Source of the DNA: Promicromonospora sukumoe 327MFSha3.1
Lineage (GTDB): Bacteria; Actinomycetota; Actinomycetes; Actinomycetales; Cellulomonadaceae
Length of the DNA: 64,000 bases
NCBI RefSeq assembly: GCF_000385135.1
Contig: NZ_ARQM01000010.1
Location: 434,001-498,000 of the forward strand
Direction: 5' to 3'
Part shown: positions 1 through 64,000 of the stretch, piece after piece
Position numbering within the stretch: the first letter of the stretch is position 1
Layout of the letters: each line of letters begins with the position of its first letter
The notes under the pieces: generated by a model
Told to the model about the DNA's origin: nothing
The model's database searches: none
Seen by the model: the letters and a program-made list of their open reading frames with translations, nothing else
Translations under genes and position numbers: made by a program

Positions 1-2
1 CG

Positions 3-1454
3 TGGGCCGCCGATTCCTGGGGCGTGCTGGCCGCCATGGTGGCGCTGCTGCTCGTGGCCAACTGGGCCTACTTCTCCAAGCGCGCGCTGCCGCTCAAGTA
101 CATCCTGCCCGGCCTCGCGTTCCTGCTCGTCTACCAGGTCTACGTGGTGGCCTACACGGGCTACGTCGCGTTCACCAACTACGGCGACGGGCACAACAGC
201 ACCAAGGAGCAGGCCATCGAGGCCCTTCTGGTGCAGAACGAGCGCCGCGTGGAGGGCTCGCCCTCCTCGCCCCTGACCGTGGTGGCCGACGGCGACACGC
301 TCGGCTTCGCGATCGTCTCGCCCGACGGCGCGGTCCAGGCGGGCACCGCCGACCAGCCGCTGGAGCCCGTGGACGGCGCCTCCGTCGACGCCGGCCGGGT
401 CACCGCGCTGCCCGGGTACGACGTGCTGGAGTACGCCGCCGTCCTGGAGCGCCAGCAGGAGGTCACGAAGCTGCGCGTCCCCGTCTCGGACGACCCGAAC
501 GAGGGCTCGGTCCGCACGCAGGACGCCCGCACGGGCTACGTCTTCACGTCCACGCTGACCTACGACGCGGCGTCCGACACGATGACCGACACCACCACGG
601 GCGTGACGTACACGCCCAACGACGACGGCCAGTTCGAGGCCGCCGACGGCACCACCCTGCCCGTGGGCTGGCGCGTGCTGGTCGGGTTCGACAACTTCGT
701 CACCGCGTTCGGCGACGACCGGTACGCCGGCCCGTTCGGCAAGATCCTGGTGTGGACCTTCGCGTTCGCCGTGCTCTCGGTCGCGTCCACGTTCCTGCTC
801 GGCCTGTTCCTGGCGATCGCGTTCAACGACCCCCGCCTGCGCGGCCGTCGGATCTACCGGACGCTCGTGATCCTGCCGTACGCGATCCCGGGGTTCCTCG
901 CGGCCCTGCTGTGGTCGGGCATGCTCAACCGGTCCTACGGGTTCGTCAACGAGGTGCTGCTCGGCGGGGCGTCGATCCCGTGGCTCACGGACCCGGTCCT
1001 GGCCAAGCTGGCCGTGCTCGGCGTGAACCTGTGGCTCGGCTTCCCGTACATGTTCCTGATCTGCACGGGCGCCCTGCAGTCGCTGCCGACGGACGTGCTG
1101 GAGGCCGCGAAGATCGACGGCGCCGGCCGCTGGCGCACGTGGCGCTCGATCACGCTCCCGCTGCTGCTGGTCGCGACGGCGCCGCTGCTCATCTCGTCGT
1201 TCGCGTTCAACTTCAACAACTTCACGCTGATCTACATGCTCACGGGCGGCGGCCCGCGGTTCGACGACGCCTCGGTGCCGCTCGGGCACACCGACATCCT
1301 CATCTCGATGGTCTACTCGGTCTCCGGGCTCGACGGCACGGCCGCCAAGGACTACGGCCTGGCCAGCGCCCTGTCGATCGTCATCTTCGTGGTGGTCGCG
1401 ACCATCTCCGCCCTCGCGTTCCGGCGCACCCGATCGCTCGAGGAGATCGCCTGA
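3..1454 (+). CDS. malF: Maltose-type ABC transporter permease MalF, 5' end missing
   Basis: Inner-membrane permease of a maltose/maltodextrin-type ABC importer, working with the MalG partner that follows. The reading frame is open from the first bases of the window, so the true start lies upstream. The visible 483 codons begin inside a first transmembrane region, followed by a second helix and a soluble stretch of about 130 residues (roughly 250-680) matching the extracytoplasmic P2 loop typical of MalF. Five hydrophobic segments follow, with a permease EAA loop (EAAKIDGAGRW) near 1105-1140. Its TGA shares one base with the malG ATG, which implies translational coupling. No ATPase gene is visible beside it. 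The family is secure; maltodextrin as substrate is inferred from the P2-like loop. Confidence 0.9.
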   Translation, partial: WAADSWGVLAAMVALLLVANWAYFSKRALPLKYILPGLAFLLVYQVYVVAYTGYVAFTNYGDGHNSTKEQAIEALLVQNERRVEGSPSSPLTVVADGDTLGFAIVSPDGAVQAGTADQPLEPVDGASVDAGRVTALPGYDVLEYAAVLERQQEVTKLRVPVSDDPNEGSVRTQDARTGYVFTSTLTYDAASDTMTDTTTGVTYTPNDDGQFEAADGTTLPVGWRVLVGFDNFVTAFGDDRYAGPFGKILVWTFAFAVLSVASTFLLGLFLAIAFNDPRLRGRRIYRTLVILPYAIPGFLAALLWSGMLNRSYGFVNEVLLGGASIPWLTDPVLAKLAVLGVNLWLGFPYMFLICTGALQSLPTDVLEAAKIDGAGRWRTWRSITLPLLLVATAPLLISSFAFNFNNFTLIYMLTGGGPRFDDASVPLGHTDILISMVYSVSGLDGTAAKDYGLASALSIVIFVVVATISALAFRRTRSLEEIA

Positions 1455-2338
1455 TGAACTCGCGCACCGCACACGTCGCCCGGCGTCCCGGGCAGCGCGC
1501 CCGCTGGTTCTCCGAGATCGGCTGGCGGCACCTGGTCGGCATCATCGCCGTGGTCTACGCGGGCTTCCCGCTCGTCTACGTGGTCTCCGCGTCCCTGGCC
1601 GACGGCGGCACCCTGACCGGCTCGAACCAGCTGTTCGCGTCGGTCTCCGGGGCCAACTACGCGGCGCTCGCCGGCACGCGGTTCTGGACCTGGATGGCCA
1701 ACACCCTGGTGGTGGCGGTCGCGACGGGCGCGGGCACCGTGCTCATGGGCGCGGCGGCCGCGTACGCCTTCTCGCGGTTCCGGTTCAGCGGACGCCGCGT
1801 GGGGCTCACGGCCCTGCTCGTGATCCAGATGTTCCCGCAGATGCTCGCGTTCGTGGCGATCTTCCTGCTGCTCATCTCGCTCGGGAACGTGGTGCCCGGC
1901 CTCGGCCTGGACTCCAAGCTCTCGCTGATCTGCGTGTACCTGGGCGGCGCGCTCGGCGTGAACACGTTCCTCATGTACGGGTTCTTCAACACCGTGCCGC
2001 GCGAGATCGACGAGGCCGCGAAGATCGACGGCGCCTCGCACGCCCAGATCTACTGGACCATCGTGCTGCGCCTGACCGCGCCGATCCTCGCCGTGGTGGG
2101 GCTGCTCAGCTTCATCAGCACGTTCGGCGAGTTCATCATCGCGCGCGTGCTGCTGCAGTCGGAGGACAACTGGACGCTCGCCGTCGGCCTCTACGGCTGG
2201 GTCTCCTCGCTGCAGGACGCCAACTGGGGCCTGTTCACGGCCGGCGCCGTCATCTCGGCGGTTCCGGTGCTCGCGCTGTTCCTGTTCCTGCAGAAGTACA
2301 TCGTGGGCGGGCTGACGGCGGGCTCGGTCAAGGGCTGA
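1454..2338 (+). CDS. malG: Maltose-type ABC transporter permease MalG
   Basis: Second permease of the maltose-type importer, 294 residues and a normal length for MalG. It has a cytoplasmic basic N-terminus, six hydrophobic segments and the EAA loop (DEAAKIDGASHAQIYWTIV) that contacts the ATPase. The C-terminus ends in the GGLTAGSVKG pattern common in MalG proteins. The ATG at 1454 overlaps the malF stop by one base. It is the last gene of its unit: a 28-bp perfect hairpin begins 21 bases after the stop, and the next gene is on the opposite strand. Confidence 0.93.
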   Translation: MNSRTAHVARRPGQRARWFSEIGWRHLVGIIAVVYAGFPLVYVVSASLADGGTLTGSNQLFASVSGANYAALAGTRFWTWMANTLVVAVATGAGTVLMGAAAAYAFSRFRFSGRRVGLTALLVIQMFPQMLAFVAIFLLLISLGNVVPGLGLDSKLSLICVYLGGALGVNTFLMYGFFNTVPREIDEAAKIDGASHAQIYWTIVLRLTAPILAVVGLLSFISTFGEFIIARVLLQSEDNWTLAVGLYGWVSSLQDANWGLFTAGAVISAVPVLALFLFLQKYIVGGLTAGSVKG

Positions 2339-2358
2339 GTGGTGATGCGGCCAACCCC

Positions 2359-2418
2359 TTCGAGGCCTAGGTTTCTTCGCTTTCAGTCAACTGAAAGCGA
2401 AGAAACCTAGGCCTCGAA
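2359..2418. terminator. 28-bp perfect hairpin between convergent genes
   Basis: Arms 2359-2386 and 2391-2418 are perfect reverse complements separated by a four-base TCAA loop. The element sits between malG (+) and the HipB-like gene (-), so it can end transcription from both sides. There is no T-run on either strand. The arms include the internal motif GCCTAGG. It is longer and cleaner than an ordinary intrinsic terminator and belongs to a series in this window. Confidence 0.8.
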
Positions 2419-2433
2419 GCGCACTGAGTGCTG

Positions 2434-2691
2434 TCAGCCGGCATCGTCGAACTCGATCCGGACCTGTGCGGTGCGGGGGACGACGTAGATCTCGTATCCG
2501 GCGCTGGTCAGTGCCTTCGTCAGTGCGTCGGTGGTGACGGGGATCCCGCGCTCCAGCCGGGAGAGTGTCGGTCGTGAGGATCCGATCAGCTCGGCGAGCG
2601 AGGACTGGCTCAAGCCCGCCGACTCCCGAGCGCCCTTGACGGCGGCCCCGAGCGCGGGGAGGCCGCGGGCGCGAAACCATCTCTGAACCAT
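2434..2691 (-). CDS. HipB-like XRE-family regulator (orphan)
   Basis: An 85-residue protein with one helix-turn-helix of the Xre/Cro type at about residues 14-68 (SAGLSQSSLAELIGSSRPTL, then SRLERG), followed by a short C-terminal strand region (YEIYVVP) typical of HipB-like antitoxins. A purine-rich GGAGAGG lies 12 bases before the ATG. HipB genes normally precede a hipA kinase, but here the gene runs straight into the 2359-2418 hairpin and then malG, and the upstream neighbour is dgt. It is therefore either a free-standing regulator or the remnant of a toxin-antitoxin pair. Confidence 0.75.
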   Translation of the reverse strand: MVQRWFRARGLPALGAAVKGARESAGLSQSSLAELIGSSRPTLSRLERGIPVTTDALTKALTSAGYEIYVVPRTAQVRIEFDDAG

Positions 2692-2721
2692 ATGTGATTC
2701 AACCTCTCCGGCTGGCGCGAT

Positions 2722-2774
2722 GAATCAGATATGAGCAGTCTCGACTTTGACTGCCTTTGCGTCAAATCTGATTC
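2722..2774. promoter_or_regulatory. Possible operator of the HipB-like gene
   Basis: GAATCAGAT at 2722-2730 and its exact reverse complement ATCTGATTC at 2766-2774 flank an AT-richer stretch upstream of the HipB-like gene. A further TGATTC lies at 2695-2700. HipB proteins usually repress themselves through inverted repeats in this position. This is the only AT-rich tract in the area. Binding by this protein is an inference. Confidence 0.35.
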
Positions 2775-2819
2775 GCAATGAAGCGGCGGAGACAATCCCC
2801 TGGAATGCGACCGGATGGC

Positions 2820-4136
2820 CTACGAGGCCGAGGCCGGGGCCACCAGCCGCCGGTGCAGCGCGATCGCCGACAGGTCCGTCAGCGAGGCGACCTGGTCCAC
2901 CACCACGCGCAGGCGCGCGGCGTCGTCGGGCGCCGCGCGCCAGTCCGCCGCGAGCGGCGGCTCCAGCTCGTCGGGCCCGCGGTCGGCGAGCACGCGCACC
3001 AGGTCGGTCAGGATCTCCCGCTCCCGCAGGTAGCGGGGCTCCTGGCCGCGGGGCGCCATCACGTAGGCCACGGCGATGCCCTTCAGGGCGAGGATCTCGT
3101 GCTCGATCTCGTCGGGCACCACGAGCCGCGCGGCGTACCGCGTCAGCGCGCCGTCGCCGTACTCGGCGCGGGTCGCGTCGATCGCAGCGCCGATGAACCG
3201 GCCGATGAGCTGGCTCGTCATGTCCTTGAGCGAGGCTAGCGAGCCGCGCGACCCGTCGAAGGCCCGCACCAGGTGGCCCTCGCCGCGCAGGTACTCCTGC
3301 AGCCGGCCGATGGCGGCGTCGATCGCGTCGGCCCGGTACCACTCGCCGTACCAGGACCGCACGTACTCGGCCACGCGCGCCCGCTCCTCGGCGTCCGCCA
3401 TGAGGTCCAGGTCGACGCGGCCTGCCACGACGCCGTCCTCGACGTCGTGCACGGAGTAGCTGATGTCGTCGGCGAGGTCCATGACCTGCGCCTCCAGGCA
3501 CTTGACGCCGTCGGGCGCGTCCTTGCGCAGCCAGGTGAACACGGGGGCGTCGTCGGGGTAGACGCCGAACTTGCGGCTCGCCGTGCCGTCCGGCCGGGCC
3601 GGGCCCGCGCCGTAGGCCCACGGGTACTTGACGCTCGCGTCGAGGCTGGCGCGGGTCAGGTTGAGGCCGGCGGGCACGCCGTCGAAGCCGATCACCTTGG
3701 GCTCCAGGCGGGTCAGCAGGCGCAGGGTCTGCGCGTTGCCCTCGAAGCCGCCGATCGGCTCGGCGATCTCGGCGAGTGCCGTCTCGCCGTTGTGCCCGAA
3801 GGGCGGGTGCCCCAGGTCGTGGGTGAGGCAGGCGGTGTCGACGACGTCGGGGTCGCAGCCGAGCGAGCGGCCCATGCCGCGGCCCACCTGGGCCACCTCG
3901 AGGGAGTGGGTCAGGCGGGTGCGCACGAAGTCGTCGTGCCCCGCGCCGAGCACCTGGGTCTTGGCGCCGAGCCGGCGCAGCGCGGAGGAGTGCACCACGC
4001 GCCCGCGGTCCCGTTCGAACGGGGTCCGGGCCTGCGACTTGGGCGGTTCGGTCACCCAGCGCTCGACGTCCTGCGCGCTGTACGACGGCGGGATGCTCTT
4101 CCCGAGGGCTTGCTCCACGCTGGCCACTCTAGCCAC
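2820..4136 (-). CDS. dgt: dGTP triphosphohydrolase-like protein
   Basis: Cytoplasmic HD-domain enzyme of the dGTPase family, which hydrolyses dNTPs to deoxynucleoside and triphosphate. The 438-residue product shows the family signature: RTRLTHSLEV with His77, then THDLGHPPFGHNGE with the His106-Asp107 pair plus His110 and His115, the metal ligands of the HD fold. Length suits the short bacterial dGTPase-like class. In other actinomycetes dgt usually sits next to dnaG on the same strand; here dnaG lies about 1.8 kb away in the opposite direction with three genes between. The start at 4136 is the first good ATG; a palindrome CCGGGAATCCCGG lies just upstream at 4141-4153. Confidence 0.93.
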   Translation of the reverse strand: MARVASVEQALGKSIPPSYSAQDVERWVTEPPKSQARTPFERDRGRVVHSSALRRLGAKTQVLGAGHDDFVRTRLTHSLEVAQVGRGMGRSLGCDPDVVDTACLTHDLGHPPFGHNGETALAEIAEPIGGFEGNAQTLRLLTRLEPKVIGFDGVPAGLNLTRASLDASVKYPWAYGAGPARPDGTASRKFGVYPDDAPVFTWLRKDAPDGVKCLEAQVMDLADDISYSVHDVEDGVVAGRVDLDLMADAEERARVAEYVRSWYGEWYRADAIDAAIGRLQEYLRGEGHLVRAFDGSRGSLASLKDMTSQLIGRFIGAAIDATRAEYGDGALTRYAARLVVPDEIEHEILALKGIAVAYVMAPRGQEPRYLREREILTDLVRVLADRGPDELEPPLAADWRAAPDDAARLRVVVDQVASLTDLSAIALHRRLVAPASAS

Positions 4137-4192
4137 GCGGCCGGGAATCCCGGAATCACGCGGCTTGGTGGCCTCCGTCAGGGGGCCGTCGC

Positions 4193-4220
4193 CGGCGGAG
4201 GCAGGGCACTGCCTCCGCCG
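4193..4220 (-). terminator. Hairpin terminator of the DUF4236 gene
   Basis: A perfect 12-bp stem (4193-4204 with 4209-4220) and a GGCA loop begins seven bases beyond the stop of the DUF4236 gene on the minus strand. It is GC-rich and lacks a T-run. The position fits a terminator that separates this gene from dgt. Confidence 0.6.
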
Positions 4221-4227
4221 CGCCGCG

Positions 4228-4401
4228 TCACTTGTTGTTGCTGTACCAGCTCAGACCGCCGGGGAGGTTGATCGAGTGCTTCTTGGTCTTGGAGTTCCAG
4301 GTCCAGGGACCCACCTTGAAGCTCATCGACGACAGGCCCCGCTGCGTGATGTTGAACTTGAGCGGCCCGAACGACAGCCGCTTGCGATACCTGATTCCCA
4401 T
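4228..4401 (-). CDS. DUF4236 mini-protein, 57 residues
   Basis: A 57-residue basic protein that reads as a single DUF4236 domain: MGIRYRKRLSFGPLKFN, a SxxGLSSMSFKVG stretch and a C-terminal LPGGLSWYSN. The frame is open further upstream, but the ATG at 4401 is preceded by AGGGAGGA at a good distance and gives the exact domain boundary, so I chose it. DUF4236 proteins are small beta-strand proteins of unknown function found across bacteria. The gene stands alone with its own terminator, between dgt and a VOC gene on the same strand. Confidence 0.85.
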   Translation of the reverse strand: MGIRYRKRLSFGPLKFNITQRGLSSMSFKVGPWTWNSKTKKHSINLPGGLSWYSNNK

Positions 4402-4533
4402 GGTGCTTCTGTTCCTCCCTGAGTCGGGGCAAAGCGTACCGAACCGCGCTAGCCCGGCAAACCAACCAGGGAGCGTGCCAGACGCACAGTTCCCTCGGGT
4501 GACCTGTACGTCTGACACGTCGAAAAGGGGGCG

Positions 4534-4986
4534 TCAGTCGCGGGCCGCGACCCAGGCGTCGCTGGCGCGCCGGACGTCGTCGGGGGTGACCGACTCCGCG
4601 ACCGTCACGAAGTACCAGCGGTGCCCGAACGGGCAGCGCACCGCGGCCTGCCGGAACCCCTCGAACCAGTCGGCCGGCTCGGCCAGGCTGGTCGCGCCGG
4701 CGCCCATCGCCCGCGCGTAGGCGGCGTCCGTGTCCTCGACCGGGACGGTGAAGCTCGCGTGCGTCGGCGCGCCCGGCTCGGGGGCCGCCGAGTCGGGCGG
4801 GAACGCGCCGGCCACCGTGAACGTGGACTCGCCCGCGGCGGAGCGCAGGATCAGGTCGGAGTGGATCACGGCGTCGCCCGCGGTGATCACGTCGAGCGTC
4901 TCGGCGCCCAGCGCGGCCTCGTAGAACGCGATGGCGGCCCGGGCGTCGGACACGGCGATGTTGGGGTGCAGGGCTGAGTTCTTCAT
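4534..4986 (-). CDS. VOC-family (glyoxalase/PhnB-like) protein
   Basis: A 150-residue cytoplasmic protein of the vicinal-oxygen-chelate fold. It has two beta-alpha-beta-beta-beta halves, opening with LHPNIAVSDARAAIAFYEAA and ending with a second half around CPFGHRWYFVTV. This PhnB-like subgroup often lacks a known substrate and includes resistance and dioxygenase-like proteins. The start at 4986 matches the domain start; upstream in-frame codons would run under the divergent AraC gene. It is transcribed away from that AraC regulator, with only 43 bases between the two starts, so common control is likely. Confidence 0.8.
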   Translation of the reverse strand: MKNSALHPNIAVSDARAAIAFYEAALGAETLDVITAGDAVIHSDLILRSAAGESTFTVAGAFPPDSAAPEPGAPTHASFTVPVEDTDAAYARAMGAGATSLAEPADWFEGFRQAAVRCPFGHRWYFVTVAESVTPDDVRRASDAWVAARD

Positions 4987-5029
4987 GCCACCGATGCTCG
5001 CGCGTCCCGGGTGTGCCAGTCTTGGAATT

Positions 5030-5887
5030 ATGCGACAGGTGTTCGACGGCGAGACGGCCGACAGCGCGCTCGACTCCGGGCCCACGCTCGGCATCGTGAA
5101 CCCCGTGCGGGCGCGCGACCGGTTCGCGCTGGCCCGCGTGGAGCCGGCGGCCGACCTCGCCGACCTCGTGGACTGGCACTGGGTGATCACCTGGGACCTG
5201 CCGCCCGGGGTCGCGTTCACGCAGAACGTGATGCCGCACCCCGTGGGGCACGTGGTCGCCGAGCGCGAGGGGTTCCTCGCCTACGCCATGCCCGCCGGCC
5301 TCTTCGAGCGCACCCTTGCCGGGACCGGCGCCGTGGTCGGCACCAAGCTGCGCCCCGGCGGGTACCGCGCCCTGCTCGGGCTGGCGCACCCGGGGGAGCG
5401 TGGCGCCGTCGGGCCGGCGTCCTTCCTGGGCCCGACGGCGGCGCCCGTCTGCGCGGAGGCTCTCGCCCAGGCGTCGGCCGGGCGGCCCGACGCCGCCGTC
5501 CGCACCGTCACCCCGCTGCTGCGGGCCGCCGTCGAGCGGTCCCGCACCGCCCGGTCCACGGCGGCGCTGACCGCCCTGCGTGAGGCGTTCGCCGTCATCG
5601 CAGACGCCGTGCCGGGCACCTCCGTCACGGCGCTCGCCGGCCGGCTCGGCACCACGCCGCGCTCGCTGCAGCGGCTGTTCGCCGACTGGGTGGGGGTGAG
5701 CCCCAAGTGGGTGCTGCGGCGGCACCGCGTGCACCTCGCCGCCGAGATGCTGGGCCGCGACCCCGGGCTTGACCTCGCCGGGCTGGCGGCCGCCGTCGGC
5801 TACTACGACCAGGCGCACTTCTCCGGGGACTTCGTCCGCGCCGTCGGCGTACCGCCGGGGGAGTACGCCCGTTCCTGCCGGGCATAG
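5030..5887 (+). CDS. AraC-family transcriptional regulator
   Basis: A 285-residue regulator. The first 150 residues resemble the DUF6597-type sensor domain of AraC proteins (DLVDWHWVITWDLPPG, then TKLRPGGYRALLG). The C-terminal 100 residues carry the two helix-turn-helix motifs (SVTALAGRLGTTPRSLQRLF and LAGLAAAVGYYDQAHFSGDF). It is divergent from the VOC gene and probably regulates it. It ends only nine bases before the dnaG start, although the two genes are unlikely to be functionally related. I chose the ATG at 5030 because the domain begins there. Confidence 0.88.
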   Translation: MRQVFDGETADSALDSGPTLGIVNPVRARDRFALARVEPAADLADLVDWHWVITWDLPPGVAFTQNVMPHPVGHVVAEREGFLAYAMPAGLFERTLAGTGAVVGTKLRPGGYRALLGLAHPGERGAVGPASFLGPTAAPVCAEALAQASAGRPDAAVRTVTPLLRAAVERSRTARSTAALTALREAFAVIADAVPGTSVTALAGRLGTTPRSLQRLFADWVGVSPKWVLRRHRVHLAAEMLGRDPGLDLAGLAAAVGYYDQAHFSGDFVRAVGVPPGEYARSCRA

Positions 5888-5896
5888 AATTCCGAC

Positions 5897-7846
5897 GTGG
5901 CCGGGCTGATCAGACGCGAGGATGTGGACCAGGTCCGCGAGCGCGCGCGGATCGACGAGATCGTCTCGGCGCACGTGACCCTCAAGCCCGCGGGCGTGGG
6001 CGCGCTGGTGGGGCTGTGCCCCTTCCACGACGAGCGCAGCCCCAGCTTCAACGTGCGGCCCAGCGTGGGCCGGTACCACTGCTTCGGCTGCGGCGAGGGC
6101 GGCGACGTCATCGAGTTCGTCATGAAGATGGACGGGCTGAGCTTCACCGAGGCGATCGAGTACCTCGCGGGCAAGACGGGCGTGACGCTGCGCTACGAGG
6201 AGGGCGGCAACGCCCGCCCGCGCGAGGAGCCGGGCAAGCGCCAGCGGCTGCTGGAGGCGCACCGGGTGGCCGCGGACTTCTACGCGGAGCAGCTCATGGG
6301 GCCCGACGCGACGGCGGCGCGCACGTTCCTGGCGGAGCGCAGCTTCGACCGGTCGGATGCCGAGCTGTTCGGCGTGGGCTTCGCGCCCAAGGGCTGGGAC
6401 TCGCTCCAGCGCCACCTCCAGGGCCGCGGGTTCACGCAGGCGGAGCTGGTGGCCAGCGGCCTGATGTCGCAGGGGCAGCGCGGTATCTACGACCGGTTCC
6501 GCGGGCGCGTCATGTGGCCCATCCGGGACGTGACGGGCGCCGTGATCGGGTTCGGCGCGCGCCGCCTGTTCGAGGACGACCAGGGCCCCAAGTACCTGAA
6601 CACCCCGGAGACCAGCCTCTACAAGAAGTCGCACGTGCTGTACGGGATCGACCTCGCCAAGCGCGACATCGCCAAGGGCAAGCGCGTGGTGGTGGTCGAG
6701 GGGTACACGGACGTCATGGCGGCGCACCTGTCGGGTGTGACGACGGCGGTGGCCACCTGCGGCACGGCCTTCGGCGGCGACCACGCCAAGGTGGTGCGGC
6801 GCCTGCTCGGCGACACGACGGCGGGCGGCGGCATGCAGCTCGCCTCGGGCGGCACCGTGGGCGGCGAGATCATCTTCACGTTCGACGGCGACGCGGCGGG
6901 CCAGAAGGCCGCCGAGCGCGCCTACGGCGAGGACCAGCGGTTCTTCGCGCAGACGTACGTGGCCGTGGCCGACGGTGGCATGGACCCCTGCGACCTGCGC
7001 ATGGCCAAGGGCCCGGAGGCGGTGCGCGCGCTGGTGGACGGCCGCAAGCCGCTGTTCGCGTTCGTCATCCAGGCCAAGCTCAGGCAGTTCGACCTGAACA
7101 CGGTGGAGGGACGGGTGCTCGCGGTACGGGCGGCCGCGCCGGAGATCGTCGGCATCCGCGACCGCAGCCAGCGTGACGGCTACGTGCGCCAGGTCGCGGG
7201 CTGGATCGGCACCGAGATCGAGGAGGTGCGCCGCGAGGTGGCGCGCGCGGCGTCGACGCCGCAGCGCCGCCCGGCGGACCGGCCGGACGGCGCCCGCCCG
7301 CCGTCGGGCGCGACCCCGGTGGCCGGTGCGCCCGGTGGTGGCCGCCCGGCGCAGGTGGCGCAGCTTCCGGCGCCCGACCCGCGCGACCCGGTGGCCCGCG
7401 ACGAGCGGCTCGCACTGGTGGCGGTGCTGCAGTACCCGCAGCACGTGCCGGCGTCGTTCGACGAGCTGGGCGAGGACGCGTTCGCGGTGCCGGCCTGGCG
7501 CGCGGTGCACGCCGCGATCCGGGCGGCCGGGGGAGTGGCCGCCGGAAGCCAGCAGTCGGCCGCGCAGTGGGTCGCGGCGGTGCTGGAGCAGTCCCCCGAG
7601 TCGGTGGCGATCGTGGTGACCCAGCTCTCGGTCGCCTCGCTCCCCGAGGACCGCGAGGCGGCCGTCGCGGCGTTCGTCGAGGGCCTGGTGCGGCGCGTCG
7701 TCGACCTGGGCCTCAAGCGCCGGGTCGACGACGCGCGCAGCCGCCTGCAGCGGCTGGACCCGTCCGACGAGAGTGCCTACAACGCGGCGTTCGCCGAGCT
7801 GCTGGCGATCGAGAGCGAGCGCAGGGCGCTGCGCGAGAGCGCGTAG
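5897..7846 (+). CDS. dnaG: DNA primase
   Basis: Makes RNA primers at the replication fork. The 649-residue protein has the CHC2 zinc ribbon (Cys41, His44, Cys62, Cys65 in CPFH and YHCFGC), the primase catalytic core with the Toprim motifs VVVVEGYTDV near residues 262-272 and FTFDGDAAGQ near 327-336, and a C-terminal helicase-binding region after a Pro/Ala/Gly-rich linker at about 450-490. GTG at 5897 gives the usual actinobacterial N-terminus. No ribosome-binding site is visible in the nine bases after the AraC stop. Separation from dgt is unusual compared with related genomes. Confidence 0.97.
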   Translation: MAGLIRREDVDQVRERARIDEIVSAHVTLKPAGVGALVGLCPFHDERSPSFNVRPSVGRYHCFGCGEGGDVIEFVMKMDGLSFTEAIEYLAGKTGVTLRYEEGGNARPREEPGKRQRLLEAHRVAADFYAEQLMGPDATAARTFLAERSFDRSDAELFGVGFAPKGWDSLQRHLQGRGFTQAELVASGLMSQGQRGIYDRFRGRVMWPIRDVTGAVIGFGARRLFEDDQGPKYLNTPETSLYKKSHVLYGIDLAKRDIAKGKRVVVVEGYTDVMAAHLSGVTTAVATCGTAFGGDHAKVVRRLLGDTTAGGGMQLASGGTVGGEIIFTFDGDAAGQKAAERAYGEDQRFFAQTYVAVADGGMDPCDLRMAKGPEAVRALVDGRKPLFAFVIQAKLRQFDLNTVEGRVLAVRAAAPEIVGIRDRSQRDGYVRQVAGWIGTEIEEVRREVARAASTPQRRPADRPDGARPPSGATPVAGAPGGGRPAQVAQLPAPDPRDPVARDERLALVAVLQYPQHVPASFDELGEDAFAVPAWRAVHAAIRAAGGVAAGSQQSAAQWVAAVLEQSPESVAIVVTQLSVASLPEDREAAVAAFVEGLVRRVVDLGLKRRVDDARSRLQRLDPSDESAYNAAFAELLAIESERRALRESA

Positions 7847-7850
7847 GGGC

Positions 7851-8795
7851 TCAGGCCGCCGTGGGCGCCGGGTGGTCCCTGCCCAGGAGGTCCGCGTCCA
7901 GGGACACCGCGGCCAGCTGGCCCGACGCCGCCGCCAGGAGCACCGACGCCATCGGCCCCGGCATCGCCGCGGTGTGCGCCATGTCGCCGGCCGCGAACAC
8001 ACCGGGCAGGCTCGTGCGGGCCATCGCGTCGACCTCGACGGCGCCCGACGGCAGCAGGTTCAGCCCGAGCTGCTCGGCGAACGGGGTGCGCTGACCGAAC
8101 TCGGCCGCGACGAAGATGCCCCCGACCTCCTCGGCAGGGCCGTCGGCGAGCACGACCCGCGCGCCGTCGGCGGTGGCCACCAGCTCCTTGACGGGCTCCG
8201 GTCGCACGGCCACGCCGGCGTCCGCCAGCAGGGCGCGGGTGTCGGCGTCGAGCTCGCCGCCGTCGGCCAGGATCGTCAGGCGGCTCGCGATGCGCTCCAG
8301 CAGGAACGCGACCCGGGCGACGTGCGGGCCGTTGCCCAGCACGGCCACTGGCTTGCCGCTCAGCTCGTGCCCGTGGCAGTACGGGCACACGGCCGCGACC
8401 GTGCCGAACAGCGGCTCCAGCCCGGGGATGGAGGGCAGGGTGTCGCGCAGCCCGGTCGCGAGCACGACGCCGCGGGTGGTCAGCTGCTCGCCGCCCACCT
8501 CGACCCGGAACCCGGCGCCGTCGGGCACGACGGCGGTCGCGGCCGCGTCGCGGACCGTGACGGTCGCGTAGGCGGCGAGCTCGGCGCGCGCCGTGGCGCG
8601 GAACTCGGCCGGGGGCGTGCCGTCGTTCGTCACGAAGTTGTGCATGTGCCCGGCGGTCGCGTTGCGGTACTCGCCGGAGTCGAGCAGCAGCACGCGCCGG
8701 TGCATGCGGCCCAGGGTGAGCGCGGCCTGCAGCCCGGCGGGGCCGCCGCCGAGCACGACGGCGTCGTAGGAGGTCAGAGGGGGTGTGGCGGACAT
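7851..8795 (-). CDS. Thioredoxin-reductase-like FAD/NAD(P) oxidoreductase
   Basis: A 314-residue flavoprotein: FAD-binding GGGPAGLQAALTLGR at the N-terminus, a redox-active CPYC pair (CPYCHGHE) near residue 137, an NAD(P)-binding AVLGNGPH motif, and the closing FAD motif GVFAAGDMAH. This is the short class of thioredoxin-reductase-like proteins common in actinomycetes; the partner is unknown and no thioredoxin gene is adjacent. A start at 8795 (MSATPPLTSYDAVV) was preferred over a longer frame that would overlap the divergent MerR gene. Both genes share a 62-base promoter region with a clear dyad at 8843-8866. Confidence 0.87.
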   Translation of the reverse strand: MSATPPLTSYDAVVLGGGPAGLQAALTLGRMHRRVLLLDSGEYRNATAGHMHNFVTNDGTPPAEFRATARAELAAYATVTVRDAAATAVVPDGAGFRVEVGGEQLTTRGVVLATGLRDTLPSIPGLEPLFGTVAAVCPYCHGHELSGKPVAVLGNGPHVARVAFLLERIASRLTILADGGELDADTRALLADAGVAVRPEPVKELVATADGARVVLADGPAEEVGGIFVAAEFGQRTPFAEQLGLNLLPSGAVEVDAMARTSLPGVFAAGDMAHTAAMPGPMASVLLAAASGQLAAVSLDADLLGRDHPAPTAA

Positions 8796-8842
8796 GGCAG
8801 GGCTCCGTTTCCCGGGACGTCTTGCGGTACCACCCCAGGATG

Positions 8843-8866
8843 TGACTTCATGTTGACATGAAGTCA
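8843..8866. promoter_or_regulatory. MerR-type operator dyad
   Basis: TGACTTCATG and CATGAAGTCA form a perfect 10-bp inverted repeat around TTGA, between the flavoprotein and merR-like genes. The right arm includes the merR-like ATG at 8858, so bound regulator would cover its own start. On the minus strand TTGACT at 8870-8865 could be the -35 of the flavoprotein promoter. MerR proteins act on dyads placed within such promoters; assignment to this MerR is inferred from position. Confidence 0.6.
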
Positions 8867-9286
8867 AGCGAGACCTGGTCGGTCGGCGAGACGGCCCGTC
8901 GGTTCGGGCTGGAGACCCATGTGCTGCGCTACTGGGAGGACGAGGACCTGCTGCGCCCGGCGCGCGACGGCGCCGGCCGCCGGCGCTACGGGCGCGACGA
9001 CGTGGTGCGCGTCGGCGTCATCGTGCGCAGCAAGGCCGCAGGCATGAGCCTGGAGCAGGTGCGGGTCATGCTCGACGCCGGGGCGTACGACCGGCACCAG
9101 GTCCTGGAGGCCCACATCGCCGACCTGGACCGCCGGATGGCCGACATGGCGGCGTCCCGCGCGATGACGGAGCACGCGCTGCAGTGCCGCGCGCACGACA
9201 TCGCGACCTGCCCCGGCTTCCGCAAGCACGTGCAGGACGTGCTCGACGGAGTCCGGGAGGGTTTCGCCGTCACGCCGACCGCGTAA
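8858..9286 (+). CDS. MerR-family transcriptional regulator
   Basis: A 142-residue protein with an N-terminal winged helix (TWSVGETARRFGLETHVLRY), a coiled-coil dimer helix and a C-terminal cysteine/histidine motif C-x3-HD-x3-CPGF near residues 109-120. That motif suggests metal or redox sensing, as in some actinobacterial MerR proteins. It is divergent from the thioredoxin-reductase-like gene, and the dyad in between overlaps its own start codon, so autoregulation and control of the flavoprotein are likely. No ribosome-binding site precedes the ATG. Confidence 0.9.
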   Translation: MKSSETWSVGETARRFGLETHVLRYWEDEDLLRPARDGAGRRRYGRDDVVRVGVIVRSKAAGMSLEQVRVMLDAGAYDRHQVLEAHIADLDRRMADMAASRAMTEHALQCRAHDIATCPGFRKHVQDVLDGVREGFAVTPTA

Positions 9287-9309
9287 CCGTCACGCGGCCC
9301 GCGTCACCG

Positions 9310-10746
9310 TTACGCGGACTGCTCCACCCTCGGGTTGTCGCGGGGGAGCAGCAGCACCGTCACGATCATCACGGCGGCGCAGGCCACGACGCACCAGAAG
9401 ACCAGGTGCATGGCGTTCGCCAGCCCGGCCCCCTCGGGCGTGCCGTCCGCGCCGACGACGGTCAGGGCGTTGACCACCGCGCCGAGCGCGGCGACCCCGA
9501 CGGCCTGCCCGATCGACCGGGCGAACATGTTGGTGGCGGTCACCGCGCCGCGCTCGCCCCAGCCCACGCTGTGCTGGGCGGCGAGCAGGGTCGGCACGGC
9601 CACCAGGCCCATGCCCAGCCCGATCACGAACACGGCGGCCGAGATCTGCCAGACGGCGGCGTCGGCGTCGAGCAGGAGCGTGAGCAGCGCCCCCGCGAGC
9701 ACTACGACGGAGCCGATGGTGCTGGTCCAGCGGAAGCCGATCGCCAGGTAGACGCGCCCCGACAGCGTGGCCGCGATGGGCCAGCCGAGCGTGAGCGCGG
9801 CCAGCGCGAACCCGGCCACCAGCGGCCCGACGCCGAGCACGCCCTGCGCGTAGATCGGGATGTAGGTGGACAGGCCGAGCGTGATGACGCCGACCATCAG
9901 GGACGCCGCCGTCGAGGCGCCCACCACGCGGCGGCGCAGCAGCCGCAGGTCGAAGATCGGGTGAGCCGTGCGCCGGGCGGTCAGGGCGAACGCGACCAGC
10001 AGCGCCACGGCGGCGACGAAGATCGCGATCGACCGCACCGAGGCCCAGCCCCAGGCGTGGCCGCCCTCCAGCAGGCCGAGCACGAGCAGCGTGCTGCCGC
10101 CCGTGAGCAGCACGGCGCCCACGTAGTCGACGGGCTCGCGGGCGCCGTCGCGCTCCTTCTCGTGGAACTTGCGCCAGATCGCGAACAGGGCCACCGCCCC
10201 GATCGGCACGTTGACCCAGAAGATCCAGCGCCAGCTCACGAACTGGCTGAACACGCCGCCCAGCGTCGGGCCGAGCACCGAGGAGATCGCCCACACGCTG
10301 GCCATGTAGCCCTGCGTCTTGGCGCGCTCGGCGAGCGTGTAGATGTCGCTCGTGATCGTCATGGACATCGGCAGGATCGCGCCGGCGCCCAGGCCCTGCA
10401 GCACCCGGAACCAGATCAGGGCCGGCATCGTCAGGGCCACGGCGCACAGGATCGAGCCGAGCAGGAACAGGGCGATCCCGACGAGGATCACGCGCTTGCG
10501 GCCGAACACGTCGGCCAGCCGCCCGTACAGCGGCACGGTCACGGCCTGCGCCAGCGTGTACGCCGAGAAAAGCCAGGGGACCTGCTCGAACGCGCCGAGC
10601 TCGCGCGCGATCGTGGTCGAGGCGGTGGCGAGGATCGTGGCGTCGAGCGCCACCAGCGCCGTGGCGAGCATGAGCGCGCCGAGAATGGGACCACGGTCGC
10701 CACGCAGACCGAGCCGCGTGTCGGTGGTGGTGGACGTCGCGGTCAT
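9310..10746 (-). CDS. MFS multidrug exporter, DHA2 type
   Basis: A 478-residue drug:proton antiporter of the 14-helix DHA2 family in the cytoplasmic membrane. Visible motifs are LDATILATASTTIARELG in helix 1, motif A GRLADVFGRKRV, and motif C-like GAILPMSM and VLGPTLGGVFSQ. The MarR gene upstream is on the same strand (98-base gap) and is the obvious regulator. The start at 10746 follows a threonine-rich leader and matches the first membrane helix. The substrate cannot be told from sequence. Confidence 0.9.
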   Translation of the reverse strand: MTATSTTTDTRLGLRGDRGPILGALMLATALVALDATILATASTTIARELGAFEQVPWLFSAYTLAQAVTVPLYGRLADVFGRKRVILVGIALFLLGSILCAVALTMPALIWFRVLQGLGAGAILPMSMTITSDIYTLAERAKTQGYMASVWAISSVLGPTLGGVFSQFVSWRWIFWVNVPIGAVALFAIWRKFHEKERDGAREPVDYVGAVLLTGGSTLLVLGLLEGGHAWGWASVRSIAIFVAAVALLVAFALTARRTAHPIFDLRLLRRRVVGASTAASLMVGVITLGLSTYIPIYAQGVLGVGPLVAGFALAALTLGWPIAATLSGRVYLAIGFRWTSTIGSVVVLAGALLTLLLDADAAVWQISAAVFVIGLGMGLVAVPTLLAAQHSVGWGERGAVTATNMFARSIGQAVGVAALGAVVNALTVVGADGTPEGAGLANAMHLVFWCVVACAAVMIVTVLLLPRDNPRVEQSA

Positions 10747-10760
10747 GCCTGGGATTCCGG

Positions 10761-10778
10761 GGTGTGCTGCACGACACC
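10761..10778. promoter_or_regulatory. Dyad upstream of the MFS exporter
   Basis: GGTGT-N2-TGCA-N2-ACACC lies 15 bases before the exporter start. It is a symmetric element of a size bound by dimeric repressors. It differs from the TTAG-N4-CTAA site near the marR start, so if the same MarR protein binds both, its specificity is loose. Confidence 0.3.
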
Positions 10779-10844
10779 TACAAGGTTGCCCGGGGCACCG
10801 CCTATTCCCGGTCACCGGGTGTTTTATTCCCGGCGGTCGCCGGT

Positions 10845-11384
10845 TCAGCCCCGGCGGTTGCCCGGCCAGCCCTCCGGGAGGATGTCGCGCCCGCCGTCGG
10901 GAACGGTGTCGGCCAGGCGGCCGAGCGTGGCGAAGAACGCCTCGGCGTCGGCCACCTCGGGGCCGATCGCACGCCGCAGCGTCCGGTCGAACTCGATCGC
11001 CTCCGCCTTCAGCCGGCGGAAGAGCTCCTCGCCCGCCGCGGTGACCTCGATGCGCTGCACCCGACGGTTGGTCTCCTCGCGGGTGCGGACGATGAGCCCC
11101 TTGTCCTCCATGCCGCGCAGGTGGTGGGTGAGGGTGGCCTCCCGGATGCCGACGGCGTGCGCCAGCTCCCGCTGCGTGGCCGGCGTGCCCTGGTGCAGCG
11201 CGAGCAGGATGTGCCAGACCTGCCAGCTCGCGCCCTGGTCGGAGAGCTGCGCGTCGAACGCCCGCATCACCCGGTGCACCGACTGCCACATCGCCACCGC
11301 TACCGGCACGGGCCCGGCCTGCGCCGGGTTCACCCCCTGCGCGGGGCCGTCTGGATCGCCGCCGGGCCGTGCGCTTGGTTGCAT
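10845..11384 (-). CDS. MarR-family transcriptional regulator
   Basis: A 179-residue winged-helix regulator: a helical dimer region, DNA-reading helix in TQRELAHAVGIREATLTHHL, and wing around RTREETNRRVQRIEVT. Proteins of this type sense small toxic or phenolic compounds and repress exporters and detoxifying enzymes. Its neighbours fit: an MFS exporter downstream and a divergent FAD oxidase upstream. A TATCCT box six bases before the ATG on the minus strand, and no ribosome-binding site, suggest a leaderless or near-leaderless transcript. Confidence 0.9.
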   Translation of the reverse strand: MQPSARPGGDPDGPAQGVNPAQAGPVPVAVAMWQSVHRVMRAFDAQLSDQGASWQVWHILLALHQGTPATQRELAHAVGIREATLTHHLRGMEDKGLIVRTREETNRRVQRIEVTAAGEELFRRLKAEAIEFDRTLRRAIGPEVADAEAFFATLGRLADTVPDGGRDILPEGWPGNRRG

Positions 11385-11418
11385 GGACGCAGGATAGTTC
11401 GGCCGTTCCCGAAATGCA

Positions 11419-11447
11419 TTGACGCCTAATCCTTAGATGCCTAACGT
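11419..11447 (+). promoter_or_regulatory. Promoter of the FAD oxidase with MarR-type operator
   Basis: TTGACG at 11419-11424 and TAACGT at 11442-11447 are spaced by 17 bases, a good housekeeping-type promoter pointing at the FAD oxidase gene. The dyad TTAG-ATGC-CTAA at 11433-11444 lies across the spacer and the -10 box, where a bound MarR dimer would block RNA polymerase. GCCTAA also occurs at 11424-11429, a possible second half-site. Confidence 0.6.
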
Positions 11448-11488
11448 TTGTCACCTGGAAGATCCGGTACCGACACGGAGGCTCGACG

Positions 11489-12913
11489 ATGGCCACGCAG
11501 GACACCCCCAGCACCACCGGCTCCACCACCACCTCCGGGACGCTCGACGGCGCCCTGGCACCCCTCGCGGCCGCGCTCGGCGACCGCCTGCTCACCCCGG
11601 CGTCCGACGGGTTCGCCGACGCCGCCGCCGTCTTCATGGGCGGCGCCGAGCGCACCCCGGCCGCGGTGGCGCGTGTGCGCGACACCGACGAGGTCGCGAC
11701 GGCGCTCGCCGTCGCGCACCAGGCCGGACTGCCGGTCGCCGTGCGCGCCGGCGGCCACAACCTCGCCCGGCACAGCCTGCTCGACGGCGGGCTCGTGCTC
11801 GACCTGCGCCTCATGGACGGCGTCGAGATCGACCGGGACGCCGGCGTCGGGCGGGCGCAGGGCGGCGTCCTCGCGGGCGACTACATCACGGCGGCCGGCG
11901 AGCACGGCCTGGCCACCGGGTTCGGCGACACCGGCGGCGTCGGCCTCACGGGCCTCGCGCTCGGCGGCGGCATCGGCTACCTCAGCCGGGCGCACGGGCT
12001 CACCGTCGACAACGTGCTGGGCGCCGAGGTGGTCCTCGCGGACGGCCGGGTGGTCCGCGCCGACGCCGAGGAGAACCCCGACCTGTACTGGGCGCTGCGG
12101 GGCGGCGGCGGCAACTTCGGCGTCGTCACCGAGATCGAGCTGCGGCTGCGTGAGCTGCCCGTGGTCACGGGCGGCATGTTCGTCTGGCCCGCCGAGCCGG
12201 CCACGCTCGCGGGCGTGCTGACGGCGCTGGCCGAGGCGCCCGCCGAGCTGTCGGGCATGGTCAACGTCCTGGTGGCCCCGCCCCTGCCGATGCTGCCCGC
12301 CGAGGCGCACGGCAAGCCGATCGTCATGGCGCTCGTCTGTTTCGCCGGTCCGGCGGACCAGGCCGAGACGGTCTACGCCCCGCTCCGCGCGCTCGGGCCC
12401 GTGCACGACAGCGTGGGGGAGATCGCCTACCCGCAGATGTTCGCGGGCGTCGGCGGCCCGGAGGGCGGCATGCCGGGCGACGCCCGGACCGGGTTCCTCG
12501 GCGACGGCGCCTGGGCGCCCGACGAGGCGTGGGCCACCGCGGCCGTCGGGGCCGTGCTCGGGGCGCCGCCCGGCGTCGCCGCCGTGAACCTGCGGCCCAT
12601 GGGCGGCGCGATCGCGGACGCGGACCCGGCGGACACGGCCTTCGCGCACCGCGACGCGGCCTGGATGGTCACGGTGCAGGGCATGACCCCGGCGCTCGAC
12701 GGTCTCCCGGGCCTCCGGGAGTGGATCACCTCGACGGCTGATGCCCTCGGTGTCGGCGGGCGCGGCTACGTGAACTTCATGTCCACGGCCACCGAGGAGG
12801 ACGTGCGCAACGCCTACCCCGAGGCGACGCTGGCCCGGCTGCGCGAGGTCAAGCGGGCCTACGACCCGGGCAACCTGTTCGCGAGCAACCACAACGTGGC
12901 GCCCCAGGCCTAG
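11489..12913 (+). CDS. Berberine-bridge-type FAD-linked oxidase
   Basis: A 474-residue oxidoreductase with the PCMH-type FAD-binding domain (VRAGGHN near residues 91-97, whose His is the usual covalent 8-alpha-histidyl FAD ligand; GLALGGGIGYLSRAHG; ALRGGGGNFGVVTEIELRL) and a C-terminal BBE segment ending in YDPGNLFASNHN. The family oxidises sugars, alkaloid-like or polyketide substrates; the substrate here is unknown. There is no signal peptide. GGAGG lies seven bases before the ATG. It is divergent from MarR and shares its operator region. The stop TAG shares a CTAG with the stop of the convergent membrane gene. Confidence 0.9.
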   Translation: MATQDTPSTTGSTTTSGTLDGALAPLAAALGDRLLTPASDGFADAAAVFMGGAERTPAAVARVRDTDEVATALAVAHQAGLPVAVRAGGHNLARHSLLDGGLVLDLRLMDGVEIDRDAGVGRAQGGVLAGDYITAAGEHGLATGFGDTGGVGLTGLALGGGIGYLSRAHGLTVDNVLGAEVVLADGRVVRADAEENPDLYWALRGGGGNFGVVTEIELRLRELPVVTGGMFVWPAEPATLAGVLTALAEAPAELSGMVNVLVAPPLPMLPAEAHGKPIVMALVCFAGPADQAETVYAPLRALGPVHDSVGEIAYPQMFAGVGGPEGGMPGDARTGFLGDGAWAPDEAWATAAVGAVLGAPPGVAAVNLRPMGGAIADADPADTAFAHRDAAWMVTVQGMTPALDGLPGLREWITSTADALGVGGRGYVNFMSTATEEDVRNAYPEATLARLREVKRAYDPGNLFASNHNVAPQA

Positions 12914-14535
12914 CCCGCCGGCGGGGCCGGCTGCCCCGTCTCGCCGCGGCGAGGCAGGGCGGCCGCCGCGGCCAGCGCCGCGGCGAGCCCGTACCCGCAG
13001 ATCTGGGCCAGGTCGAGCGCCACGGCCACGCGGAGCCCCGAGGTGTCGTACATGAGCCAGTAGACGTGGATCAACGCGATCAGGGTGAGCAGCACCGCCG
13101 CTGCGAGCCGGGTGCCACGGCGCGGGAAGCCGAGCAGGGCCGCGGCGACCACGGGCCCGGCACCGGCCACCGGGTACGACATCAGGTACCGGCTCAGGTA
13201 CCCCAGGTCGACGCCGGGATCGGTGAGGAGCAGCAGCGGGGAGGCCACGAGCACCAGCGGCACCACCACCGCCCAGCGCAGCACCGTCCCGACCCGCTCG
13301 GGCCGGGTACCAACCCAGCCCAGCGCGAGCGCCGGGCCCAGGGCGACGAACGGCAGCACCTCGTGCGGGGTGAGGCGTCCACCCGCTGTCATCCGGCTCG
13401 CCAGCAGGACGAGCAGGAGCAGCCCCGAGCACCCGCTCGCCACGACGAGCGCGCCGCGCGTCCCGAGGGTCACCGCGCCGGCCGTGAGCGTGAGCACGGC
13501 CAGCAGGGCGGCGTCGACCAGGAAGCCGAGCAGCGGTCCCATGCCGGCGAGGTCGGGACGTATGCCGGGACCCTGCGCGAACAGCTTCAGGACGTCCAGC
13601 CCGGTCGCGAGCACGAGGATCGCGAGGGCGACGGCGGGGAGGGCCAGGCCGGACAAGACGGGCACGTCGTCGGCCGGTGTCGTGGGCGGTTCGGTCTCGG
13701 TCTTGGGTTCGGTCTCGGGTTCCGACCGGCCGTGGCCGGTGGGCTCGTCGGGGGTTGCAGGCTCGTCGTCCTCGGCGTCCGCCGCGGTGGACGAAGCCTG
13801 GGCCGTCGCGACGAGAGCGCACAGCAGCGCGGCCGCGATGGCCGCGAGCCGTAGCCCGGAGAGCTCCGCCGCCGGAGAGAACAGGGAGTCGGCCCACAGG
13901 AGGCCTGCCCCGGTGAGCGCGATCAGCGCGGCACCGCCGGCTCGCGCTCCCCGGCCCGGCAGGCAGACGAGACCCGCCGCGAGGACCGTGAGCAGCGCCG
14001 GAACCTGTTGGAGCAGGAGGATGCCGAGACCGATGAGGTACCAGGGGCCGTCCCCGGCCTGCCGCGCGTCGACCAGCAGGCCGAGCGCCGGTGCCAGCGC
14101 CACCACCAGGAGCGCGATCCCCGGGCGGCGCCGCGTCCGTGAGACGTCCCACCAGCCCAGGGTCAGGCCGACCAGTGCCAGGCCCAGTTCGACCGGTCCG
14201 GACAGGAAGAGCTGAGGATCCACCGGCCCGTCCGCCGCTGCCGAGGCCAGCGTGGCCAGGGCCACGAGGTGCACCATCGTCAGTGCGCTGCTCACGAACA
14301 GGAGGATTCGTGACCCCGACGCCACGGCGGCGGCCGCGAGCACCAGGGTGGGCAGCACGGACGCGGGGCCGGCGACGGCGGCCACCGCCCAGCTGTCGCT
14401 GTGGTACTCGGAGGAGTAGAGGCCTGCCGGCAGTGCGAACACACCAGACAGGACCAGCAGCAGGGCGGCGGTCAGGGGGACGGCGCCTGCGCGGCCGGGA
14501 GCATCGGCGCGTAGGCCGCGTGCGGTCGCGGTCAT
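12910..14535 (-). CDS. Large multi-spanning membrane protein, unknown function
   Basis: I do not recognise a family for this 541-residue protein. About a dozen or more hydrophobic segments rich in Leu, Ala, Val and Gly fill two halves, separated by a hydrophilic Glu/Thr/Pro/Asp-rich linker at about residues 245-290 (for example EPETEPKTETEPP). A two-block layout with a charged cytoplasmic or external linker is visible, but no transporter or enzyme motif. I chose the ATG at 14535 because the longer frame would run through the palindrome at 14633-14693. It overlaps the FAD oxidase by four bases, tail to tail. Confidence 0.75.
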   Translation of the reverse strand: MTATARGLRADAPGRAGAVPLTAALLLVLSGVFALPAGLYSSEYHSDSWAVAAVAGPASVLPTLVLAAAAVASGSRILLFVSSALTMVHLVALATLASAAADGPVDPQLFLSGPVELGLALVGLTLGWWDVSRTRRRPGIALLVVALAPALGLLVDARQAGDGPWYLIGLGILLLQQVPALLTVLAAGLVCLPGRGARAGGAALIALTGAGLLWADSLFSPAAELSGLRLAAIAAALLCALVATAQASSTAADAEDDEPATPDEPTGHGRSEPETEPKTETEPPTTPADDVPVLSGLALPAVALAILVLATGLDVLKLFAQGPGIRPDLAGMGPLLGFLVDAALLAVLTLTAGAVTLGTRGALVVASGCSGLLLLVLLASRMTAGGRLTPHEVLPFVALGPALALGWVGTRPERVGTVLRWAVVVPLVLVASPLLLLTDPGVDLGYLSRYLMSYPVAGAGPVVAAALLGFPRRGTRLAAAVLLTLIALIHVYWLMYDTSGLRVAVALDLAQICGYGLAAALAAAAALPRRGETGQPAPPAG

Positions 14536-14632
14536 GCCGCACACCCTGGCAGAGCCGACACGCGCCGAGAAGGAAAGCCGTCGGTCAGGGCGGGAATTCA
14601 CCCGGAGGTCGCGGCGGGGGGGGAACGACCAC

Positions 14633-14693
14633 GACTGCGGGGTGTGTTGCTCTGCGTGGACACTGTCCACGCAGAGCAACACACCCCGCAGTC
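14633..14693. terminator. 61-base perfect palindrome, terminator of the aldo/keto reductase unit
   Basis: Positions 14633-14662 and 14664-14693 are exact reverse complements, 30 bp each, around a single central base. It begins about 64 bases after the stop of the aldo/keto reductase on the minus strand and lies upstream of the membrane-protein gene on the same strand. No T-run follows. In RNA it would form a very stable stem with a 3-5 base loop. Termination is inferred from position. Confidence 0.7.
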
Positions 14694-14757
14694 ATACGGT
14701 CGCCCCGCGGGCCCGCCGCCGATCCGACGTCGGCCCGGAGGGGCTCCCGTCAGCGGG

Positions 14758-15690
14758 TCACGGGACCGTGTAGCCCGCCGTCCGGAACATCTCGTACCAC
14801 TCGGCGCGCGTCAGCGGCACCTCGGAGCCGAGCGCGGCGCCCGCTACCCGCTCGGGGTTGGTGGTGCCGAGCACCACCTGCATCTGCGCCGGGTGGCGCG
14901 TGATCCAGGCGGTGGCGATCGCGATGGCCGGCACGTCGTACTTCTTCGCGAGCCGGTCGATCACGGCGTTCAGCTCGGGGTAGTCGGGCGAGCCGAGGAA
15001 CACGCCGTTGAAGAACCCGGCCTGGAACGGCGACCAGGCCTGCACGGTGATGTCGTGCAGGCGGCAGTAGTCGAGCGTGCCGGAGTCGCGGCTGATCGAC
15101 TGGTCCAGCCCCTGCATGTTCGCGGCCACGCCCTGCGCCACGAGCGGCGCGTGCGTCACCGAGAGCTGGAGCTGGTTGGCCACGAGCGGCTGCGTCACGG
15201 ACTTGCGCAGCAGCTCGATCTGGCCCGGCGTGTGGTTCGAGACGCCGAACGCCCGCACCTTGCCCGACGCCGACAGCTCGTCGAACGCGCGCGCCACCTC
15301 GTCGGGCTCCACGAGGGCGTCCGGGCGGTGCAGCAGCAGGATGTCGATGTAGTCGGTGCCGAGCGCGGCCAGCGAGCCCTCGACCGACTCGACCAGGTGC
15401 TCGTACGAGTAGTCGAAGTACGGCCCCTCGCGCACGATGCCGGCCTTGGTCTGGAGCACGATCTGCTCGCGCTCCGACGACGTGAGCTGCATGGCCTCGG
15501 CGAACCGGGTCTCGCAGCCGTGCAGGGCCGAGCCGTAGACGTCGGCGTGGTCGAAGAACGAGATGCCGGCGTCCCGGGCCGTCTTGACCAGGGTGCGCAC
15601 CTCCTCGTCCGTCTTCTCCTGGATGCGCATGAGGCCCAGGACGACGTTCGGGACGGTGAGCTCCGTCCCGGGCAGGGTGAAGGTCTTCAC
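14758..15690 (-). CDS. Aldo/keto reductase, YdhF-like
   Basis: A 310-residue NAD(P)H-dependent oxidoreductase with the (beta/alpha)8 fold. The AKR tetrad residues are visible: Asp in FFDHADVYG, Tyr in the same block, Lys in LQTKAGI and His in LLLHRPD. Overall it resembles E. coli YdhF. It follows a second aldo/keto reductase by 33 bases, and both are controlled from the region shared with a divergent LysR regulator. Substrates are unknown, probably aldehydes or keto-sugars. Confidence 0.88.
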   Translation of the reverse strand: MKTFTLPGTELTVPNVVLGLMRIQEKTDEEVRTLVKTARDAGISFFDHADVYGSALHGCETRFAEAMQLTSSEREQIVLQTKAGIVREGPYFDYSYEHLVESVEGSLAALGTDYIDILLLHRPDALVEPDEVARAFDELSASGKVRAFGVSNHTPGQIELLRKSVTQPLVANQLQLSVTHAPLVAQGVAANMQGLDQSISRDSGTLDYCRLHDITVQAWSPFQAGFFNGVFLGSPDYPELNAVIDRLAKKYDVPAIAIATAWITRHPAQMQVVLGTTNPERVAGAALGSEVPLTRAEWYEMFRTAGYTVP

Positions 15691-15723
15691 GGGTTTTCTC
15701 TCCAGTCGTTGGTGCGGTAGGGC

Positions 15724-16590
15724 TCAGGCCGCCGACAGGCGGGCGACCTCGTCGGCGGTGAGCGTCAGCTCGCTCGCCTGGGCCGAGTCGGTGATGCTCT
15801 CCGGGCGCGACGCCCCGGGGATCGGCACCACGACGGGCGCGAGCGCGAGCTCCCACGCCAGCGTCACGCGGAACGGCGAGACGCCGTGCGCGTCGGCGAT
15901 CTCCTGGAACGCCGAGTACTCGGCGCCGAGCTCGCCCGAGCGGGCCAGCGAGATGCCGCCCAGCGGGCTCCAGGGCAGGAACGCGATCCCCAGCTCGGCG
16001 CACAGCTCGAGCTCCGGCAGCGAGGAGCGGAAGCGCGGCGAGAACTGGTTCTGCACGGACACCAGGCGCCCGCCGAGGATGTCGTTGGCCTCGCGGATCT
16101 GGTCCGGGTTCGCGTTCGAGATGCCCGCGAGCTCGATGACGCCCTCGTCGAGCAGGTCGCGGATCGCGCCCACGGAGTCGCCGTAGGGCACGTTCGGGTC
16201 CGGGCGGTGGAACTGGTACAGGCCGATGGCGTCGACGCCGAGCCGCTTGGCCGAGGCCTTCACGGCCTCCTTGAGGTACTCGGGCCGGCCGTCCTTGGTC
16301 CAGGACCCGTCCCCGGGGCGCAGGTGGCCGCCCTTGGTGGCGACCAGGACGCCGGAGGTGTCGGCGCCGTAGGTGCGGAGGGCCTCGGCGATGAGCTCCT
16401 CGTTGTGCCCCACCTCGTCGGCGAACTGGTGGTAGGCGTCCGCGGTGTCGATCAGGGTGACGCCGGCGTCGAGGGCGGCGTGGATCGTGGCGATCGAGCG
16501 CTCGCGGTCGGGCCGGCCCTCGATCGACATCGGCATGCCGCCGAGGCCGATCGCGGAGACGGAACGGCCGCCGATGGAACGGAGCTGCAT
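15724..16590 (-). CDS. Aldo/keto reductase
   Basis: A 288-residue member of the aldo/keto reductase superfamily, only distantly similar to the one downstream. It shows LIDTADAYHQF with catalytic Asp and Tyr, Lys in VATKGG, His in YQFHRPD, and an NADP-binding PIPGASRPE motif near the C-terminus. The start at 16590 fits the conserved first strand (RSIGGRSVSAIGLGGMPM). It is divergent from a LysR gene, and I see a possible minus-strand promoter, TTGGAC at 16655-16650 and TAGTCT at 16630-16625 with a 19-base spacer. Confidence 0.88.
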   Translation of the reverse strand: MQLRSIGGRSVSAIGLGGMPMSIEGRPDRERSIATIHAALDAGVTLIDTADAYHQFADEVGHNEELIAEALRTYGADTSGVLVATKGGHLRPGDGSWTKDGRPEYLKEAVKASAKRLGVDAIGLYQFHRPDPNVPYGDSVGAIRDLLDEGVIELAGISNANPDQIREANDILGGRLVSVQNQFSPRFRSSLPELELCAELGIAFLPWSPLGGISLARSGELGAEYSAFQEIADAHGVSPFRVTLAWELALAPVVVPIPGASRPESITDSAQASELTLTADEVARLSAA

Positions 16591-16675
16591 GTTTTCTCCT
16601 CGTGTCGCAACGGGTTCGGACCAGAGACTAGGAAGCGATAACCTAGAAGTCCAACAACTCCTCATCATCATTCCC

Positions 16676-16690
16676 AGAACTGGTATTTCT
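16676..16690. promoter_or_regulatory. Possible LysR binding dyad
   Basis: AGAA-N7-TTCT, a 15-base dyad with the T-N11-A spacing typical of LysR boxes, ends two bases before the LysR ATG. It lies in the 102-base divergent region with the aldo/keto reductases. Autoregulation is the simplest reading. Confidence 0.35.
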
Positions 16691-16692
16691 TA

Positions 16693-17577
16693 ATGGAACT
16701 GCGTCAGATGGAATACCTCGTGGCGCTGGCGGACGAACGCCAGTTCACGAGGGCCGCCGAGCTCACCGGCGTCTCCCAGTCCGGGCTGTCCGCCGCCATC
16801 CGTAACCTCGAGGTCGAGCTGGGCACCAAGCTGTTCACCAGGACCACCCGCCGGGTCGAGCCCACCGAGGCGGGCCTGGCGCTGCTGCCTTTCGCCCGGT
16901 CCATGCTCTCCTCCGCGACGGAAGCTCGCGATGCGGTGGTCCAGGTCTCGCGCGAGCTCGCGGGTACGCTGCGGGTCGGCGCGGAGCAGTGCCTCGGCCT
17001 CGTCGACGTCGCCACGCTGCTGGAACGCTTCCACCGGCGCTACCCGCGCGTGGAGATCGCGTTCACGCAGGCGGGCTCGCACGAGCTCCTGGCCGGGGTG
17101 CGCGACGGCGACCTCGACGCCGCGTTCGTCGCCACGGCCGACCACGTGGGCGTGCTGCCGCGCGTGGTCCTGGGCGAGGAGCCGGTGGTGTTCCTCTGCC
17201 CGCCCGAGCACCCGCTGGCCGCCCGCGCGGCCGTGGACCGGGCCGACCTGGGCGGGGACAGCTTCATCGACTTCCACCCGTCCTGGGCGATCCGCCAGCT
17301 CAACGACGACGCGTTCGCGGCGCGGGGCGTGCGCCGCCGGGTCCGGTTCACGGTCAACGACGTGCACACGCTGCTGGACCTGGTCGACCGCGGGCTGGGC
17401 GTCGCCGTCGTGCCGCGGCACGTGGCGGCCAAGCCGCAGGCCGCCCGCCTGGTCGCCGTCCCGGTCGCGGCGGACGGCGCCGCGGACTGGGTGGTCTCGA
17501 TGGTCACCACCCCGGACCGCGCGGACAGCCCGGCCCCGCACCTGGCGGAGCTCCTGCAGGACGCGCCCACATGCTGA
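16693..17577 (+). CDS. LysR-family transcriptional regulator
   Basis: A 294-residue LysR protein. The N-terminal winged helix (MELRQMEYLVALADERQFTR, AAELTGVSQSGLSAAIRNLE) is followed by the helical linker and a periplasmic-binding-protein-like co-inducer domain from about residue 90 (GTLRVGAEQCLGLVDVATLL). It is divergent from two aldo/keto reductases and probably activates them when an inducer binds. The gene ends 30 bases before a long bidirectional hairpin. Confidence 0.92.
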   Translation: MELRQMEYLVALADERQFTRAAELTGVSQSGLSAAIRNLEVELGTKLFTRTTRRVEPTEAGLALLPFARSMLSSATEARDAVVQVSRELAGTLRVGAEQCLGLVDVATLLERFHRRYPRVEIAFTQAGSHELLAGVRDGDLDAAFVATADHVGVLPRVVLGEEPVVFLCPPEHPLAARAAVDRADLGGDSFIDFHPSWAIRQLNDDAFAARGVRRRVRFTVNDVHTLLDLVDRGLGVAVVPRHVAAKPQAARLVAVPVAADGAADWVVSMVTTPDRADSPAPHLAELLQDAPTC

Positions 17578-17606
17578 CCCCACGCGGCCGGCCGGGGCCG
17601 GGAGCG

Positions 17607-17662
17607 CGAACGTAGGGTCGGTCGGCTTCTCAGCGCTGGAGAGCCGACCAACCCTACGTTCG
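17607..17662. terminator. Long hairpin between convergent genes
   Basis: A stem of about 23 bp with one mismatch and one bulge: CGAACGTAGGGT pairs with ACCCTACGTTCG and GGTCGGCT with AGCCGACC, closed by a small loop around 17633-17640. It lies between the stops of lysR (+) and the GH27 gene (-) and can serve both. No T-run. Confidence 0.7.
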
Positions 17663-17667
17663 GCGGC

Positions 17668-19776
17668 TCAGGCGCAGGTGAGGTTCAGCGACAGCCAGTC
17701 GGCGCGGTCGTTGTAGCCGCCGTCGGACGCGTCGCCCACCTCGAGGGTCAGGTCGCGGACTCCTGCGACGTCCAGGTCGAACGGCACCTCGGTGCCGCGC
17801 TCGACGGTCCCGCTCGACCAGACCACGTCCCCGTCGCCGACGACGGCGAACGTCGCCGTGCCGCCCTCCGGGCCGACCGTGCCGACGGCGTCGTCGATGC
17901 CGACGCTCCCGGCCAGCGAGGTGCACGCGGCGCCGAGGTAGTAGCGCACCCGGGACGGGCTGGCGACGCCGAGCCCGGTCTCGTGCACCGTGCCCGCCAC
18001 CGTGAGCGGCGAGCCGCCGCCCACGCTCTGGTCCACCGTCGGCGTCAGCCAGCCGCTGGTCGCGCTCACCCAGGGGTGCCGGGACAGCACGACGTCGCTG
18101 CCCGACGGCGCCCCGGGCGCGATCGTCACGCGCGACGGCGGCGTCGCGAGGTGCCCGGAGCCGGACGAGACCGACGCGGCGACGTCGTACCCGCCGGTCC
18201 CGGCGCCCGGCGTGACGGACACCGCGAACGTGACCGTGGCCGAACCGCCCGGCCGCACCACCCTGGGCGCGGGCCCGGCGGCGCGGGCCGACCAGCCCTC
18301 CGGGAGCGTGAGCGCGACGCGCGGCGCGCGCACGGCCGTGCCGCCGTCGTTGTGCAGCGTGACCTGCGTGGTCAGCCGGTCCCCGGCCGCGGCCACCAGG
18401 TCCGTGGTGGGCGCGACGGCGTCGGCCCCGACGGCCGTGAACGCGGGCGGCGCGGCGACCAGCCGTGGAGCCCCGTGCGCCCGGGACGGCGTGACCCGCA
18501 GCAGGGCGGCGCCGTGCGCCGGGACCGCGGCGCGCACCGTGCCCGACGACTGCGTCCGAGCGTCCGTCCACGTGTCCAGCACCTCGAACGAGCGGCCGCG
18601 CAGGCCCAGGTCGCGGGCGGTGGTGGCGACCTCGGCGGCCCGGTCGCCGCGGTTCAGCAGCGCGACGGCGACCGAGCCGTCGGCCAGCGGCTTGGCCCAG
18701 GTCTCCGTGGTGCCCGCGGCGCCGACCCGGGTGCCCTGGACGCCGAGCGGATCCTGGTCGATGGCGAGCACGTCCTCGTCGAGCAGGATGTCCATCGACT
18801 CCTGGCTCAGGGTGCGCGGGTCGCTGGAGATGACCAGCGGCGCCGCCGCGACGGTCCACAGCGACATCTGGGTGCGGAATTCCTCGGTGGTCATGCCGAG
18901 CTCCGGCCCCAGGTAGTCGGGGTCGCTGAACCGCCCCGGGCCCGCGACCTCCGGGTGCCGCGCGTTCGCGTCGAAGTTGCGCAGCACGTCCTTGAACTGG
19001 ATCTGCCCCACGAAGCCGACGTCGGTGTAGGTGCGCCAGGACTCCGCGATGTCGGGGGCGTAGGTCCACGACCAGGTGGACTGCTGCTCCTCCGGGTAGT
19101 CGCCCCAGTCCGGCGAGGTCACGGGGTTGCAGAGGTTGAAGATCATCGGCCGGCCGGAGCTGTTGTCGCGCAGGGCCTCCGCGAACGCGGTGAACGCCTC
19201 CTGCGGGTCCAGGTCTGCGGTGATGCCGCACAGGAAGTCGACCTTGACGGCGTCGTAGCCCCACTCCGCGAAGGTGTCGGCGTCGGTCTGGTAGTGGCCG
19301 CCGCTGCCCAGGCCGCACGTGCCCGGGATGTACGGCCCGGCGTCGGTGTAGATGCCGGCGCGCAGGCCGCGGTCGTGGATCTCGTCGGCCAGAGCGGCCA
19401 TGCCGTCGGGGAACCGCTCGGCGTCGCCCTGCAGCAGGCCGTCGTCACCGCGCGGGACGTCGGCCTGCCAGCCGCCGTCGAGCCACACGATGTCGTAGCC
19501 GGCGTCCGCGAGGCCCGACGAGACCAGGAAGTCGGCCACGTCCAGGACCTCGTCGGCGGTGAAGTCGCCGCCCAGGCCGTAGTACGTGTTCCAGCCCTGG
19601 TAGGGCGTGGGGCTGGGACCGGACGCGGGGGCGGCGTCGGACGGCGCGGGTCGGGCGGCGGGCGCGGCGGGCGCTGCGGGTGCGGCCGAGGCGGTGTCCG
19701 CCAGCCCTGTCGCGGCCAGGGCGGTGGTGAGCAGGGCGGCGCTGGCTCGCGCCGCCCAGGTTCGTACGGTGAACAT
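17668..19776 (-). CDS. Secreted GH27 alpha-galactosidase with NPCBM/CBM51 domain
   Basis: An extracellular alpha-galactosidase of 702 residues. It has a signal peptide (about residues 1-31, ending ASA), a GH27 (beta/alpha)8 domain from about 57 to 420 with GWNTYY, WLDGGWQ, the nucleophile Asp180 in YDAVKVDFLCG, and a beta-sandwich. An NEW3-type domain (TTQVTLHNDGGTAVRAPRV...) and a C-terminal NPCBM/CBM51 carbohydrate-binding domain follow. It releases alpha-galactose from galactosides or galactomannan side chains. AGGAGA lies just before the ATG. A 17-bp motif at 19897-19881 is shared with the DUF5107 promoter, tying it to the AraC regulon. Confidence 0.93.
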   Translation of the reverse strand: MFTVRTWAARASAALLTTALAATGLADTASAAPAAPAAPAARPAPSDAAPASGPSPTPYQGWNTYYGLGGDFTADEVLDVADFLVSSGLADAGYDIVWLDGGWQADVPRGDDGLLQGDAERFPDGMAALADEIHDRGLRAGIYTDAGPYIPGTCGLGSGGHYQTDADTFAEWGYDAVKVDFLCGITADLDPQEAFTAFAEALRDNSSGRPMIFNLCNPVTSPDWGDYPEEQQSTWSWTYAPDIAESWRTYTDVGFVGQIQFKDVLRNFDANARHPEVAGPGRFSDPDYLGPELGMTTEEFRTQMSLWTVAAAPLVISSDPRTLSQESMDILLDEDVLAIDQDPLGVQGTRVGAAGTTETWAKPLADGSVAVALLNRGDRAAEVATTARDLGLRGRSFEVLDTWTDARTQSSGTVRAAVPAHGAALLRVTPSRAHGAPRLVAAPPAFTAVGADAVAPTTDLVAAAGDRLTTQVTLHNDGGTAVRAPRVALTLPEGWSARAAGPAPRVVRPGGSATVTFAVSVTPGAGTGGYDVAASVSSGSGHLATPPSRVTIAPGAPSGSDVVLSRHPWVSATSGWLTPTVDQSVGGGSPLTVAGTVHETGLGVASPSRVRYYLGAACTSLAGSVGIDDAVGTVGPEGGTATFAVVGDGDVVWSSGTVERGTEVPFDLDVAGVRDLTLEVGDASDGGYNDRADWLSLNLTCA

Positions 19777-19880
19777 GGGTCTCCTGACGTCGTCGTCGGC
19801 TCGGCACGAGGCCGAGGGAGGGAACCCGCCCAGCAAACCGCGCGCTCACACCTCGGCGGAATGCAGAGGACGACGCACCC

Positions 19881-19897
19881 GCCTGGACGATCCGACG
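19881..19897 (-). promoter_or_regulatory. Shared 17-bp motif, copy A (upstream of GH27 gene)
   Basis: Read on the minus strand this is CGTCGGATCGTCCAGGC, identical in all 17 bases and in the same orientation relative to its gene as copy B at 20987-21003. It is 104 bases before the GH27 start. The intervening AraC gene makes an AraC-type operator the natural explanation. Confidence 0.6.
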
Positions 19898-19925
19898 CGG
19901 GGGAGCCTCCGGAAGCCCGCCGAGC

Positions 19926-19987
19926 GGTCGGCAGAATGTCAGGTAGTCGGTAGTCCGAGCTGCCGACCACCTGACATCCTGCCGACC
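19926..19987. terminator. Long imperfect hairpin after the AraC gene
   Basis: Arms 19926-19953 and 19960-19987 pair over 28 positions with three wobble or mismatched pairs around a six-base loop. It lies 60 bases downstream of the AraC stop on the minus strand and upstream of the GH27 promoter motif. It is likely the terminator that isolates the GH27 gene from araC transcription. Confidence 0.6.
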
Positions 19988-20047
19988 ACTCGCCCCAGCC
20001 CCGCGCCCACCAGCCCGCCGCCAGCCCCAGCCGGCGCCCCCGCGCGC

Positions 20048-20977
20048 TCAGCGGTCGTGGAGGCCGTTGCGGAAGTCCGTCGGGCTGCACGAGTGGACGC
20101 TGCGGAACTGGCGCGAGAAGTAGAACGGGTCGGGGTAACCGACCGACCGCGCGATGTCGGCCACGGGCAGCTCCGTGGTGATGAGCAGCTCGCACGCCCG
20201 CGCCATCCGCAGCCGCTTGACGTACTCGACGACGCCGCCGCCGGTCGCCGCCCGGAACCGGGCCGAGAAGTGCGACGTGCTCAGCCCGAACCGCCGGGCG
20301 AGCGCCGCCACCTCGACCACGGCGTCGAGGTGCGTGCGCAGGTACTCCTGCGCGGCGCGCACGGGCTCGCCCCGCACCGGGCTGCCCGCGGCGGCGTCCG
20401 CCCCGAGCTGGGCGAGCACCGACCAGGCGGCACCCGCGCAGCGCAGCAGGCTGGGGTAGGTCTCGTCGGTTTCCAGGGCGTCGACCACGCGTTCGAGGTC
20501 GGCGACCACGCGCACCAGGTCGTGCACCTCGACGACGGCGACGTCGTCCGGGCCGGCGTGCCGGGCCAGGTCGCGCTCGAACTCGCCCGCGTCCTCACCC
20601 CGGGCGTGCATCCACCAGATCGTCCATGGGTCGTCGTCGTCCGCCCAGTACTCGTGCGGCACGCCCGCGGGGATCACGAGCGCCTGAGCAGCGCCGATAC
20701 GATGCAGGCCGCCGGGCGTGCGGCACCAGCCGCGCCCCGCCGACGACACGATGACGATGGTGCCCACGGCGCCCCGCGCACGGACCCGGCCGTGGTTGGT
20801 CGCGTGCGGAAAGTAGCCCGCGTCGGTGACCAGCAGGCGCGAGGTGGGGCCCGCCTGCGACGTCGCGCGGACCACGGTGGTCGGCAGCACCCGCAGGCGC
20901 TGTCCGGGGAAGCCGTCACGGATGCGCACCCCTGGAGGGTAGACCCGGCGGGCCGCCCGCGTCAGCCGCCGGCGCAC
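20048..20977 (-). CDS. AraC-family regulator of the alpha-galactoside locus
   Basis: A 309-residue AraC/XylS regulator: N-terminal cupin-type sugar-binding domain (VTDAGYFPHATNHGRVR, LVIPAGVPHEYWADDDD, WTIWWMHARG) and C-terminal double helix-turn-helix (VVEVAALARRFGLSTSHFSA and LPVADIARSVGYPDPFYFSR). The frame opens at GTG 20977; a second GTG at 20929 gives a start nearer the domain and could be the true one. It sits between the GH27 gene and the divergent DUF5107/ABC/GH36 operon. The 17-bp motif found upstream of both, at similar orientation, is its probable operator. Confidence 0.9.
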   Translation of the reverse strand: MRRRLTRAARRVYPPGVRIRDGFPGQRLRVLPTTVVRATSQAGPTSRLLVTDAGYFPHATNHGRVRARGAVGTIVIVSSAGRGWCRTPGGLHRIGAAQALVIPAGVPHEYWADDDDPWTIWWMHARGEDAGEFERDLARHAGPDDVAVVEVHDLVRVVADLERVVDALETDETYPSLLRCAGAAWSVLAQLGADAAAGSPVRGEPVRAAQEYLRTHLDAVVEVAALARRFGLSTSHFSARFRAATGGGVVEYVKRLRMARACELLITTELPVADIARSVGYPDPFYFSRQFRSVHSCSPTDFRNGLHDR

Positions 20978-20986
20978 CCGGTGAAT

Positions 20987-21003
20987 CGTCGGATCGTCCA
21001 GGC
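20987..21003 (+). promoter_or_regulatory. Shared 17-bp motif, copy B (upstream of DUF5107 operon)
   Basis: CGTCGGATCGTCCAGGC, 56 bases before the DUF5107 gene start and 9 bases upstream of the AraC start. It matches copy A upstream of the GH27 gene over all 17 bases. In this place it could serve both activation of the operon and autoregulation of araC. Confidence 0.6.
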
Positions 21004-21059
21004 AGTTAAGTCGATACGTCGCTTCCCGGGGCGCCCCCGGGGTTCGTAGCGTCGGTCAC

Positions 21060-24000
21060 ATGCTCGATGTGGAGTCCGTGCTCGAACTGCCCGACCGGCC
21101 CGGCGACCTGGCCGGCCGGGCCGCAGCCGCCTGGGAGGCGCCGCTCAACCTGACCACCTATGCGCCCCTGCCGCCCGACCGGTTCCCGGCGTACCTGGAC
21201 CGGCGGGTGTACCAGGGGTCGTCCGGCCGCGTGTACCCGCTGCCGTTCCACCACCAGATCGCCGACGAGCCCCACCAGCGGGCCTGGCGTGCGGTGCACC
21301 TGGAGAACGAGTGGCTGCGCGTGGTCGTGCTGCCGGAGCTCGGCGGGCGCATCCACGTGGCTCGGGAGCGCGGCAGCGGCCGCGACCTGTTCTGGACCAA
21401 CCCGGTGATCAAGCCCGCCCTCGTGGGGCTGGCGGGGCCGTGGGTGGCCGGCGGCGTGGAGCTCAACTGGCCGCAGCACCACCGCCCCGCCACCTACCTC
21501 CCGGTGGACGTCGAGATCGAGGAGGAGCCCGACGGCGCCGTCGTCGTCTGGTGCTCCGACCACGACCCGTTCACGCGGATGAAGGGCATGCACGGCGTGC
21601 GCCTGCGGCCCGACAGCGCCGTCCTGGAGCTGACCGTGCGGCTGTACAACCGCAGCGAGCTGCCGCAGTCGTTCCTCTGGTGGGCCAACGTGGCCGCCAA
21701 GGTCGACGACGACTACCAGTCGTTCTTCCCGCACGACGTGACCTACGTGGCCGACCACGCCCGGCGCGCGATCACCGCCTTCCCGCACGCCGACCGCCCC
21801 TACTACGGCGTCGACTACCCGGCGCTCGCGAGCAGCGGCGGCGACCGCCTCGACTGGTACCGCAACATCCCGGTGCCGACGTCGTACATGTGCCTGGGCA
21901 GCGACGAGGAGTTCTTCGGCGGGTACGACCACGCGTCGGGGCTCGGGTTCGTGCACGTGGCGGACCGCGCCATCTCGCCGGGCAAGAAGCAGTGGACCTG
22001 GGGCAACGCCCCGTTCGGGCACGCCTGGGACGCCAACCTGGCCGACGACGGCTCGCACTACGTCGAGCTCATGGCCGGGGTGTTCACCGACAACCAGCCC
22101 GACTTCGCCTACCTCGCCCCCGGCGAGACCAAGGTGTTCTCCCAGTACTGGTACCCCGTGCGCGACGTCGGCCCGGTGGACCGGGCCACGCTGGAGGCCG
22201 CGGTGCGGCTGGAGCGGTCGGGTTCGGGTGGAGGCGTTGACGACGGCTCGGGGACGACGGCGCGGATCGGCGTCGTCGTGCCGCGGCCCCTGGACGATCT
22301 GACGGTCACGCTGTCGGCGGACGGCGCGGTGCTGGCCACCGACGTCGTCGACGTCGACCCGACCCGCCCGGCCCTGCTGGAGCACGAGGTCCCGGCTGGG
22401 ACGGGCCCGCTCACGGTGACGGTCACCCACGGCGACCGAACCCTCGTGGCCTGGACCGAGACCCCCACGGGAGCCGTGCCCGAGCCCGACCCCGCCGAGG
22501 AGCCACCCGCCCCCGACGAGGTCGGCACCGTCGAGGAGCTGGCGCTGATCGCCGCGCACCTGGACCTGTACCGGCACGCCACGCGCGCCCCCGAGCCGTA
22601 CTGGCACGAGGCGCTGCGCCGCGACCCGGGGCACGTGGACAGCCTGGTGGGCCTCGGCCGCCGCGCCTACGTGGCGGGCGACCCCGAGCGGGCCCGCGAC
22701 CACCTGGAGCGCGCCGTCGAGCGGCTGACCCGGCTGCACCGCAGCCCCCGCGACACGACGGCGCTGTACCTGCTGGGCCTGGTGCGCGAGCAGCTCGGCG
22801 ACGACGCGGGTGCCTACGACGCATACGCGCAGGCCGCGTGGTCGCGGGCCTGGCGTGCCCCCGCCGGCTACCGGATGGCGCGCCTCGACGCGCGCGCCGG
22901 CCGTCACGAGCGCGCGCTGGCCCGGCTCGACGACGTCCGCCGCACCGAGCCCGACCACCTCCAGGCGCTCGCGCTGGCCGTGGTGTGCCACGGGCGCCTG
23001 CGGCAGCACGCGGCGGCGACGTCGGCGCTGGCGGCGGCCCGCGCGCTCGACCCGCTCGACGCCTGGCTGCGCCACCTGGACGGGCAGCCCGCCAGCGGCG
23101 ACGCCCAGACCCTGCTCGACGTCGCGATCGAGCTCGCGGGGGTGGGGGAGCACGAGACCGCCCTGGCCTGCCTCGACGAGGCCGAGGCCCGCGAGGACCA
23201 CCGGCCCGCCGGGCAGACCGCCGCGCGCCCGCTGCTCGCCTACCACCGCGCCCACGTGCTGGCGCTGGCCGGCCGCGCGGACGACGCCGCCGCGGAGCGG
23301 GCCCGGGCCCGCGGCCTCGACGCCACGTGGTGCTTCCCCGGCCGGCTCGCCGACGCCGCCGTGCTGAGTGCGGCGGCCGACGCCGACCCGGACGACGCCC
23401 GCGCGCGGTCGCTCCTGGGCCACTGGACCTACGCCGCCGGCCGCCGGGCCGACGCCCTGGCGCTGTGGCGGTCCGCCGTCGCCCTGGACCCGGCCGACGC
23501 CGTGGCCTGGCGCAACATCGGCGTGGCCGCCGTCAACCACGAGCGGGACCTGGGGGCGGCTGGCGAGGCCTACGGGCGCGCGCTCGCGGCGGCGCCCGGC
23601 GACGCTCGGCTCCGGTACGAGAGCGACCAGCTCGCGGCGCTGACGGGGGAGACCCCGGCGGCGCGGCTCGCGAAGCTGCCGGCCGGCGCCCTCGATCGCG
23701 ACGACCTCGCCGTCGAGGCCCTGCACCTCATGGTCACCGAGGGCCGCGCGGAGGAGGCCCTGACGATCCTCGGCGGACGCCGCCTGCACCCGTGGGAGGG
23801 CGGCGAGGGCCAGGCGCTCCTGGCCTGGGACCGCGCGCACACCCACCGCGCGCTGGACGCGCTCGCGGACGGCCGGCCCGACGACGCCGTCGCCCACGTG
23901 CGCGCGGCGCTGACCCCGCCGTCGAACCTGGGCGAGGCCCGCCACCCGCTGGCCAGCACCGCGAACCTGCACCTGCTCCTGGGCGACGCCCTGGCGGCCG

Positions 24001-24482
24001 CCGCCGCCGGGACAGGCGACGCCACCGACGCCTGGCGCACCGCCGCCGCCCAGCGCGGCGACTTCGTCGAGATGAGCACGCAGGAGCACGGCGAGCAGAC
24101 GTTCTGGACGGTCCTCGCGCTGCGCCGCACCGGCGACGCCGGCGCCGCGGACGAGCTGACGGCGGCGCTGCGCGCCTACCGCGACCGGTACGCCGTCGAG
24201 GTGCCGCGGGTCGACTACTTCGCGACGTCGCTGCCCGACCTGCTGCTGTTCGAGGAGGACCCGCTGCGCGTGCGCGACCGGCGCGTGCTGTTCCTCGACG
24301 CCCAGCTCGCGCTGCTGGCCGACGACACCGCGACGGCCGACGCGCTGCTGCGCCGGCCGGAGCTGTTGGCGTCGCGGCACGCGGCCGACCTGCGGCACGC
24401 CGTCGCCCGCCGGGGCGAGGCGCTGCTGCACGGGACTGCCGCCGTCGTCGGGGAGGCTGTGCACCAGGCCCCGGGAATCTGA
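21060..24482 (+). CDS. DUF5107 protein with C-terminal TPR repeats, 1140 residues
   Basis: A large cytoplasmic protein without signal peptide. Residues 1-380 look like DUF5107, a beta-sandwich resembling galactose-mutarotase/GH-like domains (VVVLPELGGRIHVAR, GVELNWPQHHR, WWANVAAKVDDDYQSFFPHD, SPGKKQWTWGNAPFGHAWDA). A linker rich in Pro/Glu at about 470-490 leads to roughly 600 residues of TPR-type helical repeats (for example ARDHLERAVERL, ALALWRSAVALDPADAVAWR). Relatives are often encoded beside sugar ABC importers. It may be an intracellular glycosidase or sugar-binding scaffold; I cannot decide. First gene downstream of the AraC divergent promoter; no ribosome-binding site seen. Confidence 0.85.
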   Translation: MLDVESVLELPDRPGDLAGRAAAAWEAPLNLTTYAPLPPDRFPAYLDRRVYQGSSGRVYPLPFHHQIADEPHQRAWRAVHLENEWLRVVVLPELGGRIHVARERGSGRDLFWTNPVIKPALVGLAGPWVAGGVELNWPQHHRPATYLPVDVEIEEEPDGAVVVWCSDHDPFTRMKGMHGVRLRPDSAVLELTVRLYNRSELPQSFLWWANVAAKVDDDYQSFFPHDVTYVADHARRAITAFPHADRPYYGVDYPALASSGGDRLDWYRNIPVPTSYMCLGSDEEFFGGYDHASGLGFVHVADRAISPGKKQWTWGNAPFGHAWDANLADDGSHYVELMAGVFTDNQPDFAYLAPGETKVFSQYWYPVRDVGPVDRATLEAAVRLERSGSGGGVDDGSGTTARIGVVVPRPLDDLTVTLSADGAVLATDVVDVDPTRPALLEHEVPAGTGPLTVTVTHGDRTLVAWTETPTGAVPEPDPAEEPPAPDEVGTVEELALIAAHLDLYRHATRAPEPYWHEALRRDPGHVDSLVGLGRRAYVAGDPERARDHLERAVERLTRLHRSPRDTTALYLLGLVREQLGDDAGAYDAYAQAAWSRAWRAPAGYRMARLDARAGRHERALARLDDVRRTEPDHLQALALAVVCHGRLRQHAAATSALAAARALDPLDAWLRHLDGQPASGDAQTLLDVAIELAGVGEHETALACLDEAEAREDHRPAGQTAARPLLAYHRAHVLALAGRADDAAAERARARGLDATWCFPGRLADAAVLSAAADADPDDARARSLLGHWTYAAGRRADALALWRSAVALDPADAVAWRNIGVAAVNHERDLGAAGEAYGRALAAAPGDARLRYESDQLAALTGETPAARLAKLPAGALDRDDLAVEALHLMVTEGRAEEALTILGGRRLHPWEGGEGQALLAWDRAHTHRALDALADGRPDDAVAHVRAALTPPSNLGEARHPLASTANLHLLLGDALAAAAAGTGDATDAWRTAAAQRGDFVEMSTQEHGEQTFWTVLALRRTGDAGAADELTAALRAYRDRYAVEVPRVDYFATSLPDLLLFEEDPLRVRDRRVLFLDAQLALLADDTATADALLRRPELLASRHAADLRHAVARRGEALLHGTAAVVGEAVHQAPGI

Positions 24483-24507
24483 CGGGCGCGGACCTACCCG
24501 CGCCCGT
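24482..24507 (+). terminator. Hairpin after the DUF5107 gene
   Basis: A perfect 10-bp stem, ACGGGCGCGG with CCGCGCCCGT, around a six-base loop, starts on the DUF5107 stop codon. It lies 53 bases before the solute-binding protein gene. It may act as an attenuator or a processing/stability stem that sets a different expression level for the transport genes, rather than a full stop. Confidence 0.45.
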
Positions 24508-24559
24508 GATCTGAGAGGTACCAGGTGCGCCAACGAGGGCGCACGAAGGAGGAACGAAG

Positions 24560-25873
24560 ATGTCCAAGCGAACCACGACTTACAAGCGAGCACTGACCCG
24601 CCGCGAGCTCCTCGCGGGCGGTATGACGCTGGGCGCGGCGAGCCTGCTGGCCGCGTGCGTGGGGACGACGTCGGGCGGCAGCGGCGGGGGCGGGGGCGGC
24701 ACGAGCTCCGGCCTGATCACGCTGCAGAACTCGATCCAGGACGCCGACCCCAAGGCCGCCCTGGAGGCGCTGGTCAAGGCCTACCCCGGCGGCGACGTCA
24801 CGATGAACTCGGTGGCCACCGAGCAGTTCCGGGCTCAGCTCACGAACTACCTGCGCTCCGGCGACTCGCCCGAGGTGCTGAGCTGGTACGCCGGGTCCGT
24901 GGCCCGGTCCTATGCCGAGGAGGGGCTGCTGCTCGACGTGTCGTCGCTGTGGGAGGGCGACGGCGCGTGCGCCGGGTACTCCGACGCGCTGCGCAGCCTG
25001 TCCTCCGACGCCGCGGGCAAGCAGATCTTCGTGCCGACCAGCTACTACTGGTGGAGCGTCTTCTACAAGAAGTCGGCGTTCGAGAAGTGGGGCGTGGAGC
25101 CGCCCACGACGTGGGACGAGTTCCACGCGCTGTGCGAGAACCTCAGCGGCCAGGGCATCGTGCCGCTGACCAACGGCCTGTCGTCCACGCCGTGGATGGC
25201 GTCCGGCTGGTTCGACTACCTGGACCTGCGGATCAACGGTGCGCAGTACCACCGGGAGCTGCTGGCCGGGGAGCACGCCTTCAACGACCCCGAGGTGGTG
25301 GCCGTCATGGAGGAGTACAAGCGGCTCATCCCGTACTTCGACAAGAACGCGGCGTCCTACACCGCGCAGGACGCCGCGACGCCCGTCGCCCAGGACAAGT
25401 CGGCCATGTACCTCGTCGGCGCGTTCGTCTCGGGGTACTTCCCCGAGGACCAGCGCGACGACCTGGACTTCTTCTCGGTGCCGGTCATCAACGACTCGGT
25501 GCCGACGGCGGAGGAGGCCCCGACCGACGGGTTCTTCGCCGCCGCGCGGAGCGACAACCACCAGGGCGCGCTGGACCTGCTGAGCTACCTCGCGTCCGCC
25601 GACTCGCAGCAGCAGTACATCGAGCAGTCCAAGTCCTCCAACCTGCCGACCTCGCCCGACGTCGACACGACGTCGTTCAGCCCTCTCGTGCAGAAGGGCA
25701 TCGAGCTGCTGAACAACACCGAGGAGATCACGCAGTTCTTCAACCGCGACTCCTCCGACGCCCTCCAGGCCACCGCCGACACCGCCCTGACCAAGTTCCT
25801 CGCCCAGCCGGACTCCATGAAGAGCATCCTCGACGAGTGGCAGACGGCGGCCGAGGGGGTCTTCGCGTCGTGA
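24560..25873 (+). CDS. ABC sugar-binding lipoprotein (Tat-type)
   Basis: Extracellular solute-binding protein of a CUT1-type sugar importer, 437 residues. The N-terminus has a twin-arginine motif (TRRELL, Arg14-Arg15), a hydrophobic stretch and a lipobox LAAC with Cys33, then a Gly/Ser linker, so it is a Tat-exported lipoprotein. The mature part matches family 1 solute-binding proteins (VPTSYYWWSVFYKKSAFEKW and a Trp-rich binding cleft). AAGGAGGA precedes the ATG at good spacing. With the alpha-galactosidases around it, the likely ligand is an alpha-galactoside such as melibiose or raffinose-type sugars. Confidence 0.92.
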   Translation: MSKRTTTYKRALTRRELLAGGMTLGAASLLAACVGTTSGGSGGGGGGTSSGLITLQNSIQDADPKAALEALVKAYPGGDVTMNSVATEQFRAQLTNYLRSGDSPEVLSWYAGSVARSYAEEGLLLDVSSLWEGDGACAGYSDALRSLSSDAAGKQIFVPTSYYWWSVFYKKSAFEKWGVEPPTTWDEFHALCENLSGQGIVPLTNGLSSTPWMASGWFDYLDLRINGAQYHRELLAGEHAFNDPEVVAVMEEYKRLIPYFDKNAASYTAQDAATPVAQDKSAMYLVGAFVSGYFPEDQRDDLDFFSVPVINDSVPTAEEAPTDGFFAAARSDNHQGALDLLSYLASADSQQQYIEQSKSSNLPTSPDVDTTSFSPLVQKGIELLNNTEEITQFFNRDSSDALQATADTALTKFLAQPDSMKSILDEWQTAAEGVFAS

Positions 25874-26775
25874 GCGCGCAGCCGTCCACCGCGACCCGCC
25901 GCCCCAACCGGTTCGCGCGCGTCCCGCTGCTCGTCTGGGCGTTCCTGCTGGTCCCGCTCGTGGTCGAGCTGTTCTGGGTGTTCTGGCCCGCGGCCAACTC
26001 GTTCTCGCTCGCCCTGACCCGCTGGGACGGGATCGGCCTGGCCGAGCCCGTGGGCCTGCAGAACTTCCGCGACCTGGCCGCCGACCCGATCTTCCTGACC
26101 GCCCTGCAGAACAACGTGATCTGGGTGCTCGGGTTCGGCGGCCTGTCCGTGGTGGGCGGCCTCGCCCTCGCCGTCACCCTGAACAAGCCCGGCCCGATGG
26201 TGAGCATCTACCGCAGCGCCATCTACCTGCCGATGGTCGTCTCGCTCGCCGTGAGCGGCCTGTTCTGGCGCGTCATGTACGCGCCCGACGGGCCGATCAA
26301 CGGCACCCTCGGCCTGCTCGGCCTCGAGCACCTGGAACGCCAGTGGCTCGCCGACCCCACGGTCGCCCTCTGGGCCGTGCTGATCGCTGCCGTCTGGCGT
26401 CAGGTCGGCTACATCATGGTGCTGTACCTGGCCGGCCTCAAGGGCACCGACGGCTCGCTGGAGGAGGCCGCCGCCGTCGACGGCGCCAACGCGTGGCAGC
26501 GGTTCTGGCGCATCGTCATGCCCCAGCTGCGCGGCGTGAACATGGTCGTCTTCGCCGTCACCGTCATCGACTCCCTGCGCACCTTCGACATCGTCTGGGC
26601 GATGACCCGCGGCGGGCCCTACAACGAGACCCAGCTCCTGAGCACCTACATGTTCCAGCAGGCGTTCACCACGGGGAACCTCGGCTACGCCTCCGCCATC
26701 GCCGTGGTCATCTTCGCGCTGGCGATCGGCTTCATCATCACCTACCTCGCCCGCCAGGCCCGGACGGAGGACTGA
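25870..26775 (+). CDS. ABC sugar transporter permease 1
   Basis: A 301-residue CUT1 permease of the MalF type with six membrane segments and the EAA loop (EEAAAVDGANAWQRFWRIVM) near residues 198-216. The GTG start at 25870 overlaps the stop of the binding-protein gene by four bases. It has no large P2 loop, unlike MalF at the start of the window. It pairs with the next permease. Confidence 0.92.
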   Translation: MSAQPSTATRRPNRFARVPLLVWAFLLVPLVVELFWVFWPAANSFSLALTRWDGIGLAEPVGLQNFRDLAADPIFLTALQNNVIWVLGFGGLSVVGGLALAVTLNKPGPMVSIYRSAIYLPMVVSLAVSGLFWRVMYAPDGPINGTLGLLGLEHLERQWLADPTVALWAVLIAAVWRQVGYIMVLYLAGLKGTDGSLEEAAAVDGANAWQRFWRIVMPQLRGVNMVVFAVTVIDSLRTFDIVWAMTRGGPYNETQLLSTYMFQQAFTTGNLGYASAIAVVIFALAIGFIITYLARQARTED

Positions 26776-26776
26776 C

Positions 26777-27673
26777 ATGTCAGCACTCGCCCCACCCGCC
26801 GCCGGCGCACCCGCGGCGGTCCGCGACCGGCCCGCCCCCCGGCTGCGCCGGCCCAAGCCCGCCCGCTCGCCGTGGCTGCACGTCGCGATGGTCCCCGTCA
26901 CGCTGCTGTGGCTCAGCCCCATCGTGTTCGTGCTGTTCGTCGCGATCCGCTCCTACGACGACATCGCGGGCCGCGGCCTGGGCGCGTTCCCGGCGTCGTT
27001 CAGCCTCGACGGCTTCGCCACCGCGCTCACCGAGGGCGGCGTGCTGCGCTCGCTCGGCAACAGCGTGCTCGTCACCGTGTGCGCCGTCGTCGCCTCGCTC
27101 GCCCTGTCGTCCTTCGCCGCCTACGCCCTGAGCCGGTTCGACATCCCGTTCCGCCGGACCATCCTGCTCACCATGCTCGCCGGGAACCTCCTGCCCCCGC
27201 AGATCCTGCTCGTCCCGGTCTCGTCCATCACCGAGGCCATCGGCATCGGCGACACGCTCACCGCGCTCGTCGTGGTCCAGGTCGGGTTCGGCATCGGCTT
27301 CTACACCTTCGTGCTGCACGGGTTCATGCGCAGCCTGCCCAACGAGGTCTTCGAGGCCGCACGGCTCGACGGCGCCGGCCCCGGCGGCATCTTCTGGCGC
27401 ATCGTGCTGCCCCTGTCGCGGCCGTCGCTGGCGGCGCTCGCGGCCCTGGCCACCACCTGGATCTTCAACGACCTGATCTGGGCGATGACGGTGCTGCGCA
27501 CCGAGGCCAAGTTCCCCATCACCGCGGCCCTGCTCAACCTGCAGGGCGGGTTCGCCAGCGCGTGGAACGTGGTCGCGGCGGGCGCGCTGATCGCGGCCGT
27601 GCCGACGGCGATCGTGTTCTTCCTGTTCCAGAAGCAGTTCGTGTCCGGCCTTCTCGTAGGAGCCAACAAGTGA
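26777..27673 (+). CDS. ABC sugar transporter permease 2
   Basis: A 298-residue CUT1 permease of the MalG type, with a Pro/Ala-rich cytoplasmic N-terminus, six membrane helices, an EAA loop (FEAARLDGAGPGGIFWRIVL) and the typical C-terminal QKQFVSGLLVGANK. It starts one base after the stop of permease 1 and overlaps the GH36 gene by four bases. No ATPase is encoded in this operon, so a shared MsiK-type ATPase elsewhere is expected. Confidence 0.92.
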   Translation: MSALAPPAAGAPAAVRDRPAPRLRRPKPARSPWLHVAMVPVTLLWLSPIVFVLFVAIRSYDDIAGRGLGAFPASFSLDGFATALTEGGVLRSLGNSVLVTVCAVVASLALSSFAAYALSRFDIPFRRTILLTMLAGNLLPPQILLVPVSSITEAIGIGDTLTALVVVQVGFGIGFYTFVLHGFMRSLPNEVFEAARLDGAGPGGIFWRIVLPLSRPSLAALAALATTWIFNDLIWAMTVLRTEAKFPITAALLNLQGGFASAWNVVAAGALIAAVPTAIVFFLFQKQFVSGLLVGANK

Positions 27674-29784
27674 CCTGGACTCTCCCGACCCGCACGGGTC
27701 AGTACGTCGTCGGACTCGCCCCGCGGGAGGCCGGGCTGGTCGCGATCGGCTGGGGGCCTCTTGCTGAGGAGGCCGTGCCGCCGGTGGCGGCGACGTCCTC
27801 CTTCGAGGCCGACCTCGACCTGCTCCCGCTGGAGGCCACCGCGCTCGGCACCCGCAACGTGCACGGCGCCGAGCTCGTGGTGCGCCGCGCCGACGGCGTC
27901 CGCGGCGCCCGCCTCGCCCTCGCGGGCGAGGTCTCCCTCGTCCAGGACGACGACGGCGGCACCCACCTGGTCTGCCCGCTCGCCGACGACGTGCTGGGCC
28001 TGGCCGCGACCCTGCACGTCCGCACCCACCCCGCCCACGACGTCGTGGAGAAGTGGGCCGACCTGCGCAACCACTCGGAGCAGCCGATCGAGCTGCTGCG
28101 CGGCTGGGGCGGCACGTTCAACGTGCCGACGTCGGGCGAGGCGCACGTGGACCTGCTCGGCGGGGCGTGGTCGCGGGAGTTCACGCCGTTCCGCGCCTCG
28201 CTCGGGGCGGGGACGCTGAGCATCGGCAGCCGCCAGGGCATCACGAGCCACACGTACGCGCCGGTGGTGACGGTCGTGCCCGCCGGAACGGACGGGGTGT
28301 TCCGTTCCGCCGCAACGGGCGGGGCCGTCCACTCCGCCGGAACGGACGCCCCCGTCCGTTTCGGCGTCGCGCTCGCGTACAGCGGCTCCTGGCGGATGGC
28401 GCTCGACGCCGTCCCCTTCGCCGACCACGTCCGGGTCTCCGCGGGACCGGACGACGAGTCGGGCATCCTCACGCTCGCGCCCGGCGCCGCGCTCACCACC
28501 CCGGTCCTGGCCGGGGTGCGCGTCGAGGGCGACGCCGACGACCTGGCCCACGCCTGGCACGCCTACCAGGCGACGCTGGCCCGCACGCGCGGGCCCGAGC
28601 ACCGGCCCGTCGTCTACAACTCGTGGTTCGCCACGACGTTCGACGTCCGCGTGGAGCACCAGCTCCGGCTCGCCGAGGCCGCGGCCGAGGTGGGCGCGGA
28701 GGTCTTCGTGGTCGACGACGGCTGGTTCCGCGGCCGCACGACCGACCGCGCCGCACTCGGCGACTGGGAGGTCGACACCGAGCGGATTCCCGGCGGCCTC
28801 GGGCCGCTCGCCGACGGCGTCAAGGCGCTCGGCATGCGGTTCGGCCTCTGGGTCGAGCCCGAGGCCGTGAGCCCCGACAGCGACCTGTACCGCGCGCATC
28901 CCGAGTGGGCGCACCACGTCGACGGGCGCCCCCTGGAGACGCTGCGGCACCAGTACATGCTCGACCTGGGCCGGCCCGAGGTCGAGGAATGGGTGCTCGG
29001 GACGCTGCGCCGCCTGCTCACCGAGACCGACATCAGCTACCTCAAGTGGGACATGAACCGCTCGATCGCCGACGGCGGTCGCACGGCCCCGGGCGGCGAC
29101 GACTGGTCCTGGCGGCACACGCAGGCCTACTACCGGGTGCTCGACGCGCTGCGCGCCGAGTTCCCGCACGTCACCGTCGAGGCGTGCGCCGGCGGCGGAG
29201 GCCGGATCGACCACGCGGTGCTCGCCCGGACCGACGTCGTCTGGCCCAGCGACGAGACCGGACCGCGCGACCGGCTCGCGATCCAGCACGGGTTCCTGGG
29301 TGTGCTGCCCGCGTGGACCATGAGCTCGTGGGTCACGGACCTGCCGGACCTCCTCGACCCCGACCGGGAGAGCGGGCCGGCGAGCCTGGAATTCCGGTTC
29401 GTGGTCGCCATGGCGGGGGTGCTCGGCATCGGCTCGGACCTGCTGGCCTGGGACGAGACGACCCGGGAGCGGGCGGCGTCGTTCGTGGACCTGTACCGAC
29501 AGATCCGGCCGGTGGTGCACACGGGGCTGACCCGTCGGCACGGAACCCCGGCCGACGCCGCGTGCGCGGTCCAGTACACGGGGGAGGACGCCGTGGTCGT
29601 GCTGGCCTGGCGCCGCGCCGGGGAGGCCCGGCTCACGGTCCACCTCGGCGACCTCGACCCGGACGCCCGCTACCGCGTCCGGGGCACCGACGAGAGCCGC
29701 ACGGGCAAGGAGCTGGCGACCGACGGCCTGCCGATCCGGTGGACCTGGCGGGACTGCGACGTCGTCATCCTGGACCGGGTGTGA
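27670..29784 (+). CDS. Intracellular GH36 alpha-galactosidase
   Basis: A 704-residue cytoplasmic alpha-galactosidase of family GH36. It has an N-terminal beta-supersandwich, a (beta/alpha)8 domain with RFGLWVEPEAVSPDSDL, the nucleophile Asp461 in YLKWDMN and the acid/base Asp528 in WPSDETGPRD, then a C-terminal beta domain. It would split imported alpha-galactosides into galactose and aglycone sugar. GTG at 27670 overlaps the permease stop. Unusual: residues 205-231 are three 9-residue units encoded by a 27-bp tandem repeat (28282-28362) inside the N-terminal domain, which I do not know from the family. Confidence 0.94.
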   Translation: MTWTLPTRTGQYVVGLAPREAGLVAIGWGPLAEEAVPPVAATSSFEADLDLLPLEATALGTRNVHGAELVVRRADGVRGARLALAGEVSLVQDDDGGTHLVCPLADDVLGLAATLHVRTHPAHDVVEKWADLRNHSEQPIELLRGWGGTFNVPTSGEAHVDLLGGAWSREFTPFRASLGAGTLSIGSRQGITSHTYAPVVTVVPAGTDGVFRSAATGGAVHSAGTDAPVRFGVALAYSGSWRMALDAVPFADHVRVSAGPDDESGILTLAPGAALTTPVLAGVRVEGDADDLAHAWHAYQATLARTRGPEHRPVVYNSWFATTFDVRVEHQLRLAEAAAEVGAEVFVVDDGWFRGRTTDRAALGDWEVDTERIPGGLGPLADGVKALGMRFGLWVEPEAVSPDSDLYRAHPEWAHHVDGRPLETLRHQYMLDLGRPEVEEWVLGTLRRLLTETDISYLKWDMNRSIADGGRTAPGGDDWSWRHTQAYYRVLDALRAEFPHVTVEACAGGGGRIDHAVLARTDVVWPSDETGPRDRLAIQHGFLGVLPAWTMSSWVTDLPDLLDPDRESGPASLEFRFVVAMAGVLGIGSDLLAWDETTRERAASFVDLYRQIRPVVHTGLTRRHGTPADAACAVQYTGEDAVVVLAWRRAGEARLTVHLGDLDPDARYRVRGTDESRTGKELATDGLPIRWTWRDCDVVILDRV
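28282..28362 (+). repeat. 27-bp tandem repeat, three units, inside GH36 gene
   Basis: Three units of exactly 27 bases start at 28282, 28309 and 28336. Each begins GCCG(G/C)AACGG and encodes nine residues: AGTDGVFRS, AATGGAVHS and AGTDAPVRF. Units 1 and 3 share their first 12 bases; unit 2 has diverged. The repeats also contain short hairpins (GGAACGGA with TCCGTTCC; AACGGACG with CGTCCGTT). The frame is kept. Confidence 0.8.
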
Positions 29785-30599
29785 GCAACCGTCCCCTCAC
29801 CGTCCGCACCGACCCGGCCCTGGGTGGCCGCTGGACCTCGCTGGCGACGCCGGAGCGCGAGTGGCTCTGGCGCAACCCGCGGGTCCCGGCGTCCGCCCGG
29901 GCCGGCGTCGTGCCCGGCGACCCCTTCGTCGACGCGGGCGGCGGCGAGGAGTGCCTCCCCACGATCGGCGGCCCGAGCGACCACGGCGAGGTGTGGTCAA
30001 GACCCTGGACAGCCGACGGCGAGGCTGCCACGGTCCGAGCCGGGAACCTCGCCCTGACCCGCCGCCTCACCGCGCACGACGGCGAGGTTCGCGCCGACTA
30101 CACGATCACCGGCCCGCCGGGCGCAGGGTTGCTGCACGCCGTCCACCTCCTGGTCGACGTCGGCCCGGACGCCCGCCTGGAGGTCCCCGGCCGCCCCGAC
30201 ACCCTCGTCGTCGAGTGGCCGGAGCCGGGCGCGACCCGGCCCACCACCTGGCCCGACGGCGGGGGAGTGCCGCTGGACGTGCTGGGCCCGGACGACGGCA
30301 CCGCCCGCTGCGCCGTCGTCGCGACCGACCGGCTCGACGTCGTGGACGGCGCCGACCGGCTGAGCCTGCGCTGGGGCACGCCCTTCCCGGCCCCGGTCTC
30401 GCTCGTCGTGTGGCGCAACCTCGGCGGCTGGCCGGAGGCCGCCCCGTACCGCTCGATCGGCGTCGAGCCCATGCTCGGCGCCGAGACCAACCTCGACCGC
30501 GCGACCCCGGACCGCCTGGCGCACCTCGACCAGGCAGGTCGGCTGACCTGGTGGCTCACGATGACCGGAGCGCGTTCGGCGAAGAATCTTCCACTGTAA
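29781..30599 (+). CDS. Aldose 1-epimerase-like (galactose mutarotase fold) protein
   Basis: A 272-residue protein of the mutarotase-like beta-sandwich fold, with GGRWTSLATPEREWLWRN near the start and GGGEECLPTIGG, HAVHLLVDVGPDARLEVPG and SIGVEPMLGAETNLD further on. It probably interconverts anomers of galactose or a related sugar freed by GH36, or acts as a related sugar-binding enzyme. The GTG start overlaps the GH36 stop by four bases, a strong sign of linked function. The classical catalytic His/Glu pair is not obvious to me, so activity is uncertain. Confidence 0.78.
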   Translation: MSNRPLTVRTDPALGGRWTSLATPEREWLWRNPRVPASARAGVVPGDPFVDAGGGEECLPTIGGPSDHGEVWSRPWTADGEAATVRAGNLALTRRLTAHDGEVRADYTITGPPGAGLLHAVHLLVDVGPDARLEVPGRPDTLVVEWPEPGATRPTTWPDGGGVPLDVLGPDDGTARCAVVATDRLDVVDGADRLSLRWGTPFPAPVSLVVWRNLGGWPEAAPYRSIGVEPMLGAETNLDRATPDRLAHLDQAGRLTWWLTMTGARSAKNLPL

Positions 30600-30667
30600 G
30601 AATTTCGTCGATAGCATCGTCGACGGCTCACCGAAGAGCCGGGTTCACCGACGAACTAGGGGGTTCC

Positions 30668-31414
30668 ATGCCGACGACGACGCCGACATCCGTGCAGCTC
30701 TACTCGGTCCGAGACGCAGTCGCCCACGACCTTCCCGGCACCATCGCGCGCCTCGCCGAGATCGGCCTCAGGTACGTGGAGCCGTACGCCTTCCACGAGC
30801 GCACCGACGAGTTCCGGCGGGCGTTCGCGGCGGCGGGCGTGACGGCGCCGTCGGGCCATGCGCCCGTGCTCGCCGCGGAGGATCCGGCGGCGATCTTCGA
30901 CGCGGCGGCCGCGCTGGGGATGGACACCGTGATCGACCCGTTCCTGCCCGCGGAGGAGTGGCAGACGGCTGACCAGGTGGCTCGCCTCGCCGAGCGGGTC
31001 AACGCCCTGGCGGCGCTGGCGGGCGAGCGCGGTCTGGAGTTCGGGTACCACAACCACGCCTGGGAGCTCAGCACCCGCATCGACGGCCGGCACGCGCTGG
31101 AGGTGTTCGTGGACCACCTGGCGCCCGAGGTGGTGCTGGAGGTCGACACGTACTGGGCGGCCGTCGGGGGAGCGGACGCGCCGGCCCTGCTGGCCGCGCT
31201 GGGGGACCGCGTGCGCCTCATCCACGTGAAGGACGGCACGCTCGACGGCGACGTCGCCGCGCAGCAGCCCGCCGGCGCGGGCGAGGTGGACGTGCCGGCC
31301 ATCCTGGCGGCCGCCCCGGCGGCGACCCGCGTCATCGAGTTCGACGCGTACGGCGGCGACGTCTTCGACGGCATCGCGCGGTCGCTGGCCTGGCTGACGG
31401 AGCACGACCGATGA
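30668..31414 (+). CDS. Sugar phosphate isomerase/epimerase family protein (AP-endonuclease-2 fold)
   Basis: A 248-residue TIM-barrel protein of the xylose-isomerase-like/IolE-IolI superfamily: SVQLYSVRDAVAHDLPGTIA, metal-ligand-type residues in YHNHAWEL, EVDTYWA, HVKDG and the C-terminal IEFDAYGG. Members act on inositol-derived or keto-sugars. AGGGGG precedes the ATG. It overlaps the following Gfo/Idh dehydrogenase by four bases, so the two act together. The 68-base gap before it contains the dyad-like TCGTCGATAGCATCGTCGA and a GGCTC/GAGCC stem, perhaps an internal promoter or operator. Confidence 0.88.
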   Translation: MPTTTPTSVQLYSVRDAVAHDLPGTIARLAEIGLRYVEPYAFHERTDEFRRAFAAAGVTAPSGHAPVLAAEDPAAIFDAAAALGMDTVIDPFLPAEEWQTADQVARLAERVNALAALAGERGLEFGYHNHAWELSTRIDGRHALEVFVDHLAPEVVLEVDTYWAAVGGADAPALLAALGDRVRLIHVKDGTLDGDVAAQQPAGAGEVDVPAILAAAPAATRVIEFDAYGGDVFDGIARSLAWLTEHDR

Positions 31415-32517
31415 GCCGCCCGGGCGCCACGGGCGTCGGCATCGTCGGGGCGGGCAACATCTCGACCCAGTACCTGGAGAACCTGACCCGGTTCGCCGAC
31501 GTCGAGGTCCGGTTCGTGGCCGACCTCGACCTCGCGCGCGCCGCCGAGCGGGCGCAGGAGTACGGCGTGGCGGCGTCGGGCAGCGTGGACGAGCTGCTCG
31601 CCAGGGACGACGTGGACGTCGTCGTCAACCTCACCGTCCCCGCGGTGCACACCGAGGTGGGGCACCGGATCCTGGCCGCGGGCAAGCACGTGTGGAGCGA
31701 GAAGCCCGTCGCCCTGGACCGGGACGCCGCGGCGGCGCTCCTGGCCGACGCCGAGGCGCGCGGCCTGCGCGTCGCGTGCGCCCCGGACACGGTGCTGGGC
31801 GCGGGCATCCAGACGGCGCTGCGGGCGATCGCGCGCGGCGACATCGGGGAGCCGCTCACGGCGACCACGATGTTCCACGTGCCCGGGCCGGAGTCGTGGC
31901 ACCCCAGCCCCGACTTCCTGTTCGCGCACGGCGCCGGCCCACTGTTCGACATGGGCCCCTACTACGTGACCACGCTCGTGCACGTGCTGGGCTCCGCGAC
32001 CCGGGTCCAGGCGGTGGCCTCGACCTCCCGCCAGAGCCGCACCATCGGCAGCGGCCCCCGGGCGGGCGAGGTGTTCCCCGTCGAGGTGCCGACCCACCAC
32101 GCCGCCCTGATCGAGTTCGGCGAGGGCCGCTCGGCCCAGTCGACGTTCTCGTTCCAGCACGCGCTGCCCCGCAGCGGGTTCGTCGAGGTCAACGGCACCG
32201 AGGGCACCATCGTGCTGCCCGACCCCAACGGGTTCGACGGCACCTCCACGCTGTGGACGTACGGCTCCGACGAGCCGACGGCGCTGCCCGCCACGGGTCC
32301 CGGGTTCGGCCGTGGCGCCGGCGTCGTCGACCTGGTGCGCTCGATCCGCGACGGCGGTACCGAGCGGGCGTCGGGCGCCGTCGCGGCGCACGTCCTGGAC
32401 ATCCTGCTCGGGATCCGCGACGCGGCGGAGGCCGGTCAGCCGGTGAAGATCGACTCGGCCGTCGACCCGATCGCGCCCCTCCCGGAGGGCTGGGACCCGG
32501 CGGCGGCTACGGGGTAG
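31411..32517 (+). CDS. Gfo/Idh/MocA-family dehydrogenase
   Basis: A 368-residue NAD(P)-dependent oxidoreductase. The N-terminal Rossmann fold shows VGIVGAGNIS and the family motif SEKPVALD near residues 96-103; the C-terminal alpha/beta domain shows GPLFDMGPYYVTTLVHVLG. Family members oxidise sugars or inositols, for example at C3 of glycosides. ATG overlaps the isomerase stop by four bases. It is the last gene of the alpha-galactoside run, and its end overlaps the tail of the convergent TetR gene by 11 bases. Confidence 0.9.
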   Translation: MSRPGATGVGIVGAGNISTQYLENLTRFADVEVRFVADLDLARAAERAQEYGVAASGSVDELLARDDVDVVVNLTVPAVHTEVGHRILAAGKHVWSEKPVALDRDAAAALLADAEARGLRVACAPDTVLGAGIQTALRAIARGDIGEPLTATTMFHVPGPESWHPSPDFLFAHGAGPLFDMGPYYVTTLVHVLGSATRVQAVASTSRQSRTIGSGPRAGEVFPVEVPTHHAALIEFGEGRSAQSTFSFQHALPRSGFVEVNGTEGTIVLPDPNGFDGTSTLWTYGSDEPTALPATGPGFGRGAGVVDLVRSIRDGGTERASGAVAAHVLDILLGIRDAAEAGQPVKIDSAVDPIAPLPEGWDPAAATG

Positions 32518-33136
32518 GGCCGGGCAGGAGCCGCTCCAGCAGGGCCAGCGACCGCCGGACGTCGACGGCCTCCGGGTCCAGCAGCCACTGGAGCTGCAGC
32601 CCGTCCGACGCCGCCGCGACCAGCGCGGCGGCGTCGGACGGGTCGATGTCGGCGGCGACCGCGCCGGAGGCCTGGCCGGCGCGCACCCGCTCGGCCAGGT
32701 CGGCGCGGACGCGCCGGAACCGGGCGTGCACGAACTCGCGGGTCTCGGGGTGCTGCTCCGCCTGCAGCGCGTCGGTCGTGAGCGTCGCGTACAGCTCGAC
32801 CAGGCCGGGGATCGACGCGTTGCGCTCGGCGCTGCGCTCCATCATGGTCACGGCCGACACCTCCTCGGGCGCCGACGGCTCGTGGGCCGTGGCCTCCCGC
32901 ACCGTCGCCTCGTGCGCTCGGTACACCTCGACCAGCAGCTCGTCGCGGTGCGCGAAGTAGTAGCGCAGCGCCGCGTGCGAGACGCCGATCGCCTCGCCGA
33001 TCGCCCGCAGGGACGCGCCCACGCCCCGCTCCGCGAAGACGGCGATGGCGCTCGCGAGGATCTGCGCGCGCCGCTCCGGGGCCTTCCGGTACGACCGTGC
33101 CCGGTCTGCCGTGTCGCCGTTCACCATGGGGGCCAT
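32507..33136 (-). CDS. TetR-family transcriptional regulator
   Basis: A 209-residue TetR regulator with the N-terminal helix-turn-helix (RAQILASAIAVFAERGVGAS, then AIGEAIGVSHAALRYYFAHR) and a helical ligand domain. Two starts are possible, 33136 (MAPMVNGD) and 33127 (MVNGD); neither has a clear ribosome-binding site. It is divergent from an NAD(P)-binding F420-dependent-reductase-like gene across 76 bases and likely controls it. The tail runs 11 bases into the convergent Gfo/Idh gene. Confidence 0.88.
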   Translation of the reverse strand: MAPMVNGDTADRARSYRKAPERRAQILASAIAVFAERGVGASLRAIGEAIGVSHAALRYYFAHRDELLVEVYRAHEATVREATAHEPSAPEEVSAVTMMERSAERNASIPGLVELYATLTTDALQAEQHPETREFVHARFRRVRADLAERVRAGQASGAVAADIDPSDAAALVAAASDGLQLQWLLDPEAVDVRRSLALLERLLPGPTP

Positions 33137-33212
33137 CGTACGAACGGCGGCCGGGCACGCACCGGGCGGGAGCGGGTGGAATGCGGTGCCGGTTCCCGGG
33201 GTTGCCGCCCGT

Positions 33213-33854
33213 ATGACTACCTTCGGCATCATCGGAGCAGGGAACATCGGCAGCCAGGTCGCCCGCGTGGCGATCGCGCAGGGCAACGAGGTCGTGATCG
33301 CCAACTCGCGCGGTCCCGAGACCCTCGCCGACCTGGTCGCGGAGCTCGGCCCCAAGGCCCGCGCGGCGACCGCCGAGGAGGCAGCCGCCGCGGCCGACGT
33401 CGCCGTCGTCTCGGTGCCGCTGAAGGCCTACCGCGACCTCCCGGTGGAGCCGCTGGCCGGCAAGATCGTTCTCGACACGAACAACTACTACTGGGAGCGC
33501 GACGGCCACATCGAGTCCCTCGACCGTGGCGAGGCCACCACCGCCGGGCTGCTCCAGGAGCACCTGCCGACGTCCAAGGTCGTCAAGGCGTTCAACCAGA
33601 TCACGGCGCCGACGATCACCACGGACGGAACCCCGGCCGGCACGCCGAACCGCCGCGCCCTGGCCACGGCGAGCGACTTCCCCGAGGCCGTCGAGCTGGT
33701 CACCGCGTTCTACGACGCGGCGGGCTTCGACACCGTCAGCGCCGGCCCGCTCAGCGAGTCCTGGCGCTTCGAGCGCGACCGCCCGGCCTACGTCTCCCGG
33801 CAGAACGCCGAGGAGCTCCGGGAGAACATGACCAAGGCGCAGCGGGTCCTCTGA
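33213..33854 (+). CDS. NAD(P)-binding reductase, F420H2:NADP oxidoreductase-like
   Basis: A 213-residue protein with an N-terminal Rossmann motif GIIGAGNIGSQVARVAI and the short two-domain plan of NADPH-dependent F420 reductase-like proteins (VVSVPLKAYRDLPVEPL, VLDTNNYYWERDG, KVVKAFNQITAP). Some relatives reduce F420, others act as dinucleotide-binding proteins of unknown substrate. It is divergent from the TetR gene. No ribosome-binding site is visible before the ATG at 33213. Confidence 0.82.
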   Translation: MTTFGIIGAGNIGSQVARVAIAQGNEVVIANSRGPETLADLVAELGPKARAATAEEAAAAADVAVVSVPLKAYRDLPVEPLAGKIVLDTNNYYWERDGHIESLDRGEATTAGLLQEHLPTSKVVKAFNQITAPTITTDGTPAGTPNRRALATASDFPEAVELVTAFYDAAGFDTVSAGPLSESWRFERDRPAYVSRQNAEELRENMTKAQRVL

Positions 33855-33891
33855 CCCGGTCTCGCCGACGCCGCCCGGAGGCGTCCGGGGC

Positions 33892-34698
33892 TCAGGCCCC
33901 GAACGCCTCCAGCGCGACCGGCTCCCACTCGCGCCACGTCCGCAGCCGCTCGGCGTAGATCTGCTCGACGTCGGCGAGCGGCTTGCCGAGGAACACGTGC
34001 AGCGGGGGCCGCTCGGCGTCGACGATCCGCAGCAGGGCGGCGCGGGTGGCGCGCGGGTCCCCGAGCTCGAACTCGGGTGCCGCGGCGACGCGGGCCTCGG
34101 CGTAGTCCGGGTGCTCGGCGCTCGCCCGCAGGCCGGCGCCGAACCCCGTCGCGTACGGGCCGGGCTCGACGTTCGTGACGTGGATGCCGAACGGCGCGAC
34201 CTCCTGCGCCAGGGCCTCGGAGATGCCCTCCACGGCCCACTTGGAGGCGTGGTAGGCGCCGAAGCCCGGGTACGCCCGGACGCCGCCCTCGCTCGTGACC
34301 TGCAGGATCCGGCCCGAACCCTGCGCACGCAGGACCGGCAGGACTGCCTGGGTCACCCAGACCGTGCCGAAGAAGTTGGTCTCCAGCTGAGCGCGCAGGT
34401 CGTCCTCGGTCAGCTCCTCGACCATGCCGGTCTGGCCGAAGCCGGCGTTGTTGACGACCACGTCGAGCCGTCCGAAGCGCCCGACGGCGCGGTCGACCGC
34501 GTCCTGGACGGCCGGCCTGTCCGTGACGTCCAGCGCGAGGGCCAGCACGGCGTCGCCGTACTTGCTCGTGAGCGGCTCCAGCGCGGTGACGTCCCGCGCG
34601 GTCGCGGCGACGTGGTCGCCGCGTTCGAGGGCGGCCTCGGCCCACTCGCGGCCGAGACCCTTGGCGGCTCCGGTGATGAACCATGTGGTGGTGTGCAT
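33892..34698 (-). CDS. Short-chain dehydrogenase/reductase
   Basis: A 268-residue SDR. It has the cofactor motif TGAAKGLG near residue 9, NNAG in VVVNNAGFGQTG, and the catalytic pair in YHASK preceded by a Ser (LQVTSEGG). A basic residue after TGAA and Arg in AATARD suggest NADP preference. Substrate unknown. I took the ATG at 34698. It is divergent from a LysR regulator across 88 bases that hold two dyads, and is probably the LysR target. Confidence 0.9.
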   Translation of the reverse strand: MHTTTWFITGAAKGLGREWAEAALERGDHVAATARDVTALEPLTSKYGDAVLALALDVTDRPAVQDAVDRAVGRFGRLDVVVNNAGFGQTGMVEELTEDDLRAQLETNFFGTVWVTQAVLPVLRAQGSGRILQVTSEGGVRAYPGFGAYHASKWAVEGISEALAQEVAPFGIHVTNVEPGPYATGFGAGLRASAEHPDYAEARVAAAPEFELGDPRATRAALLRIVDAERPPLHVFLGKPLADVEQIYAERLRTWREWEPVALEAFGA

Positions 34699-34737
34699 GC
34701 CTCCAGCGTGCGCCGCGCCGAGCCATTCCACCAGCGA

Positions 34738-34753
34738 CTCTTGTGCACACGAG
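34738..34753. promoter_or_regulatory. Dyad in the SDR/LysR divergent region
   Basis: CTCTTGTGCACACGAG is a 16-base palindrome with one mismatched pair and core TGTGCACA. A second small dyad, ATGCG-N5-CGCAT, follows at 34756-34770. The positions, between divergent starts at 34698 and 34787, suit LysR binding. Confidence 0.4.
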
Positions 34754-34786
34754 ACATGCGCCATCCGCATGGCTCATGATGGGCCC

Positions 34787-35686
34787 ATGGCCGAGCTCAC
34801 CGTCACCGCGCTGCGGGTCGTCCACGCCGTCGTCGGCACCGGGTCGTTCACCGCGACGGCGGACCTGCTCGGGTACACGCAGTCGGCCGTGTCCCGCCAG
34901 GTCGCGGCCGCGGAGTCGGCGGCGGGCGTGCCGCTGTTCGTCCGCGGGGCGCGCGGGGTGGTGCCCACGCCGGCCGGCACGCTCGTGGCCCGCCGCGCGG
35001 GGGTGGTCCTCGCCGAGCTGGACGCCGTCGGCAAGGACCTCGCGGGCCTGGGCGACACGCTGGGCGGCCGCGTGGTGCTCGGCGCGTTCCCGACGGCGAC
35101 GTGGGTGCTCGCGCCGCGCGCCGTCGCCGTCGTACGGGACCGGCACCCGGGCCTGACGGTCGACCTGCACGAGGCGTCGACCCCCACGCAGCTGCGCCAG
35201 CTCCGCGCGGGGCGCATCGACGTGGCCGTCATCGGCATGGGCGCCGACCTGCCCGCGTACGACCTGGCCGGGCTGCGGCGCGACCACCTCGCGGACGGCC
35301 GGTCGCTCGTCGCGGTCGCGGAGCAGCACCGGTTCGCGGGCCGGGACCAGGTCCCGGTCGCGGAGCTGGCCGACGAGGACTGGGTCGTCGGCAAAGGTCT
35401 GCGCGGCGACCCGCAGTTCGGGGCGTGGCCCACGCTGCCGGCGCCGAGGGTCGTCCACGCGGTCCGGGAGTGGAACGCGCGGCTCGGCCTGGTCGCGGCC
35501 GGGCTCGGCATCACCACAGTGCCCGAGCTCGCCGTCCCCGCCGTCCCGGCCGGCGTCGTGACGGTCCGGGTCGACGACCCGGCCTGGCTCAGCCGCGCGG
35601 CGGTGGCCGTCACGCGCCCGGAGCGCCCCGCGGGCGTGGACGCGGTCGTGGGGGCGCTCCGGGAGGTCGCGGGGGAGCTCGGCTAG
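34787..35686 (+). CDS. LysR-family transcriptional regulator
   Basis: A 299-residue LysR protein with the N-terminal winged helix (VVGTGSFTATADLLGYTQSA, VSRQVAAAES) and a co-inducer domain from about residue 92 (GGRVVLGAFPTATWVLAPRA). The start at 34787 sets the normal distance to the DNA-binding domain. It is divergent from the SDR gene. The methyltransferase gene follows within nine bases and may be co-transcribed. Confidence 0.9.
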   Translation: MAELTVTALRVVHAVVGTGSFTATADLLGYTQSAVSRQVAAAESAAGVPLFVRGARGVVPTPAGTLVARRAGVVLAELDAVGKDLAGLGDTLGGRVVLGAFPTATWVLAPRAVAVVRDRHPGLTVDLHEASTPTQLRQLRAGRIDVAVIGMGADLPAYDLAGLRRDHLADGRSLVAVAEQHRFAGRDQVPVAELADEDWVVGKGLRGDPQFGAWPTLPAPRVVHAVREWNARLGLVAAGLGITTVPELAVPAVPAGVVTVRVDDPAWLSRAAVAVTRPERPAGVDAVVGALREVAGELG

Positions 35687-35695
35687 TCTCGCCGC

Positions 35696-36448
35696 ATGCC
35701 CACCGCCCCCGCCGACCCCTGGTCCGCCGTCGCCGACGACTGGGGCCGCTACTGGGGCACCTTCGCCCGCCCGGTCTGGGCGCCGCTCCTCGACGCGGCC
35801 GGGATCGGCCCGGGCAGCCGCGTGCTCGACGTCGGCTGCGGGAGCGGCGAGCTGCTCGAGCACCTCCAGGACCAGGGCGCCCGGCCCAGCGGCGTCGACC
35901 CGGCGGCCCGGATGGTCGAGCTCGCGCGGGCCCGCGCCGTCGGCGCCGACGTGCGCCGCGGCGACGTCGAGCACCTCCCGTTCGACGACGCGGCCTTCGA
36001 CGCCGTGCTCGCCGTGAACGCGGTGCAGTTCGCCGACGACCTGGACGACGCCCTGGCCGAGATCGCCCGGGTGCTGGTGCCGGGCGGCGTCGTCGGCCTG
36101 GCGGGCTGGGCCGAGCGGAGCCGCAACGACCTCGACGGCATCAACGTGGCGCTCGCGGAGGCCGACGACGAGGACCCGCCCGAGGACGGCCCGCTGCGCC
36201 TGCCCGGCGGGCTCGCCGCCGTGCTCGCCGACGCCGGCTGGGAGGTCCTGGACAGCGGGATCGCCCCGGCCGCCTGGACCGCCCGGAACGCCGACGACCT
36301 GGTGCGCGGCATCCTGTTCGGCGAGGGGGACGCGACGATCGCCGACCTCGCGCCCGTCGTCGTCGAGGCGGCCGCGCCGTTCCGCCGTCCGGACGGCGGC
36401 TACCGCCTGCTGAACGCGTTCCGCTGGGCGGTGGCCCGGCGCCCCTGA
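35696..36448 (+). CDS. SAM-dependent methyltransferase, class I
   Basis: A 250-residue cytoplasmic methyltransferase: motif I VLDVGCGSGELLEHL, an acidic loop GVDPAARMVELAR, and the later motif FDAVLAVNAVQFADD followed by LVPGGVVGLAGW. The fold is that of UbiE/Methyltransf_11 proteins. The substrate is not evident. It lies between a LysR regulator and an MFS transporter on the same strand, with gaps of 9 and 24 bases, so the three may form one unit. Confidence 0.88.
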   Translation: MPTAPADPWSAVADDWGRYWGTFARPVWAPLLDAAGIGPGSRVLDVGCGSGELLEHLQDQGARPSGVDPAARMVELARARAVGADVRRGDVEHLPFDDAAFDAVLAVNAVQFADDLDDALAEIARVLVPGGVVGLAGWAERSRNDLDGINVALAEADDEDPPEDGPLRLPGGLAAVLADAGWEVLDSGIAPAAWTARNADDLVRGILFGEGDATIADLAPVVVEAAAPFRRPDGGYRLLNAFRWAVARRP

Positions 36449-36472
36449 ACGGCGTCGGTAGGGTGAGGCCAC

Positions 36473-37690
36473 GTGAGCCTCCCGACCGACCCCGACCAGC
36501 CCATCCTGCGCGTACCCGGGATCCGGGCCCTGGTGTGGATGTCGCTGTGCGGGTTCGCCGGCTACGCCCTCCTGCTGCCGACGGCGCCCCTGTGGGCCAT
36601 CCACGGCGGCGCCGACGAGGCCGGCGCGGGGCTCGTGAACGCCGTGCTGATGGCGGCCACCGTCGCCTTCCAGACCACCGTTCCCTGGGCCCTGCGCCGC
36701 CTGGGCTGGCGCAGCACGCTCGTCGCGGGCGTGCTCCTGCTCGGCCTGCCGTCCCTGGCGCTCGTGCTCACCGACCAGCTCGGCTGGATCCTGGCCGCCT
36801 CCGCCGTGCGGGGCGCCGGGTTCGCCGTCGTCACGGTCTGCGGCGCGACGGCGATCGCCGAGCTCGTCGGCGCCGCCCGGCGCGGCCGGGCGATCGGCGT
36901 CTACGGCCTCGCGGTCGCGGCCCCGCAGGTGTTCCTCACCCCGAGCGCGGCCTGGGTCGCCGAGTCCGTCGACTTCCGGGTCGTGTTCGTCGTCGGCGCG
37001 CTGCCCGCGCTCGCCGTGCCCTTCGCGGCGGCCCTGGGCAACCGGCTGGACGCCGTCGCCCACGGCACGCCGGCGGACGGCCAGGGCCCCGGCGGGGCCG
37101 AACGGTCGCCCGGCCGGGCGCGGCTGCTGCTGCCCCTGGTCCTGCCCTCCCTGGTGCTGCTCGCCGTGACCACGCCCGGGGGCGCGCTGCTCACGTTCGC
37201 GCCGCAGCTCGGGTACGGCGCCCTGGCCGCCATGGCCGGGCTGCTCGGGCTCACGGTCGCCGCCGCGCTGTCCCGCTGGCTCGTCGGAGGCCTGGCCGAC
37301 CGGTACGGGCCCAGCCGGTTCGTGCCGCCGCTCCTGCTGCTCTGCGCGGCCGCCCTCGTGCTGTGCGGCTGGTCGATCACCGGCTCCCGCCCCGGCGCGG
37401 CCTGGCTCGTGCTGGGCATGACGCTCGTGGGCGTCTCCTACGGCAGCCTGCAGAACCTCACGCTGGTCACCGCGTTCGCCGCCGTGCCCGACCGGGAGCG
37501 CAGCGTCGCCAGCGCCGTCTGGAACATCGGGTTCGACACGGGCACCGGGCTCGGCTCGCTCGTGGTCGGCTTCATCGCGGCCGGCACGAGCTTCACCGTG
37601 GGCCTGCTGACCACGGCCGCCCTGTGCGTCGTCGTCGCGGCGGTGGCGTTCCTGAGTGCGCGGACCGCCGGGCGGCGCGCCGCCCAGTAG
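36473..37690 (+). CDS. MFS transporter, 12-helix type
   Basis: A 405-residue major-facilitator protein with twelve hydrophobic segments and a hydrophilic loop near residues 200-215 between halves. Motif A is weak; GLADRYGPSR is visible in the second half. It resembles sugar or drug efflux members (YfcJ/AraJ-like); direction and substrate are unknown. GTG at 36473. A perfect 11-bp hairpin starts on the base after the stop. Confidence 0.85.
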   Translation: MSLPTDPDQPILRVPGIRALVWMSLCGFAGYALLLPTAPLWAIHGGADEAGAGLVNAVLMAATVAFQTTVPWALRRLGWRSTLVAGVLLLGLPSLALVLTDQLGWILAASAVRGAGFAVVTVCGATAIAELVGAARRGRAIGVYGLAVAAPQVFLTPSAAWVAESVDFRVVFVVGALPALAVPFAAALGNRLDAVAHGTPADGQGPGGAERSPGRARLLLPLVLPSLVLLAVTTPGGALLTFAPQLGYGALAAMAGLLGLTVAAALSRWLVGGLADRYGPSRFVPPLLLLCAAALVLCGWSITGSRPGAAWLVLGMTLVGVSYGSLQNLTLVTAFAAVPDRERSVASAVWNIGFDTGTGLGSLVVGFIAAGTSFTVGLLTTAALCVVVAAVAFLSARTAGRRAAQ

Positions 37691-37723
37691 CGCCAGGGTG
37701 CCGACCAGGGGAGCACCCTGGCG
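37691..37723 (+). terminator. Hairpin terminator after the MFS gene
   Basis: CGCCAGGGTGC (37691-37701) pairs perfectly with GCACCCTGGCG (37713-37723) around an 11-base loop, starting directly after the stop codon. The next gene starts 33 bases on, same strand. Confidence 0.6.
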
Positions 37724-37756
37724 CCGTCGGGCCCGCGTCCGGGCGAGGGTGGCGGC

Positions 37757-38485
37757 ATGATCGACAAAGGAATGCCCGACGCCGGGATGCCCGATGCCAC
37801 GGGGCCCGCGGGGCGCCCGGTGGGGCGCCGGATCGTGCTGGCGATGCTCGGCCTGGGCGCCGCGGGCGTGGCCCTGGGACCCGCGGTGCGCAGCGGGCTC
37901 GGCGAGGTGCGCGCGTCCCTGTCCCGGGTGGCGCCCGCGGTGGTTCCGGACGACCGCGGCTTCCGCTACTTCAGCGTCGTCGGCTCCGTGCCCCGCAAGG
38001 ACGCGACGACCTACCGGCTCACCGTCGGCGGGCTCGTCGACCGGCCCGCGACGTACACGCTCGACCAGCTCGCGGCGCTGCCGCAGACCACGGTCGTGCA
38101 CGACGCCGTGTGCACCGACGGCTGGCAGGTCGACGCCGTGCCGTTCACCGGCGTGCTCCTGCGCGACCTGCTGGACGCCGCCGGGGTGCGGGACGAGGGC
38201 GCCGCCGTCCGGTTCACCTGCTTCGACGGCGCCTACTCGGAGAGCCTCACGCTGGAGCAGGCGCGCCGGTCGGACGTCGTCGTCGCGCTGCGCATGTTCG
38301 ACGAGCCCGTCCCGCACGACAGCGGAGGCCCGGTGCGGCTCTTCGTCGCGCCGATGTACTTCTACAAGTCGGCCAAGTGGCTCTCCGGGATCGAGGTCAC
38401 CAGCCAGGTCCAGCAGGGTTACTGGGAGGACTACGGCTACCCCGTGGACGGCTGGCTGCCCGGCGAGGAGCCGGTCGGTGCCTGA
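37757..38485 (+). CDS. Molybdopterin-dependent oxidoreductase, YedY/MsrP-like
   Basis: A 242-residue exported oxidoreductase of the sulfite-oxidase superfamily. The N-terminus has a twin-arginine pair (VGRRIVLAMLG) and hydrophobic segment, suggesting Tat export or anchoring. The core shows VGGLVDRPATYTLDQLAALP, the Mo-ligand Cys in VCTDGWQ, and YFYKSAKWLSGIEV. It would reduce or oxidise S- or N-oxides outside the membrane. It overlaps the cytochrome b gene by eight bases, matching the MsrP/MsrQ arrangement where the cytochrome supplies electrons. Several in-frame ATGs near 37757-37787 leave the exact start open. Confidence 0.87.
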   Translation: MIDKGMPDAGMPDATGPAGRPVGRRIVLAMLGLGAAGVALGPAVRSGLGEVRASLSRVAPAVVPDDRGFRYFSVVGSVPRKDATTYRLTVGGLVDRPATYTLDQLAALPQTTVVHDAVCTDGWQVDAVPFTGVLLRDLLDAAGVRDEGAAVRFTCFDGAYSESLTLEQARRSDVVVALRMFDEPVPHDSGGPVRLFVAPMYFYKSAKWLSGIEVTSQVQQGYWEDYGYPVDGWLPGEEPVGA

Positions 38486-39167
38486 GCGCGTGCTCCGGTT
38501 CAGCCCCGCCGAGCGGGCCGTCCACCGGGCCACGGGGCTGCTGTTCCTGGTCTGCCTGCTCACGGCGGTCGCGCTCTACGTGGCGCCCGTCGCGCAGCTC
38601 GTGGGTCGGCGGCTCCTGGTCGAGACCGTCCACGAGTGGTCCGGGCTGCTGCTGCCGGTGCCCGCCCTGCTCGGGCTCTGGTCCGGCCCGTTCCGGGCCG
38701 ACCTGCGGCGCCTCGACCGGTTCACCGCGCAGGACCGGCGCTGGCTGGCGGGCCTGCGGTCACCCGACCCGCACCGCGGCCGGCTCGCGGGGAAGTTCAA
38801 CGCCGGCCAGAAGCTCTGGGCCTCCTGGCTCGCGGGCGCCGTGCTGGTCATGCTCGGCACCGGGCTGCTGCTGTGGTTCAAGTTCGGGCTCGGGTTCGTC
38901 CCGCGCGCCGGCGTCGTGCTCGTCCACGACGCCGGCGCCTACGCGCTCGCCGTCGTCGTCGCCGGCCACGTGCTGAAGGCGCTCGCCGACCCGGAGGCCC
39001 GGCGCGGCATGCGCACCGGGTCCGTCCGGCGGTCGTGGGCGGCGCGGGAGCACGGCCTCTGGCTCGATCAGAAGCCGAAGTCCCCGATCCCGCCGCCCCC
39101 GTACGACGGCGGCTCGTCGTCGCCCTCGGCGCCCCACGCCTCCCAGGCCGCGGACGACGCCGCGTAG
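38478..39167 (+). CDS. Membrane cytochrome b subunit (b561/b6-like)
   Basis: A 229-residue membrane protein with four hydrophobic helices and paired histidines suitable for haem: HRATG and HEWSG in the first two helices, HDAGAY and GHVLKA in the last two. It is the likely electron donor of the molybdopterin enzyme. GTG at 38478 overlaps the preceding gene. The last 33 residues are hydrophilic and Pro/Ser-rich, and their coding sequence (39068-39167) is also the 3' end of an opposite-strand gene. Confidence 0.85.
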   Translation: MPERVLRFSPAERAVHRATGLLFLVCLLTAVALYVAPVAQLVGRRLLVETVHEWSGLLLPVPALLGLWSGPFRADLRRLDRFTAQDRRWLAGLRSPDPHRGRLAGKFNAGQKLWASWLAGAVLVMLGTGLLLWFKFGLGFVPRAGVVLVHDAGAYALAVVVAGHVLKALADPEARRGMRTGSVRRSWAAREHGLWLDQKPKSPIPPPPYDGGSSSPSAPHASQAADDAA

Positions 39168-39487
39168 GCGGCGACGACGCCGAGGATCGCCGCGCTGACG
39201 GCGCTGCTCAGCGCCGCCCCCGGACCGTCGGTGCCCAGCGCCCGGGCGAGCCCGCCGCGCTGGCGGGCCTCGACCCGGGCGGCGGCGCGGCCCAGGGCGG
39301 CCGGCGACGCGTCGGCGGGCCGGTCGCCGCCGCCCGTGGCGGCGGTGAGCCGGTCGAACGCGGCCTCCCGCTCGGCCGCCGTCAGCCGCTCGAAGGCCTC
39401 GGTGTGCACCTGCTCGACGACAGCTGGCGGGGCCGCGCCGAGCATCTGCTCGGCGCGACCCAGCGCGAGCCGGTCAGACCGGCTCAT
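39068..39487 (-). CDS. Hypothetical protein, one membrane segment
   Basis: A 139-residue protein I do not recognise. Residues 1-85 are helical and charged (AERE/RLTAAT, AARVEARQR), then a hydrophobic stretch (ALSSAVSAAILGVVAAYAA), then an acidic, Gly-rich tail ending GGIGDFGF. It overlaps the cytochrome b gene tail to tail by 100 bases, and the preceding 67-residue gene by 14 bases. Codon usage is high-GC in the third position in this frame up to the overlap, which supports a real gene. Confidence 0.6.
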   Translation of the reverse strand: MSRSDRLALGRAEQMLGAAPPAVVEQVHTEAFERLTAAEREAAFDRLTAATGGGDRPADASPAALGRAAARVEARQRGGLARALGTDGPGAALSSAVSAAILGVVAAYAASSAAWEAWGAEGDDEPPSYGGGGIGDFGF

Positions 39488-39677
39488 CGTCGGCCCCCAC
39501 GATCCGGTAGCCCCGCTCGGCGAGGGCCCGGGTCATGTGCTCGGCGTACCACTCGGGCCAGGCCTCGTCGTACACGCCGCCCAGCTCCTGCTCCTCGTGG
39601 ACCCCGTGCGCCGCGGCAGCGCGCTTGAGCAGGTCCAGCAGGATCTCGTTCGACGCCGGGTCGGGTGCGCTCGTCAT
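39474..39677 (-). CDS. Small conserved-looking protein, 67 residues
   Basis: A 67-residue acidic cytoplasmic protein with a LLDLLKRAAAAHGVHEEQEL helix and a WPEWYAEHMTRAL segment that I have the impression recurs in small actinobacterial proteins; I cannot name a function. The start at 39677 gives a compact protein. It lies five bases after the VOC gene and overlaps the 139-residue gene by 14 bases, so the SRPBCC, VOC, 67- and 139-residue genes form a string on the minus strand. Confidence 0.65.
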   Translation of the reverse strand: MTSAPDPASNEILLDLLKRAAAAHGVHEEQELGGVYDEAWPEWYAEHMTRALAERGYRIVGADDEPV

Positions 39678-39682
39678 GTCCG

Positions 39683-40126
39683 TCACCGGCCCGGGAGGCG
39701 GTCGACGATCTGCTGGAGCACCCACTCGTTGCCGTCCGGGTCGGCGAACGAGGCGAACGAGGCGTAGCTGTCGTGCTCCGGGTGCGGTCCGGGCACGCGG
39801 TTCTCGGTGCCGGCCCAGTGGAAGACGCCGTCCTGGTCGTGCCAGATCTCGCTGACGTCGGCGCCGTGCTCCACGAGCTCGGCCCGGGCCGCGGCGATGT
39901 CGGACACGATCAGGTGCAGGCCGCGCACGGAGCCCGGGGCGGCGTCGGTCAGGTGCTCGCCGAAGATGATCGAGGCGGCGGACCCGGGCGGGGTCAGCTG
40001 CACGACCCGCAGGCCGCGCTCGGTGGAGAAGTCGGCGTCCTGGCGCCAGCCGAGCTGTCCGTAGAAGGCCTTGGCACGGTCCACGTCGGCGACGGGCAGG
40101 ACGACGACCTCGAGCTTGAGTTCCAT
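39683..40126 (-). CDS. VOC-family protein (glyoxalase/bleomycin-resistance fold)
   Basis: A 147-residue VOC protein: LEVVVLPVADVDRAKAFYGQ at the N-terminus and FADPDGNEWVLQQI at the C-terminus, the usual end of the second half-module. A metal-ligand-like His and Glu are present in each half (GLHLIVSD, GNEW). GGAGAG lies before the ATG at 40126. It follows the SRPBCC gene by 56 bases, and both are under the CGNR-type operators. Confidence 0.87.
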   Translation of the reverse strand: MELKLEVVVLPVADVDRAKAFYGQLGWRQDADFSTERGLRVVQLTPPGSAASIIFGEHLTDAAPGSVRGLHLIVSDIAAARAELVEHGADVSEIWHDQDGVFHWAGTENRVPGPHPEHDSYASFASFADPDGNEWVLQQIVDRLPGR

Positions 40127-40182
40127 GATTCTCTCCGTTTTCTGGGGGTTCTTCGGTGGGGATGTGGTCGGGGGTCGGGGGA

Positions 40183-40611
40183 CTACCGGGCCTGCAGCGG
40201 GCCCGCGAAGGACTTGCGCAGGGAGGAGGGGCCGACGAGGGGGAGCAGCGCCGCGAGCAGCTTGCGCTGGAGGGTCTGGGGCTGACGGGTCAGCTCGACG
40301 TCGATCCGGCTGCCGCCGTCGTCGGGGGTGACCTGGAAGACCCAGCCGCCGCCGGGCCCGAACACCTTCGAGTCCAGTGTGGTGATGTCCACGCGACCGC
40401 GCTCGGCGTCCCACTCGTAGCGGGCGCGCTCCCAGGCGGCGGCGGTGCCCTCGGTCACCTCGGCCCAGGTCTCGCCCTGCTCGTGGACCGTCAGGTGGTC
40501 GGCGTCGATCGTGGGCCAGGCCTCGGCCCGGGCCGGGCCGAAGTCGGTCAGGACGGCCATGGCGGCCTCGGGGGAGAGCGTCGAGTCGAGGTGAAAGCGG
40601 ACGGCGGTCAT
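40183..40611 (-). CDS. SRPBCC-family protein
   Basis: A 142-residue protein of the START-like SRPBCC fold, a hydrophobic-ligand cavity protein: RFHLDSTLSPEAAMAVLTDF, then strands around GETWAEVTEGT and GGGWVFQVTPDDGGSRIDVE, ending in a long C-terminal helix (RKLLAALLPLVGPSSLRKSF). AGGAGCC precedes the ATG. It is first in the minus-strand unit divergent from the CGNR regulator, with a GTAACC-N9-GGTTAC site 21 bases before its start. Confidence 0.82.
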   Translation of the reverse strand: MTAVRFHLDSTLSPEAAMAVLTDFGPARAEAWPTIDADHLTVHEQGETWAEVTEGTAAAWERARYEWDAERGRVDITTLDSKVFGPGGGWVFQVTPDDGGSRIDVELTRQPQTLQRKLLAALLPLVGPSSLRKSFAGPLQAR

Positions 40612-40631
40612 GGTCAGGCTCCTCAGTTGGG

Positions 40632-40652
40632 GTAACCGGTTTGAGCGGTTAC
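40632..40652. promoter_or_regulatory. CGNR-type operator, site 1
   Basis: GTAACC-N9-GGTTAC, 21 bases upstream of the SRPBCC start. Read on the minus strand its centre is GCTCAAACC, matching the TCAAAC core of site 2. It is one of three sites with identical spacing in the 133-base divergent region. Confidence 0.65.
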
Positions 40653-40680
40653 TGCGATGACCAGAACTCTGACACACGAT

Positions 40681-40705
40681 CCGTAACCCGTCAAACTGGT
40701 TACGG
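40681..40705. promoter_or_regulatory. CGNR-type operator, site 2
   Basis: CCGTAACC-N9-GGTTACGG, the most symmetric of the three sites, with eight paired bases per arm. The centre reads CGTCAAACT. It lies midway between the two divergent starts. Confidence 0.65.
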
Positions 40706-40723
40706 GGACTTGTGCGTCACCCC

Positions 40724-40744
40724 GTCACCGTTCAGAATGGTTAC
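40724..40744. promoter_or_regulatory. CGNR-type operator, site 3, touching the start codon
   Basis: GTCACC-N9-GGTTAC, one mismatch from the other two sites, centre GTTCAGAAT. It ends on the base before the GTG start of the CGNR gene at 40745, so a bound protein would cover the start region of its own gene. Confidence 0.6.
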
Positions 40745-41473
40745 GTGAACCACGCCTTCCCCTGCGGGACGCTCGCCCTCGACTTCCTCGGCACCCTGCG
40801 CGCCCGCCGCAATCCCGTGCCGGCCGAGAAGCTGGCCACGCCCGAGCTCCTCGACGACTGGTTCGTCGAGTCGGGCATGCTCGACGCCGCCCCCCACGCC
40901 GACGACGCCGATCTGGCCGCCGCCGTGGAGCTGCGCGAGTCCCTGTACCTGCTCGTCGAGGACCGGCTGGGCGGACGCGCGACGCTCGCGGCCGCCAGCG
41001 CCGCTGCGGCTGCTGAGCTGGCCGGGCAGGCCGGGCCTGCCGGGCCTGCCGAGGTCGCTGCTGTGGGCCCGGCCGCGCTCACCGCGGCCGTCGAGGTCCT
41101 CAACCGGTACGCCGCGGAGCCCCCGGTCACGGTGCGGCTGGAGGTCGCCGGGGTCGGCGACGGCGTCGGCGGGGGTCGCGGCGCCGGCGACGCGGCCGGC
41201 AGCAGTGCCGCCGCGAGCATCCGCCGCACGGGCACCGCCGCACAGGGTCTGGCCGCCGTCGCCCGCGAGGCCGTCGAGATCCTGGGTGGCCCCGACGCCG
41301 CCCTGCTGCGGGAGTGCGGCCGCCCCGAGTGCACGCAGGTCTACCTCGACCGCTCGCGCGGTCACCGCCGCGAGTGGTGCGCCATGCGCACCTGCGGCAA
41401 CCGCGTCAAGGTCTCGGCCTACCGCTCCCGCCACCGCACGTCGACCCCCACCCCGACGTCGTCCCACGCGTGA
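40745..41473 (+). CDS. CGNR zinc-finger (ABATE-domain) regulator
   Basis: A 242-residue protein. The N-terminal ABATE domain starts NHAFPCGTLALDFLGTLRAR; the C-terminal zinc finger has ECGRPECTQVYLDRSRGHRR, then WCAMRTCGNRVKVSAYRSRH with the CGNR signature and four cysteines (residues about 196-220). CGNR proteins are stress-type regulators in actinomycetes. A Gly/Ala-rich linker of about 25 residues lies in the middle. The GTG at 40745 gives the usual N-terminus; an upstream ATG at 40712 would run through operator site 3. It is divergent from SRPBCC and VOC genes. Confidence 0.88.
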   Translation: MNHAFPCGTLALDFLGTLRARRNPVPAEKLATPELLDDWFVESGMLDAAPHADDADLAAAVELRESLYLLVEDRLGGRATLAAASAAAAAELAGQAGPAGPAEVAAVGPAALTAAVEVLNRYAAEPPVTVRLEVAGVGDGVGGGRGAGDAAGSSAAASIRRTGTAAQGLAAVAREAVEILGGPDAALLRECGRPECTQVYLDRSRGHRREWCAMRTCGNRVKVSAYRSRHRTSTPTPTSSHA

Positions 41474-41501
41474 CCGGATACGCGTGACCCGCCGCCCGGA
41501 T

Positions 41502-41572
41502 GTGCGCTTCTACCCAGTCATTAGGCCCGAAACGAGGCAGTTTTCGGGCCTAATCGCTGGGTAGAAGCGCAC
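41502..41572 (+). terminator. Long hairpin terminator after the CGNR gene
   Basis: Arms of 15 bp (41502-41516 with 41558-41572) and 13 bp (ATTAGGCCCGAAA with TTTCGGGCCTAAT) are joined by a 3x3 internal site that holds one normal pair, one wobble and one mismatch; the loop is about nine bases. It starts 28 bases after the CGNR stop and separates it from the LacI operon. Confidence 0.7.
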
Positions 41573-41664
41573 TCCCGGCGCCCGGCCCGGCCTGGCCCGG
41601 CGCCCCCGGCCGGCCCGCTGCTTGACGTCCCCGCCGCCCCGGTGCAACACTGGCGCCCATCACC

Positions 41665-41676
41665 GGAAACGTTTCC
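41665..41676. promoter_or_regulatory. LacI-family operator 1
   Basis: GGAAACGTTTCC, a perfect 12-base palindrome of the LacI/CcpA operator type with a central CG. It lies 71 bases before the LacI start and 34 bases, centre to centre, from operator 2. Confidence 0.7.
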
Positions 41677-41697
41677 AGTGATCGCCCGCCTGAAAAC

Positions 41698-41711
41698 TGG
41701 AAACGTTTCCA
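41698..41711. promoter_or_regulatory. LacI-family operator 2
   Basis: TGGAAACGTTTCCA, a perfect 14-base palindrome and an extended form of operator 1, 35 bases upstream of the LacI GTG. Two sites about three helical turns apart suggest cooperative binding and autoregulation of the whole operon. Confidence 0.72.
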
Positions 41712-41746
41712 AAGCGGGCAGGGCCTCACGAAGAAGTGGAGTGACA

Positions 41747-42778
41747 GTGTCGTCATCACGCGCCACCCTGATGCAGGTGGCCGAGCGCGCCGGGGTGTCG
41801 CTCGCGTCGACCTCGCGCGCGCTGCACGGCACGGGCGCGAGCAGCAAGATGGTGGACCGCGTCCGCGCGGCCGCCGCCGAGCTGGGCTACAGCCCGGACG
41901 CGATCGGCCGGTCGCTGCGCATGAAGCGCACCTTCCAGGTCGCCTTCGCCGTCGCCGACATCGGCAACCCGGTCTACGTCGAGATGCTCACCGCCATCCA
42001 CGAGGTGCTCGCGCCGCACGGGTACCGGGTGGTCGTCATGTCCACGGGGCACACCGTCGGCTCCACGGTCGACCTGGTCCGCAGCCTCGGCAGCGGCTTC
42101 GTGGACGGCCTCATCGTCAGCCCGCTGCGTACCGACGACGCGCTCGTCGAGGCGATCCGGCAGGCCCCGGTGCCCGTCGTCGTCATCGGCCGCTCGCTGG
42201 AGCAGCAGGGGATCGACTCGGTCTCCACCGACTCGGCCGCCGGCCTCGGCCACGCGGTCGCCCACCTCGTGGAGATCGGCCGCCGCCGCATCGGCTTCGT
42301 CAACGGCCCGCTCGACACCACCCCGGGCGCCGCCCGCCAGCGCGGGTTCGACGCCGCCACGAGCGGCCCGGACTTCGCGGGCGACCACGCCGAGACCGAG
42401 CGGGCCGACGACTTCACCGTCGCCGCCGGGCTCGCCGCCGCGCGCCGGCTGCTGTCCCGCACCCCGGCGGCAGGTCCGTTCGACGCCGTCGTCGCCGCCA
42501 ACGACCTGCTCGCCATCGGCGTCATCCGCGCCGCCCGGGAGCTGGGGCTCTCGGTACCCGGCGACCTCGCCGTCACCGGCATGGATGACACCGAGATCGG
42601 CCGCGTCTTCCAGCCCAGCCTGACGAGCGTCTCGCTCGGGTCGGCCGAGCGCGGCACCGCCGCCGCCCGGCTCGTCCTGGACCGGGTCGACGACGTCGCC
42701 GAGCCCGCCCAGCAGATCGCCATCGGACCGCGCCTGTTCGTGCGCGAGTCCACCGCCAAGGAGATGAGCGCACGATGA
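41747..42778 (+). CDS. LacI-family transcriptional regulator
   Basis: A 343-residue repressor that heads its own operon. The N-terminal helix-turn-helix and hinge are plain (TLMQVAERAGVSLASTSRAL, ELGYSPDAIGRSLR), followed by the periplasmic-binding-protein-like sugar domain (GFVDGLIVSP, HAVAHLVEIGRRRIGFVNGP, LAVTGMDDTEIGRVFQPSLT). The starts GTG 41747 or GTG 41741 are both possible; 41747 follows AGTGGAG at good spacing. It overlaps the first permease by four bases. Two GGAAACGTTTCC sites upstream are its probable operators. Confidence 0.93.
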   Translation: MSSSRATLMQVAERAGVSLASTSRALHGTGASSKMVDRVRAAAAELGYSPDAIGRSLRMKRTFQVAFAVADIGNPVYVEMLTAIHEVLAPHGYRVVVMSTGHTVGSTVDLVRSLGSGFVDGLIVSPLRTDDALVEAIRQAPVPVVVIGRSLEQQGIDSVSTDSAAGLGHAVAHLVEIGRRRIGFVNGPLDTTPGAARQRGFDAATSGPDFAGDHAETERADDFTVAAGLAAARRLLSRTPAAGPFDAVVAANDLLAIGVIRAARELGLSVPGDLAVTGMDDTEIGRVFQPSLTSVSLGSAERGTAAARLVLDRVDDVAEPAQQIAIGPRLFVRESTAKEMSAR

Positions 42779-43728
42779 CCGTCCTCGCCTCGCCCCGGCC
42801 GTCGCCGCCGCGGCCCCGGCGCAACCGAGCCCCGCGGGGCATCGAGCGGGCCCGGCGCCGCGAGGCCGCCGCGCTGGTGATGCCGTCGCTGCTGCCGATC
42901 CTGGTGCTGTCCGTCGCGCCGCTGCTCATGGGCGTGCTGCTCGCGTTCACCGACGCGGAGCTGGTGCGCCGCCCCGACTACCAGTTCGTCGGCGTCGACA
43001 ACTTCGTGCGGCTGGCCGGCAACTCGTTCTTCTGGGAGTCGTTCCGCATCGGCATGGTGTGGGCGGTCTCGGTGACGCTGCTCCAGCTCGTCGCCGCGCT
43101 CGGCCTCGCGCTGCTGCTCAACTCCGGGCTGCGGCTGCAGGGGCTCACCCGCGTGCTGGCCCTGATCCCGTGGGCGATGCCGCCCGTCGTCGTGGCGATC
43201 ATGTGGAAGATGATCTACTCGCCCAACGCGGGTCCGCTCAACGCGTTCCTGGGCTCGGTCGGTCTGCCGGACGACATCAACTGGCTCGCCGACTTCTCGA
43301 CCGCGCTGCCCGCGGTGATCGTCGTCGGCGTCTGGGTGGGCATGCCCCAGACCACGGTGACGCTGCTCGCCGGGCTGCAGCAGATCCCGGCCGAGCTGCA
43401 CGAGGCCGCCGCGATGGACGGCGCCGGCGCCTGGCGCCGGTTCTGGGCCGTCACCCTGCCGAGCCTGCGGCCGATCGTCGCGTCGATCACGTCGCTCAAC
43501 TTCATCTGGAACTTCAACTCGTTCTCCCTGGTCTACGTGCTGACCGAGGGCGGGCCCGGCGGCCGCACCATGCTGCCGATGCTGTTCACCTACCTCGAGG
43601 CGTTCAAGAACCGGAACATCGGCTACGCCGCGGCGATGGGCGTCGTGCTCGTCGTCGTGGTGGTCCTCCTCCTGGCGCTGTACCTGCGCTCGCAGTTCCG
43701 CGAAGACCGCACCGAGAAGAAGGGCTGA
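42775..43728 (+). CDS. ABC transporter permease 1 of the LacI operon
   Basis: A 317-residue CUT1-type permease with an Arg/Pro-rich cytoplasmic N-terminus, six membrane helices and the EAA loop (HEAAAMDGAGAWRRFWAVTL) near residues 207-226. It starts inside the LacI stop (ATGA) and is followed by its partner after four bases. The importer has no ATPase gene nearby. Confidence 0.92.
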   Translation: MTVLASPRPSPPRPRRNRAPRGIERARRREAAALVMPSLLPILVLSVAPLLMGVLLAFTDAELVRRPDYQFVGVDNFVRLAGNSFFWESFRIGMVWAVSVTLLQLVAALGLALLLNSGLRLQGLTRVLALIPWAMPPVVVAIMWKMIYSPNAGPLNAFLGSVGLPDDINWLADFSTALPAVIVVGVWVGMPQTTVTLLAGLQQIPAELHEAAAMDGAGAWRRFWAVTLPSLRPIVASITSLNFIWNFNSFSLVYVLTEGGPGGRTMLPMLFTYLEAFKNRNIGYAAAMGVVLVVVVVLLLALYLRSQFREDRTEKKG

Positions 43729-43732
43729 GCCG

Positions 43733-44560
43733 ATGCGCACCCTCGTCCGCCCCGCCCAGTACGTGGCGCTGGCCGGTTACATCCTGTTCCTGGGGTTCCC
43801 GCTGCTGTGGCTGATCTCGGCCTCGGTCAAGTCGTCCGGCGAGCTGAACTCGCTGGTCGTGAACCTGCTGCCGCAGGAGTGGCACTGGGAGAACTACTCC
43901 GAGGCGCTGGCCCGGCAGGGGCTCGTGCAGTCGGCGGCCAACAGCGCGATCGTCGCGCTCGCGTCCACCGCGCTCGTCATCCTGATCGCGCTGCCGGCCT
44001 CCTACGTGCTGGCGCGCCTCAAGGGCGCCATCCGCGCGGCCGGCGTCGGCTGGATCCTGGTGAGCCAGGTGTTCCCGGTGATCCTCGTGATCCTGCCGCT
44101 GTTCCTCATCCTGCGGACGATCGGTCTGACCGACAGCCTGGTCGGGCTCACGCTCGTGCACACCACCTACACGCTGCCGTTCGCGCTGTGGATGCTGCAG
44201 GGTTACGTGGCCGCCATCCCCGTCGAGCTGGAGGAGGCGGGGTCGATGGACGGCGCCAGCCGCCTCGTCGTGCTGCGCCGGATCGTCGTCCCGCTGCTCG
44301 CCCCCGGCGTCGTCGCCACGGCGATGTTCAGCTTCGTGTCCTCGTGGAACGAGTTCTTCTTCGCGCTCGTCCTGCTCCAGTCGCCCGAGAACTACACCCT
44401 GCCCATCACGCTGTCGACGTTCATCGGCGGCGAGGGCAAGGTCGCGCTCGGCCCCCTGGCGGCGGGCTCCGTGCTCGCCGCGATCCCCAGCATCGTCTTC
44501 TTCTCGATCATGCAGAAGAAGCTCACCGGCGGCCTCATGGCCGGGGCGGTCAAGGGATGA
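43733..44560 (+). CDS. ABC transporter permease 2 of the LacI operon
   Basis: A 275-residue MalG-type permease with six helices, EAA loop (EEAGSMDGASRLVVLRRIVV) and C-terminal KKLTGGLMAGAVKG. It completes the membrane part of the importer. An ATG at 44557 overlaps its stop, but the binding-protein signal peptide begins at 44599. Confidence 0.92.
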   Translation: MRTLVRPAQYVALAGYILFLGFPLLWLISASVKSSGELNSLVVNLLPQEWHWENYSEALARQGLVQSAANSAIVALASTALVILIALPASYVLARLKGAIRAAGVGWILVSQVFPVILVILPLFLILRTIGLTDSLVGLTLVHTTYTLPFALWMLQGYVAAIPVELEEAGSMDGASRLVVLRRIVVPLLAPGVVATAMFSFVSSWNEFFFALVLLQSPENYTLPITLSTFIGGEGKVALGPLAAGSVLAAIPSIVFFSIMQKKLTGGLMAGAVKG

Positions 44561-44598
44561 CCGTCCGTACCCGCACCACCAACCCGAAAGGCCGACCC

Positions 44599-45873
44599 AT
44601 GAAGTCTCGTGGAGTGTTCATCGCCGCATGCCTCACGACCACCACCCTGCTGCTCGCGGCCTGCGGCAGCGGCGACGCGGGCGACGACGGCCCGGTCACC
44701 CTGAAGTTCCAGGCCCTGTCCGACCAGCCGGCCGCCATCGCGGCGACCGAGTCGATCGTCGAGGACTGGAATACGGCGAACCCCGACGTCCAGGTCGAGA
44801 TCGTCCCGGCCGGCTGGGACGGCGTCTACGACAAGCTGATCACCCAGTTCAACGGCGGCGCCGCGCCCGACATCATCCACTACGAGGCCGCGAGCATCGT
44901 CTCGTTCGCCCGCGACGGCTACCTCGCGGACCTGACCGACCTCATGTCGGACGAGCGCCGCGCCGACATCCCGCAGGGCATCCTCGACTCGGTCACGGTC
45001 GACGACCAGGTGGTCGCCTACCCGACCGAGCTCCAGTCCTACGTGGTCTTCGCCAATCGCACGCTGCTGGAGGACGCCGGGGTCGAGGTCCCGACGGGCG
45101 ACACCATGACGTGGGACGAGCTGCGCGAGATCGCGCAGGCCACCACGAAGGGCGACGTCTACGGCCTCGGCTGGGGCCTGTCGAGCCCGACGGCGGCCTT
45201 CATGTCGCTGGCCCCCGGGTTCGGCGGCACCTACATCACGGGCACCGGCGAGGACGCCGACCTGACCGTCGGCGCCGGCGAGATGGCGCTGCCCGAGCTG
45301 GTGCACGCCATGGCCTACGACGACAAGACGATCCTGCCGGTGACCATGACGCAGTCCGGGTCCGAGGCCATCGCGTCGTTCTACGCCGGTCAGACGGCGA
45401 TGACCGTGCAGGGCTCGTACCAGGCAGCGAACATCGCCAAGGACGCCCCCGAGGACTTCGACTGGGTGGCGCTGCCCCCGCTGGCCGGCCCCGAGGGCCC
45501 GCAGCAGGCCGCCAACCCGCAGACGCTCTCGGTCAACATCGACTCCGAGCACGTCGAGGAGTCCGCCGAGTTCATCGAGTTCTTCACGCAGACGGACCAC
45601 CTGGCCGCGCTGAACGAGGCGGACGCCCTGATCCCGGCGACGACGTCGGCCCAGGAGGCCATGACGGCCAAGCTCGGCGACGAGAACGGCTGGAGCACGA
45701 TCCTGGCCTCGGGCCAGAACTTCACCGCCGCGCCGTACCTGTTCGCCGACTCGTACGCGCAGTGGAAGGACACGGTGGCGACGCCGGCCTACCAGCGCTA
45801 CCTGGCGCAGGAGACCGACGAGGCGGAGCTCGCCGACCAGCTCACGAGCGGCTGGGACGAGATCACGCAGTAA
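44599..45873 (+). CDS. ABC sugar-binding lipoprotein of the LacI operon
   Basis: A 424-residue family 1 solute-binding lipoprotein. The signal peptide MKSRGVFIAACLTTTTLLLA ends at a lipobox with Cys22 (LAAC). The mature part shows VEIVPAGWDGVYDKLITQFN and GGAAPDIIHYE, typical of sugar-binding proteins. Unlike the binding protein at 24560 it has no twin-arginine motif and so uses the Sec route. AAAGG precedes the ATG. The ligand is unknown; downstream genes suggest a riboside or related glycoside. Confidence 0.9.
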   Translation: MKSRGVFIAACLTTTTLLLAACGSGDAGDDGPVTLKFQALSDQPAAIAATESIVEDWNTANPDVQVEIVPAGWDGVYDKLITQFNGGAAPDIIHYEAASIVSFARDGYLADLTDLMSDERRADIPQGILDSVTVDDQVVAYPTELQSYVVFANRTLLEDAGVEVPTGDTMTWDELREIAQATTKGDVYGLGWGLSSPTAAFMSLAPGFGGTYITGTGEDADLTVGAGEMALPELVHAMAYDDKTILPVTMTQSGSEAIASFYAGQTAMTVQGSYQAANIAKDAPEDFDWVALPPLAGPEGPQQAANPQTLSVNIDSEHVEESAEFIEFFTQTDHLAALNEADALIPATTSAQEAMTAKLGDENGWSTILASGQNFTAAPYLFADSYAQWKDTVATPAYQRYLAQETDEAELADQLTSGWDEITQ

Positions 45874-45928
45874 GACCGACGCGAGCGACGACTGACGCAC
45901 GCGACGCAGGAACGACGAGGGAGATACC

Positions 45929-47098
45929 GTGAGCTGGTTAGAGGACCGGTCGGTGGCCGTGATCACCGGTGCCGCAGTGGGGGACGCCCTCGGTGGGGCG
46001 ACCGAGGGGTGGACGCCGGAGCAGATCGAGGAGCGGCACGGGGGCCGCGTGCGCGGCATCGTCGGGCCCTGGTACCCCAACTGGCGCGACGCCCGCCCCA
46101 TCGCCCCGTACCACAAGGGGGACGGGCACGTCACGGACGACACCCTCATGACCCGGGCGCTCGTGGAGGTCTACGCCAAGCGGCGCGCGCACCTCGACGC
46201 GTACGCCATGGCGGAGGACCTGGTGCCGCTGATGATCGGGGAGCCGCGGTGGATCCCCGAGCTCGAGTCGACGGCGCTGCTGCTCCAGCGGGTGTTCCTC
46301 GCCGAGAAGTGGCTGGTGGCACGCCTGCACTACGGGCACGTGGACCCGCGCGAGGCCGGTGTCGGCAACGTCGTCAACTGCGGCGCGGCGATGTACGCGG
46401 CGCCCGTGGGGCTGGTGAACGCGGGCGACCCCCGCGGCGCCTACGCCGAGGCGATCGACCTCACGGGCGCGCACCAGTCCAGCTACGGCCGCGAGGCGGC
46501 CGGGGTCTTCGCGGCGATGGTCGCGGCCTCGGTCGCCCCGGGCGCCACGCTGGACGACGTCGTCGCGGCCGCGCTGGACGTGGCGCACGACGGGACGGCG
46601 GACGCGCTCCGCGCCGTCGTCGACGCTCTCGAGGGCTGGCCGGAGGCGCCCGCGAGCGACGACGAGGAGCGCAAGCTCGCCCGCCTCGTGCGGGAGGTCG
46701 TCGCCCCGTACGACTCGGTGGGCCCGGAGTACCGGCAGATGTCGATGGACGCGCGCCGCCCCTCGCGGACCAAGTCGATCGAGGAGCTGCCGGTCGCCCT
46801 CGGGCTGCTGCTCGGGCACCGCGGCGACTTCCGCGGCTCCGTGCTGGCCGCGGTGAACTACGGGCGCGACGCCGACTCGATCGCCGTCATGGCGGGCGCC
46901 GTCGCCGCCGGCCTGGGCGGCAGCGGCGTGGTGCCCACCGACTGGCTCGACGAGATCGAGACCGCCAGCAAGATGGACGTCCGCGAGACGGGCCGCCTCA
47001 TGGCGGACGCCGCGGGCGACATCCTGCGGGCGGACCGCGAGCGGGCGCTGGCCCGGCTCACGGAGCTGGACGCCGTCGGGGCGGGTGAGCCCGCGTGA
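45929..47098 (+). CDS. ADP-ribosylglycohydrolase-family protein 1
   Basis: A 389-residue all-alpha protein of the ADP-ribosylglycohydrolase (DraG/ARH) family, which removes ADP-ribose or hydrolyses related ribosides using two metal ions. Metal-binding signatures are present: GAAVGDALGGATEG, HVTDDTLMTRAL near residues 71-82, and GRDADSIAVMAGAV near 311. The intracellular enzyme has no signal peptide. Its place between a sugar importer and a ribokinase suggests a small imported riboside, not a modified protein, as substrate. GAGGGAGA precedes the GTG. It overlaps the next gene by four bases. Confidence 0.88.
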   Translation: MSWLEDRSVAVITGAAVGDALGGATEGWTPEQIEERHGGRVRGIVGPWYPNWRDARPIAPYHKGDGHVTDDTLMTRALVEVYAKRRAHLDAYAMAEDLVPLMIGEPRWIPELESTALLLQRVFLAEKWLVARLHYGHVDPREAGVGNVVNCGAAMYAAPVGLVNAGDPRGAYAEAIDLTGAHQSSYGREAAGVFAAMVAASVAPGATLDDVVAAALDVAHDGTADALRAVVDALEGWPEAPASDDEERKLARLVREVVAPYDSVGPEYRQMSMDARRPSRTKSIEELPVALGLLLGHRGDFRGSVLAAVNYGRDADSIAVMAGAVAAGLGGSGVVPTDWLDEIETASKMDVRETGRLMADAAGDILRADRERALARLTELDAVGAGEPA

Positions 47099-48465
47099 GG
47101 CTGACCTGGGCCCAGCCCGAGGACCTGCTGGCGCACGAGCTCGTGCAGTCTGCGGCCGAGGGCAAGGACGTCGCCGACGTCCGCGACCGCTGGGTCGCCG
47201 CGGGCGGCGACCCGACCCCGGCGGTCAGCGGTGCGGGTCCCGTCCCGGCGCCGCCGGCGCTGCGGGCGCTGGCCCGGGAGCTGCTGGACGAGCTGGATGC
47301 AAGGCCAGGAGTTTCCGCTCCGGACTCATGGTCCGACGTCGAGGCCCTGCTTGCACCCGCCCCGTCCCTGCCGAACCGTCCGGCCGGAGGCGACACCGCC
47401 TACGCCGCCCGCGTCCAGGGCGCCTGGACCGGCCGCGCCGCCGGCTGCCTGCTCGGCAAGCCGGTCGAGAAGATCCCGCGCGCCGGCATCGAGGAGATCC
47501 TCCGCTCCACGGGCCGCTGGCCGCTGGACCGCTGGTTCACCGCCGTCGGCCTGCCCGACGACGTCGCGGCCCGCTGGCCGTGGAACCGCCGGTCGGCGCC
47601 GACCTCGCTGGAGGAGAACATCTCGGGCATGCCCGAGGACGACGACCTCAACTACCCGATCCTGGCCCTCGCCCTCCTGGAGCAGCACGGGCGCGGGTTC
47701 ACCACGGACGACGTCGCGCAGCTCTGGCTGGACAACCTGCCCGCCGGACGCACCTTCACGGCCGAGCGTGCGGCCTACCGCAACATCCTCGACGCGGTGC
47801 CCGTGCCGGAGACGGCCACGCACCACAACCCGTTCCGCGAATGGATCGGCGCGCTCATCCGCACCGACCTGCTCGGCTGGGTCTCGCCCGGCGACGTGCG
47901 GGGCGCGGCCCGGCTGGCCTGGGCCGACGCCCGGCTCAGCCACACCGGTGATGGCGTCTACGGCGCGATGTGGGCCGCGGGTCTGGCCTCCGCGGCGGTG
48001 GTCGCGGCCGACGTCGACGACGTGCTGGACGCGGCGGACGCCGTCGTACCGCCTGGCAGCGGTCTCGCCGCGGCCGTAGCCCTCGGCCGGTCGCTCGGCC
48101 GCGAGTGTGACGGGAGCGAGGCCGGCGTGCGGGCCGGCCTGGACCGCATCCACGCCGAGTACGGGCACCTGCACTGGGTGCACACCCTGAACAACGCCGC
48201 CGTGATCGCGTTCGCGCTGACCGCGGGCCGGGGCGAGTTCGGGCCGAGCGTCTCGATCGCCGTCACGGCGGGCTGGGACACCGACTCCGCGGGGGCGACC
48301 GTGGGCGGCGTCGTCGGGGCGCTCGATCCCGAAGGAATGGGCGAGCGCTGGACCGCGCCCCTGGACGGGCGCATCGCGACGTCCCTGCCGGGCGGCGAGC
48401 AGCGCATCGCGGACCTGGCGGCGCGCACGGTGGCGCTGGCGTCGCCTGCCGGGGGTGCCGCATGA
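47095..48465 (+). CDS. ADP-ribosylglycohydrolase-family protein 2
   Basis: A second, clearly different family member, 456 residues. An extra N-terminal 100 residues (helical, Ala/Pro-rich) precede the ARH core, which shows GAWTGRAAGCLLGKPVEK, the acidic metal motif MPEDDDLNYPILAL near residues 180-193, and GWDTDSAGATVGGVVGAL near 397. The two enzymes may act on different anomers or on successive substrates. GTG at 47095 overlaps the previous stop; its own stop overlaps the ribokinase start. Confidence 0.88.
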   Translation: MRLTWAQPEDLLAHELVQSAAEGKDVADVRDRWVAAGGDPTPAVSGAGPVPAPPALRALARELLDELDARPGVSAPDSWSDVEALLAPAPSLPNRPAGGDTAYAARVQGAWTGRAAGCLLGKPVEKIPRAGIEEILRSTGRWPLDRWFTAVGLPDDVAARWPWNRRSAPTSLEENISGMPEDDDLNYPILALALLEQHGRGFTTDDVAQLWLDNLPAGRTFTAERAAYRNILDAVPVPETATHHNPFREWIGALIRTDLLGWVSPGDVRGAARLAWADARLSHTGDGVYGAMWAAGLASAAVVAADVDDVLDAADAVVPPGSGLAAAVALGRSLGRECDGSEAGVRAGLDRIHAEYGHLHWVHTLNNAAVIAFALTAGRGEFGPSVSIAVTAGWDTDSAGATVGGVVGALDPEGMGERWTAPLDGRIATSLPGGEQRIADLAARTVALASPAGGAA

Positions 48466-49388
48466 GCGGGACCGTGGTGGTGGTCGGGTCGGCCAACGTG
48501 GACCTCGTGGTCGACGTGCCGAGGCACCCCGCCGGCGGCGAGACCATCCTGGGCGGCGACCTGCGCCGCACACCGGGCGGGAAGGGCGCCAACCAGGCGG
48601 TCGCCGCGGCGCGCGCCGGGGGAGCGGACACCACGTTCGTCGGTGCGCTCGGCCGGGACGAGTCGGCCGAGCTGCTGCTCGCCTCGCTCGGCGGGGCGGG
48701 CGTGCGCACCGACACCGTCGACCGGGTCGACGCCCCGACCGGCACGGCCCTGATCACGGTCTCGCCCGACGGCGAGAACGCGATCGTCGTGGCGCCCGGC
48801 GCCAACTCGCACGTGCGGGTCGGAGCGGCGCAGGCGCGGCGGATCGCCGCGGCCGACGTCGTGCTGGCGCAGCTCGAGATCCCGCTCGACACCGTGATCG
48901 CGGCGGCCCGGGAACGTCGGGACGGCGCGTCGTTCGTGCTCAACGCGGCGCCGTCGCGGGACCTGCCTGACGCGCTGTGGGAGCAGGTGGACGTGCTCGT
49001 GGTCAACGAGCACGAGGCCGCGGACCTGGTCGGGCCGGGTTCCGGCGCGACGACGCCCGAGGATCTCGCGGCGGCCCTCCTGGCCCGGGTCCCCGCCGTG
49101 GTCGTGACCCTGGGCGCCGCGGGCAGTCTCGTGGCCCGGCGCGGTACCGACCCGGTCCGGGTCCCGGCCGCCGAGGTCGCGGCGGTCGACACCACCGGCG
49201 CAGGTGACACGTACTGCGGCGTCCTCGCCGCGGCCCTGGCGCAGTCCGGTCCGGCGGGCCTCGCTCAGGCAGCCCGGCTCGCCGGGGCCGCCGGGGCCCT
49301 CGCCGTCACCCGGCCCGGCGCGCAGGACGCCGTGCCGGACGCCGCCGACGTCGTCGTGCTGGCAGAAGAACTGGGAAAGGCACCATGA
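48462..49388 (+). CDS. rbsK: Ribokinase-like PfkB sugar kinase
   Basis: A 308-residue PfkB-family kinase. It shows VVGSANVDLVVDVPRHPAGG, the signature GGKGANQAVAAARAGG near residues 39-54, and the ATP/anion-hole motif DTTGAGDTYCGVLAAAL near 244-260. This is the pattern of ribokinase, which makes ribose 5-phosphate. Following two ADP-ribosylglycohydrolase-like enzymes, it most likely phosphorylates the ribose they free. Four-base overlaps on both sides. Confidence 0.88.
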   Translation: MSGTVVVVGSANVDLVVDVPRHPAGGETILGGDLRRTPGGKGANQAVAAARAGGADTTFVGALGRDESAELLLASLGGAGVRTDTVDRVDAPTGTALITVSPDGENAIVVAPGANSHVRVGAAQARRIAAADVVLAQLEIPLDTVIAAARERRDGASFVLNAAPSRDLPDALWEQVDVLVVNEHEAADLVGPGSGATTPEDLAAALLARVPAVVVTLGAAGSLVARRGTDPVRVPAAEVAAVDTTGAGDTYCGVLAAALAQSGPAGLAQAARLAGAAGALAVTRPGAQDAVPDAADVVVLAEELGKAP

Positions 49389-51352
49389 GCTACACCTTCG
49401 ACCCGCTGGTCCCGCGGCCGATCGACCGGCCGACCGAGGTCGTCGTCGGGCCGCTGACCGCCGAGCGGAGCACGGCCCTGGACGAGGCCAAGATCTTCTC
49501 CGGGCCGGCCGACCCCGCCGACCGCCCGGCCTGGCGCGAGATGCTGCACGCCTGGCGGGCCGACGCGCGGGAGCGGCACGGCTACACCGGCGCCGCCTAC
49601 GGGCGGCCCGAGGCCGCGTGGGCCGCGCGGTGCAGCACCGTGGCGCAGGTCTGGCTGTGGGACGAGCTGCTCTACTCGTTCGAGGAGGGGCGGTTCACGC
49701 CGGAGGTGTTCCTCGCCGATGCCCGGGAGCGGTTCGGCGGGCTCGACGCCGTCGTCCTCTGGCACGCCTACCCCGTGATCGGGCTGGACGACCGCAACCA
49801 GTGGGACTACTACCGGGACGTGCCCGGGCTGGCCGCGCTCGTGGCGACGTTCCACGACGCCGGGATGCACGTGTTCGTCGACTACAACCCGTGGGACGTC
49901 GGCACCCGGCGCGGCGACGACGACCTCACCGAGCTCGCCGCCGTGGTGCGCGAGCTGGGGGCGGACGGCGTCTTCCTGGACACGCTGAAGAAGGCCGAGC
50001 CGGAGCTGGTCGCGCGGCTGGAGGCGGCGCGGCCCGGGATCGTGCTGGAGGGCGAGTCCAAGCTGCCGGTCGAGCGCATCGAGGACCACTCCTCGTCCTG
50101 GGCCCAGTTCTTCGCCGACTCCCCGGTGCCGGGCGTGCTGCGCGCGCACTGGTACGAGCGCCGGCACATGCAGCACCACGTGCGGCGCTGGCACCGCGAC
50201 CACTCCGAGGAGCTGCAGTCCGCGTGGCTGAACGGCGTCGGCGTCATGGTGTGGGAGGTCGTGTTCGGCGTGTGGGTCGGCTGGTCGCGGCGGGACGCGG
50301 CGACGGTGCGGCGTCTCGTGACGGTTCAGCGGGCCGCGGGCGACCTGCTGCTCGACGGCGAGTGGACGCCGCTGGCGCCCCTGGCCCCGGAGGCCGAGGC
50401 CGCGGGCGTGTATGCGTCGCGGTGGGAGCTCGACGGGGTGACGCTCTGGACGCTGGTGAACCGGGGCGAGGCCGACTACGCGGGACCGGTGCTGGACGAC
50501 GGGACGGAAGCCGTCGTCCCGGCCCGCGGGATCGCGGCGCTGCTCGACGTCGGGCCCGACGCCGAGGAGCCCGCCTGGCTGCCGGGTCTCCGGGACGCGC
50601 TGCGGGACCTGCCGCACGACGCCGACGCCCGGTTCCCGCACCGGCTCGCGCGCCGGGTCGGGCTCGCGCCGTCCGGAGGATCGGGTGCGCCTGACCCGGA
50701 CGCCGTCGTCGTCCCCGCGGGCGACTACGTCCTGACCGTGCGCTACCGCGCCCGCGAGACCGGGATGTACCAGGGCGCGCCGTACGTGGACGAGTGGAAG
50801 CCACTGCCGCCGCGCCTGCACGACGCGCGGACCCTGCAGCGCGACGGCGTCCTCCCGACGGCGGTCGCGGTCGCAGCGTCGGAGGTGACGAACGCGCAGT
50901 TCGCGGCGTTCCTGGACGCGACCGGCTACGCGCCGGCGCAGGGGCACCGGTTCCTCGCGCACTGGTCCGACGGCCGCCCGGCCGCGGGCACCGAGGACGA
51001 GCCCGTCACGTTCGTGGACCTCGACGACGCCCGCGCCTACTGCGCGTGGCGCGGCGGCCGGCTGCCCACGGAGGACGAGTGGCAGCTCGCGGGGGAGGCC
51101 GCGCCGTCGTCGTTCGGGGTGGAGCGGCCCGGCGTCGCCGTCTGGAGCTGGACCGAGAGCGAGCACAGCGACGGCCGCACCCGGTTCGTCATGCTCAAGG
51201 GCGGCAGCGACTACCGCGCCCCGGACTCCGACTGGTACGTCGAGGGCGGGCGGCACGCGCCGGACTACGCGGTGAAGCTGCTGCTCCCGGGGCTCGGGCT
51301 CGCGCGGGCCGCGACCGTGGGGTTCCGTTGTGCGTGGGAGGTGTCGGCATGA
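49385..51352 (+). CDS. TIM-barrel hydrolase-like / SUMF1 (FGE-sulfatase) fusion protein
   Basis: A 655-residue cytoplasmic fusion. Residues 1-430 look like a (beta/alpha)8 glycosidase-type domain with a beta tail: LDAVVLWHAYPVIGLDDRNQ, MHVFVDYNPWDVGTRRGDDD, ADGVFLDTLKKAEPEL and VLEGESKLPVE place acidic residues at strand ends. Residues about 436-655 form a SUMF1/EgtB/PvdO-type domain (VAASEVTNAQFAAFLDATGY, YCAWRGGRLPTEDEWQLAGE, VMLKGGSDYRAPDSD, GFRCAWE). The FGE active-site Cys pair is not evident. I do not know this architecture. It lies within the overlapping-gene run, so it works on the same substrate or pathway. Confidence 0.78.
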   Translation: MSYTFDPLVPRPIDRPTEVVVGPLTAERSTALDEAKIFSGPADPADRPAWREMLHAWRADARERHGYTGAAYGRPEAAWAARCSTVAQVWLWDELLYSFEEGRFTPEVFLADARERFGGLDAVVLWHAYPVIGLDDRNQWDYYRDVPGLAALVATFHDAGMHVFVDYNPWDVGTRRGDDDLTELAAVVRELGADGVFLDTLKKAEPELVARLEAARPGIVLEGESKLPVERIEDHSSSWAQFFADSPVPGVLRAHWYERRHMQHHVRRWHRDHSEELQSAWLNGVGVMVWEVVFGVWVGWSRRDAATVRRLVTVQRAAGDLLLDGEWTPLAPLAPEAEAAGVYASRWELDGVTLWTLVNRGEADYAGPVLDDGTEAVVPARGIAALLDVGPDAEEPAWLPGLRDALRDLPHDADARFPHRLARRVGLAPSGGSGAPDPDAVVVPAGDYVLTVRYRARETGMYQGAPYVDEWKPLPPRLHDARTLQRDGVLPTAVAVAASEVTNAQFAAFLDATGYAPAQGHRFLAHWSDGRPAAGTEDEPVTFVDLDDARAYCAWRGGRLPTEDEWQLAGEAAPSSFGVERPGVAVWSWTESEHSDGRTRFVMLKGGSDYRAPDSDWYVEGGRHAPDYAVKLLLPGLGLARAATVGFRCAWEVSA

Positions 51353-52557
51353 GCGTGTCGCGCGATCCCGCCGTCGGCGCCCTGGCCGGGCTGCGCGTCG
51401 TGGACGCGTCCACGCTGTTCGCCGGGCCTATGGCGGCGATGCACCTGGGCGACCTGGGCGCTTCCGTCGTGAAGGTCGAGCACCCCACGAAGCCCGACCC
51501 GTCGCGCACGCACGGGGCGGCCAAGGACGGCGTCAACCTCTGGTGGAAGACGCTGGGGCGCAACAAGCGCACGGTCACCGCGAACCTGGGTTCGGACGGC
51601 GGGCGGGAGGTGTTCCTGGCGCTGGCCGAGCGGTCCGACGTCGTCATCGAGAACTTCCGGCCCGGCACCCTGGAACGCTGGGGCCTGGGCTACGAGGAGC
51701 TCTCGGCGCGCAACCCGGGGCTCGTGCTGGCTCGCGTTTCCGGGTTCGGTCAGACGGGCCCGTACCGCACGCGGCCGGGGTTCGGCACGCTCGCCGAGGC
51801 GATGAGCGGGTTCGCGGCGATGACCGGCGAGCCCGACGGCCCGCCCACGCTGCCGCCCTTCGGGCTGGCGGACGGCGTGGCGTCCCTCGCCACGGCGTTC
51901 GCGATCATGACGGCGCTCTCGGCGCGGGAGCGGACGGGGCGCGGGCAGGTCGTGGACACCGCGATCGTGGAGCCGATCCTGGCGATGCTCGGGCCGCAGA
52001 TCACGCGCTGGGACCAGCTCGGCACGGTGCAGGCGCGGACCGGCAACCGGTCGAGCAACAACGCGCCGCGCAACACCTACCGCACCAGCGACGGGCACTG
52101 GGTGGCCGTGTCGACGTCGGCCCAGTCGATCGCGGAGCGTGTGATGCGCCTGGTGGGGCGGCCGGAGCTCGTGGACGAGCCGTGGTTCGCGCGGGGCGTG
52201 GACCGGGCGCGGCACGCGGACGAGCTCGACGCCGCGGTCGGGGGCTGGATCTCTCTTCGGACGCGGGAGGAAGTGGTGGCGGCGTTCGAGGAGGCCCAGG
52301 CCGCCGTCGCGCCCGTGTACGACGCGCGGGACATCGTGGCCGACCCGCAGTTCCAGGCGCTCGGGACCGTTCACGAGATCGAGGACCCGGAGCTCGGGCC
52401 GATGCTGATGCAGGGGCCGCTGTTCCGGCTCTCGGAGAACGACGGCGTCATCGGGTTCACGGGCCGGCCGCACGGCGCGGACACCGACGAGGTGCTGGGG
52501 GAGCTGGGCTTCTCGGCGGAGCGGGTGGCCGAGCTGCGGGAGGCGGGGGCGGTATGA
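51349..52557 (+). CDS. Class III (CaiB/BaiF) CoA-transferase
   Basis: A 402-residue enzyme that moves CoA between carboxylic acids. Family features are LRVVDASTLFAGPMAAMHLG, VVKVEHPTKPDPSR, ENFRPGTLERWGLGYEELSA, RVSGFGQTGPY and the catalytic-type Asp175 in GLADGVASLATAFAIMTAL. Paired with the CitE-like gene that overlaps it by four bases, it resembles succinyl-CoA:malate/citramalate CoA-transferases that feed a malyl-CoA or citramalyl-CoA lyase. A CoA-transferase inside a sugar-uptake operon is unexpected. Confidence 0.9.
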   Translation: MSVSRDPAVGALAGLRVVDASTLFAGPMAAMHLGDLGASVVKVEHPTKPDPSRTHGAAKDGVNLWWKTLGRNKRTVTANLGSDGGREVFLALAERSDVVIENFRPGTLERWGLGYEELSARNPGLVLARVSGFGQTGPYRTRPGFGTLAEAMSGFAAMTGEPDGPPTLPPFGLADGVASLATAFAIMTALSARERTGRGQVVDTAIVEPILAMLGPQITRWDQLGTVQARTGNRSSNNAPRNTYRTSDGHWVAVSTSAQSIAERVMRLVGRPELVDEPWFARGVDRARHADELDAAVGGWISLRTREEVVAAFEEAQAAVAPVYDARDIVADPQFQALGTVHEIEDPELGPMLMQGPLFRLSENDGVIGFTGRPHGADTDEVLGELGFSAERVAELREAGAV

Positions 52558-53396
52558 CGGGGGCAGCCGCGGGCGGAGGCACGCCGCTGACCCTGCTCTA
52601 CGTGCCGGCCGACCGGCCCGACCGGGTGGCGAAGGCGCTCGCCTCGGCCGCGGACGCGGTGCTGGTCGACCTGGAGGACGCCGTCGCGCCGTCGCGCAAG
52701 GGGGAGGCGCGGGAGAACGCTCGGGTGTCCCTTGCTTCTGTCGCTGCGCGCGGGGTGCAGGTGCGGATCAACCATCGGAGCACGCCGTGGCATGCCGAGG
52801 ACGTCTCTCTTCTTGGGGTGTTGCCCTCCACGGTGGGCGCCCGGGTGCCGAAGGTGGAGTCGGTTGCTGAGGTGCAGGAGCTCGCCGACGCGCTGCCGGG
52901 CCGCGCCCTGCACCTGCTCGTCGAGTCGGCGCTCGGCGTCGAGCGGGCCTTCGAGCTCGCGACGGCGTCGCCGCAGGTCGCGTCGATCGGTCTGGGGGAG
53001 GCGGACCTCAGGTCTGACCTGCGGGTCGACGACGAGGACGGGCTGCTCTGGGCCCGAAGCCGCGTCGTGGTCGCGGCAAGGGCGGCGGGACTGGTGGCGC
53101 CGGTGATGTCGGCCTACACGAATGTGCGGGACCTGGCGGGACTGGCGGCGTCGTGCCGGGTGGGGCGCCGGCTGGGCTTCTCGGGGCGGACAGCGATCCA
53201 TCCCGGGCAGCTCGAGGTGATCCGGGCGGCGTTCCTGCCGTCGGCCGAGGAGGTCGCGGCGGCCCGGGAGGTGCTGTCGCGTGTGGCGGGCGCGGCGGAC
53301 GCCGGGGTCGGGGCGGTGGCGCTGGCCGACGGGACGTTCCTCGACGTGGCGATGGTGGAGCGGGCGCGGTGGGTGGTGGAGCTGGGGTCCGCGTAG
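52554..53396 (+). CDS. CitE-like HpcH/HpaI-family lyase
   Basis: A 280-residue protein of the citrate lyase beta/malyl-CoA lyase family: TLLYVPADRPDRVAKALAS, DAVLVDLEDAVAPSRK with the metal-binding acidic residues, VRINHRSTPWH with an Arg for the carboxylate, and FSGRTAIHPGQLEVI. It would cleave a beta-hydroxyacyl-CoA, for example malyl- or citramalyl-CoA, to acetyl-CoA and an oxo-acid. It ends the LacI operon. Confidence 0.9.
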   Translation: MTGAAAGGGTPLTLLYVPADRPDRVAKALASAADAVLVDLEDAVAPSRKGEARENARVSLASVAARGVQVRINHRSTPWHAEDVSLLGVLPSTVGARVPKVESVAEVQELADALPGRALHLLVESALGVERAFELATASPQVASIGLGEADLRSDLRVDDEDGLLWARSRVVVAARAAGLVAPVMSAYTNVRDLAGLAASCRVGRRLGFSGRTAIHPGQLEVIRAAFLPSAEEVAAAREVLSRVAGAADAGVGAVALADGTFLDVAMVERARWVVELGSA

Positions 53397-53509
53397 GGGC
53401 GGGTGCGTGTGAGTCAAGTTCACCCGGAACCGAAGCCGGTCTGTGTTCCCCGATCGAGTTGGATGAGGGCGGCGCGGCGCGCGCCACGGTCTCGAGGGTA
53501 GGAGCACAT

Positions 53510-53815
53510 GTGTCGCAGTCATCTTCGGAGGCATCGTCGATCCCGGAAAACCGCGTGTACGGCAGCGGGTCGGTGGGGCAGCCTCGTCCTGGTGGTGCCC
53601 GCGCCGGATGGGCCCTCGGCCTGAGCATCGCGGGGCTGGTGCTGGTTGTTGTGGTTCCTCCGCTCGGTCCCTGGGTCGCTTTGGTCGGGATCGTCCTCAC
53701 AGTGCTTGAGCTTGTCTCCGGCAACCGCGGACAGAGGGTGATCGCGGCGGCCGTGCTGAGCGGGTTCTCAGTGCTGTTCCTCGGTGTGGTCTTCGCGTTC
53801 GCGATGCTTCGGTAG
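53510..53815 (+). CDS. Small membrane protein, DUF4190-like
   Basis: A 101-residue protein. About 32 hydrophilic Ser/Gly/Pro-rich residues are followed by two or three hydrophobic segments (ALGLSIAGLVLVVVVPPLGP, WVALVGIVLTVLEL, AAAVLSGFSVLFLGVVFAFA) with a short GNRGQR turn between the last two, as in DUF4190-type proteins. I chose GTG at 53510 because TAGGAG lies seven bases upstream; the frame also stays open back into the preceding gene. Function unknown. Confidence 0.7.
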   Translation: MSQSSSEASSIPENRVYGSGSVGQPRPGGARAGWALGLSIAGLVLVVVVPPLGPWVALVGIVLTVLELVSGNRGQRVIAAAVLSGFSVLFLGVVFAFAMLR

Positions 53816-53901
53816 GGGAGAGGCCGGGGGCTCCGTTCTGCTCTTGGCAGACAGGGTTGTTCCAGCGAGCCAATCGAACGGGTGTGCCATATATTGATGG
53901 C

Positions 53902-55683
53902 ATGACGCGAACGGGTGAGGTGCCACGACGAGCAGGCAAGCAGCCTGCCCGATCTGTACTGCCCGGGAGCGGGGCGGTGGATGTCGCGGGTGTGCGGGCG
54001 GTGCGGCGGGCCCTGGCGGAGATGATCTTGCCCGGTGCCACTGACACTCCTGCCGGCGTTCCCGCGGCAATACGGGCGGAGTGGGTCGATCTACTCGGCG
54101 AGCTGGAGTCGGTGAAGAACGCGATCACCGCCACGCAGGCGCGGCTGACGGTCGCGCTGGACGAGGCGACCCGGGCTGACGAGGCATGGCAGAGCATCCG
54201 GGCTGAGCGGCAGGGGCGCGGCGTGCCCAACCAGGTCGGTGCCGCTCTGCGGGTGAGCCCGCATGCCGGGGCTGGGTTCGTGTCCACGTCTCGGGTCTGG
54301 GTCACGCAGATGCCACACACCTTCGCTGCCCTCCAGTCCGGAGTGTTGTCCCAGTGGCGGGCCACCCTCCTGGTCCGGGAGACCTCGCACCTGTCGCTGG
54401 AGCACCGGGCGCTGGTCGACGAGGAGATCTGCGGCCCCGTCCACCTGGCAGAGCTGGCGAAGATGAGCACCCGGCGGCTGATCGCCCGGATCAAGGAACT
54501 CGCCGCCCAGCTCGACGTGCACGCCTGCGTCAAGCGCAACGCGAAGGCCGTCACGGAGCGGCGGGTCTCGATCCGCCCAGCACCCGACCTCATGGTCTAC
54601 CTGACGGCACTGGTGCCGATGGCGCAGGGCGTGCAGGCCTACGCCCAGCTCAAGGCAACCGCCGACACAGCGAAGGCATCCGGGGACGAGCGTGGGGTCG
54701 GTCAGATCATGGCCGACACCCTCATCGAACGCGCCACCACCCGTGAACCCGGCCACGCGAACGACGTACCGGTGACGATCAACCTGCTGGTCTCCGACGA
54801 CACCCTCCTGGCCGGCGGCAACCAGCCCGGCGTGGTGGTCGAGGGCGCGCCCTCCGGCGCGGGCGTGGTCCCGGCACCGGTCGCCCGCAACCTCGCCGCC
54901 CACGCGATCGACACCGACACAGCCTGGCTCCGGAGCATCTACGTCAACCCCCACGGCCGCCTCCTGGCCACGACGTCCACCTCCCGGTTCCACCCGCAGG
55001 GCCTGTCGAGCCTCCTGCGGGCCCGGGAGCAGGGGATCTGCGCCACCGCCTGGTGCGACGCCCCGATCCGGCACACCGACCACGTCACCCCACACGCCGA
55101 GGGCGGCCCCACCAGTCTCGACAACGGCCAAGGCCTGTGCGCCAGGTGCAACCACGCCAAGCAGGCACCGGGCTGGTCACAGAAGACCACCCAGCTCAAC
55201 GGCCTCCACGCCGTCGAGACCATCACCCCGACGGGGCACACGTATGTCTCGGTCGCGCCCACCCCGCCGACACCAGCCAGGACTCAGGACACGACACCCA
55301 TGCGTAATGCCTCCTTCGTCCCAGCCACCGCCTCGGGCCGTGAAGGGGTATCGATCGCGGGCTCCACCAGGCGTGGTGACGGCAACACGTCGGCAGACCA
55401 ACTGGCGCCCGTCGCAGATTCCGAGACGCCCAGTGACGCGCCGGCAACACCGGCCTGGACCCCCGCGGTCGGCATGACCGGTCCCCCACCCGGCCACAAC
55501 CCACGCAGTCGCTACTCGATCGGCTGCCAGACCACCCCGGCCCACGGCGCGATCGCCTACCGTCCCACACCACCGCCTCGACCACGATCCCCTAAGCAAC
55601 GGGCGGCGCGATCGACCGGACCCGCAGCTCGACCGCCCAGCCGGACCGGTCGCGCCGACCTTTCGTGGGCACACCCCATGTGA
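53902..55683 (+). CDS. DUF222/HNH endonuclease-domain protein (13E12 type)
   Basis: A 593-residue protein of a family that is multicopy in many actinomycetes. The N-terminal half is the helical DUF222 domain (LLGELESVKNAITATQARLT). The C-terminal part has an HNH nuclease motif (GICATAWCDAPIRHTDHVTP, then LDNGQGLCARCNHAKQAPGW) at about residues 378-423. A long, low-complexity Pro/Thr/Ser tail of about 140 residues ends the protein. TATATT at 53890-53895 lies seven bases before the ATG at 53902 with no ribosome-binding site, suggesting a leaderless start. These proteins may be linked to mobile elements; no repeats flank this copy. Confidence 0.88.
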   Translation: MTRTGEVPRRAGKQPARSVLPGSGAVDVAGVRAVRRALAEMILPGATDTPAGVPAAIRAEWVDLLGELESVKNAITATQARLTVALDEATRADEAWQSIRAERQGRGVPNQVGAALRVSPHAGAGFVSTSRVWVTQMPHTFAALQSGVLSQWRATLLVRETSHLSLEHRALVDEEICGPVHLAELAKMSTRRLIARIKELAAQLDVHACVKRNAKAVTERRVSIRPAPDLMVYLTALVPMAQGVQAYAQLKATADTAKASGDERGVGQIMADTLIERATTREPGHANDVPVTINLLVSDDTLLAGGNQPGVVVEGAPSGAGVVPAPVARNLAAHAIDTDTAWLRSIYVNPHGRLLATTSTSRFHPQGLSSLLRAREQGICATAWCDAPIRHTDHVTPHAEGGPTSLDNGQGLCARCNHAKQAPGWSQKTTQLNGLHAVETITPTGHTYVSVAPTPPTPARTQDTTPMRNASFVPATASGREGVSIAGSTRRGDGNTSADQLAPVADSETPSDAPATPAWTPAVGMTGPPPGHNPRSRYSIGCQTTPAHGAIAYRPTPPPRPRSPKQRAARSTGPAARPPSRTGRADLSWAHPM

Positions 55684-55698
55684 CTACCCTGCGGAGCC

Positions 55699-56661
55699 AT
55701 GCGGCCGACGCGACTCGATGATGCCCGGATCAAGGATGCTCGCCGGAGGATCGACCCCGTCTTCCTCGACACCCCGCTGTACCGCTGCGAGCCCCTGGAC
55801 CAGCTCGGCTGCACGGTGAGCATCAAGCTGGAGACGGCGAATCCCGTCCGCAGCTTCAAGGGGCGTGGCACCGAGCTCGTCACGAGCCTCTTGGCCGAGA
55901 GCGGCGCACGAGCCGCGGTGTGCGCCAGCGCAGGCAACCTCGGCCAGGGCCTCGCCTGGTCGGGCCGGCGCCGTGGCCTCGACATCACTGTCGTGGCGTC
56001 GTCCTCCGTGACCCCGGCCAAGCTCGACCGCATCCGCGCCCTGGGCGCCACGCTCGAGCTCGTGGACGGCGACCACGAGGCGGCCCGGGAGCGGGCGGCG
56101 GCCCTGTCCCGTCGCGAAGGCATCCGGCTCGTCGAGGACAGCCTCGACATCGAGACCTGCGAGGGTGCGGCCACGATCGGCCTGGAGCTGGCGGACGCCG
56201 CGCCGTCAGCCGACGTCGTCCTGGTCGCGCTCGGTGGAGGCGCCCTCGCGACAGGCGTGGGGCACGTGATCCGGTCGCGCATGCCCGGGACCGAGATGAT
56301 CTGCGTCCAGCCCGCGGGCGCGCCCGCGATGACGCGCTCCTGGCATGCGCGCCGCGTCGTCACCACGGACTCGGCCACCACCATCGCGGACGGCGTCGCG
56401 GGCCGGTTCCCCATCCCGGCCGTCCTGGAGGACCTGCTCCTGGTCGCCGACGACGCCGTCCTGGTTCAGGAGGAGTCGATCGTGGCGGCCATGCGGCTGC
56501 TGCTGGAGCATGCCGGTCTCGTCGTCGAACCGTCGGCCGCGCTCGGTATCGCGGCCGTCCTGGAGGACCCTGCCCGCTTTGCGGGCCGGGACGTCGTCAC
56601 CATCGTGTGCGGCAGCAACGTCGACCCCGACGCCTACCGCCGCTGGACCGCGCGCAGCTAG
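55699..56661 (+). CDS. PLP-dependent threonine/serine dehydratase-like enzyme
   Basis: A 320-residue fold-type II PLP enzyme. The lysine that binds PLP is Lys54 in VRSFKGRGTE, followed by the phosphate-side loop CASAGNLGQGLAWSGRRRGL and the glycine loop ALGGGALATGVG. It would deaminate Ser/Thr or act as a related lyase or racemase; the C-terminal regulatory domain of biosynthetic IlvA is absent, which favours a catabolic type. It starts 15 bases after the HNH gene. Its TAG lies in a CTAG shared with the convergent CPBP gene. Confidence 0.88.
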   Translation: MRPTRLDDARIKDARRRIDPVFLDTPLYRCEPLDQLGCTVSIKLETANPVRSFKGRGTELVTSLLAESGARAAVCASAGNLGQGLAWSGRRRGLDITVVASSSVTPAKLDRIRALGATLELVDGDHEAARERAAALSRREGIRLVEDSLDIETCEGAATIGLELADAAPSADVVLVALGGGALATGVGHVIRSRMPGTEMICVQPAGAPAMTRSWHARRVVTTDSATTIADGVAGRFPIPAVLEDLLLVADDAVLVQEESIVAAMRLLLEHAGLVVEPSAALGIAAVLEDPARFAGRDVVTIVCGSNVDPDAYRRWTARS

Positions 56662-57347
56662 CCCGCGATCTCCGGCGCCACCGCGTAAGCGATCACCGTG
56701 ATCGAGTTGTTGAACGCGTGCACCACCACGCCCGGCCACACCGAGTCGCTGCGTCGGCGGAGCTCCGCGGTGATGATCCCGACGACCAATGCGGCCGGGA
56801 GCACCACGTTGATGCCGTGCAGCAGCGCGAAGATCACGGCGCTGCCCACTGTCGCGATCACCGGCCCGTAACGGAGCAGCCCGGTGGTCACCACACCGCG
56901 GAAGAGGAGCTCCTCGCCGATCGGGGTGAGCACCACGAGCCCGACCGCGGTCACCACCAGCAGCCAGACCCCGCCGCTCGCGCCGGCGGCGTAGCCGGCC
57001 TGGGTGTCCGTCGGGGCGTCGGTCAGCCACACGAACAGCGGCACCAGCACGCCCTTGGCGAGCAGCGCGACCACGCCGCCCGCCACGCCAAGCCACAGCC
57101 AGCGGGCGGTGGTCCCGCGGACGCCGAACGACTCCACCGGCCGGCGTCGCACCAGGACCGCGACGCCGAACCCGGCCATTCCCGCGATGCCGGACAGGCA
57201 GGCCAGGAACGCGCCCCCGCCCGCTCCCGTCAGGTCGATCTGGTCGCTGAGCAGGGCCGGGAGTGCGAAGCCGACCACGGCCATCGCGGCGATGCCCACC
57301 ACGATCTCGAGCCAGCCGGGCTGGTCTGTCCTGATTCTGGTGTCCAT
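56658..57347 (-). CDS. CPBP-family intramembrane metalloprotease
   Basis: A 229-residue membrane protein of the CAAX protease/bacteriocin-processing (Abi/CPBP) family. Motifs are GEELLFRG (Glu145, Glu146, Arg150), FALLHGIN (His177) and VVHAFNNS (His210, Asn213), on about six to eight helices. Its target peptide is unknown. The gene overlaps the PLP enzyme tail to tail by four bases through a common CTAG. Confidence 0.9.
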   Translation of the reverse strand: MDTRIRTDQPGWLEIVVGIAAMAVVGFALPALLSDQIDLTGAGGGAFLACLSGIAGMAGFGVAVLVRRRPVESFGVRGTTARWLWLGVAGGVVALLAKGVLVPLFVWLTDAPTDTQAGYAAGASGGVWLLVVTAVGLVVLTPIGEELLFRGVVTTGLLRYGPVIATVGSAVIFALLHGINVVLPAALVVGIITAELRRRSDSVWPGVVVHAFNNSITVIAYAVAPEIAG

Positions 57348-57396
57348 CGCACCAGTTCAGACCGTGCCCCGGGGGCACGGTCAAGGCGGCGCGCGG

Positions 57397-57831
57397 CTAT
57401 CCCGGCACATGCCCCTCGGCATACTGCCCCGCGTACTCCGCATCGGCCGGCACCACGGTGATCACGTCGATCAGCACCCCGTCCGGCCCGCCCACGATGA
57501 AGTGCCGCTGCCCGAAAGCCTCCGTGCGCAGGCTGAGCAGCTCCGGCAGCCCGGCCTCGCCGACGAGGCGCCGGTGCTCCGCGTCGACGTCGTCGACCTC
57601 GAAGTTGAGCAGGAGCCCGCCCTGGATCGGGGTGCGGTGCCCCGCCGGGATGGTCGGGTGGGTGTGGTCGAGCAGAGCGAGCTCGTACTGCGGGGCGTCG
57701 GGCCGGTGCAGGCTCACGTACCAGTCGGCCTCGAAGGTGACCTCGAACCCGAGGTGCCGGGTCCAGAAGTCGCGCGCGGCGGCGACGTCGCGCGTCGCGA
57801 TCACCGGGTAGAAGCTTCCGAGCGTGGTCAT
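57397..57831 (-). CDS. VOC-family protein (glyoxalase superfamily)
   Basis: A 144-residue VOC protein: [33 protein letters not shown], a second module [20 protein letters not shown] and the closing [18 protein letters not shown]. It resembles the glyoxalase/bleomycin-resistance class. It is divergent from a TetR gene, and the large dyad at 57861-57899 lies 29 bases before its start, so it is the likely TetR target. Confidence 0.88.
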
Positions 57832-57860
57832 GTCGTGTCTCCTTCGGCTCTCCGGGTTGG

Positions 57861-57899
57861 CATGCCCTGGGTATGTGAACGTAACATACCCAGGGTATG
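57861..57899. promoter_or_regulatory. TetR-type operator, long dyad
   Basis: Arms 57861-57876 and 57884-57899 are 16 bases long and match at 15 positions, around a seven-base centre. The inner part reads GGGTATGT-N7-ACATACCC. It lies between divergent VOC and TetR starts. Outer repeats of GGTATG could allow two dimers to bind. Confidence 0.7.
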
Positions 57900-57919
57900 C
57901 GAACGAGAGGGATCGAAGA

Positions 57920-58507
57920 ATGACCAGGGCGGAACAGCGGGCAGCGACCAGGCAGGCGCTCCTGTCAGAGGGGCGCAGGCGGTTCGCCGCCGACGGCTAC
58001 CACGACGTCGTCCTCGCCGACGTCGCGCAGGCGGTCGGCGTGACCAAGGGGGCCGCCTACCACCACTTCGAGAGCAAGGCCGGGCTCTTCCGCGCCGTCG
58101 TCGCCGAGGTGCAGCACGAGCTGGGGGAGCGGGTCGCCACGGCCGCCGACGCGCACACCGACCCGTGGGACCAGCTCCGCGCCGGCTGCCACGCCTTCCT
58201 CGCCGCCGGCCACGATCCGACGGTCCGCCGGATCGTCCTGCTGGACGCGCCCGCGGTGCTCGGCTGGGACGAGTGGCGCGCCATGGACGAGGACTCCTCG
58301 GCCCGCCACCTCGCCGAGGCGCTGACCGGCCTCGTCGAGGCCGGGATCATCGTGGACCAGCCCGTCGAACCCCTGACCCGCCTGCTCTCCGGGGCCATGA
58401 ACGAGGCTGCCCTGTGGCTGGCGCGCTCATCGGACCCCGAGGCGCTCGTGCAGACGGAGCAGGCGCTCGACCACCTGCTGGTGGGCATTAAGGCCCGACG
58501 GCCCTGA
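57920..58507 (+). CDS. TetR-family transcriptional regulator
   Basis: A 195-residue TetR protein. The DNA-binding domain covers [20 protein letters not shown] and [20 protein letters not shown]; the rest is a helical ligand domain. ATG at 57920 follows a GAGAGGGA at some distance. It faces the VOC gene across a strong dyad and probably represses both itself and the VOC gene. Its tail-to-tail neighbour, the quinone-oxidoreductase-like gene, ends two bases later. Confidence 0.9.
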
Positions 58508-58509
58508 CC

Positions 58510-59475
58510 TCACGGCACCAGCACGATCCGCCCGAACACCGTCCCCGCGTCCATCTCCCGGTGCGCCTCGGCCGCCTGGTCGAGCGGCAGCACGTCGTGG
58601 ACCACGGCGTGCAGCTCACCCCGCGCCGCGGCCGCGAGCTGCTCCGCCCGGACGGCGGCCAGGGCGGGCGCGGGCACCGAGTCGAGGCTCAGCGTCCCGA
58701 ACGTGCGCGACTGCTGGAACGCGGCCAGGAGCCGCCCGCCGAAGTCCGCCGGCGGCATACCCGCGATCGCCCCGACCACGATCATCCGCCCGTTCGGAGC
58801 GAGCCGGTCGATGAACTCCGGGGTGCCGGCCCCGCCCACGATGTCGACGATCACGTCATAGGCGGCGGGCGCCTCCGGGTCGCCGGCCCCGGACCGGTCG
58901 AGCACGTGGGTCGCGCCCAGCTCGCGGAGGCGGTCGCCTCGTTCGGCCGACGACGTCGTCACCGCCACCGCGCTCGCCCCGCCCCGCGCGGCGAGCTCCA
59001 CCGCCGCGATGCCGATGCTGCCCGCCGCGCCGCGCACCAGCACGGACTCGCCGGGCGTGAGGTGAGCGTGCGCGAGCGCGAAGTGCGCCACGGGCCCCGA
59101 GCTGCCGAGGGTCACCGCGTCGGTCGGGGACAGCCCGGCGGGCAGCTCGACGACGTCGTCCACCCGGGCGACCGCCTGCTCGACGTAGCCGCCGCTCGTG
59201 CCCGTGAACGCCCAGACGCGGCGGCCCAGCCACGTCCCGTCGACGCCCGCGCCGACCGCCGTCACGGTCCCGGCCACCTCGCTGCCGGGCACCAGCCCCG
59301 CGGTGAAGCCCCAGCCGCCGAGCGTGCCGCGCCTGATGACGGCGTCGACCCCGCCCACCCCGATCGCCTCGGTCTCGATGACCACCTGCCCGGGTCCCGG
59401 GACCGGCACGGGGAGGTCCGAGACCACCATCCCGCTCGGGTCGCCGAACTCCTGGATCGTCACTGCGCGCATCAT
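58510..59475 (-). CDS. Zinc-free quinone-oxidoreductase-like MDR protein
   Basis: A 321-residue NADPH-dependent enzyme of the medium-chain dehydrogenase/reductase family. It has PGPGQVVIETEAIGVGGVDA, a GroES-like domain, the nucleotide motif VRGAAGSIGIAAVELAARGG and the C-terminal HREMDAGTVFGRIVLVP typical of the quinone oxidoreductase (QOR) group. Structural and catalytic zinc ligands are missing, as in that group. The double ATG at 59475/59472 follows GGAG by six bases. Confidence 0.88.
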   Translation of the reverse strand: MMRAVTIQEFGDPSGMVVSDLPVPVPGPGQVVIETEAIGVGGVDAVIRRGTLGGWGFTAGLVPGSEVAGTVTAVGAGVDGTWLGRRVWAFTGTSGGYVEQAVARVDDVVELPAGLSPTDAVTLGSSGPVAHFALAHAHLTPGESVLVRGAAGSIGIAAVELAARGGASAVAVTTSSAERGDRLRELGATHVLDRSGAGDPEAPAAYDVIVDIVGGAGTPEFIDRLAPNGRMIVVGAIAGMPPADFGGRLLAAFQQSRTFGTLSLDSVPAPALAAVRAEQLAAAARGELHAVVHDVLPLDQAAEAHREMDAGTVFGRIVLVP

Positions 59476-59517
59476 TCGTCTCCGTGCGTTGTTCCGGTGC
59501 TTCGCCGGGGACGCTAA

Positions 59518-59533
59518 CGGACGCCTGCGTCCG
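59518..59533. promoter_or_regulatory. Dyad upstream of the quinone-oxidoreductase-like gene
   Basis: CGGACGC-CT-GCGTCCG, seven paired bases per arm, 43 bases before the minus-strand start. It could be a repressor site or part of a promoter region. No regulator gene is adjacent. Confidence 0.3.
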
Positions 59534-59660
59534 CTTCGGGAAAGTGAGAGATCCGCCCGGACGATTGCCTCACATGCCGCGTCCTGACCTGCACGGACGC
59601 GGCCCGCGGAAACGTTCACCCGGACCGCGCGCGGATCGGATGCGAGTGACAGGAGCGCGG

Positions 59661-59678
59661 GGCAACTTAGGAGTTGCC
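59661..59678 (+). promoter_or_regulatory. Leader hairpin before the CBS gene
   Basis: GGCAACT pairs with AGTTGCC around TAGG, 38 bases before the CBS gene start; a second stem, GCCGG with CCGGC, follows. The strong ribosome-binding site lies outside the stems. It may stabilise the leader or modulate translation; it matches no riboswitch I know. Confidence 0.35.
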
Positions 59679-59715
59679 GGCGCGATGCCGGCCCTGAGGA
59701 GGAAGGAAGAGGGAC

Positions 59716-60123
59716 ATGGTCCAGACAGTCGCCGATGTCATGACACCGGCGCCGACCACGATCGGGATGTCCGAGACGTTTCAGGCCGCCGCCCGCGCGA
59801 TGGCCCTCCAGGACGTGAGCGCGCTCGTGGTCCGCGCGGGTTCCACCGTGATCGGGATAGTCACCGACCGGGACCTCGTCATCCGGGGGCTGGCCGAGGG
59901 GCTCGGCCTCGAGGCGATGGTCGGCGAGGTGGCCAGCGAGGACCTCGTGACGATAGGGCCCGACGTGCCCGCCGAGGTCGCCGCGGGCGTGATGAAAGCC
60001 GCCGACGTCGAGCGGATCCCGGTGGTGGACGGCGAGGTCGCCGTCGGGATCGTCGCGATCGGTGACCTGGACGGGGTGGCCAACCACGCGCCGGCCAGGA
60101 TCAGGTCTCAGGACCTGCCGTAG
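59716..60123 (+). CDS. CBS-domain pair protein
   Basis: A 135-residue cytoplasmic protein made only of two CBS domains (VADVMTPAPTTIGMSETFQA to about residue 60, then VGEVASEDLVTIGPDVPAEV to about 120), with TDRDLVIRGLAE typical of the adenine-nucleotide-binding site. Such free-standing pairs bind AMP/ATP and are often stress or dormancy linked. AGGAGGAAGGA precedes the ATG, one of the strongest ribosome-binding sites in the window. The tail overlaps the convergent ROK gene by 16 bases. Confidence 0.92.
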   Translation: MVQTVADVMTPAPTTIGMSETFQAAARAMALQDVSALVVRAGSTVIGIVTDRDLVIRGLAEGLGLEAMVGEVASEDLVTIGPDVPAEVAAGVMKAADVERIPVVDGEVAVGIVAIGDLDGVANHAPARIRSQDLP

Positions 60124-61304
60124 TGCGTCACGAAGTCCTCGACGGCGCACGCCGCCGCACCGCGGGCCCAGTCGACGAACCGCAGCGGGCGCAGCTCGAT
60201 CTCGGACCGCGCGGCTGACCCGAACGCCCGCTGCTCGAACGCGCTCCGGACGTGCGGGTCCATGACGTCGTAGTCCTGCTCGCCGCCGGAGCCCGCCCCG
60301 GCCCCCGGGCTGCTCCCGATCGCCTCGCCCGTGATGACGATGTGCTGCGCCCCCAGCAGGTTGGCGATCGTCGCGATACCCGTGCCGACGGCGCGGCCGG
60401 CCTCGGCGAGCACCCGCACGGCGTCCGGCTGACCGGAGCGCGCCAGGTCGGCGACGTCGCCGATGCCGAGCCCCTCGAACCCGGCCTGGGCCATGCGCTC
60501 CAGGATGCCGGCCGACCCCGCGATGGCCTCGACGCAGCCCCGGTTGCCGCAGTGGCACAGCGGCCCCTCGGGGTCCACGAGCACGTGGCCCACCTCGCCG
60601 GCCACGCCGAAGCTGCCGTGCACCACCTGCCCGTTGACCAGCAGCGCGCAGCCGATGCCGGTGCCGACCGTGACGAGCGCGAGCGACGAGATGCCGCGCC
60701 CCACGCCGTACCAGCGCTCGCCGGTCAGCAGGGCGCGCACGTCGTTCTCCACGGTGGTCGCCAAGCCGGTGCGCTGCGCCACGAGCTCCCCGAGCGGCAC
60801 GTCGTGCCAGCCCAGGAACGGTGAGTAGGCCACGTGCCCCGAGGCGGCGTCGACGTCGCCCGACACCGCCAGGCCCACGCTGCCGACCTCGGGCCGCCCC
60901 GCCCGCAGCCCCTCGACCAGGTCCGCGATCTGCCCGATGATCGCCTCGGGCGCGTGGTCGGCCACCGGCACGGTGACCTCGTCCAGCACCCGGCACCGCA
61001 GGTCGCAGACGACGCCGAAGAGCTGGTCGGCGGTGATCTTCACGCCGATCACCTGGTGCGCCCCCGCCTGCACGGTCACCATCGTCGCGGGCCGCCCCAG
61101 TGCGCCGTCGGTAGACGCCCGGTCGCCCGTCTCCAGCAGCAGCCCCGCCTCCAGCAGCGGGCGCACCGCGCGCGTGATCGCGCCCGGCGTCAGGCCGGTG
61201 TCGCGGGCCAGGGCGGTGCGCGACGCGTCCCCGCTCCGGACCAGCTGCTGGAAGACACGCGTCCCCGCCGGGCTGAGCGCGGGTGCGGCAGTTCTCGCGG
61301 ACAT
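60108..61304 (-). CDS. ROK-family transcriptional regulator
   Basis: A 398-residue ROK repressor: N-terminal winged helix (SRTALARDTGLTPGAITRAV), then the ROK sugar-kinase-like domain with ENDVRALL (Asp188), VTVGTGIGCALLVNG and the zinc motif GEVGHVLVD with His240 plus CHCGNRGC (Cys250, Cys252, Cys257). A Gly/Ser-rich insert lies near residues 335-345. It is divergent from the secreted clan-D hydrolase and likely represses it in response to a sugar. A promoter with TAGAGT six bases before the ATG suggests a leaderless transcript. Confidence 0.92.
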   Translation of the reverse strand: MSARTAAPALSPAGTRVFQQLVRSGDASRTALARDTGLTPGAITRAVRPLLEAGLLLETGDRASTDGALGRPATMVTVQAGAHQVIGVKITADQLFGVVCDLRCRVLDEVTVPVADHAPEAIIGQIADLVEGLRAGRPEVGSVGLAVSGDVDAASGHVAYSPFLGWHDVPLGELVAQRTGLATTVENDVRALLTGERWYGVGRGISSLALVTVGTGIGCALLVNGQVVHGSFGVAGEVGHVLVDPEGPLCHCGNRGCVEAIAGSAGILERMAQAGFEGLGIGDVADLARSGQPDAVRVLAEAGRAVGTGIATIANLLGAQHIVITGEAIGSSPGAGAGSGGEQDYDVMDPHVRSAFEQRAFGSAARSEIELRPLRFVDWARGAAACAVEDFVTHYGRS

Positions 61305-61310
61305 GTCACG

Positions 61311-61340
61311 ACTCTATCGGCGCCACTTAATTGACAGCAA
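61311..61340 (-). promoter_or_regulatory. Promoter of the ROK gene
   Basis: On the minus strand TTGCTG (61340-61335) and TAGAGT (61316-61311) are spaced by 18 bases; the ATG follows six bases after the -10. CACTTAA at 61324-61330 and TTGAGTG at 61344-61350 form an imperfect dyad over this promoter and are a candidate ROK operator for both divergent genes. Confidence 0.45.
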
Positions 61341-61393
61341 CAAAAAAAGACGCTTGAGTGTCCGCACCCAGCAACGACGCCGGAGGAGCCTCC

Positions 61394-64000
61394 ATGTCAG
61401 TCCAGCCCGAACCAGCCCGGCGCGCCACCCGTTCGTGGCTCGCGACCGGCCTGGCGCTCGCCGTCGTGGCCACGGCCGGGGTCGCACCCGTCGCGACGGC
61501 CGCCGACGCCGCCACGGCGGCCGCACCCGGATCGGCCTCCGTCGAGGCCGAGGCCACCCAGGTGGTCCTCGACGGCGCGAGCCGCAGCGGCTGCTCCGCC
61601 TGCTCGGGCGAGGGCAAGGTCGGCAGCATCGACCCGTCCGCCACGGTGACGGTCCCCGGTGTGATCGCGCCCGAGGACGGCACCTACGAGGTGACCCTGC
61701 ACTACCTGAGCGGCGACGACTCCCGCGCCCTGACCATCACGCCCGACGGCGGCGCGGCCGTCACCGTGCCGGTCGCCTCCACCGGCGGCTGGGACCGTGT
61801 CGGCACCACCACCGTGGACCTGCCCCTGCACGCGGGCGAGAACAGCCTGACGCTCAGCGCCCCGGCCGGCGCGCTCGGCCCCGACCTGGACCGGGTCGAC
61901 GTCGCCGGCGCGACCGCCAAGGACTGGACGCTCACCGACCCCGACGCGGCCGACCCGGTGCCCGTGGACCCGACCCGCGTCAAGCCGGGCGGCAAGCGCG
62001 CGGTGCTCCGCGGCGGCGACGTCGTCATCGACTACTCGCTGGGCAGCGGCACCGCCACCGCCCGCTGGGGCGGCCGCGAGACCGTGACCGGCTTCTACAG
62101 CGGCGTGCGCCTGGGCGACGAGCTCGTCACCACCAAGCAGTACGACGGCGCCTGCCGGCTCACCTCCCGCACCACGGTCACGTGCGCCAAGCGCGGCCTG
62201 CCCACGCTGCGCCAGGAGTTCGCGTTCGACGGCGACCGCTCGTTCTCGGTGCGGCTCGACGTGACGGGCACCGACGGCCCGGTCGCCACCTCGATGATGG
62301 TGCCGGTCATGACCGACCGGCGCGGCTCGGTGGACCTCGGCCGCAACGGCGACAACCGCATGGTGCTCGTGCCCTTCGACAACGACCACTGGGTCCGCTA
62401 CGAGACCCCGGCGATCAAGGACGTCACGCCCGCCCGGCGCAGCTTCGAGGTCACCGCGTTCATCGACGACGCCTCGCGCCGCGGCCTCGTCGTCGGCTCC
62501 CTGGACCGCGACACGTGGAAGTCCGGCGTGGTGGCCGACGGGAACAACCGCGGCGGCCTGGACCGGCTGCAGGCCGCGGCCGGCCTGACCGACTGGAGCT
62601 ACGACTACGGCGACGGCATGAACAAGTACCAGTTCAACCGCGAGCTCAAGCCGCACGCCGAGGTCAGCGGCACCACGGTGCGCTCCCCGCGCATGTTCGT
62701 GGGCCTGTTCCCGGACTGGCGGGAGGGCATGGAGACCTTCGGCAAGGCCGCCGCGCAGGCCGCGGACTCCCGCACCTGGGACGAGGGCACGCCCTTCGGG
62801 TTCAACAGCTGGGGCGGGCTCGGCGCCCGCGGCGGCGACGCCGACGTGATGGACGAGGTCTCCCAGTTCCTCGCCGAGGAGACCCCTGCGTTCCGCAACG
62901 CCGCGTCGGCCAAGGGCCCCTACGTGGGCGTCGACTCCTACTGGGACAAGATGCTCGCCCCCGAGTACGCCTTCGAGGACCCGGACACCTCCTGGGCCGA
63001 GCTCGAGCGGTACGTCGCCGACGTCAAGGCACGCGGCCAGGAGCCGGCCCTGTACTTCCAGCCGTTCGCCAACTTCTGGCGCGAGGGCCTGGACGAGAAG
63101 ATCGGCGGCACCGCGCTCTGCGACACCTGCGAGAACCAGACCTACCGCGAGATGGCGCTCAAGGTGAACGGCGTCCCCGTGAACATCGACGGCGCCTGGG
63201 CGCTCGACCCGACCAACCCCGGCGTGCAGAACCGCGCCCGGATCGCGCTCGGCAAGTTCCGCGAGCTCGGCGTCCGCTACGTCAAGCTCGACTTCCTGAC
63301 CCACGGCTACGTCGAGGCCGACGACTGGTACGACACGGGAGTCCACACCGGCCAGCAGGCCTTCCGCCAGGGCATGGCGCAGGTGGTCGACGTCGTCGGC
63401 GACGACATGTTCGTCGACCTGGCGATCTCGCCCCTGTTCGCCTCCGAGTTCGCGCACGCCCGCCGCATCTCCTGCGACGTGCACGGCGCCCTGAACAACT
63501 GGCACCCCACGCAGCCCGACCGCTACCAGAAGAGCACCGAGTACCTGCTCAACTCCCTGACGTACGGCTGGTGGCTCGACGAGGTCTACGCGTTCAACGA
63601 CGGCGACCACGTCCAGTTCGGCAACTACGAGTACGACGGCAACGCCAACGCGTACCTGCTGGACGACCCGAGCATCTGGCCCGAGGGCCAGAACCGGGCG
63701 CGCGTCACCTCCGCCGCCATCACGGGCATCTACCAGGTCAGCGAGGACCTCACCAGCACCGGCCACCCCGTCATCAAGCAGCGGGCCCGTGACCTGCTGC
63801 AGAACCCCGGCATCAACCACCTCGCCGAGCTCGGCCGGTCCTTCGCCCCCGTGCAGGCCGGACCCGACGCCTTCACCGCCGCCGACACGTTCGTGCTGCG
63901 CGACGGCGGGACCACCTACGTCGCAGCGTTCAACTACGGCGCGACGCCGCGCCGGGCCGACCTCGCGCTGCGCGACCTGGGCCTGGACGGCGGCCGCTAC
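61394..64000 (+). CDS. Secreted clan GH-D (GH27/GH36-like) glycoside hydrolase, 3' end missing
   Basis: The frame is open from ATG 61394 to the end of the window (869 codons). A signal peptide (about residues 1-37, hydrophobic core ATGLALAVVATAGVAPVATA) is followed by a CBM6/CBM35-like beta-sandwich at about 50-175. A catalytic part contains GVDSYWDKML, the nucleophile-type Asp633 in VRYVKLDFLTHG and a possible acid/base Asp695 in RISCDVHGALNNW. This is the clan-D pattern of alpha-galactosidases and relatives; exact specificity is open. GGAGGAG precedes the ATG. It is divergent from the ROK regulator. Confidence 0.85.
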   Translation, partial: MSVQPEPARRATRSWLATGLALAVVATAGVAPVATAADAATAAAPGSASVEAEATQVVLDGASRSGCSACSGEGKVGSIDPSATVTVPGVIAPEDGTYEVTLHYLSGDDSRALTITPDGGAAVTVPVASTGGWDRVGTTTVDLPLHAGENSLTLSAPAGALGPDLDRVDVAGATAKDWTLTDPDAADPVPVDPTRVKPGGKRAVLRGGDVVIDYSLGSGTATARWGGRETVTGFYSGVRLGDELVTTKQYDGACRLTSRTTVTCAKRGLPTLRQEFAFDGDRSFSVRLDVTGTDGPVATSMMVPVMTDRRGSVDLGRNGDNRMVLVPFDNDHWVRYETPAIKDVTPARRSFEVTAFIDDASRRGLVVGSLDRDTWKSGVVADGNNRGGLDRLQAAAGLTDWSYDYGDGMNKYQFNRELKPHAEVSGTTVRSPRMFVGLFPDWREGMETFGKAAAQAADSRTWDEGTPFGFNSWGGLGARGGDADVMDEVSQFLAEETPAFRNAASAKGPYVGVDSYWDKMLAPEYAFEDPDTSWAELERYVADVKARGQEPALYFQPFANFWREGLDEKIGGTALCDTCENQTYREMALKVNGVPVNIDGAWALDPTNPGVQNRARIALGKFRELGVRYVKLDFLTHGYVEADDWYDTGVHTGQQAFRQGMAQVVDVVGDDMFVDLAISPLFASEFAHARRISCDVHGALNNWHPTQPDRYQKSTEYLLNSLTYGWWLDEVYAFNDGDHVQFGNYEYDGNANAYLLDDPSIWPEGQNRARVTSAAITGIYQVSEDLTSTGHPVIKQRARDLLQNPGINHLAELGRSFAPVQAGPDAFTAADTFVLRDGGTTYVAAFNYGATPRRADLALRDLGLDGGRY

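Follow-up and report, generated by a model that had tools for sequence, protein, structure and literature searches.

A conserved actinomycete operon that may import and degrade a furanosyl hydroxy-dicarboxylic acid conjugate

The window analysed here is a stretch of 64,000 nucleotides from Promicromonospora sukumoe 327MFSha3.1 (contig NZ_ARQM01000010.1, positions 434,001 to 498,000). It contains ten intact genes, all on the + strand and in one direction, preceded by two operator-like palindromes:

41664..41677, no strand: operator-like palindrome 1, LacI-type, putative, CGGAAACGTTTCCA; kept 5' of LacI in relatives
41698..41711, no strand: operator-like palindrome 2, LacI-type, putative, TGGAAACGTTTCCA; same basis as palindrome 1
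41741..42778, +: LacI-family repressor (PF00356 8.6e-9, PF13377 2.7e-31)
42775..43728, +: CUT1-type permease, MalF-like (PF00528 1.1e-24; best NCBIfam UgpA 121.8 bits, cut-off 335)
43733..44560, +: CUT1-type permease, MalG-like (PF00528 9.8e-16; best NCBIfam GlcU 121.1 bits, cut-off 340)
44599..45873, +: solute-binding lipoprotein (PF01547 1.2e-34; lipobox LLLAACGSG by eye)
45929..47098, +: ARH1, ADP-ribosylglycohydrolase-family protein (PF03747 2e-47; TDDT and DADS motifs)
47095..48465, +: ARH2, ARH-fold protein of a different subfamily from ARH1 (PF03747 1.2e-38, residues 109-410)
48462..49388, +: ribokinase-like PfkB kinase, RbsK-like (PF00294; TIGR02152 263.4 bits, cut-off 299.65)
49385..51352, +: fusion of a TIM-barrel glycosidase-like part (residues 1 to ~430) and a SUMF1/FGE-like part (~480-655)
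51349..52557, +: CaiB-type (class III) CoA-transferase (PF02515 2.8e-119)
52554..53396, +: CitE-like CoA-ester lyase, HpcH/HpaI family (PF03328 3.2e-31)

Five exact 4-bp overlaps (one GTGA, four ATGA) join the six genes from 45929, and a sixth connects the LacI and MalF-like genes. For the lipoprotein an alternative upstream start at 44557 is possible, giving a 4-bp overlap with the MalG-like gene. The coordinates agree with an earlier sequence-only reading of this DNA, which had described ten co-directional genes with overlaps among the last six. Its repressor start at 41747 is a later in-frame GTG, and the GTG at 41741 is the most likely start. The family assignments that it gave to the ten genes are borne out by Pfam profiles or, for the TIM barrel, by a predicted structure instead.

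The gene set is strongly conserved across many actinomycete genera. One scan returned 304 stretches encoding relatives of the TIM-barrel protein, and the best 80 of these form our actinomycete sample. All ten genes are present in 63 of the best 80, the pair of CaiB and CitE (the CoA pair) in 77 and the kinase in 68; of the 78 loci that can be assessed for it, 10 lack the kinase. The actinomycete loci thus do not consistently lack the kinase or the CoA pair, a pattern that the sequence-only reading had named as evidence against itself. Because gene order is identical in 79 of the best 80 (only L082 differs, and its scaffold is interrupted by N gaps) and because the 4-bp overlaps recur in this sample (TIM/CaiB in 73 of 76 loci, ARH1/ARH2 in 62 of 73, ARH2/RbsK in 60 of 66, CaiB/CitE in 63 of 76, RbsK/TIM in 49 of 68), the clustering goes beyond chance. 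Alignments A2 and A3 cover 43 and 33 of the 80 loci, respectively; L096 was left out of A2 because stop codons interrupt the TIM gene there in the frame of the match. The TIM part is also found in 20 of 394 genomes of the class, our own genome included. Among the 19 non-self loci from those 20 genomes, 18 have ARH1, ARH2, TIM, CaiB and CitE in this order, 16 of the 18 with the kinase. The two samples overlap, at least L024/L089 and L025/L112 being the same locus in both.

Some loci deviate. L071 and L095 have no CoA pair within ~10 kb downstream, and in Nonomuraea the ARH genes and the kinase lie at one site and the CoA pair at another. In a Kribbella locus (L117), ARH1 and ARH2 are separated by an insert with a hypothetical gene and, on the opposite strand, a PhoD-like gene; neither is a gene of the pathway.

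The palindromes upstream of LacI are also conserved in relatives, and neither has another copy in the 6.25-Mb genome of P. sukumoe, even allowing one mismatch. We predict that LacI binds these operator-like sites, which are private to the operon, and the operon is probably controlled by its own repressor. Conserved order, overlaps and private operator-like sites together argue for a single co-regulated unit of uptake and breakdown, as the sequence-only reading had proposed. CUT1 importers transport sugars. There is no ATPase gene among the ten, and a rhizobial UgpC query gave 12 ABC-ATPase matches elsewhere in the genome at E 1e-40 (best 57% identity); the importer is probably driven by an ATPase encoded elsewhere. 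With operator-like sites of its own and a binding lipoprotein, the operon should make its substrate directly findable.

Both ARH proteins exceed the curated PF03747 cut-off of 26.2 bits (ARH1 162.7, ARH2 133.9). The acidic motifs of ARH proteins have a metal-type role, and they are kept in relatives from the best 80 of 304: in ARH1, D70 and D71 in 73 of 73 and D314 and D316 in 72 of 73; in ARH2, E181-D184 in 74 of 76 (two gapped) and D395 and D397 in 76 of 76. ARH2 has an N-terminal extension of ~105 residues and no NCBIfam match. Its predicted structure (pLDDT 93.4) matches MJ1187 best in Foldseek (1.4e-6), and most of the best 50 matches listed are ARH-type. Domain, fold and metal-type acidic motifs are thus shared with the ADP-ribosylglycohydrolase family (DraG, ARH1/ARH3, MJ1187), whereas here the proteins sit within a sugar-import operon and ARH1 falls below the DraG equivalog cut-offs (TIGR02662, 51.8 against 337.05 bits; NF041672, 39.7 against 490). 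Fold and conserved residues suggest that ARH1 and ARH2 cut glycosidic bonds of the substrate. Our ARH tree covers 12 actinomycete operons; one ARH copy of the own genome (in L152) is absent from it.

The TIM part (residues 1-430) has no Pfam match at E 0.1, hence no known glycosidase Pfam family, and is followed by a SUMF1 part (PF03781 in residues 493-572, 67.5 bits, cut-off 23.3). In its predicted structure (pLDDT 85.9) the barrel is glycosidase-like in fold, and acidic residues at the ends of its strands are invariant; D199, E224, E258 and E291 are the same in all seven aligned sequences. The best PDB match is a GH129 anhydrogalactosidase (6.6e-10) at a low TM-score of 0.36, followed by many amylase-type enzymes, fucosidases and a GH30 enzyme, also with low TM-scores. 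The model suggests that this part may be a third glycosidase, an option missing from the sequence-only reading. If so, the TIM domain with its FGE-like module would represent a possible new glycosidase family.

The best PDB matches of the kinase are ribokinases (best 6znx, 2.1e-60), and N12, D14, K41, N44, E139 and D249, which we take to be the ribose-contact and catalytic positions of ribokinase, are kept in 67 of 68 copies from the best 80 of 304. The kinase, the lyase and the transferase all score under their NCBIfam equivalog cut-offs. CaiB (PF02515, 399 bits) has D203, presumably the catalytic Asp position of class III CoA-transferases, in 77 of 77 relatives from this sample; the CitE-like lyase has R71 and E124 in 76 of 76 and D151 in 75 of 76. 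The closest NCBIfam entry for the lyase is RipC_Ccl (148.6 bits, below the cut-off of 375), and CaiB reaches 217.9 of the 700 bits required for Scnl_mescCoAtase. By eye, CaiB reads GNRS and not the GNxH loop described in PMC5592240 for transferases of the ACOCT/mesaconate type. According to that paper, there are class III transferases that accept (S)-malate and (S)-citramalate, while succinyl-CoA:mesaconate transferase, the nearest characterised enzyme by NCBIfam, is inactive on both; cleavage of (S)-citramalyl-CoA to acetyl-CoA and pyruvate by a lyase is described in PMC5592240 and PMC12290011.

Relatives of the CoA pair that stand alone adjoin genes for PrpF and SLC13, MmgE/PrpD, isopropylmalate-dehydratase-like or RraA proteins, and we therefore consider C4-C6 diacids as acid candidates. 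A stand-alone CaiB relative of Sphingomonas (L135, 55%) lies among aromatic-dioxygenase, SDR and MaoC genes, a setting that is not plainly one of diacid metabolism. On plasmids, CaiB relatives occur in 194 records, of which 40 were listed, and 12 regions were examined in connection with CaiB or CoA pairs; a strict-limit CitE search found three plasmid records. Among the ten operon genes there is neither an esterase nor another acid enzyme.

We tentatively propose, at somewhat less than an even chance, that the genes form a dedicated, LacI-repressed operon for uptake and breakdown of a small glycoconjugate of a pentofuranosyl unit, with ribosyl as the first candidate, and a hydroxy-dicarboxylic acid of the malate or citramalate type. 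The conjugate would enter via the lipoprotein and the two CUT1 permeases, with energy from the ATPase encoded outside the operon. Its glycosidic bonds would be hydrolysed by the TIM-barrel protein together with both metal-type ARH proteins, and the freed sugar would be phosphorylated by the kinase and pass to the pentose phosphate pathway. CaiB would load the released acid with CoA, and cleavage of this ester by the CitE-like lyase would yield acetyl-CoA together with a 2-oxo acid, which would be glyoxylate from malate or pyruvate from citramalate. Here we infer every enzyme activity, what the sugar and the acid are, and that both stem from a single molecule. If true, this would give ARH-family proteins, otherwise known as erasers of ADP-ribosylation, a catabolic role. 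Moreover, a dedicated operon in many soil bacteria (304 stretches with relatives of the TIM protein in one scan) would imply a substrate common enough to maintain it. We consider it rather doubtful that furanosyl (ribosyl) hydroxy-dicarboxylic conjugates are an undescribed class widespread in soil, for which ARH-fold proteins serve as intracellular catabolic glycosidases, coupled to a CoA pair recruited once or twice, in actinomycetes and rhizobia. We know of no ribosylated hydroxy-diacid of such kind, and among HMG, apiose, lichen galactofuranosides, bacillithiol-type compounds and nucleoside acids as candidate substrates our analysis singled out none.

The sequence-only reading had ribose released for RbsK, and we regard ribose as the first candidate for the sugar within the proposed pathway. 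The alternative that the architecture is the same and the sugar another furanoside (e.g. an arabino-, galacto- or apiofuranoside), with the kinase acting on it or being accessory, is rather unlikely. It would fit the dispensability of the kinase in 10 of 78 loci and the genes beside TIM relatives, which in three other loci include GH127, GH28 and GH3. In Sphingopyxis, a gene of the GH127 beta-L-arabinofuranosidase type and a ribokinase lie by the TIM-SUMF1 gene, and ARH genes are absent from the stretch examined. Ribose is favoured over such sugars by the RbsK-type residues, by the ribokinases as best structural matches and by a haloarchaeal locus in which an ARH2 relative accompanies two IU_nuc_hydro genes, a Bmp-type nucleoside-type binding protein and a PfkB kinase. 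The kinase nevertheless falls short of the ribokinase equivalog cut-off.

Less probable is that the genes for the sugar and those for CoA chemistry act on two different compounds found together in the same plant or fungal material, sharing a regulon and not a pathway. The ARH operons of Agrobacterium, Nitratireductor, Phyllobacterium and Nonomuraea lack the CoA pair inside, and free-standing CaiB/CitE pairs occur in further genomes, as this explanation would expect. It is weakened by the absence of a separate acid importer from the operon, by the overlap between the CoA genes and TIM-SUMF1 in 73 of 76 loci, and by an association held in actinomycetes (77 of the best 80 loci) and in five rhizobial operons. 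The link of ARH genes with a CoA pair noted in the sequence-only reading thus holds. That acid and sugar form one molecule is conjecture.

The rhizobial operons are related to ours, their ARH1 falling in the same clade as actinomycete ARH1 (100/100), and carry CoA transferase and lyase genes; the lyase match is missing from one (L163) of the five with CaiB, and the kinase was not found in the stretches examined of these five. Agrobacterium L127 has the kinase and no CoA pair. Nitratireductor L126, Pseudochrobactrum L130 and Phyllobacterium L159 have neither the CoA pair nor a full kinase gene, a 65-residue kinase-like fragment lying upstream in Phyllobacterium.

The CoA pair may have joined these operons once or twice. 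A single origin with three later escapes gave p 0.153 and 0.154 and is unrejected, in a test that allowed the free copies L155, L157 and L158 to join the operon copies. The trees include 22 of the 77 actinomycete CaiB genes from the best 80 of 304, plus three (first tree) or two (second) from the class-genome sample. Left out of the second tree were L135_Sphm_b, L135_Sphm_c, L123_Sphpyx_cl and L041_op, whose branches were long or whose composition was odd, and L137_Hlfx, a near-copy of L136. The tested clades were named after inspection of the first tree. A double recruitment of the pair is not shown by these trees.

It is improbable that the acid derives from the sugar, with the glycosidases freeing an unusual sugar acid for activation by CaiB and cleavage by CitE while the kinase takes a by-product. 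CUT1 importers do carry sugars, and dehydrogenase genes and a PEP-mutase-type gene lie near the Sphingopyxis TIM-SUMF1 gene, but the ten genes include no dehydrogenase or dehydratase, and several of the free-standing pairs related to CaiB/CitE have diacid genes as neighbours. That the ARH proteins undo ADP-ribosylation of proteins or small molecules, or recycle ADP-ribose, would accord with their PF03747 membership and fold, but is very improbable because of the constant CUT1 sugar-import setting, and is further opposed by how weakly they resemble solved ARH proteins (best E 2.2e-8 for ARH1; no match at 0.01 for ARH2) and by family f27, where 13-14 of 15 loci have two more ARH genes.

The operon resembles actinobacterial CUT1 operons for glycoside use, with LacI, two permeases, a lipoprotein, intracellular hydrolases and an ATPase elsewhere; here, however, the hydrolases are ARH proteins and an unassigned TIM-SUMF1 protein, and a CoA pair is added. 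With ribose (rbs) operons it shares a ribokinase-like kinase and a LacI-family repressor. Those operons are defined by the RbsABC (CUT2) transporter, whereas the transporter here is CUT1-type (PF00528 permeases near UgpA/GlcU, PF01547), which rules out a canonical ribose operon. A known pairing of a class III transferase with a CitE-type lyase shares the chemistry of our proposal, and serves carbon assimilation and not glycoside use. As in the itaconate cluster (Ict/RipA, Ich/RipB, Ccl/RipC), a RipC-class CoA lyase lies beside a CoA transferase, but here the two belong with genes for ARH proteins and a sugar importer. Itaconate degradation is ruled out by the lack of an itaconyl-CoA hydratase among the ten genes and by the RipC_Ccl score. 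PMC12290011 describes a second lyase homolog of C. necator that lies beside a CoA transferase, without a hydratase, and judges that it takes no part in itaconate assimilation. No description of the gene set was found in the open-access papers searched. Among the matches listed, the terms 'ADP-ribosylglycohydrolase' and 'ribokinase' occur together in PMC3900703, on a staphylococcal cassette, and in PMC10434189, on Bacteroidetes and iron.

The ten genes on the + strand at 41741-53396 encode LacI, the permeases MalF and MalG, a substrate-binding lipoprotein (SBP), two ADP-ribosylglycohydrolase-family proteins (ARH1 and ARH2), a ribokinase-like RbsK, a TIM-barrel/SUMF1 protein (TIM-SUMF1), and the transferase CaiB and lyase CitE (the CoA pair), and they are a real, strongly conserved catabolic operon. 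The sequence-only reading had proposed such a unit, with six genes (45929-53396) joined by exact 4-bp overlaps. Reading the sequence again, we found all ten genes present, intact and in the same direction, the six being linked by five such overlaps; a further one joins LacI and MalF, and the proposed families agree with our family searches. ARAGORN found no tRNA or tmRNA across the window, and Rfam no match at gathering thresholds. The downstream gene at 53857-55683 presumably resembles an HNH/13E12-type repeat protein.

Using the TIM part of gene 8 as query, we found matches in 20 of 394 genomes of the class, our own genome counted. The order ARH1-ARH2-TIM-CaiB-CitE occurs in 18 of the 19 non-self loci fetched, 16 of them with the kinase, while at the nineteenth (L042) the TIM-SUMF1 gene alone was found, adjoining a GH3 gene. 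In locus L035, 2.2 kb separate CitE from CaiB. Within family f27, whose genomes we take to be Streptomyces-like, 14 of 15 loci have extra ARH-related genes inside the operon: c6 in 14 loci and c9 in 13 (one contig begins within c6), giving four ARH proteins, as assigned by Pfam on those of one locus (L036). Among named genomes, a scan confirmed 304 stretches, the best 80 of which were analysed.

Gene presence by tblastn in the best 80 of 304 stretches (MalF and MalG counts take in off-operon matches in L082, a scaffold with N gaps)
LacI 74, MalF 75, MalG 75, SBP 74, ARH1 73
ARH2 76, RbsK 68, TIM-SUMF1 80, CaiB 77, CitE 77

This search for the same gene set in other actinomycetes, suggested with the sequence-only reading, recovered all ten genes in 63 of these 80 loci, nine genes without RbsK in 9, and a conserved order in 79, the gapped scaffold L082 being the exception. 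Contig ends explain some absences (L046, L051, L097, L099, L101). Within the available sequence, RbsK is absent from ten loci (L057, L071, L089, L090, L091, L096, L100, L104, L106, L111) and the CoA pair from two (L071, L095). The counts of the two locus samples are not summed because they overlap (L024 = L089, L025 = L112). In the same best 80 of 304, 4-bp overlaps recur at LacI/MalF (71/74), ARH1/ARH2 (62/73), ARH2/RbsK (60/66), RbsK/TIM (49/68), TIM/CaiB (73/76) and CaiB/CitE (63/76), and are rarer at MalF/MalG (22/74), MalG/SBP (25/74) and SBP/ARH1 (5/73); in RbsK-less loci, ARH2 and TIM overlap by 4 bp in 7 of 10.

Conservation extends to single residues, of a type that is catalytic in the known families. 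ARH1 relatives keep D70 and D71 (73/73) and D314 and D316 (72/73), and ARH2 relatives D395 and D397 (76/76) and E181-D184 (74/76, two gapped). Six ribokinase-type residues are kept in 67 of 68 RbsK relatives, D203 in all 77 of CaiB, and R71 and E124 (76/76) and D151 (75/76) in those of CitE. In the TIM protein, D199, E224 and E258 are kept in 79 of 79 relatives, L096 excluded, and we infer that the conserved acidic residues of this domain are catalytic. At L096 (Tessaracoccus coleopterorum, 10001-11952) stops interrupt the match frame of the TIM-SUMF1 gene.

Pfam has no family over TIM-SUMF1 residues 1-430. The predicted model (44 sequences; pLDDT 85.9, pTM 0.88) matches best the GH129 structure 5opq (6.6e-10), followed by many amylase-type enzymes, fucosidases and one GH30 enzyme, and its C-terminal part matches CalU17, EgtB and FGE. 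Given the low TM-scores (best match 0.36, at most 0.50 by target length among the matches listed), the likeness to glycosidases would lie at the level of the fold. D199, E224, E258 and E291 are invariant across seven sequences, Sphingopyxis and Spirosoma among them. The Spirosoma relative (L124, 14956-17130) adjoins a GH28 gene, and its N-terminus, signal-peptide-like by eye, suggests a putatively exported version. For ARH2, a search of solved structures by sequence at E 0.01 gave no relative; its model (pLDDT 93.4) matches MJ1187, ARH3 and DraG (best 1.4e-6, TM 0.78 by target length), with 8xks, described as a chloroplast-type motor complex, a non-ARH entry among the 50 matches listed.

Since the operon combines a kinase with the ARH fold, ribose is the first candidate for the sugar. 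Of the 11 genomes without an operon RbsK, ten encode a TIGR02152 relative at another place (E 1e-30), three of them above the cut-off; Tessaracoccus coleopterorum is the sole one with none at that threshold. A furanose other than ribose is a serious rival, because a GH127-type gene adjoins the TIM gene in Sphingopyxis.

Regarding the acid, the neighbours of free-standing relatives of the CoA pair point to a small hydroxy-diacid. These are PrpF, an SLC13 permease and a second lyase in R. opacus; MmgE/PrpD in S. cattleyicolor and in R. gordoniae, the latter with a 4-kb transferase-lyase gap and hydantoinase-type and cyclase genes; and a hydroxyacid dehydrogenase and RraA in Pararhizobium. A related Haloferax transferase lies near HMG-CoA-lyase-type and isopropylmalate-dehydratase-type genes. 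No such pointer comes from the relative in Sphingomonas, whose neighbours are aromatic-dioxygenase, SDR and MaoC genes. According to the papers cited here, the last step of itaconate degradation is catalysed by (S)-citramalyl-CoA lyase and yields acetyl-CoA and pyruvate, and both the transferase of that pathway and the Chloroflexus malate CoA-transferase also use (S)-citramalate (PMC12290011, PMC5592240); the haloarchaeal mesaconate transferase is there described as accepting neither malate nor citramalate (PMC5592240), and a second C. necator lyase, adjoining a transferase without a hydratase, is judged not to serve itaconate (PMC12290011). The pathway first proposed stands in outline: a candidate substrate, a ribosylated or otherwise glycosylated carboxylic acid, would be imported, its ribose passed to RbsK and the acid activated and cleaved as a CoA ester. 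We found no description of this gene set in the open-access literature searched.

Related loci, named by record annotation where present, combine these parts differently. Ensifer PDNC004 (CoA pair assigned by Pfam) and Sinorhizobium B11 carry LacI, two permeases, SBP, ARH1, ARH2, UgpC, a CoA transferase and a CoA-ester lyase; matches in the unannotated records of Ensifer adhaerens and Sinorhizobium chiapasense follow that order, and Ensifer canadensis has the transferase match without the lyase match. In Agrobacterium HAMBI 105 a ribokinase replaces the CoA pair. The annotated Nitratireductor operon lacks both pair and kinase, Phyllobacterium lacks the pair and has a 65-residue ribokinase-like fragment upstream, R. 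leguminosarum (L160) has an opposite-strand ribokinase match upstream and no CaiB match, and in Pseudochrobactrum transport genes only accompany ARH1. ARH2-type genes lie alongside CUT1 genes and ribokinase in Mycolicibacterium and Deinococcus, and LacI and SBP genes flank an ARH gene in Enterobacter. Haloarchaeal locus L139 has an ARH2 relative (35%), two IU_nuc_hydro genes (3e-101, 6.5e-82), a Bmp-type binding protein (1.5e-52) and a PfkB kinase. Sphingopyxis combines a TonB receptor, ribokinase, TIM-SUMF1, a GH127 protein and a CoA transferase with only 34% identity to the window CaiB.

Actinomycete and rhizobial ARH1 form a single clade (100/100). Rhizobial ARH2 clusters with 700-residue Deinococcus and Enterobacter proteins (100/100), apart from actinomycete ARH2. 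Between actinomycetes and rhizobia, ARH1 (38-42%) and CaiB (44%) show similar levels of identity, and CitE 31-32%. Rhizobial-operon CaiB is nested among free-standing rhizobial copies; actinomycete-operon CaiB stands beside free copies of Burkholderia, Rhodococcus and Streptantibioticus and includes a free Nonomuraea copy, which suggests that escapes from the operon happen. A single exclusive clade of all operon copies was rejected for CaiB (p 5.84e-29) and CitE (p 4.62e-61). Since one clade admitting the free copies L155, L157 and L158 was not rejected (p 0.153 and 0.154, respectively), the pair may have entered ARH1-type operons either twice or once with later escapes. In Nonomuraea gerenzanensis, one operon (L154) comprises a kinase match and four genes of ARH type, without TIM-SUMF1 or CoA pair; a CaiB-CitE pair (L155; 63% and 49% identity) lies about 0.58 Mb from it.

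Our own genome has four more ARH-family places; three of them likewise lie near LacI-type and CUT1-type genes, named by eye from translations, and two of these three are in tandem. The regions concerned are:
G000:C10:2099444-2101356, ARH-family place (L151)
G000:C5:23252-24160, ARH-family place (L152)

Two operator-like palindromes precede LacI:
41664-41677, operator-like palindrome CGGAAACGTTTCCA, upstream of LacI
41698-41711, operator-like palindrome TGGAAACGTTTCCA, upstream of LacI

With at most one mismatch, the motif occurs only at these two sites in the 6.25-Mb genome; the reversed pattern, used as control, gave one match per strand. Its core occurs 98 times in the 1.64 Mb of the best 80 of 304 loci, every time within 350 bp upstream of LacI. 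LacI is preceded by 120 bp or more in 71 of the loci; 60 of these 71 have at least one copy within that distance of 350 bp, 38 at least two and 11 none. These putative sites would fit a local repressor with a single target operon. Just 5' of the operon, at 41502-41572, lies a 71-nt hairpin (MFE -65.9 kcal/mol, z -11.5). A search demanding exact outer arms gave 14 copies in our own genome, every one 71 bp, and at the varying inner pairs 17, 18, 22, 23 and 29 pairing is kept in 12, 11, 10, 13 and 8 of the 14, respectively. The copies are a dispersed REP-like palindrome family.
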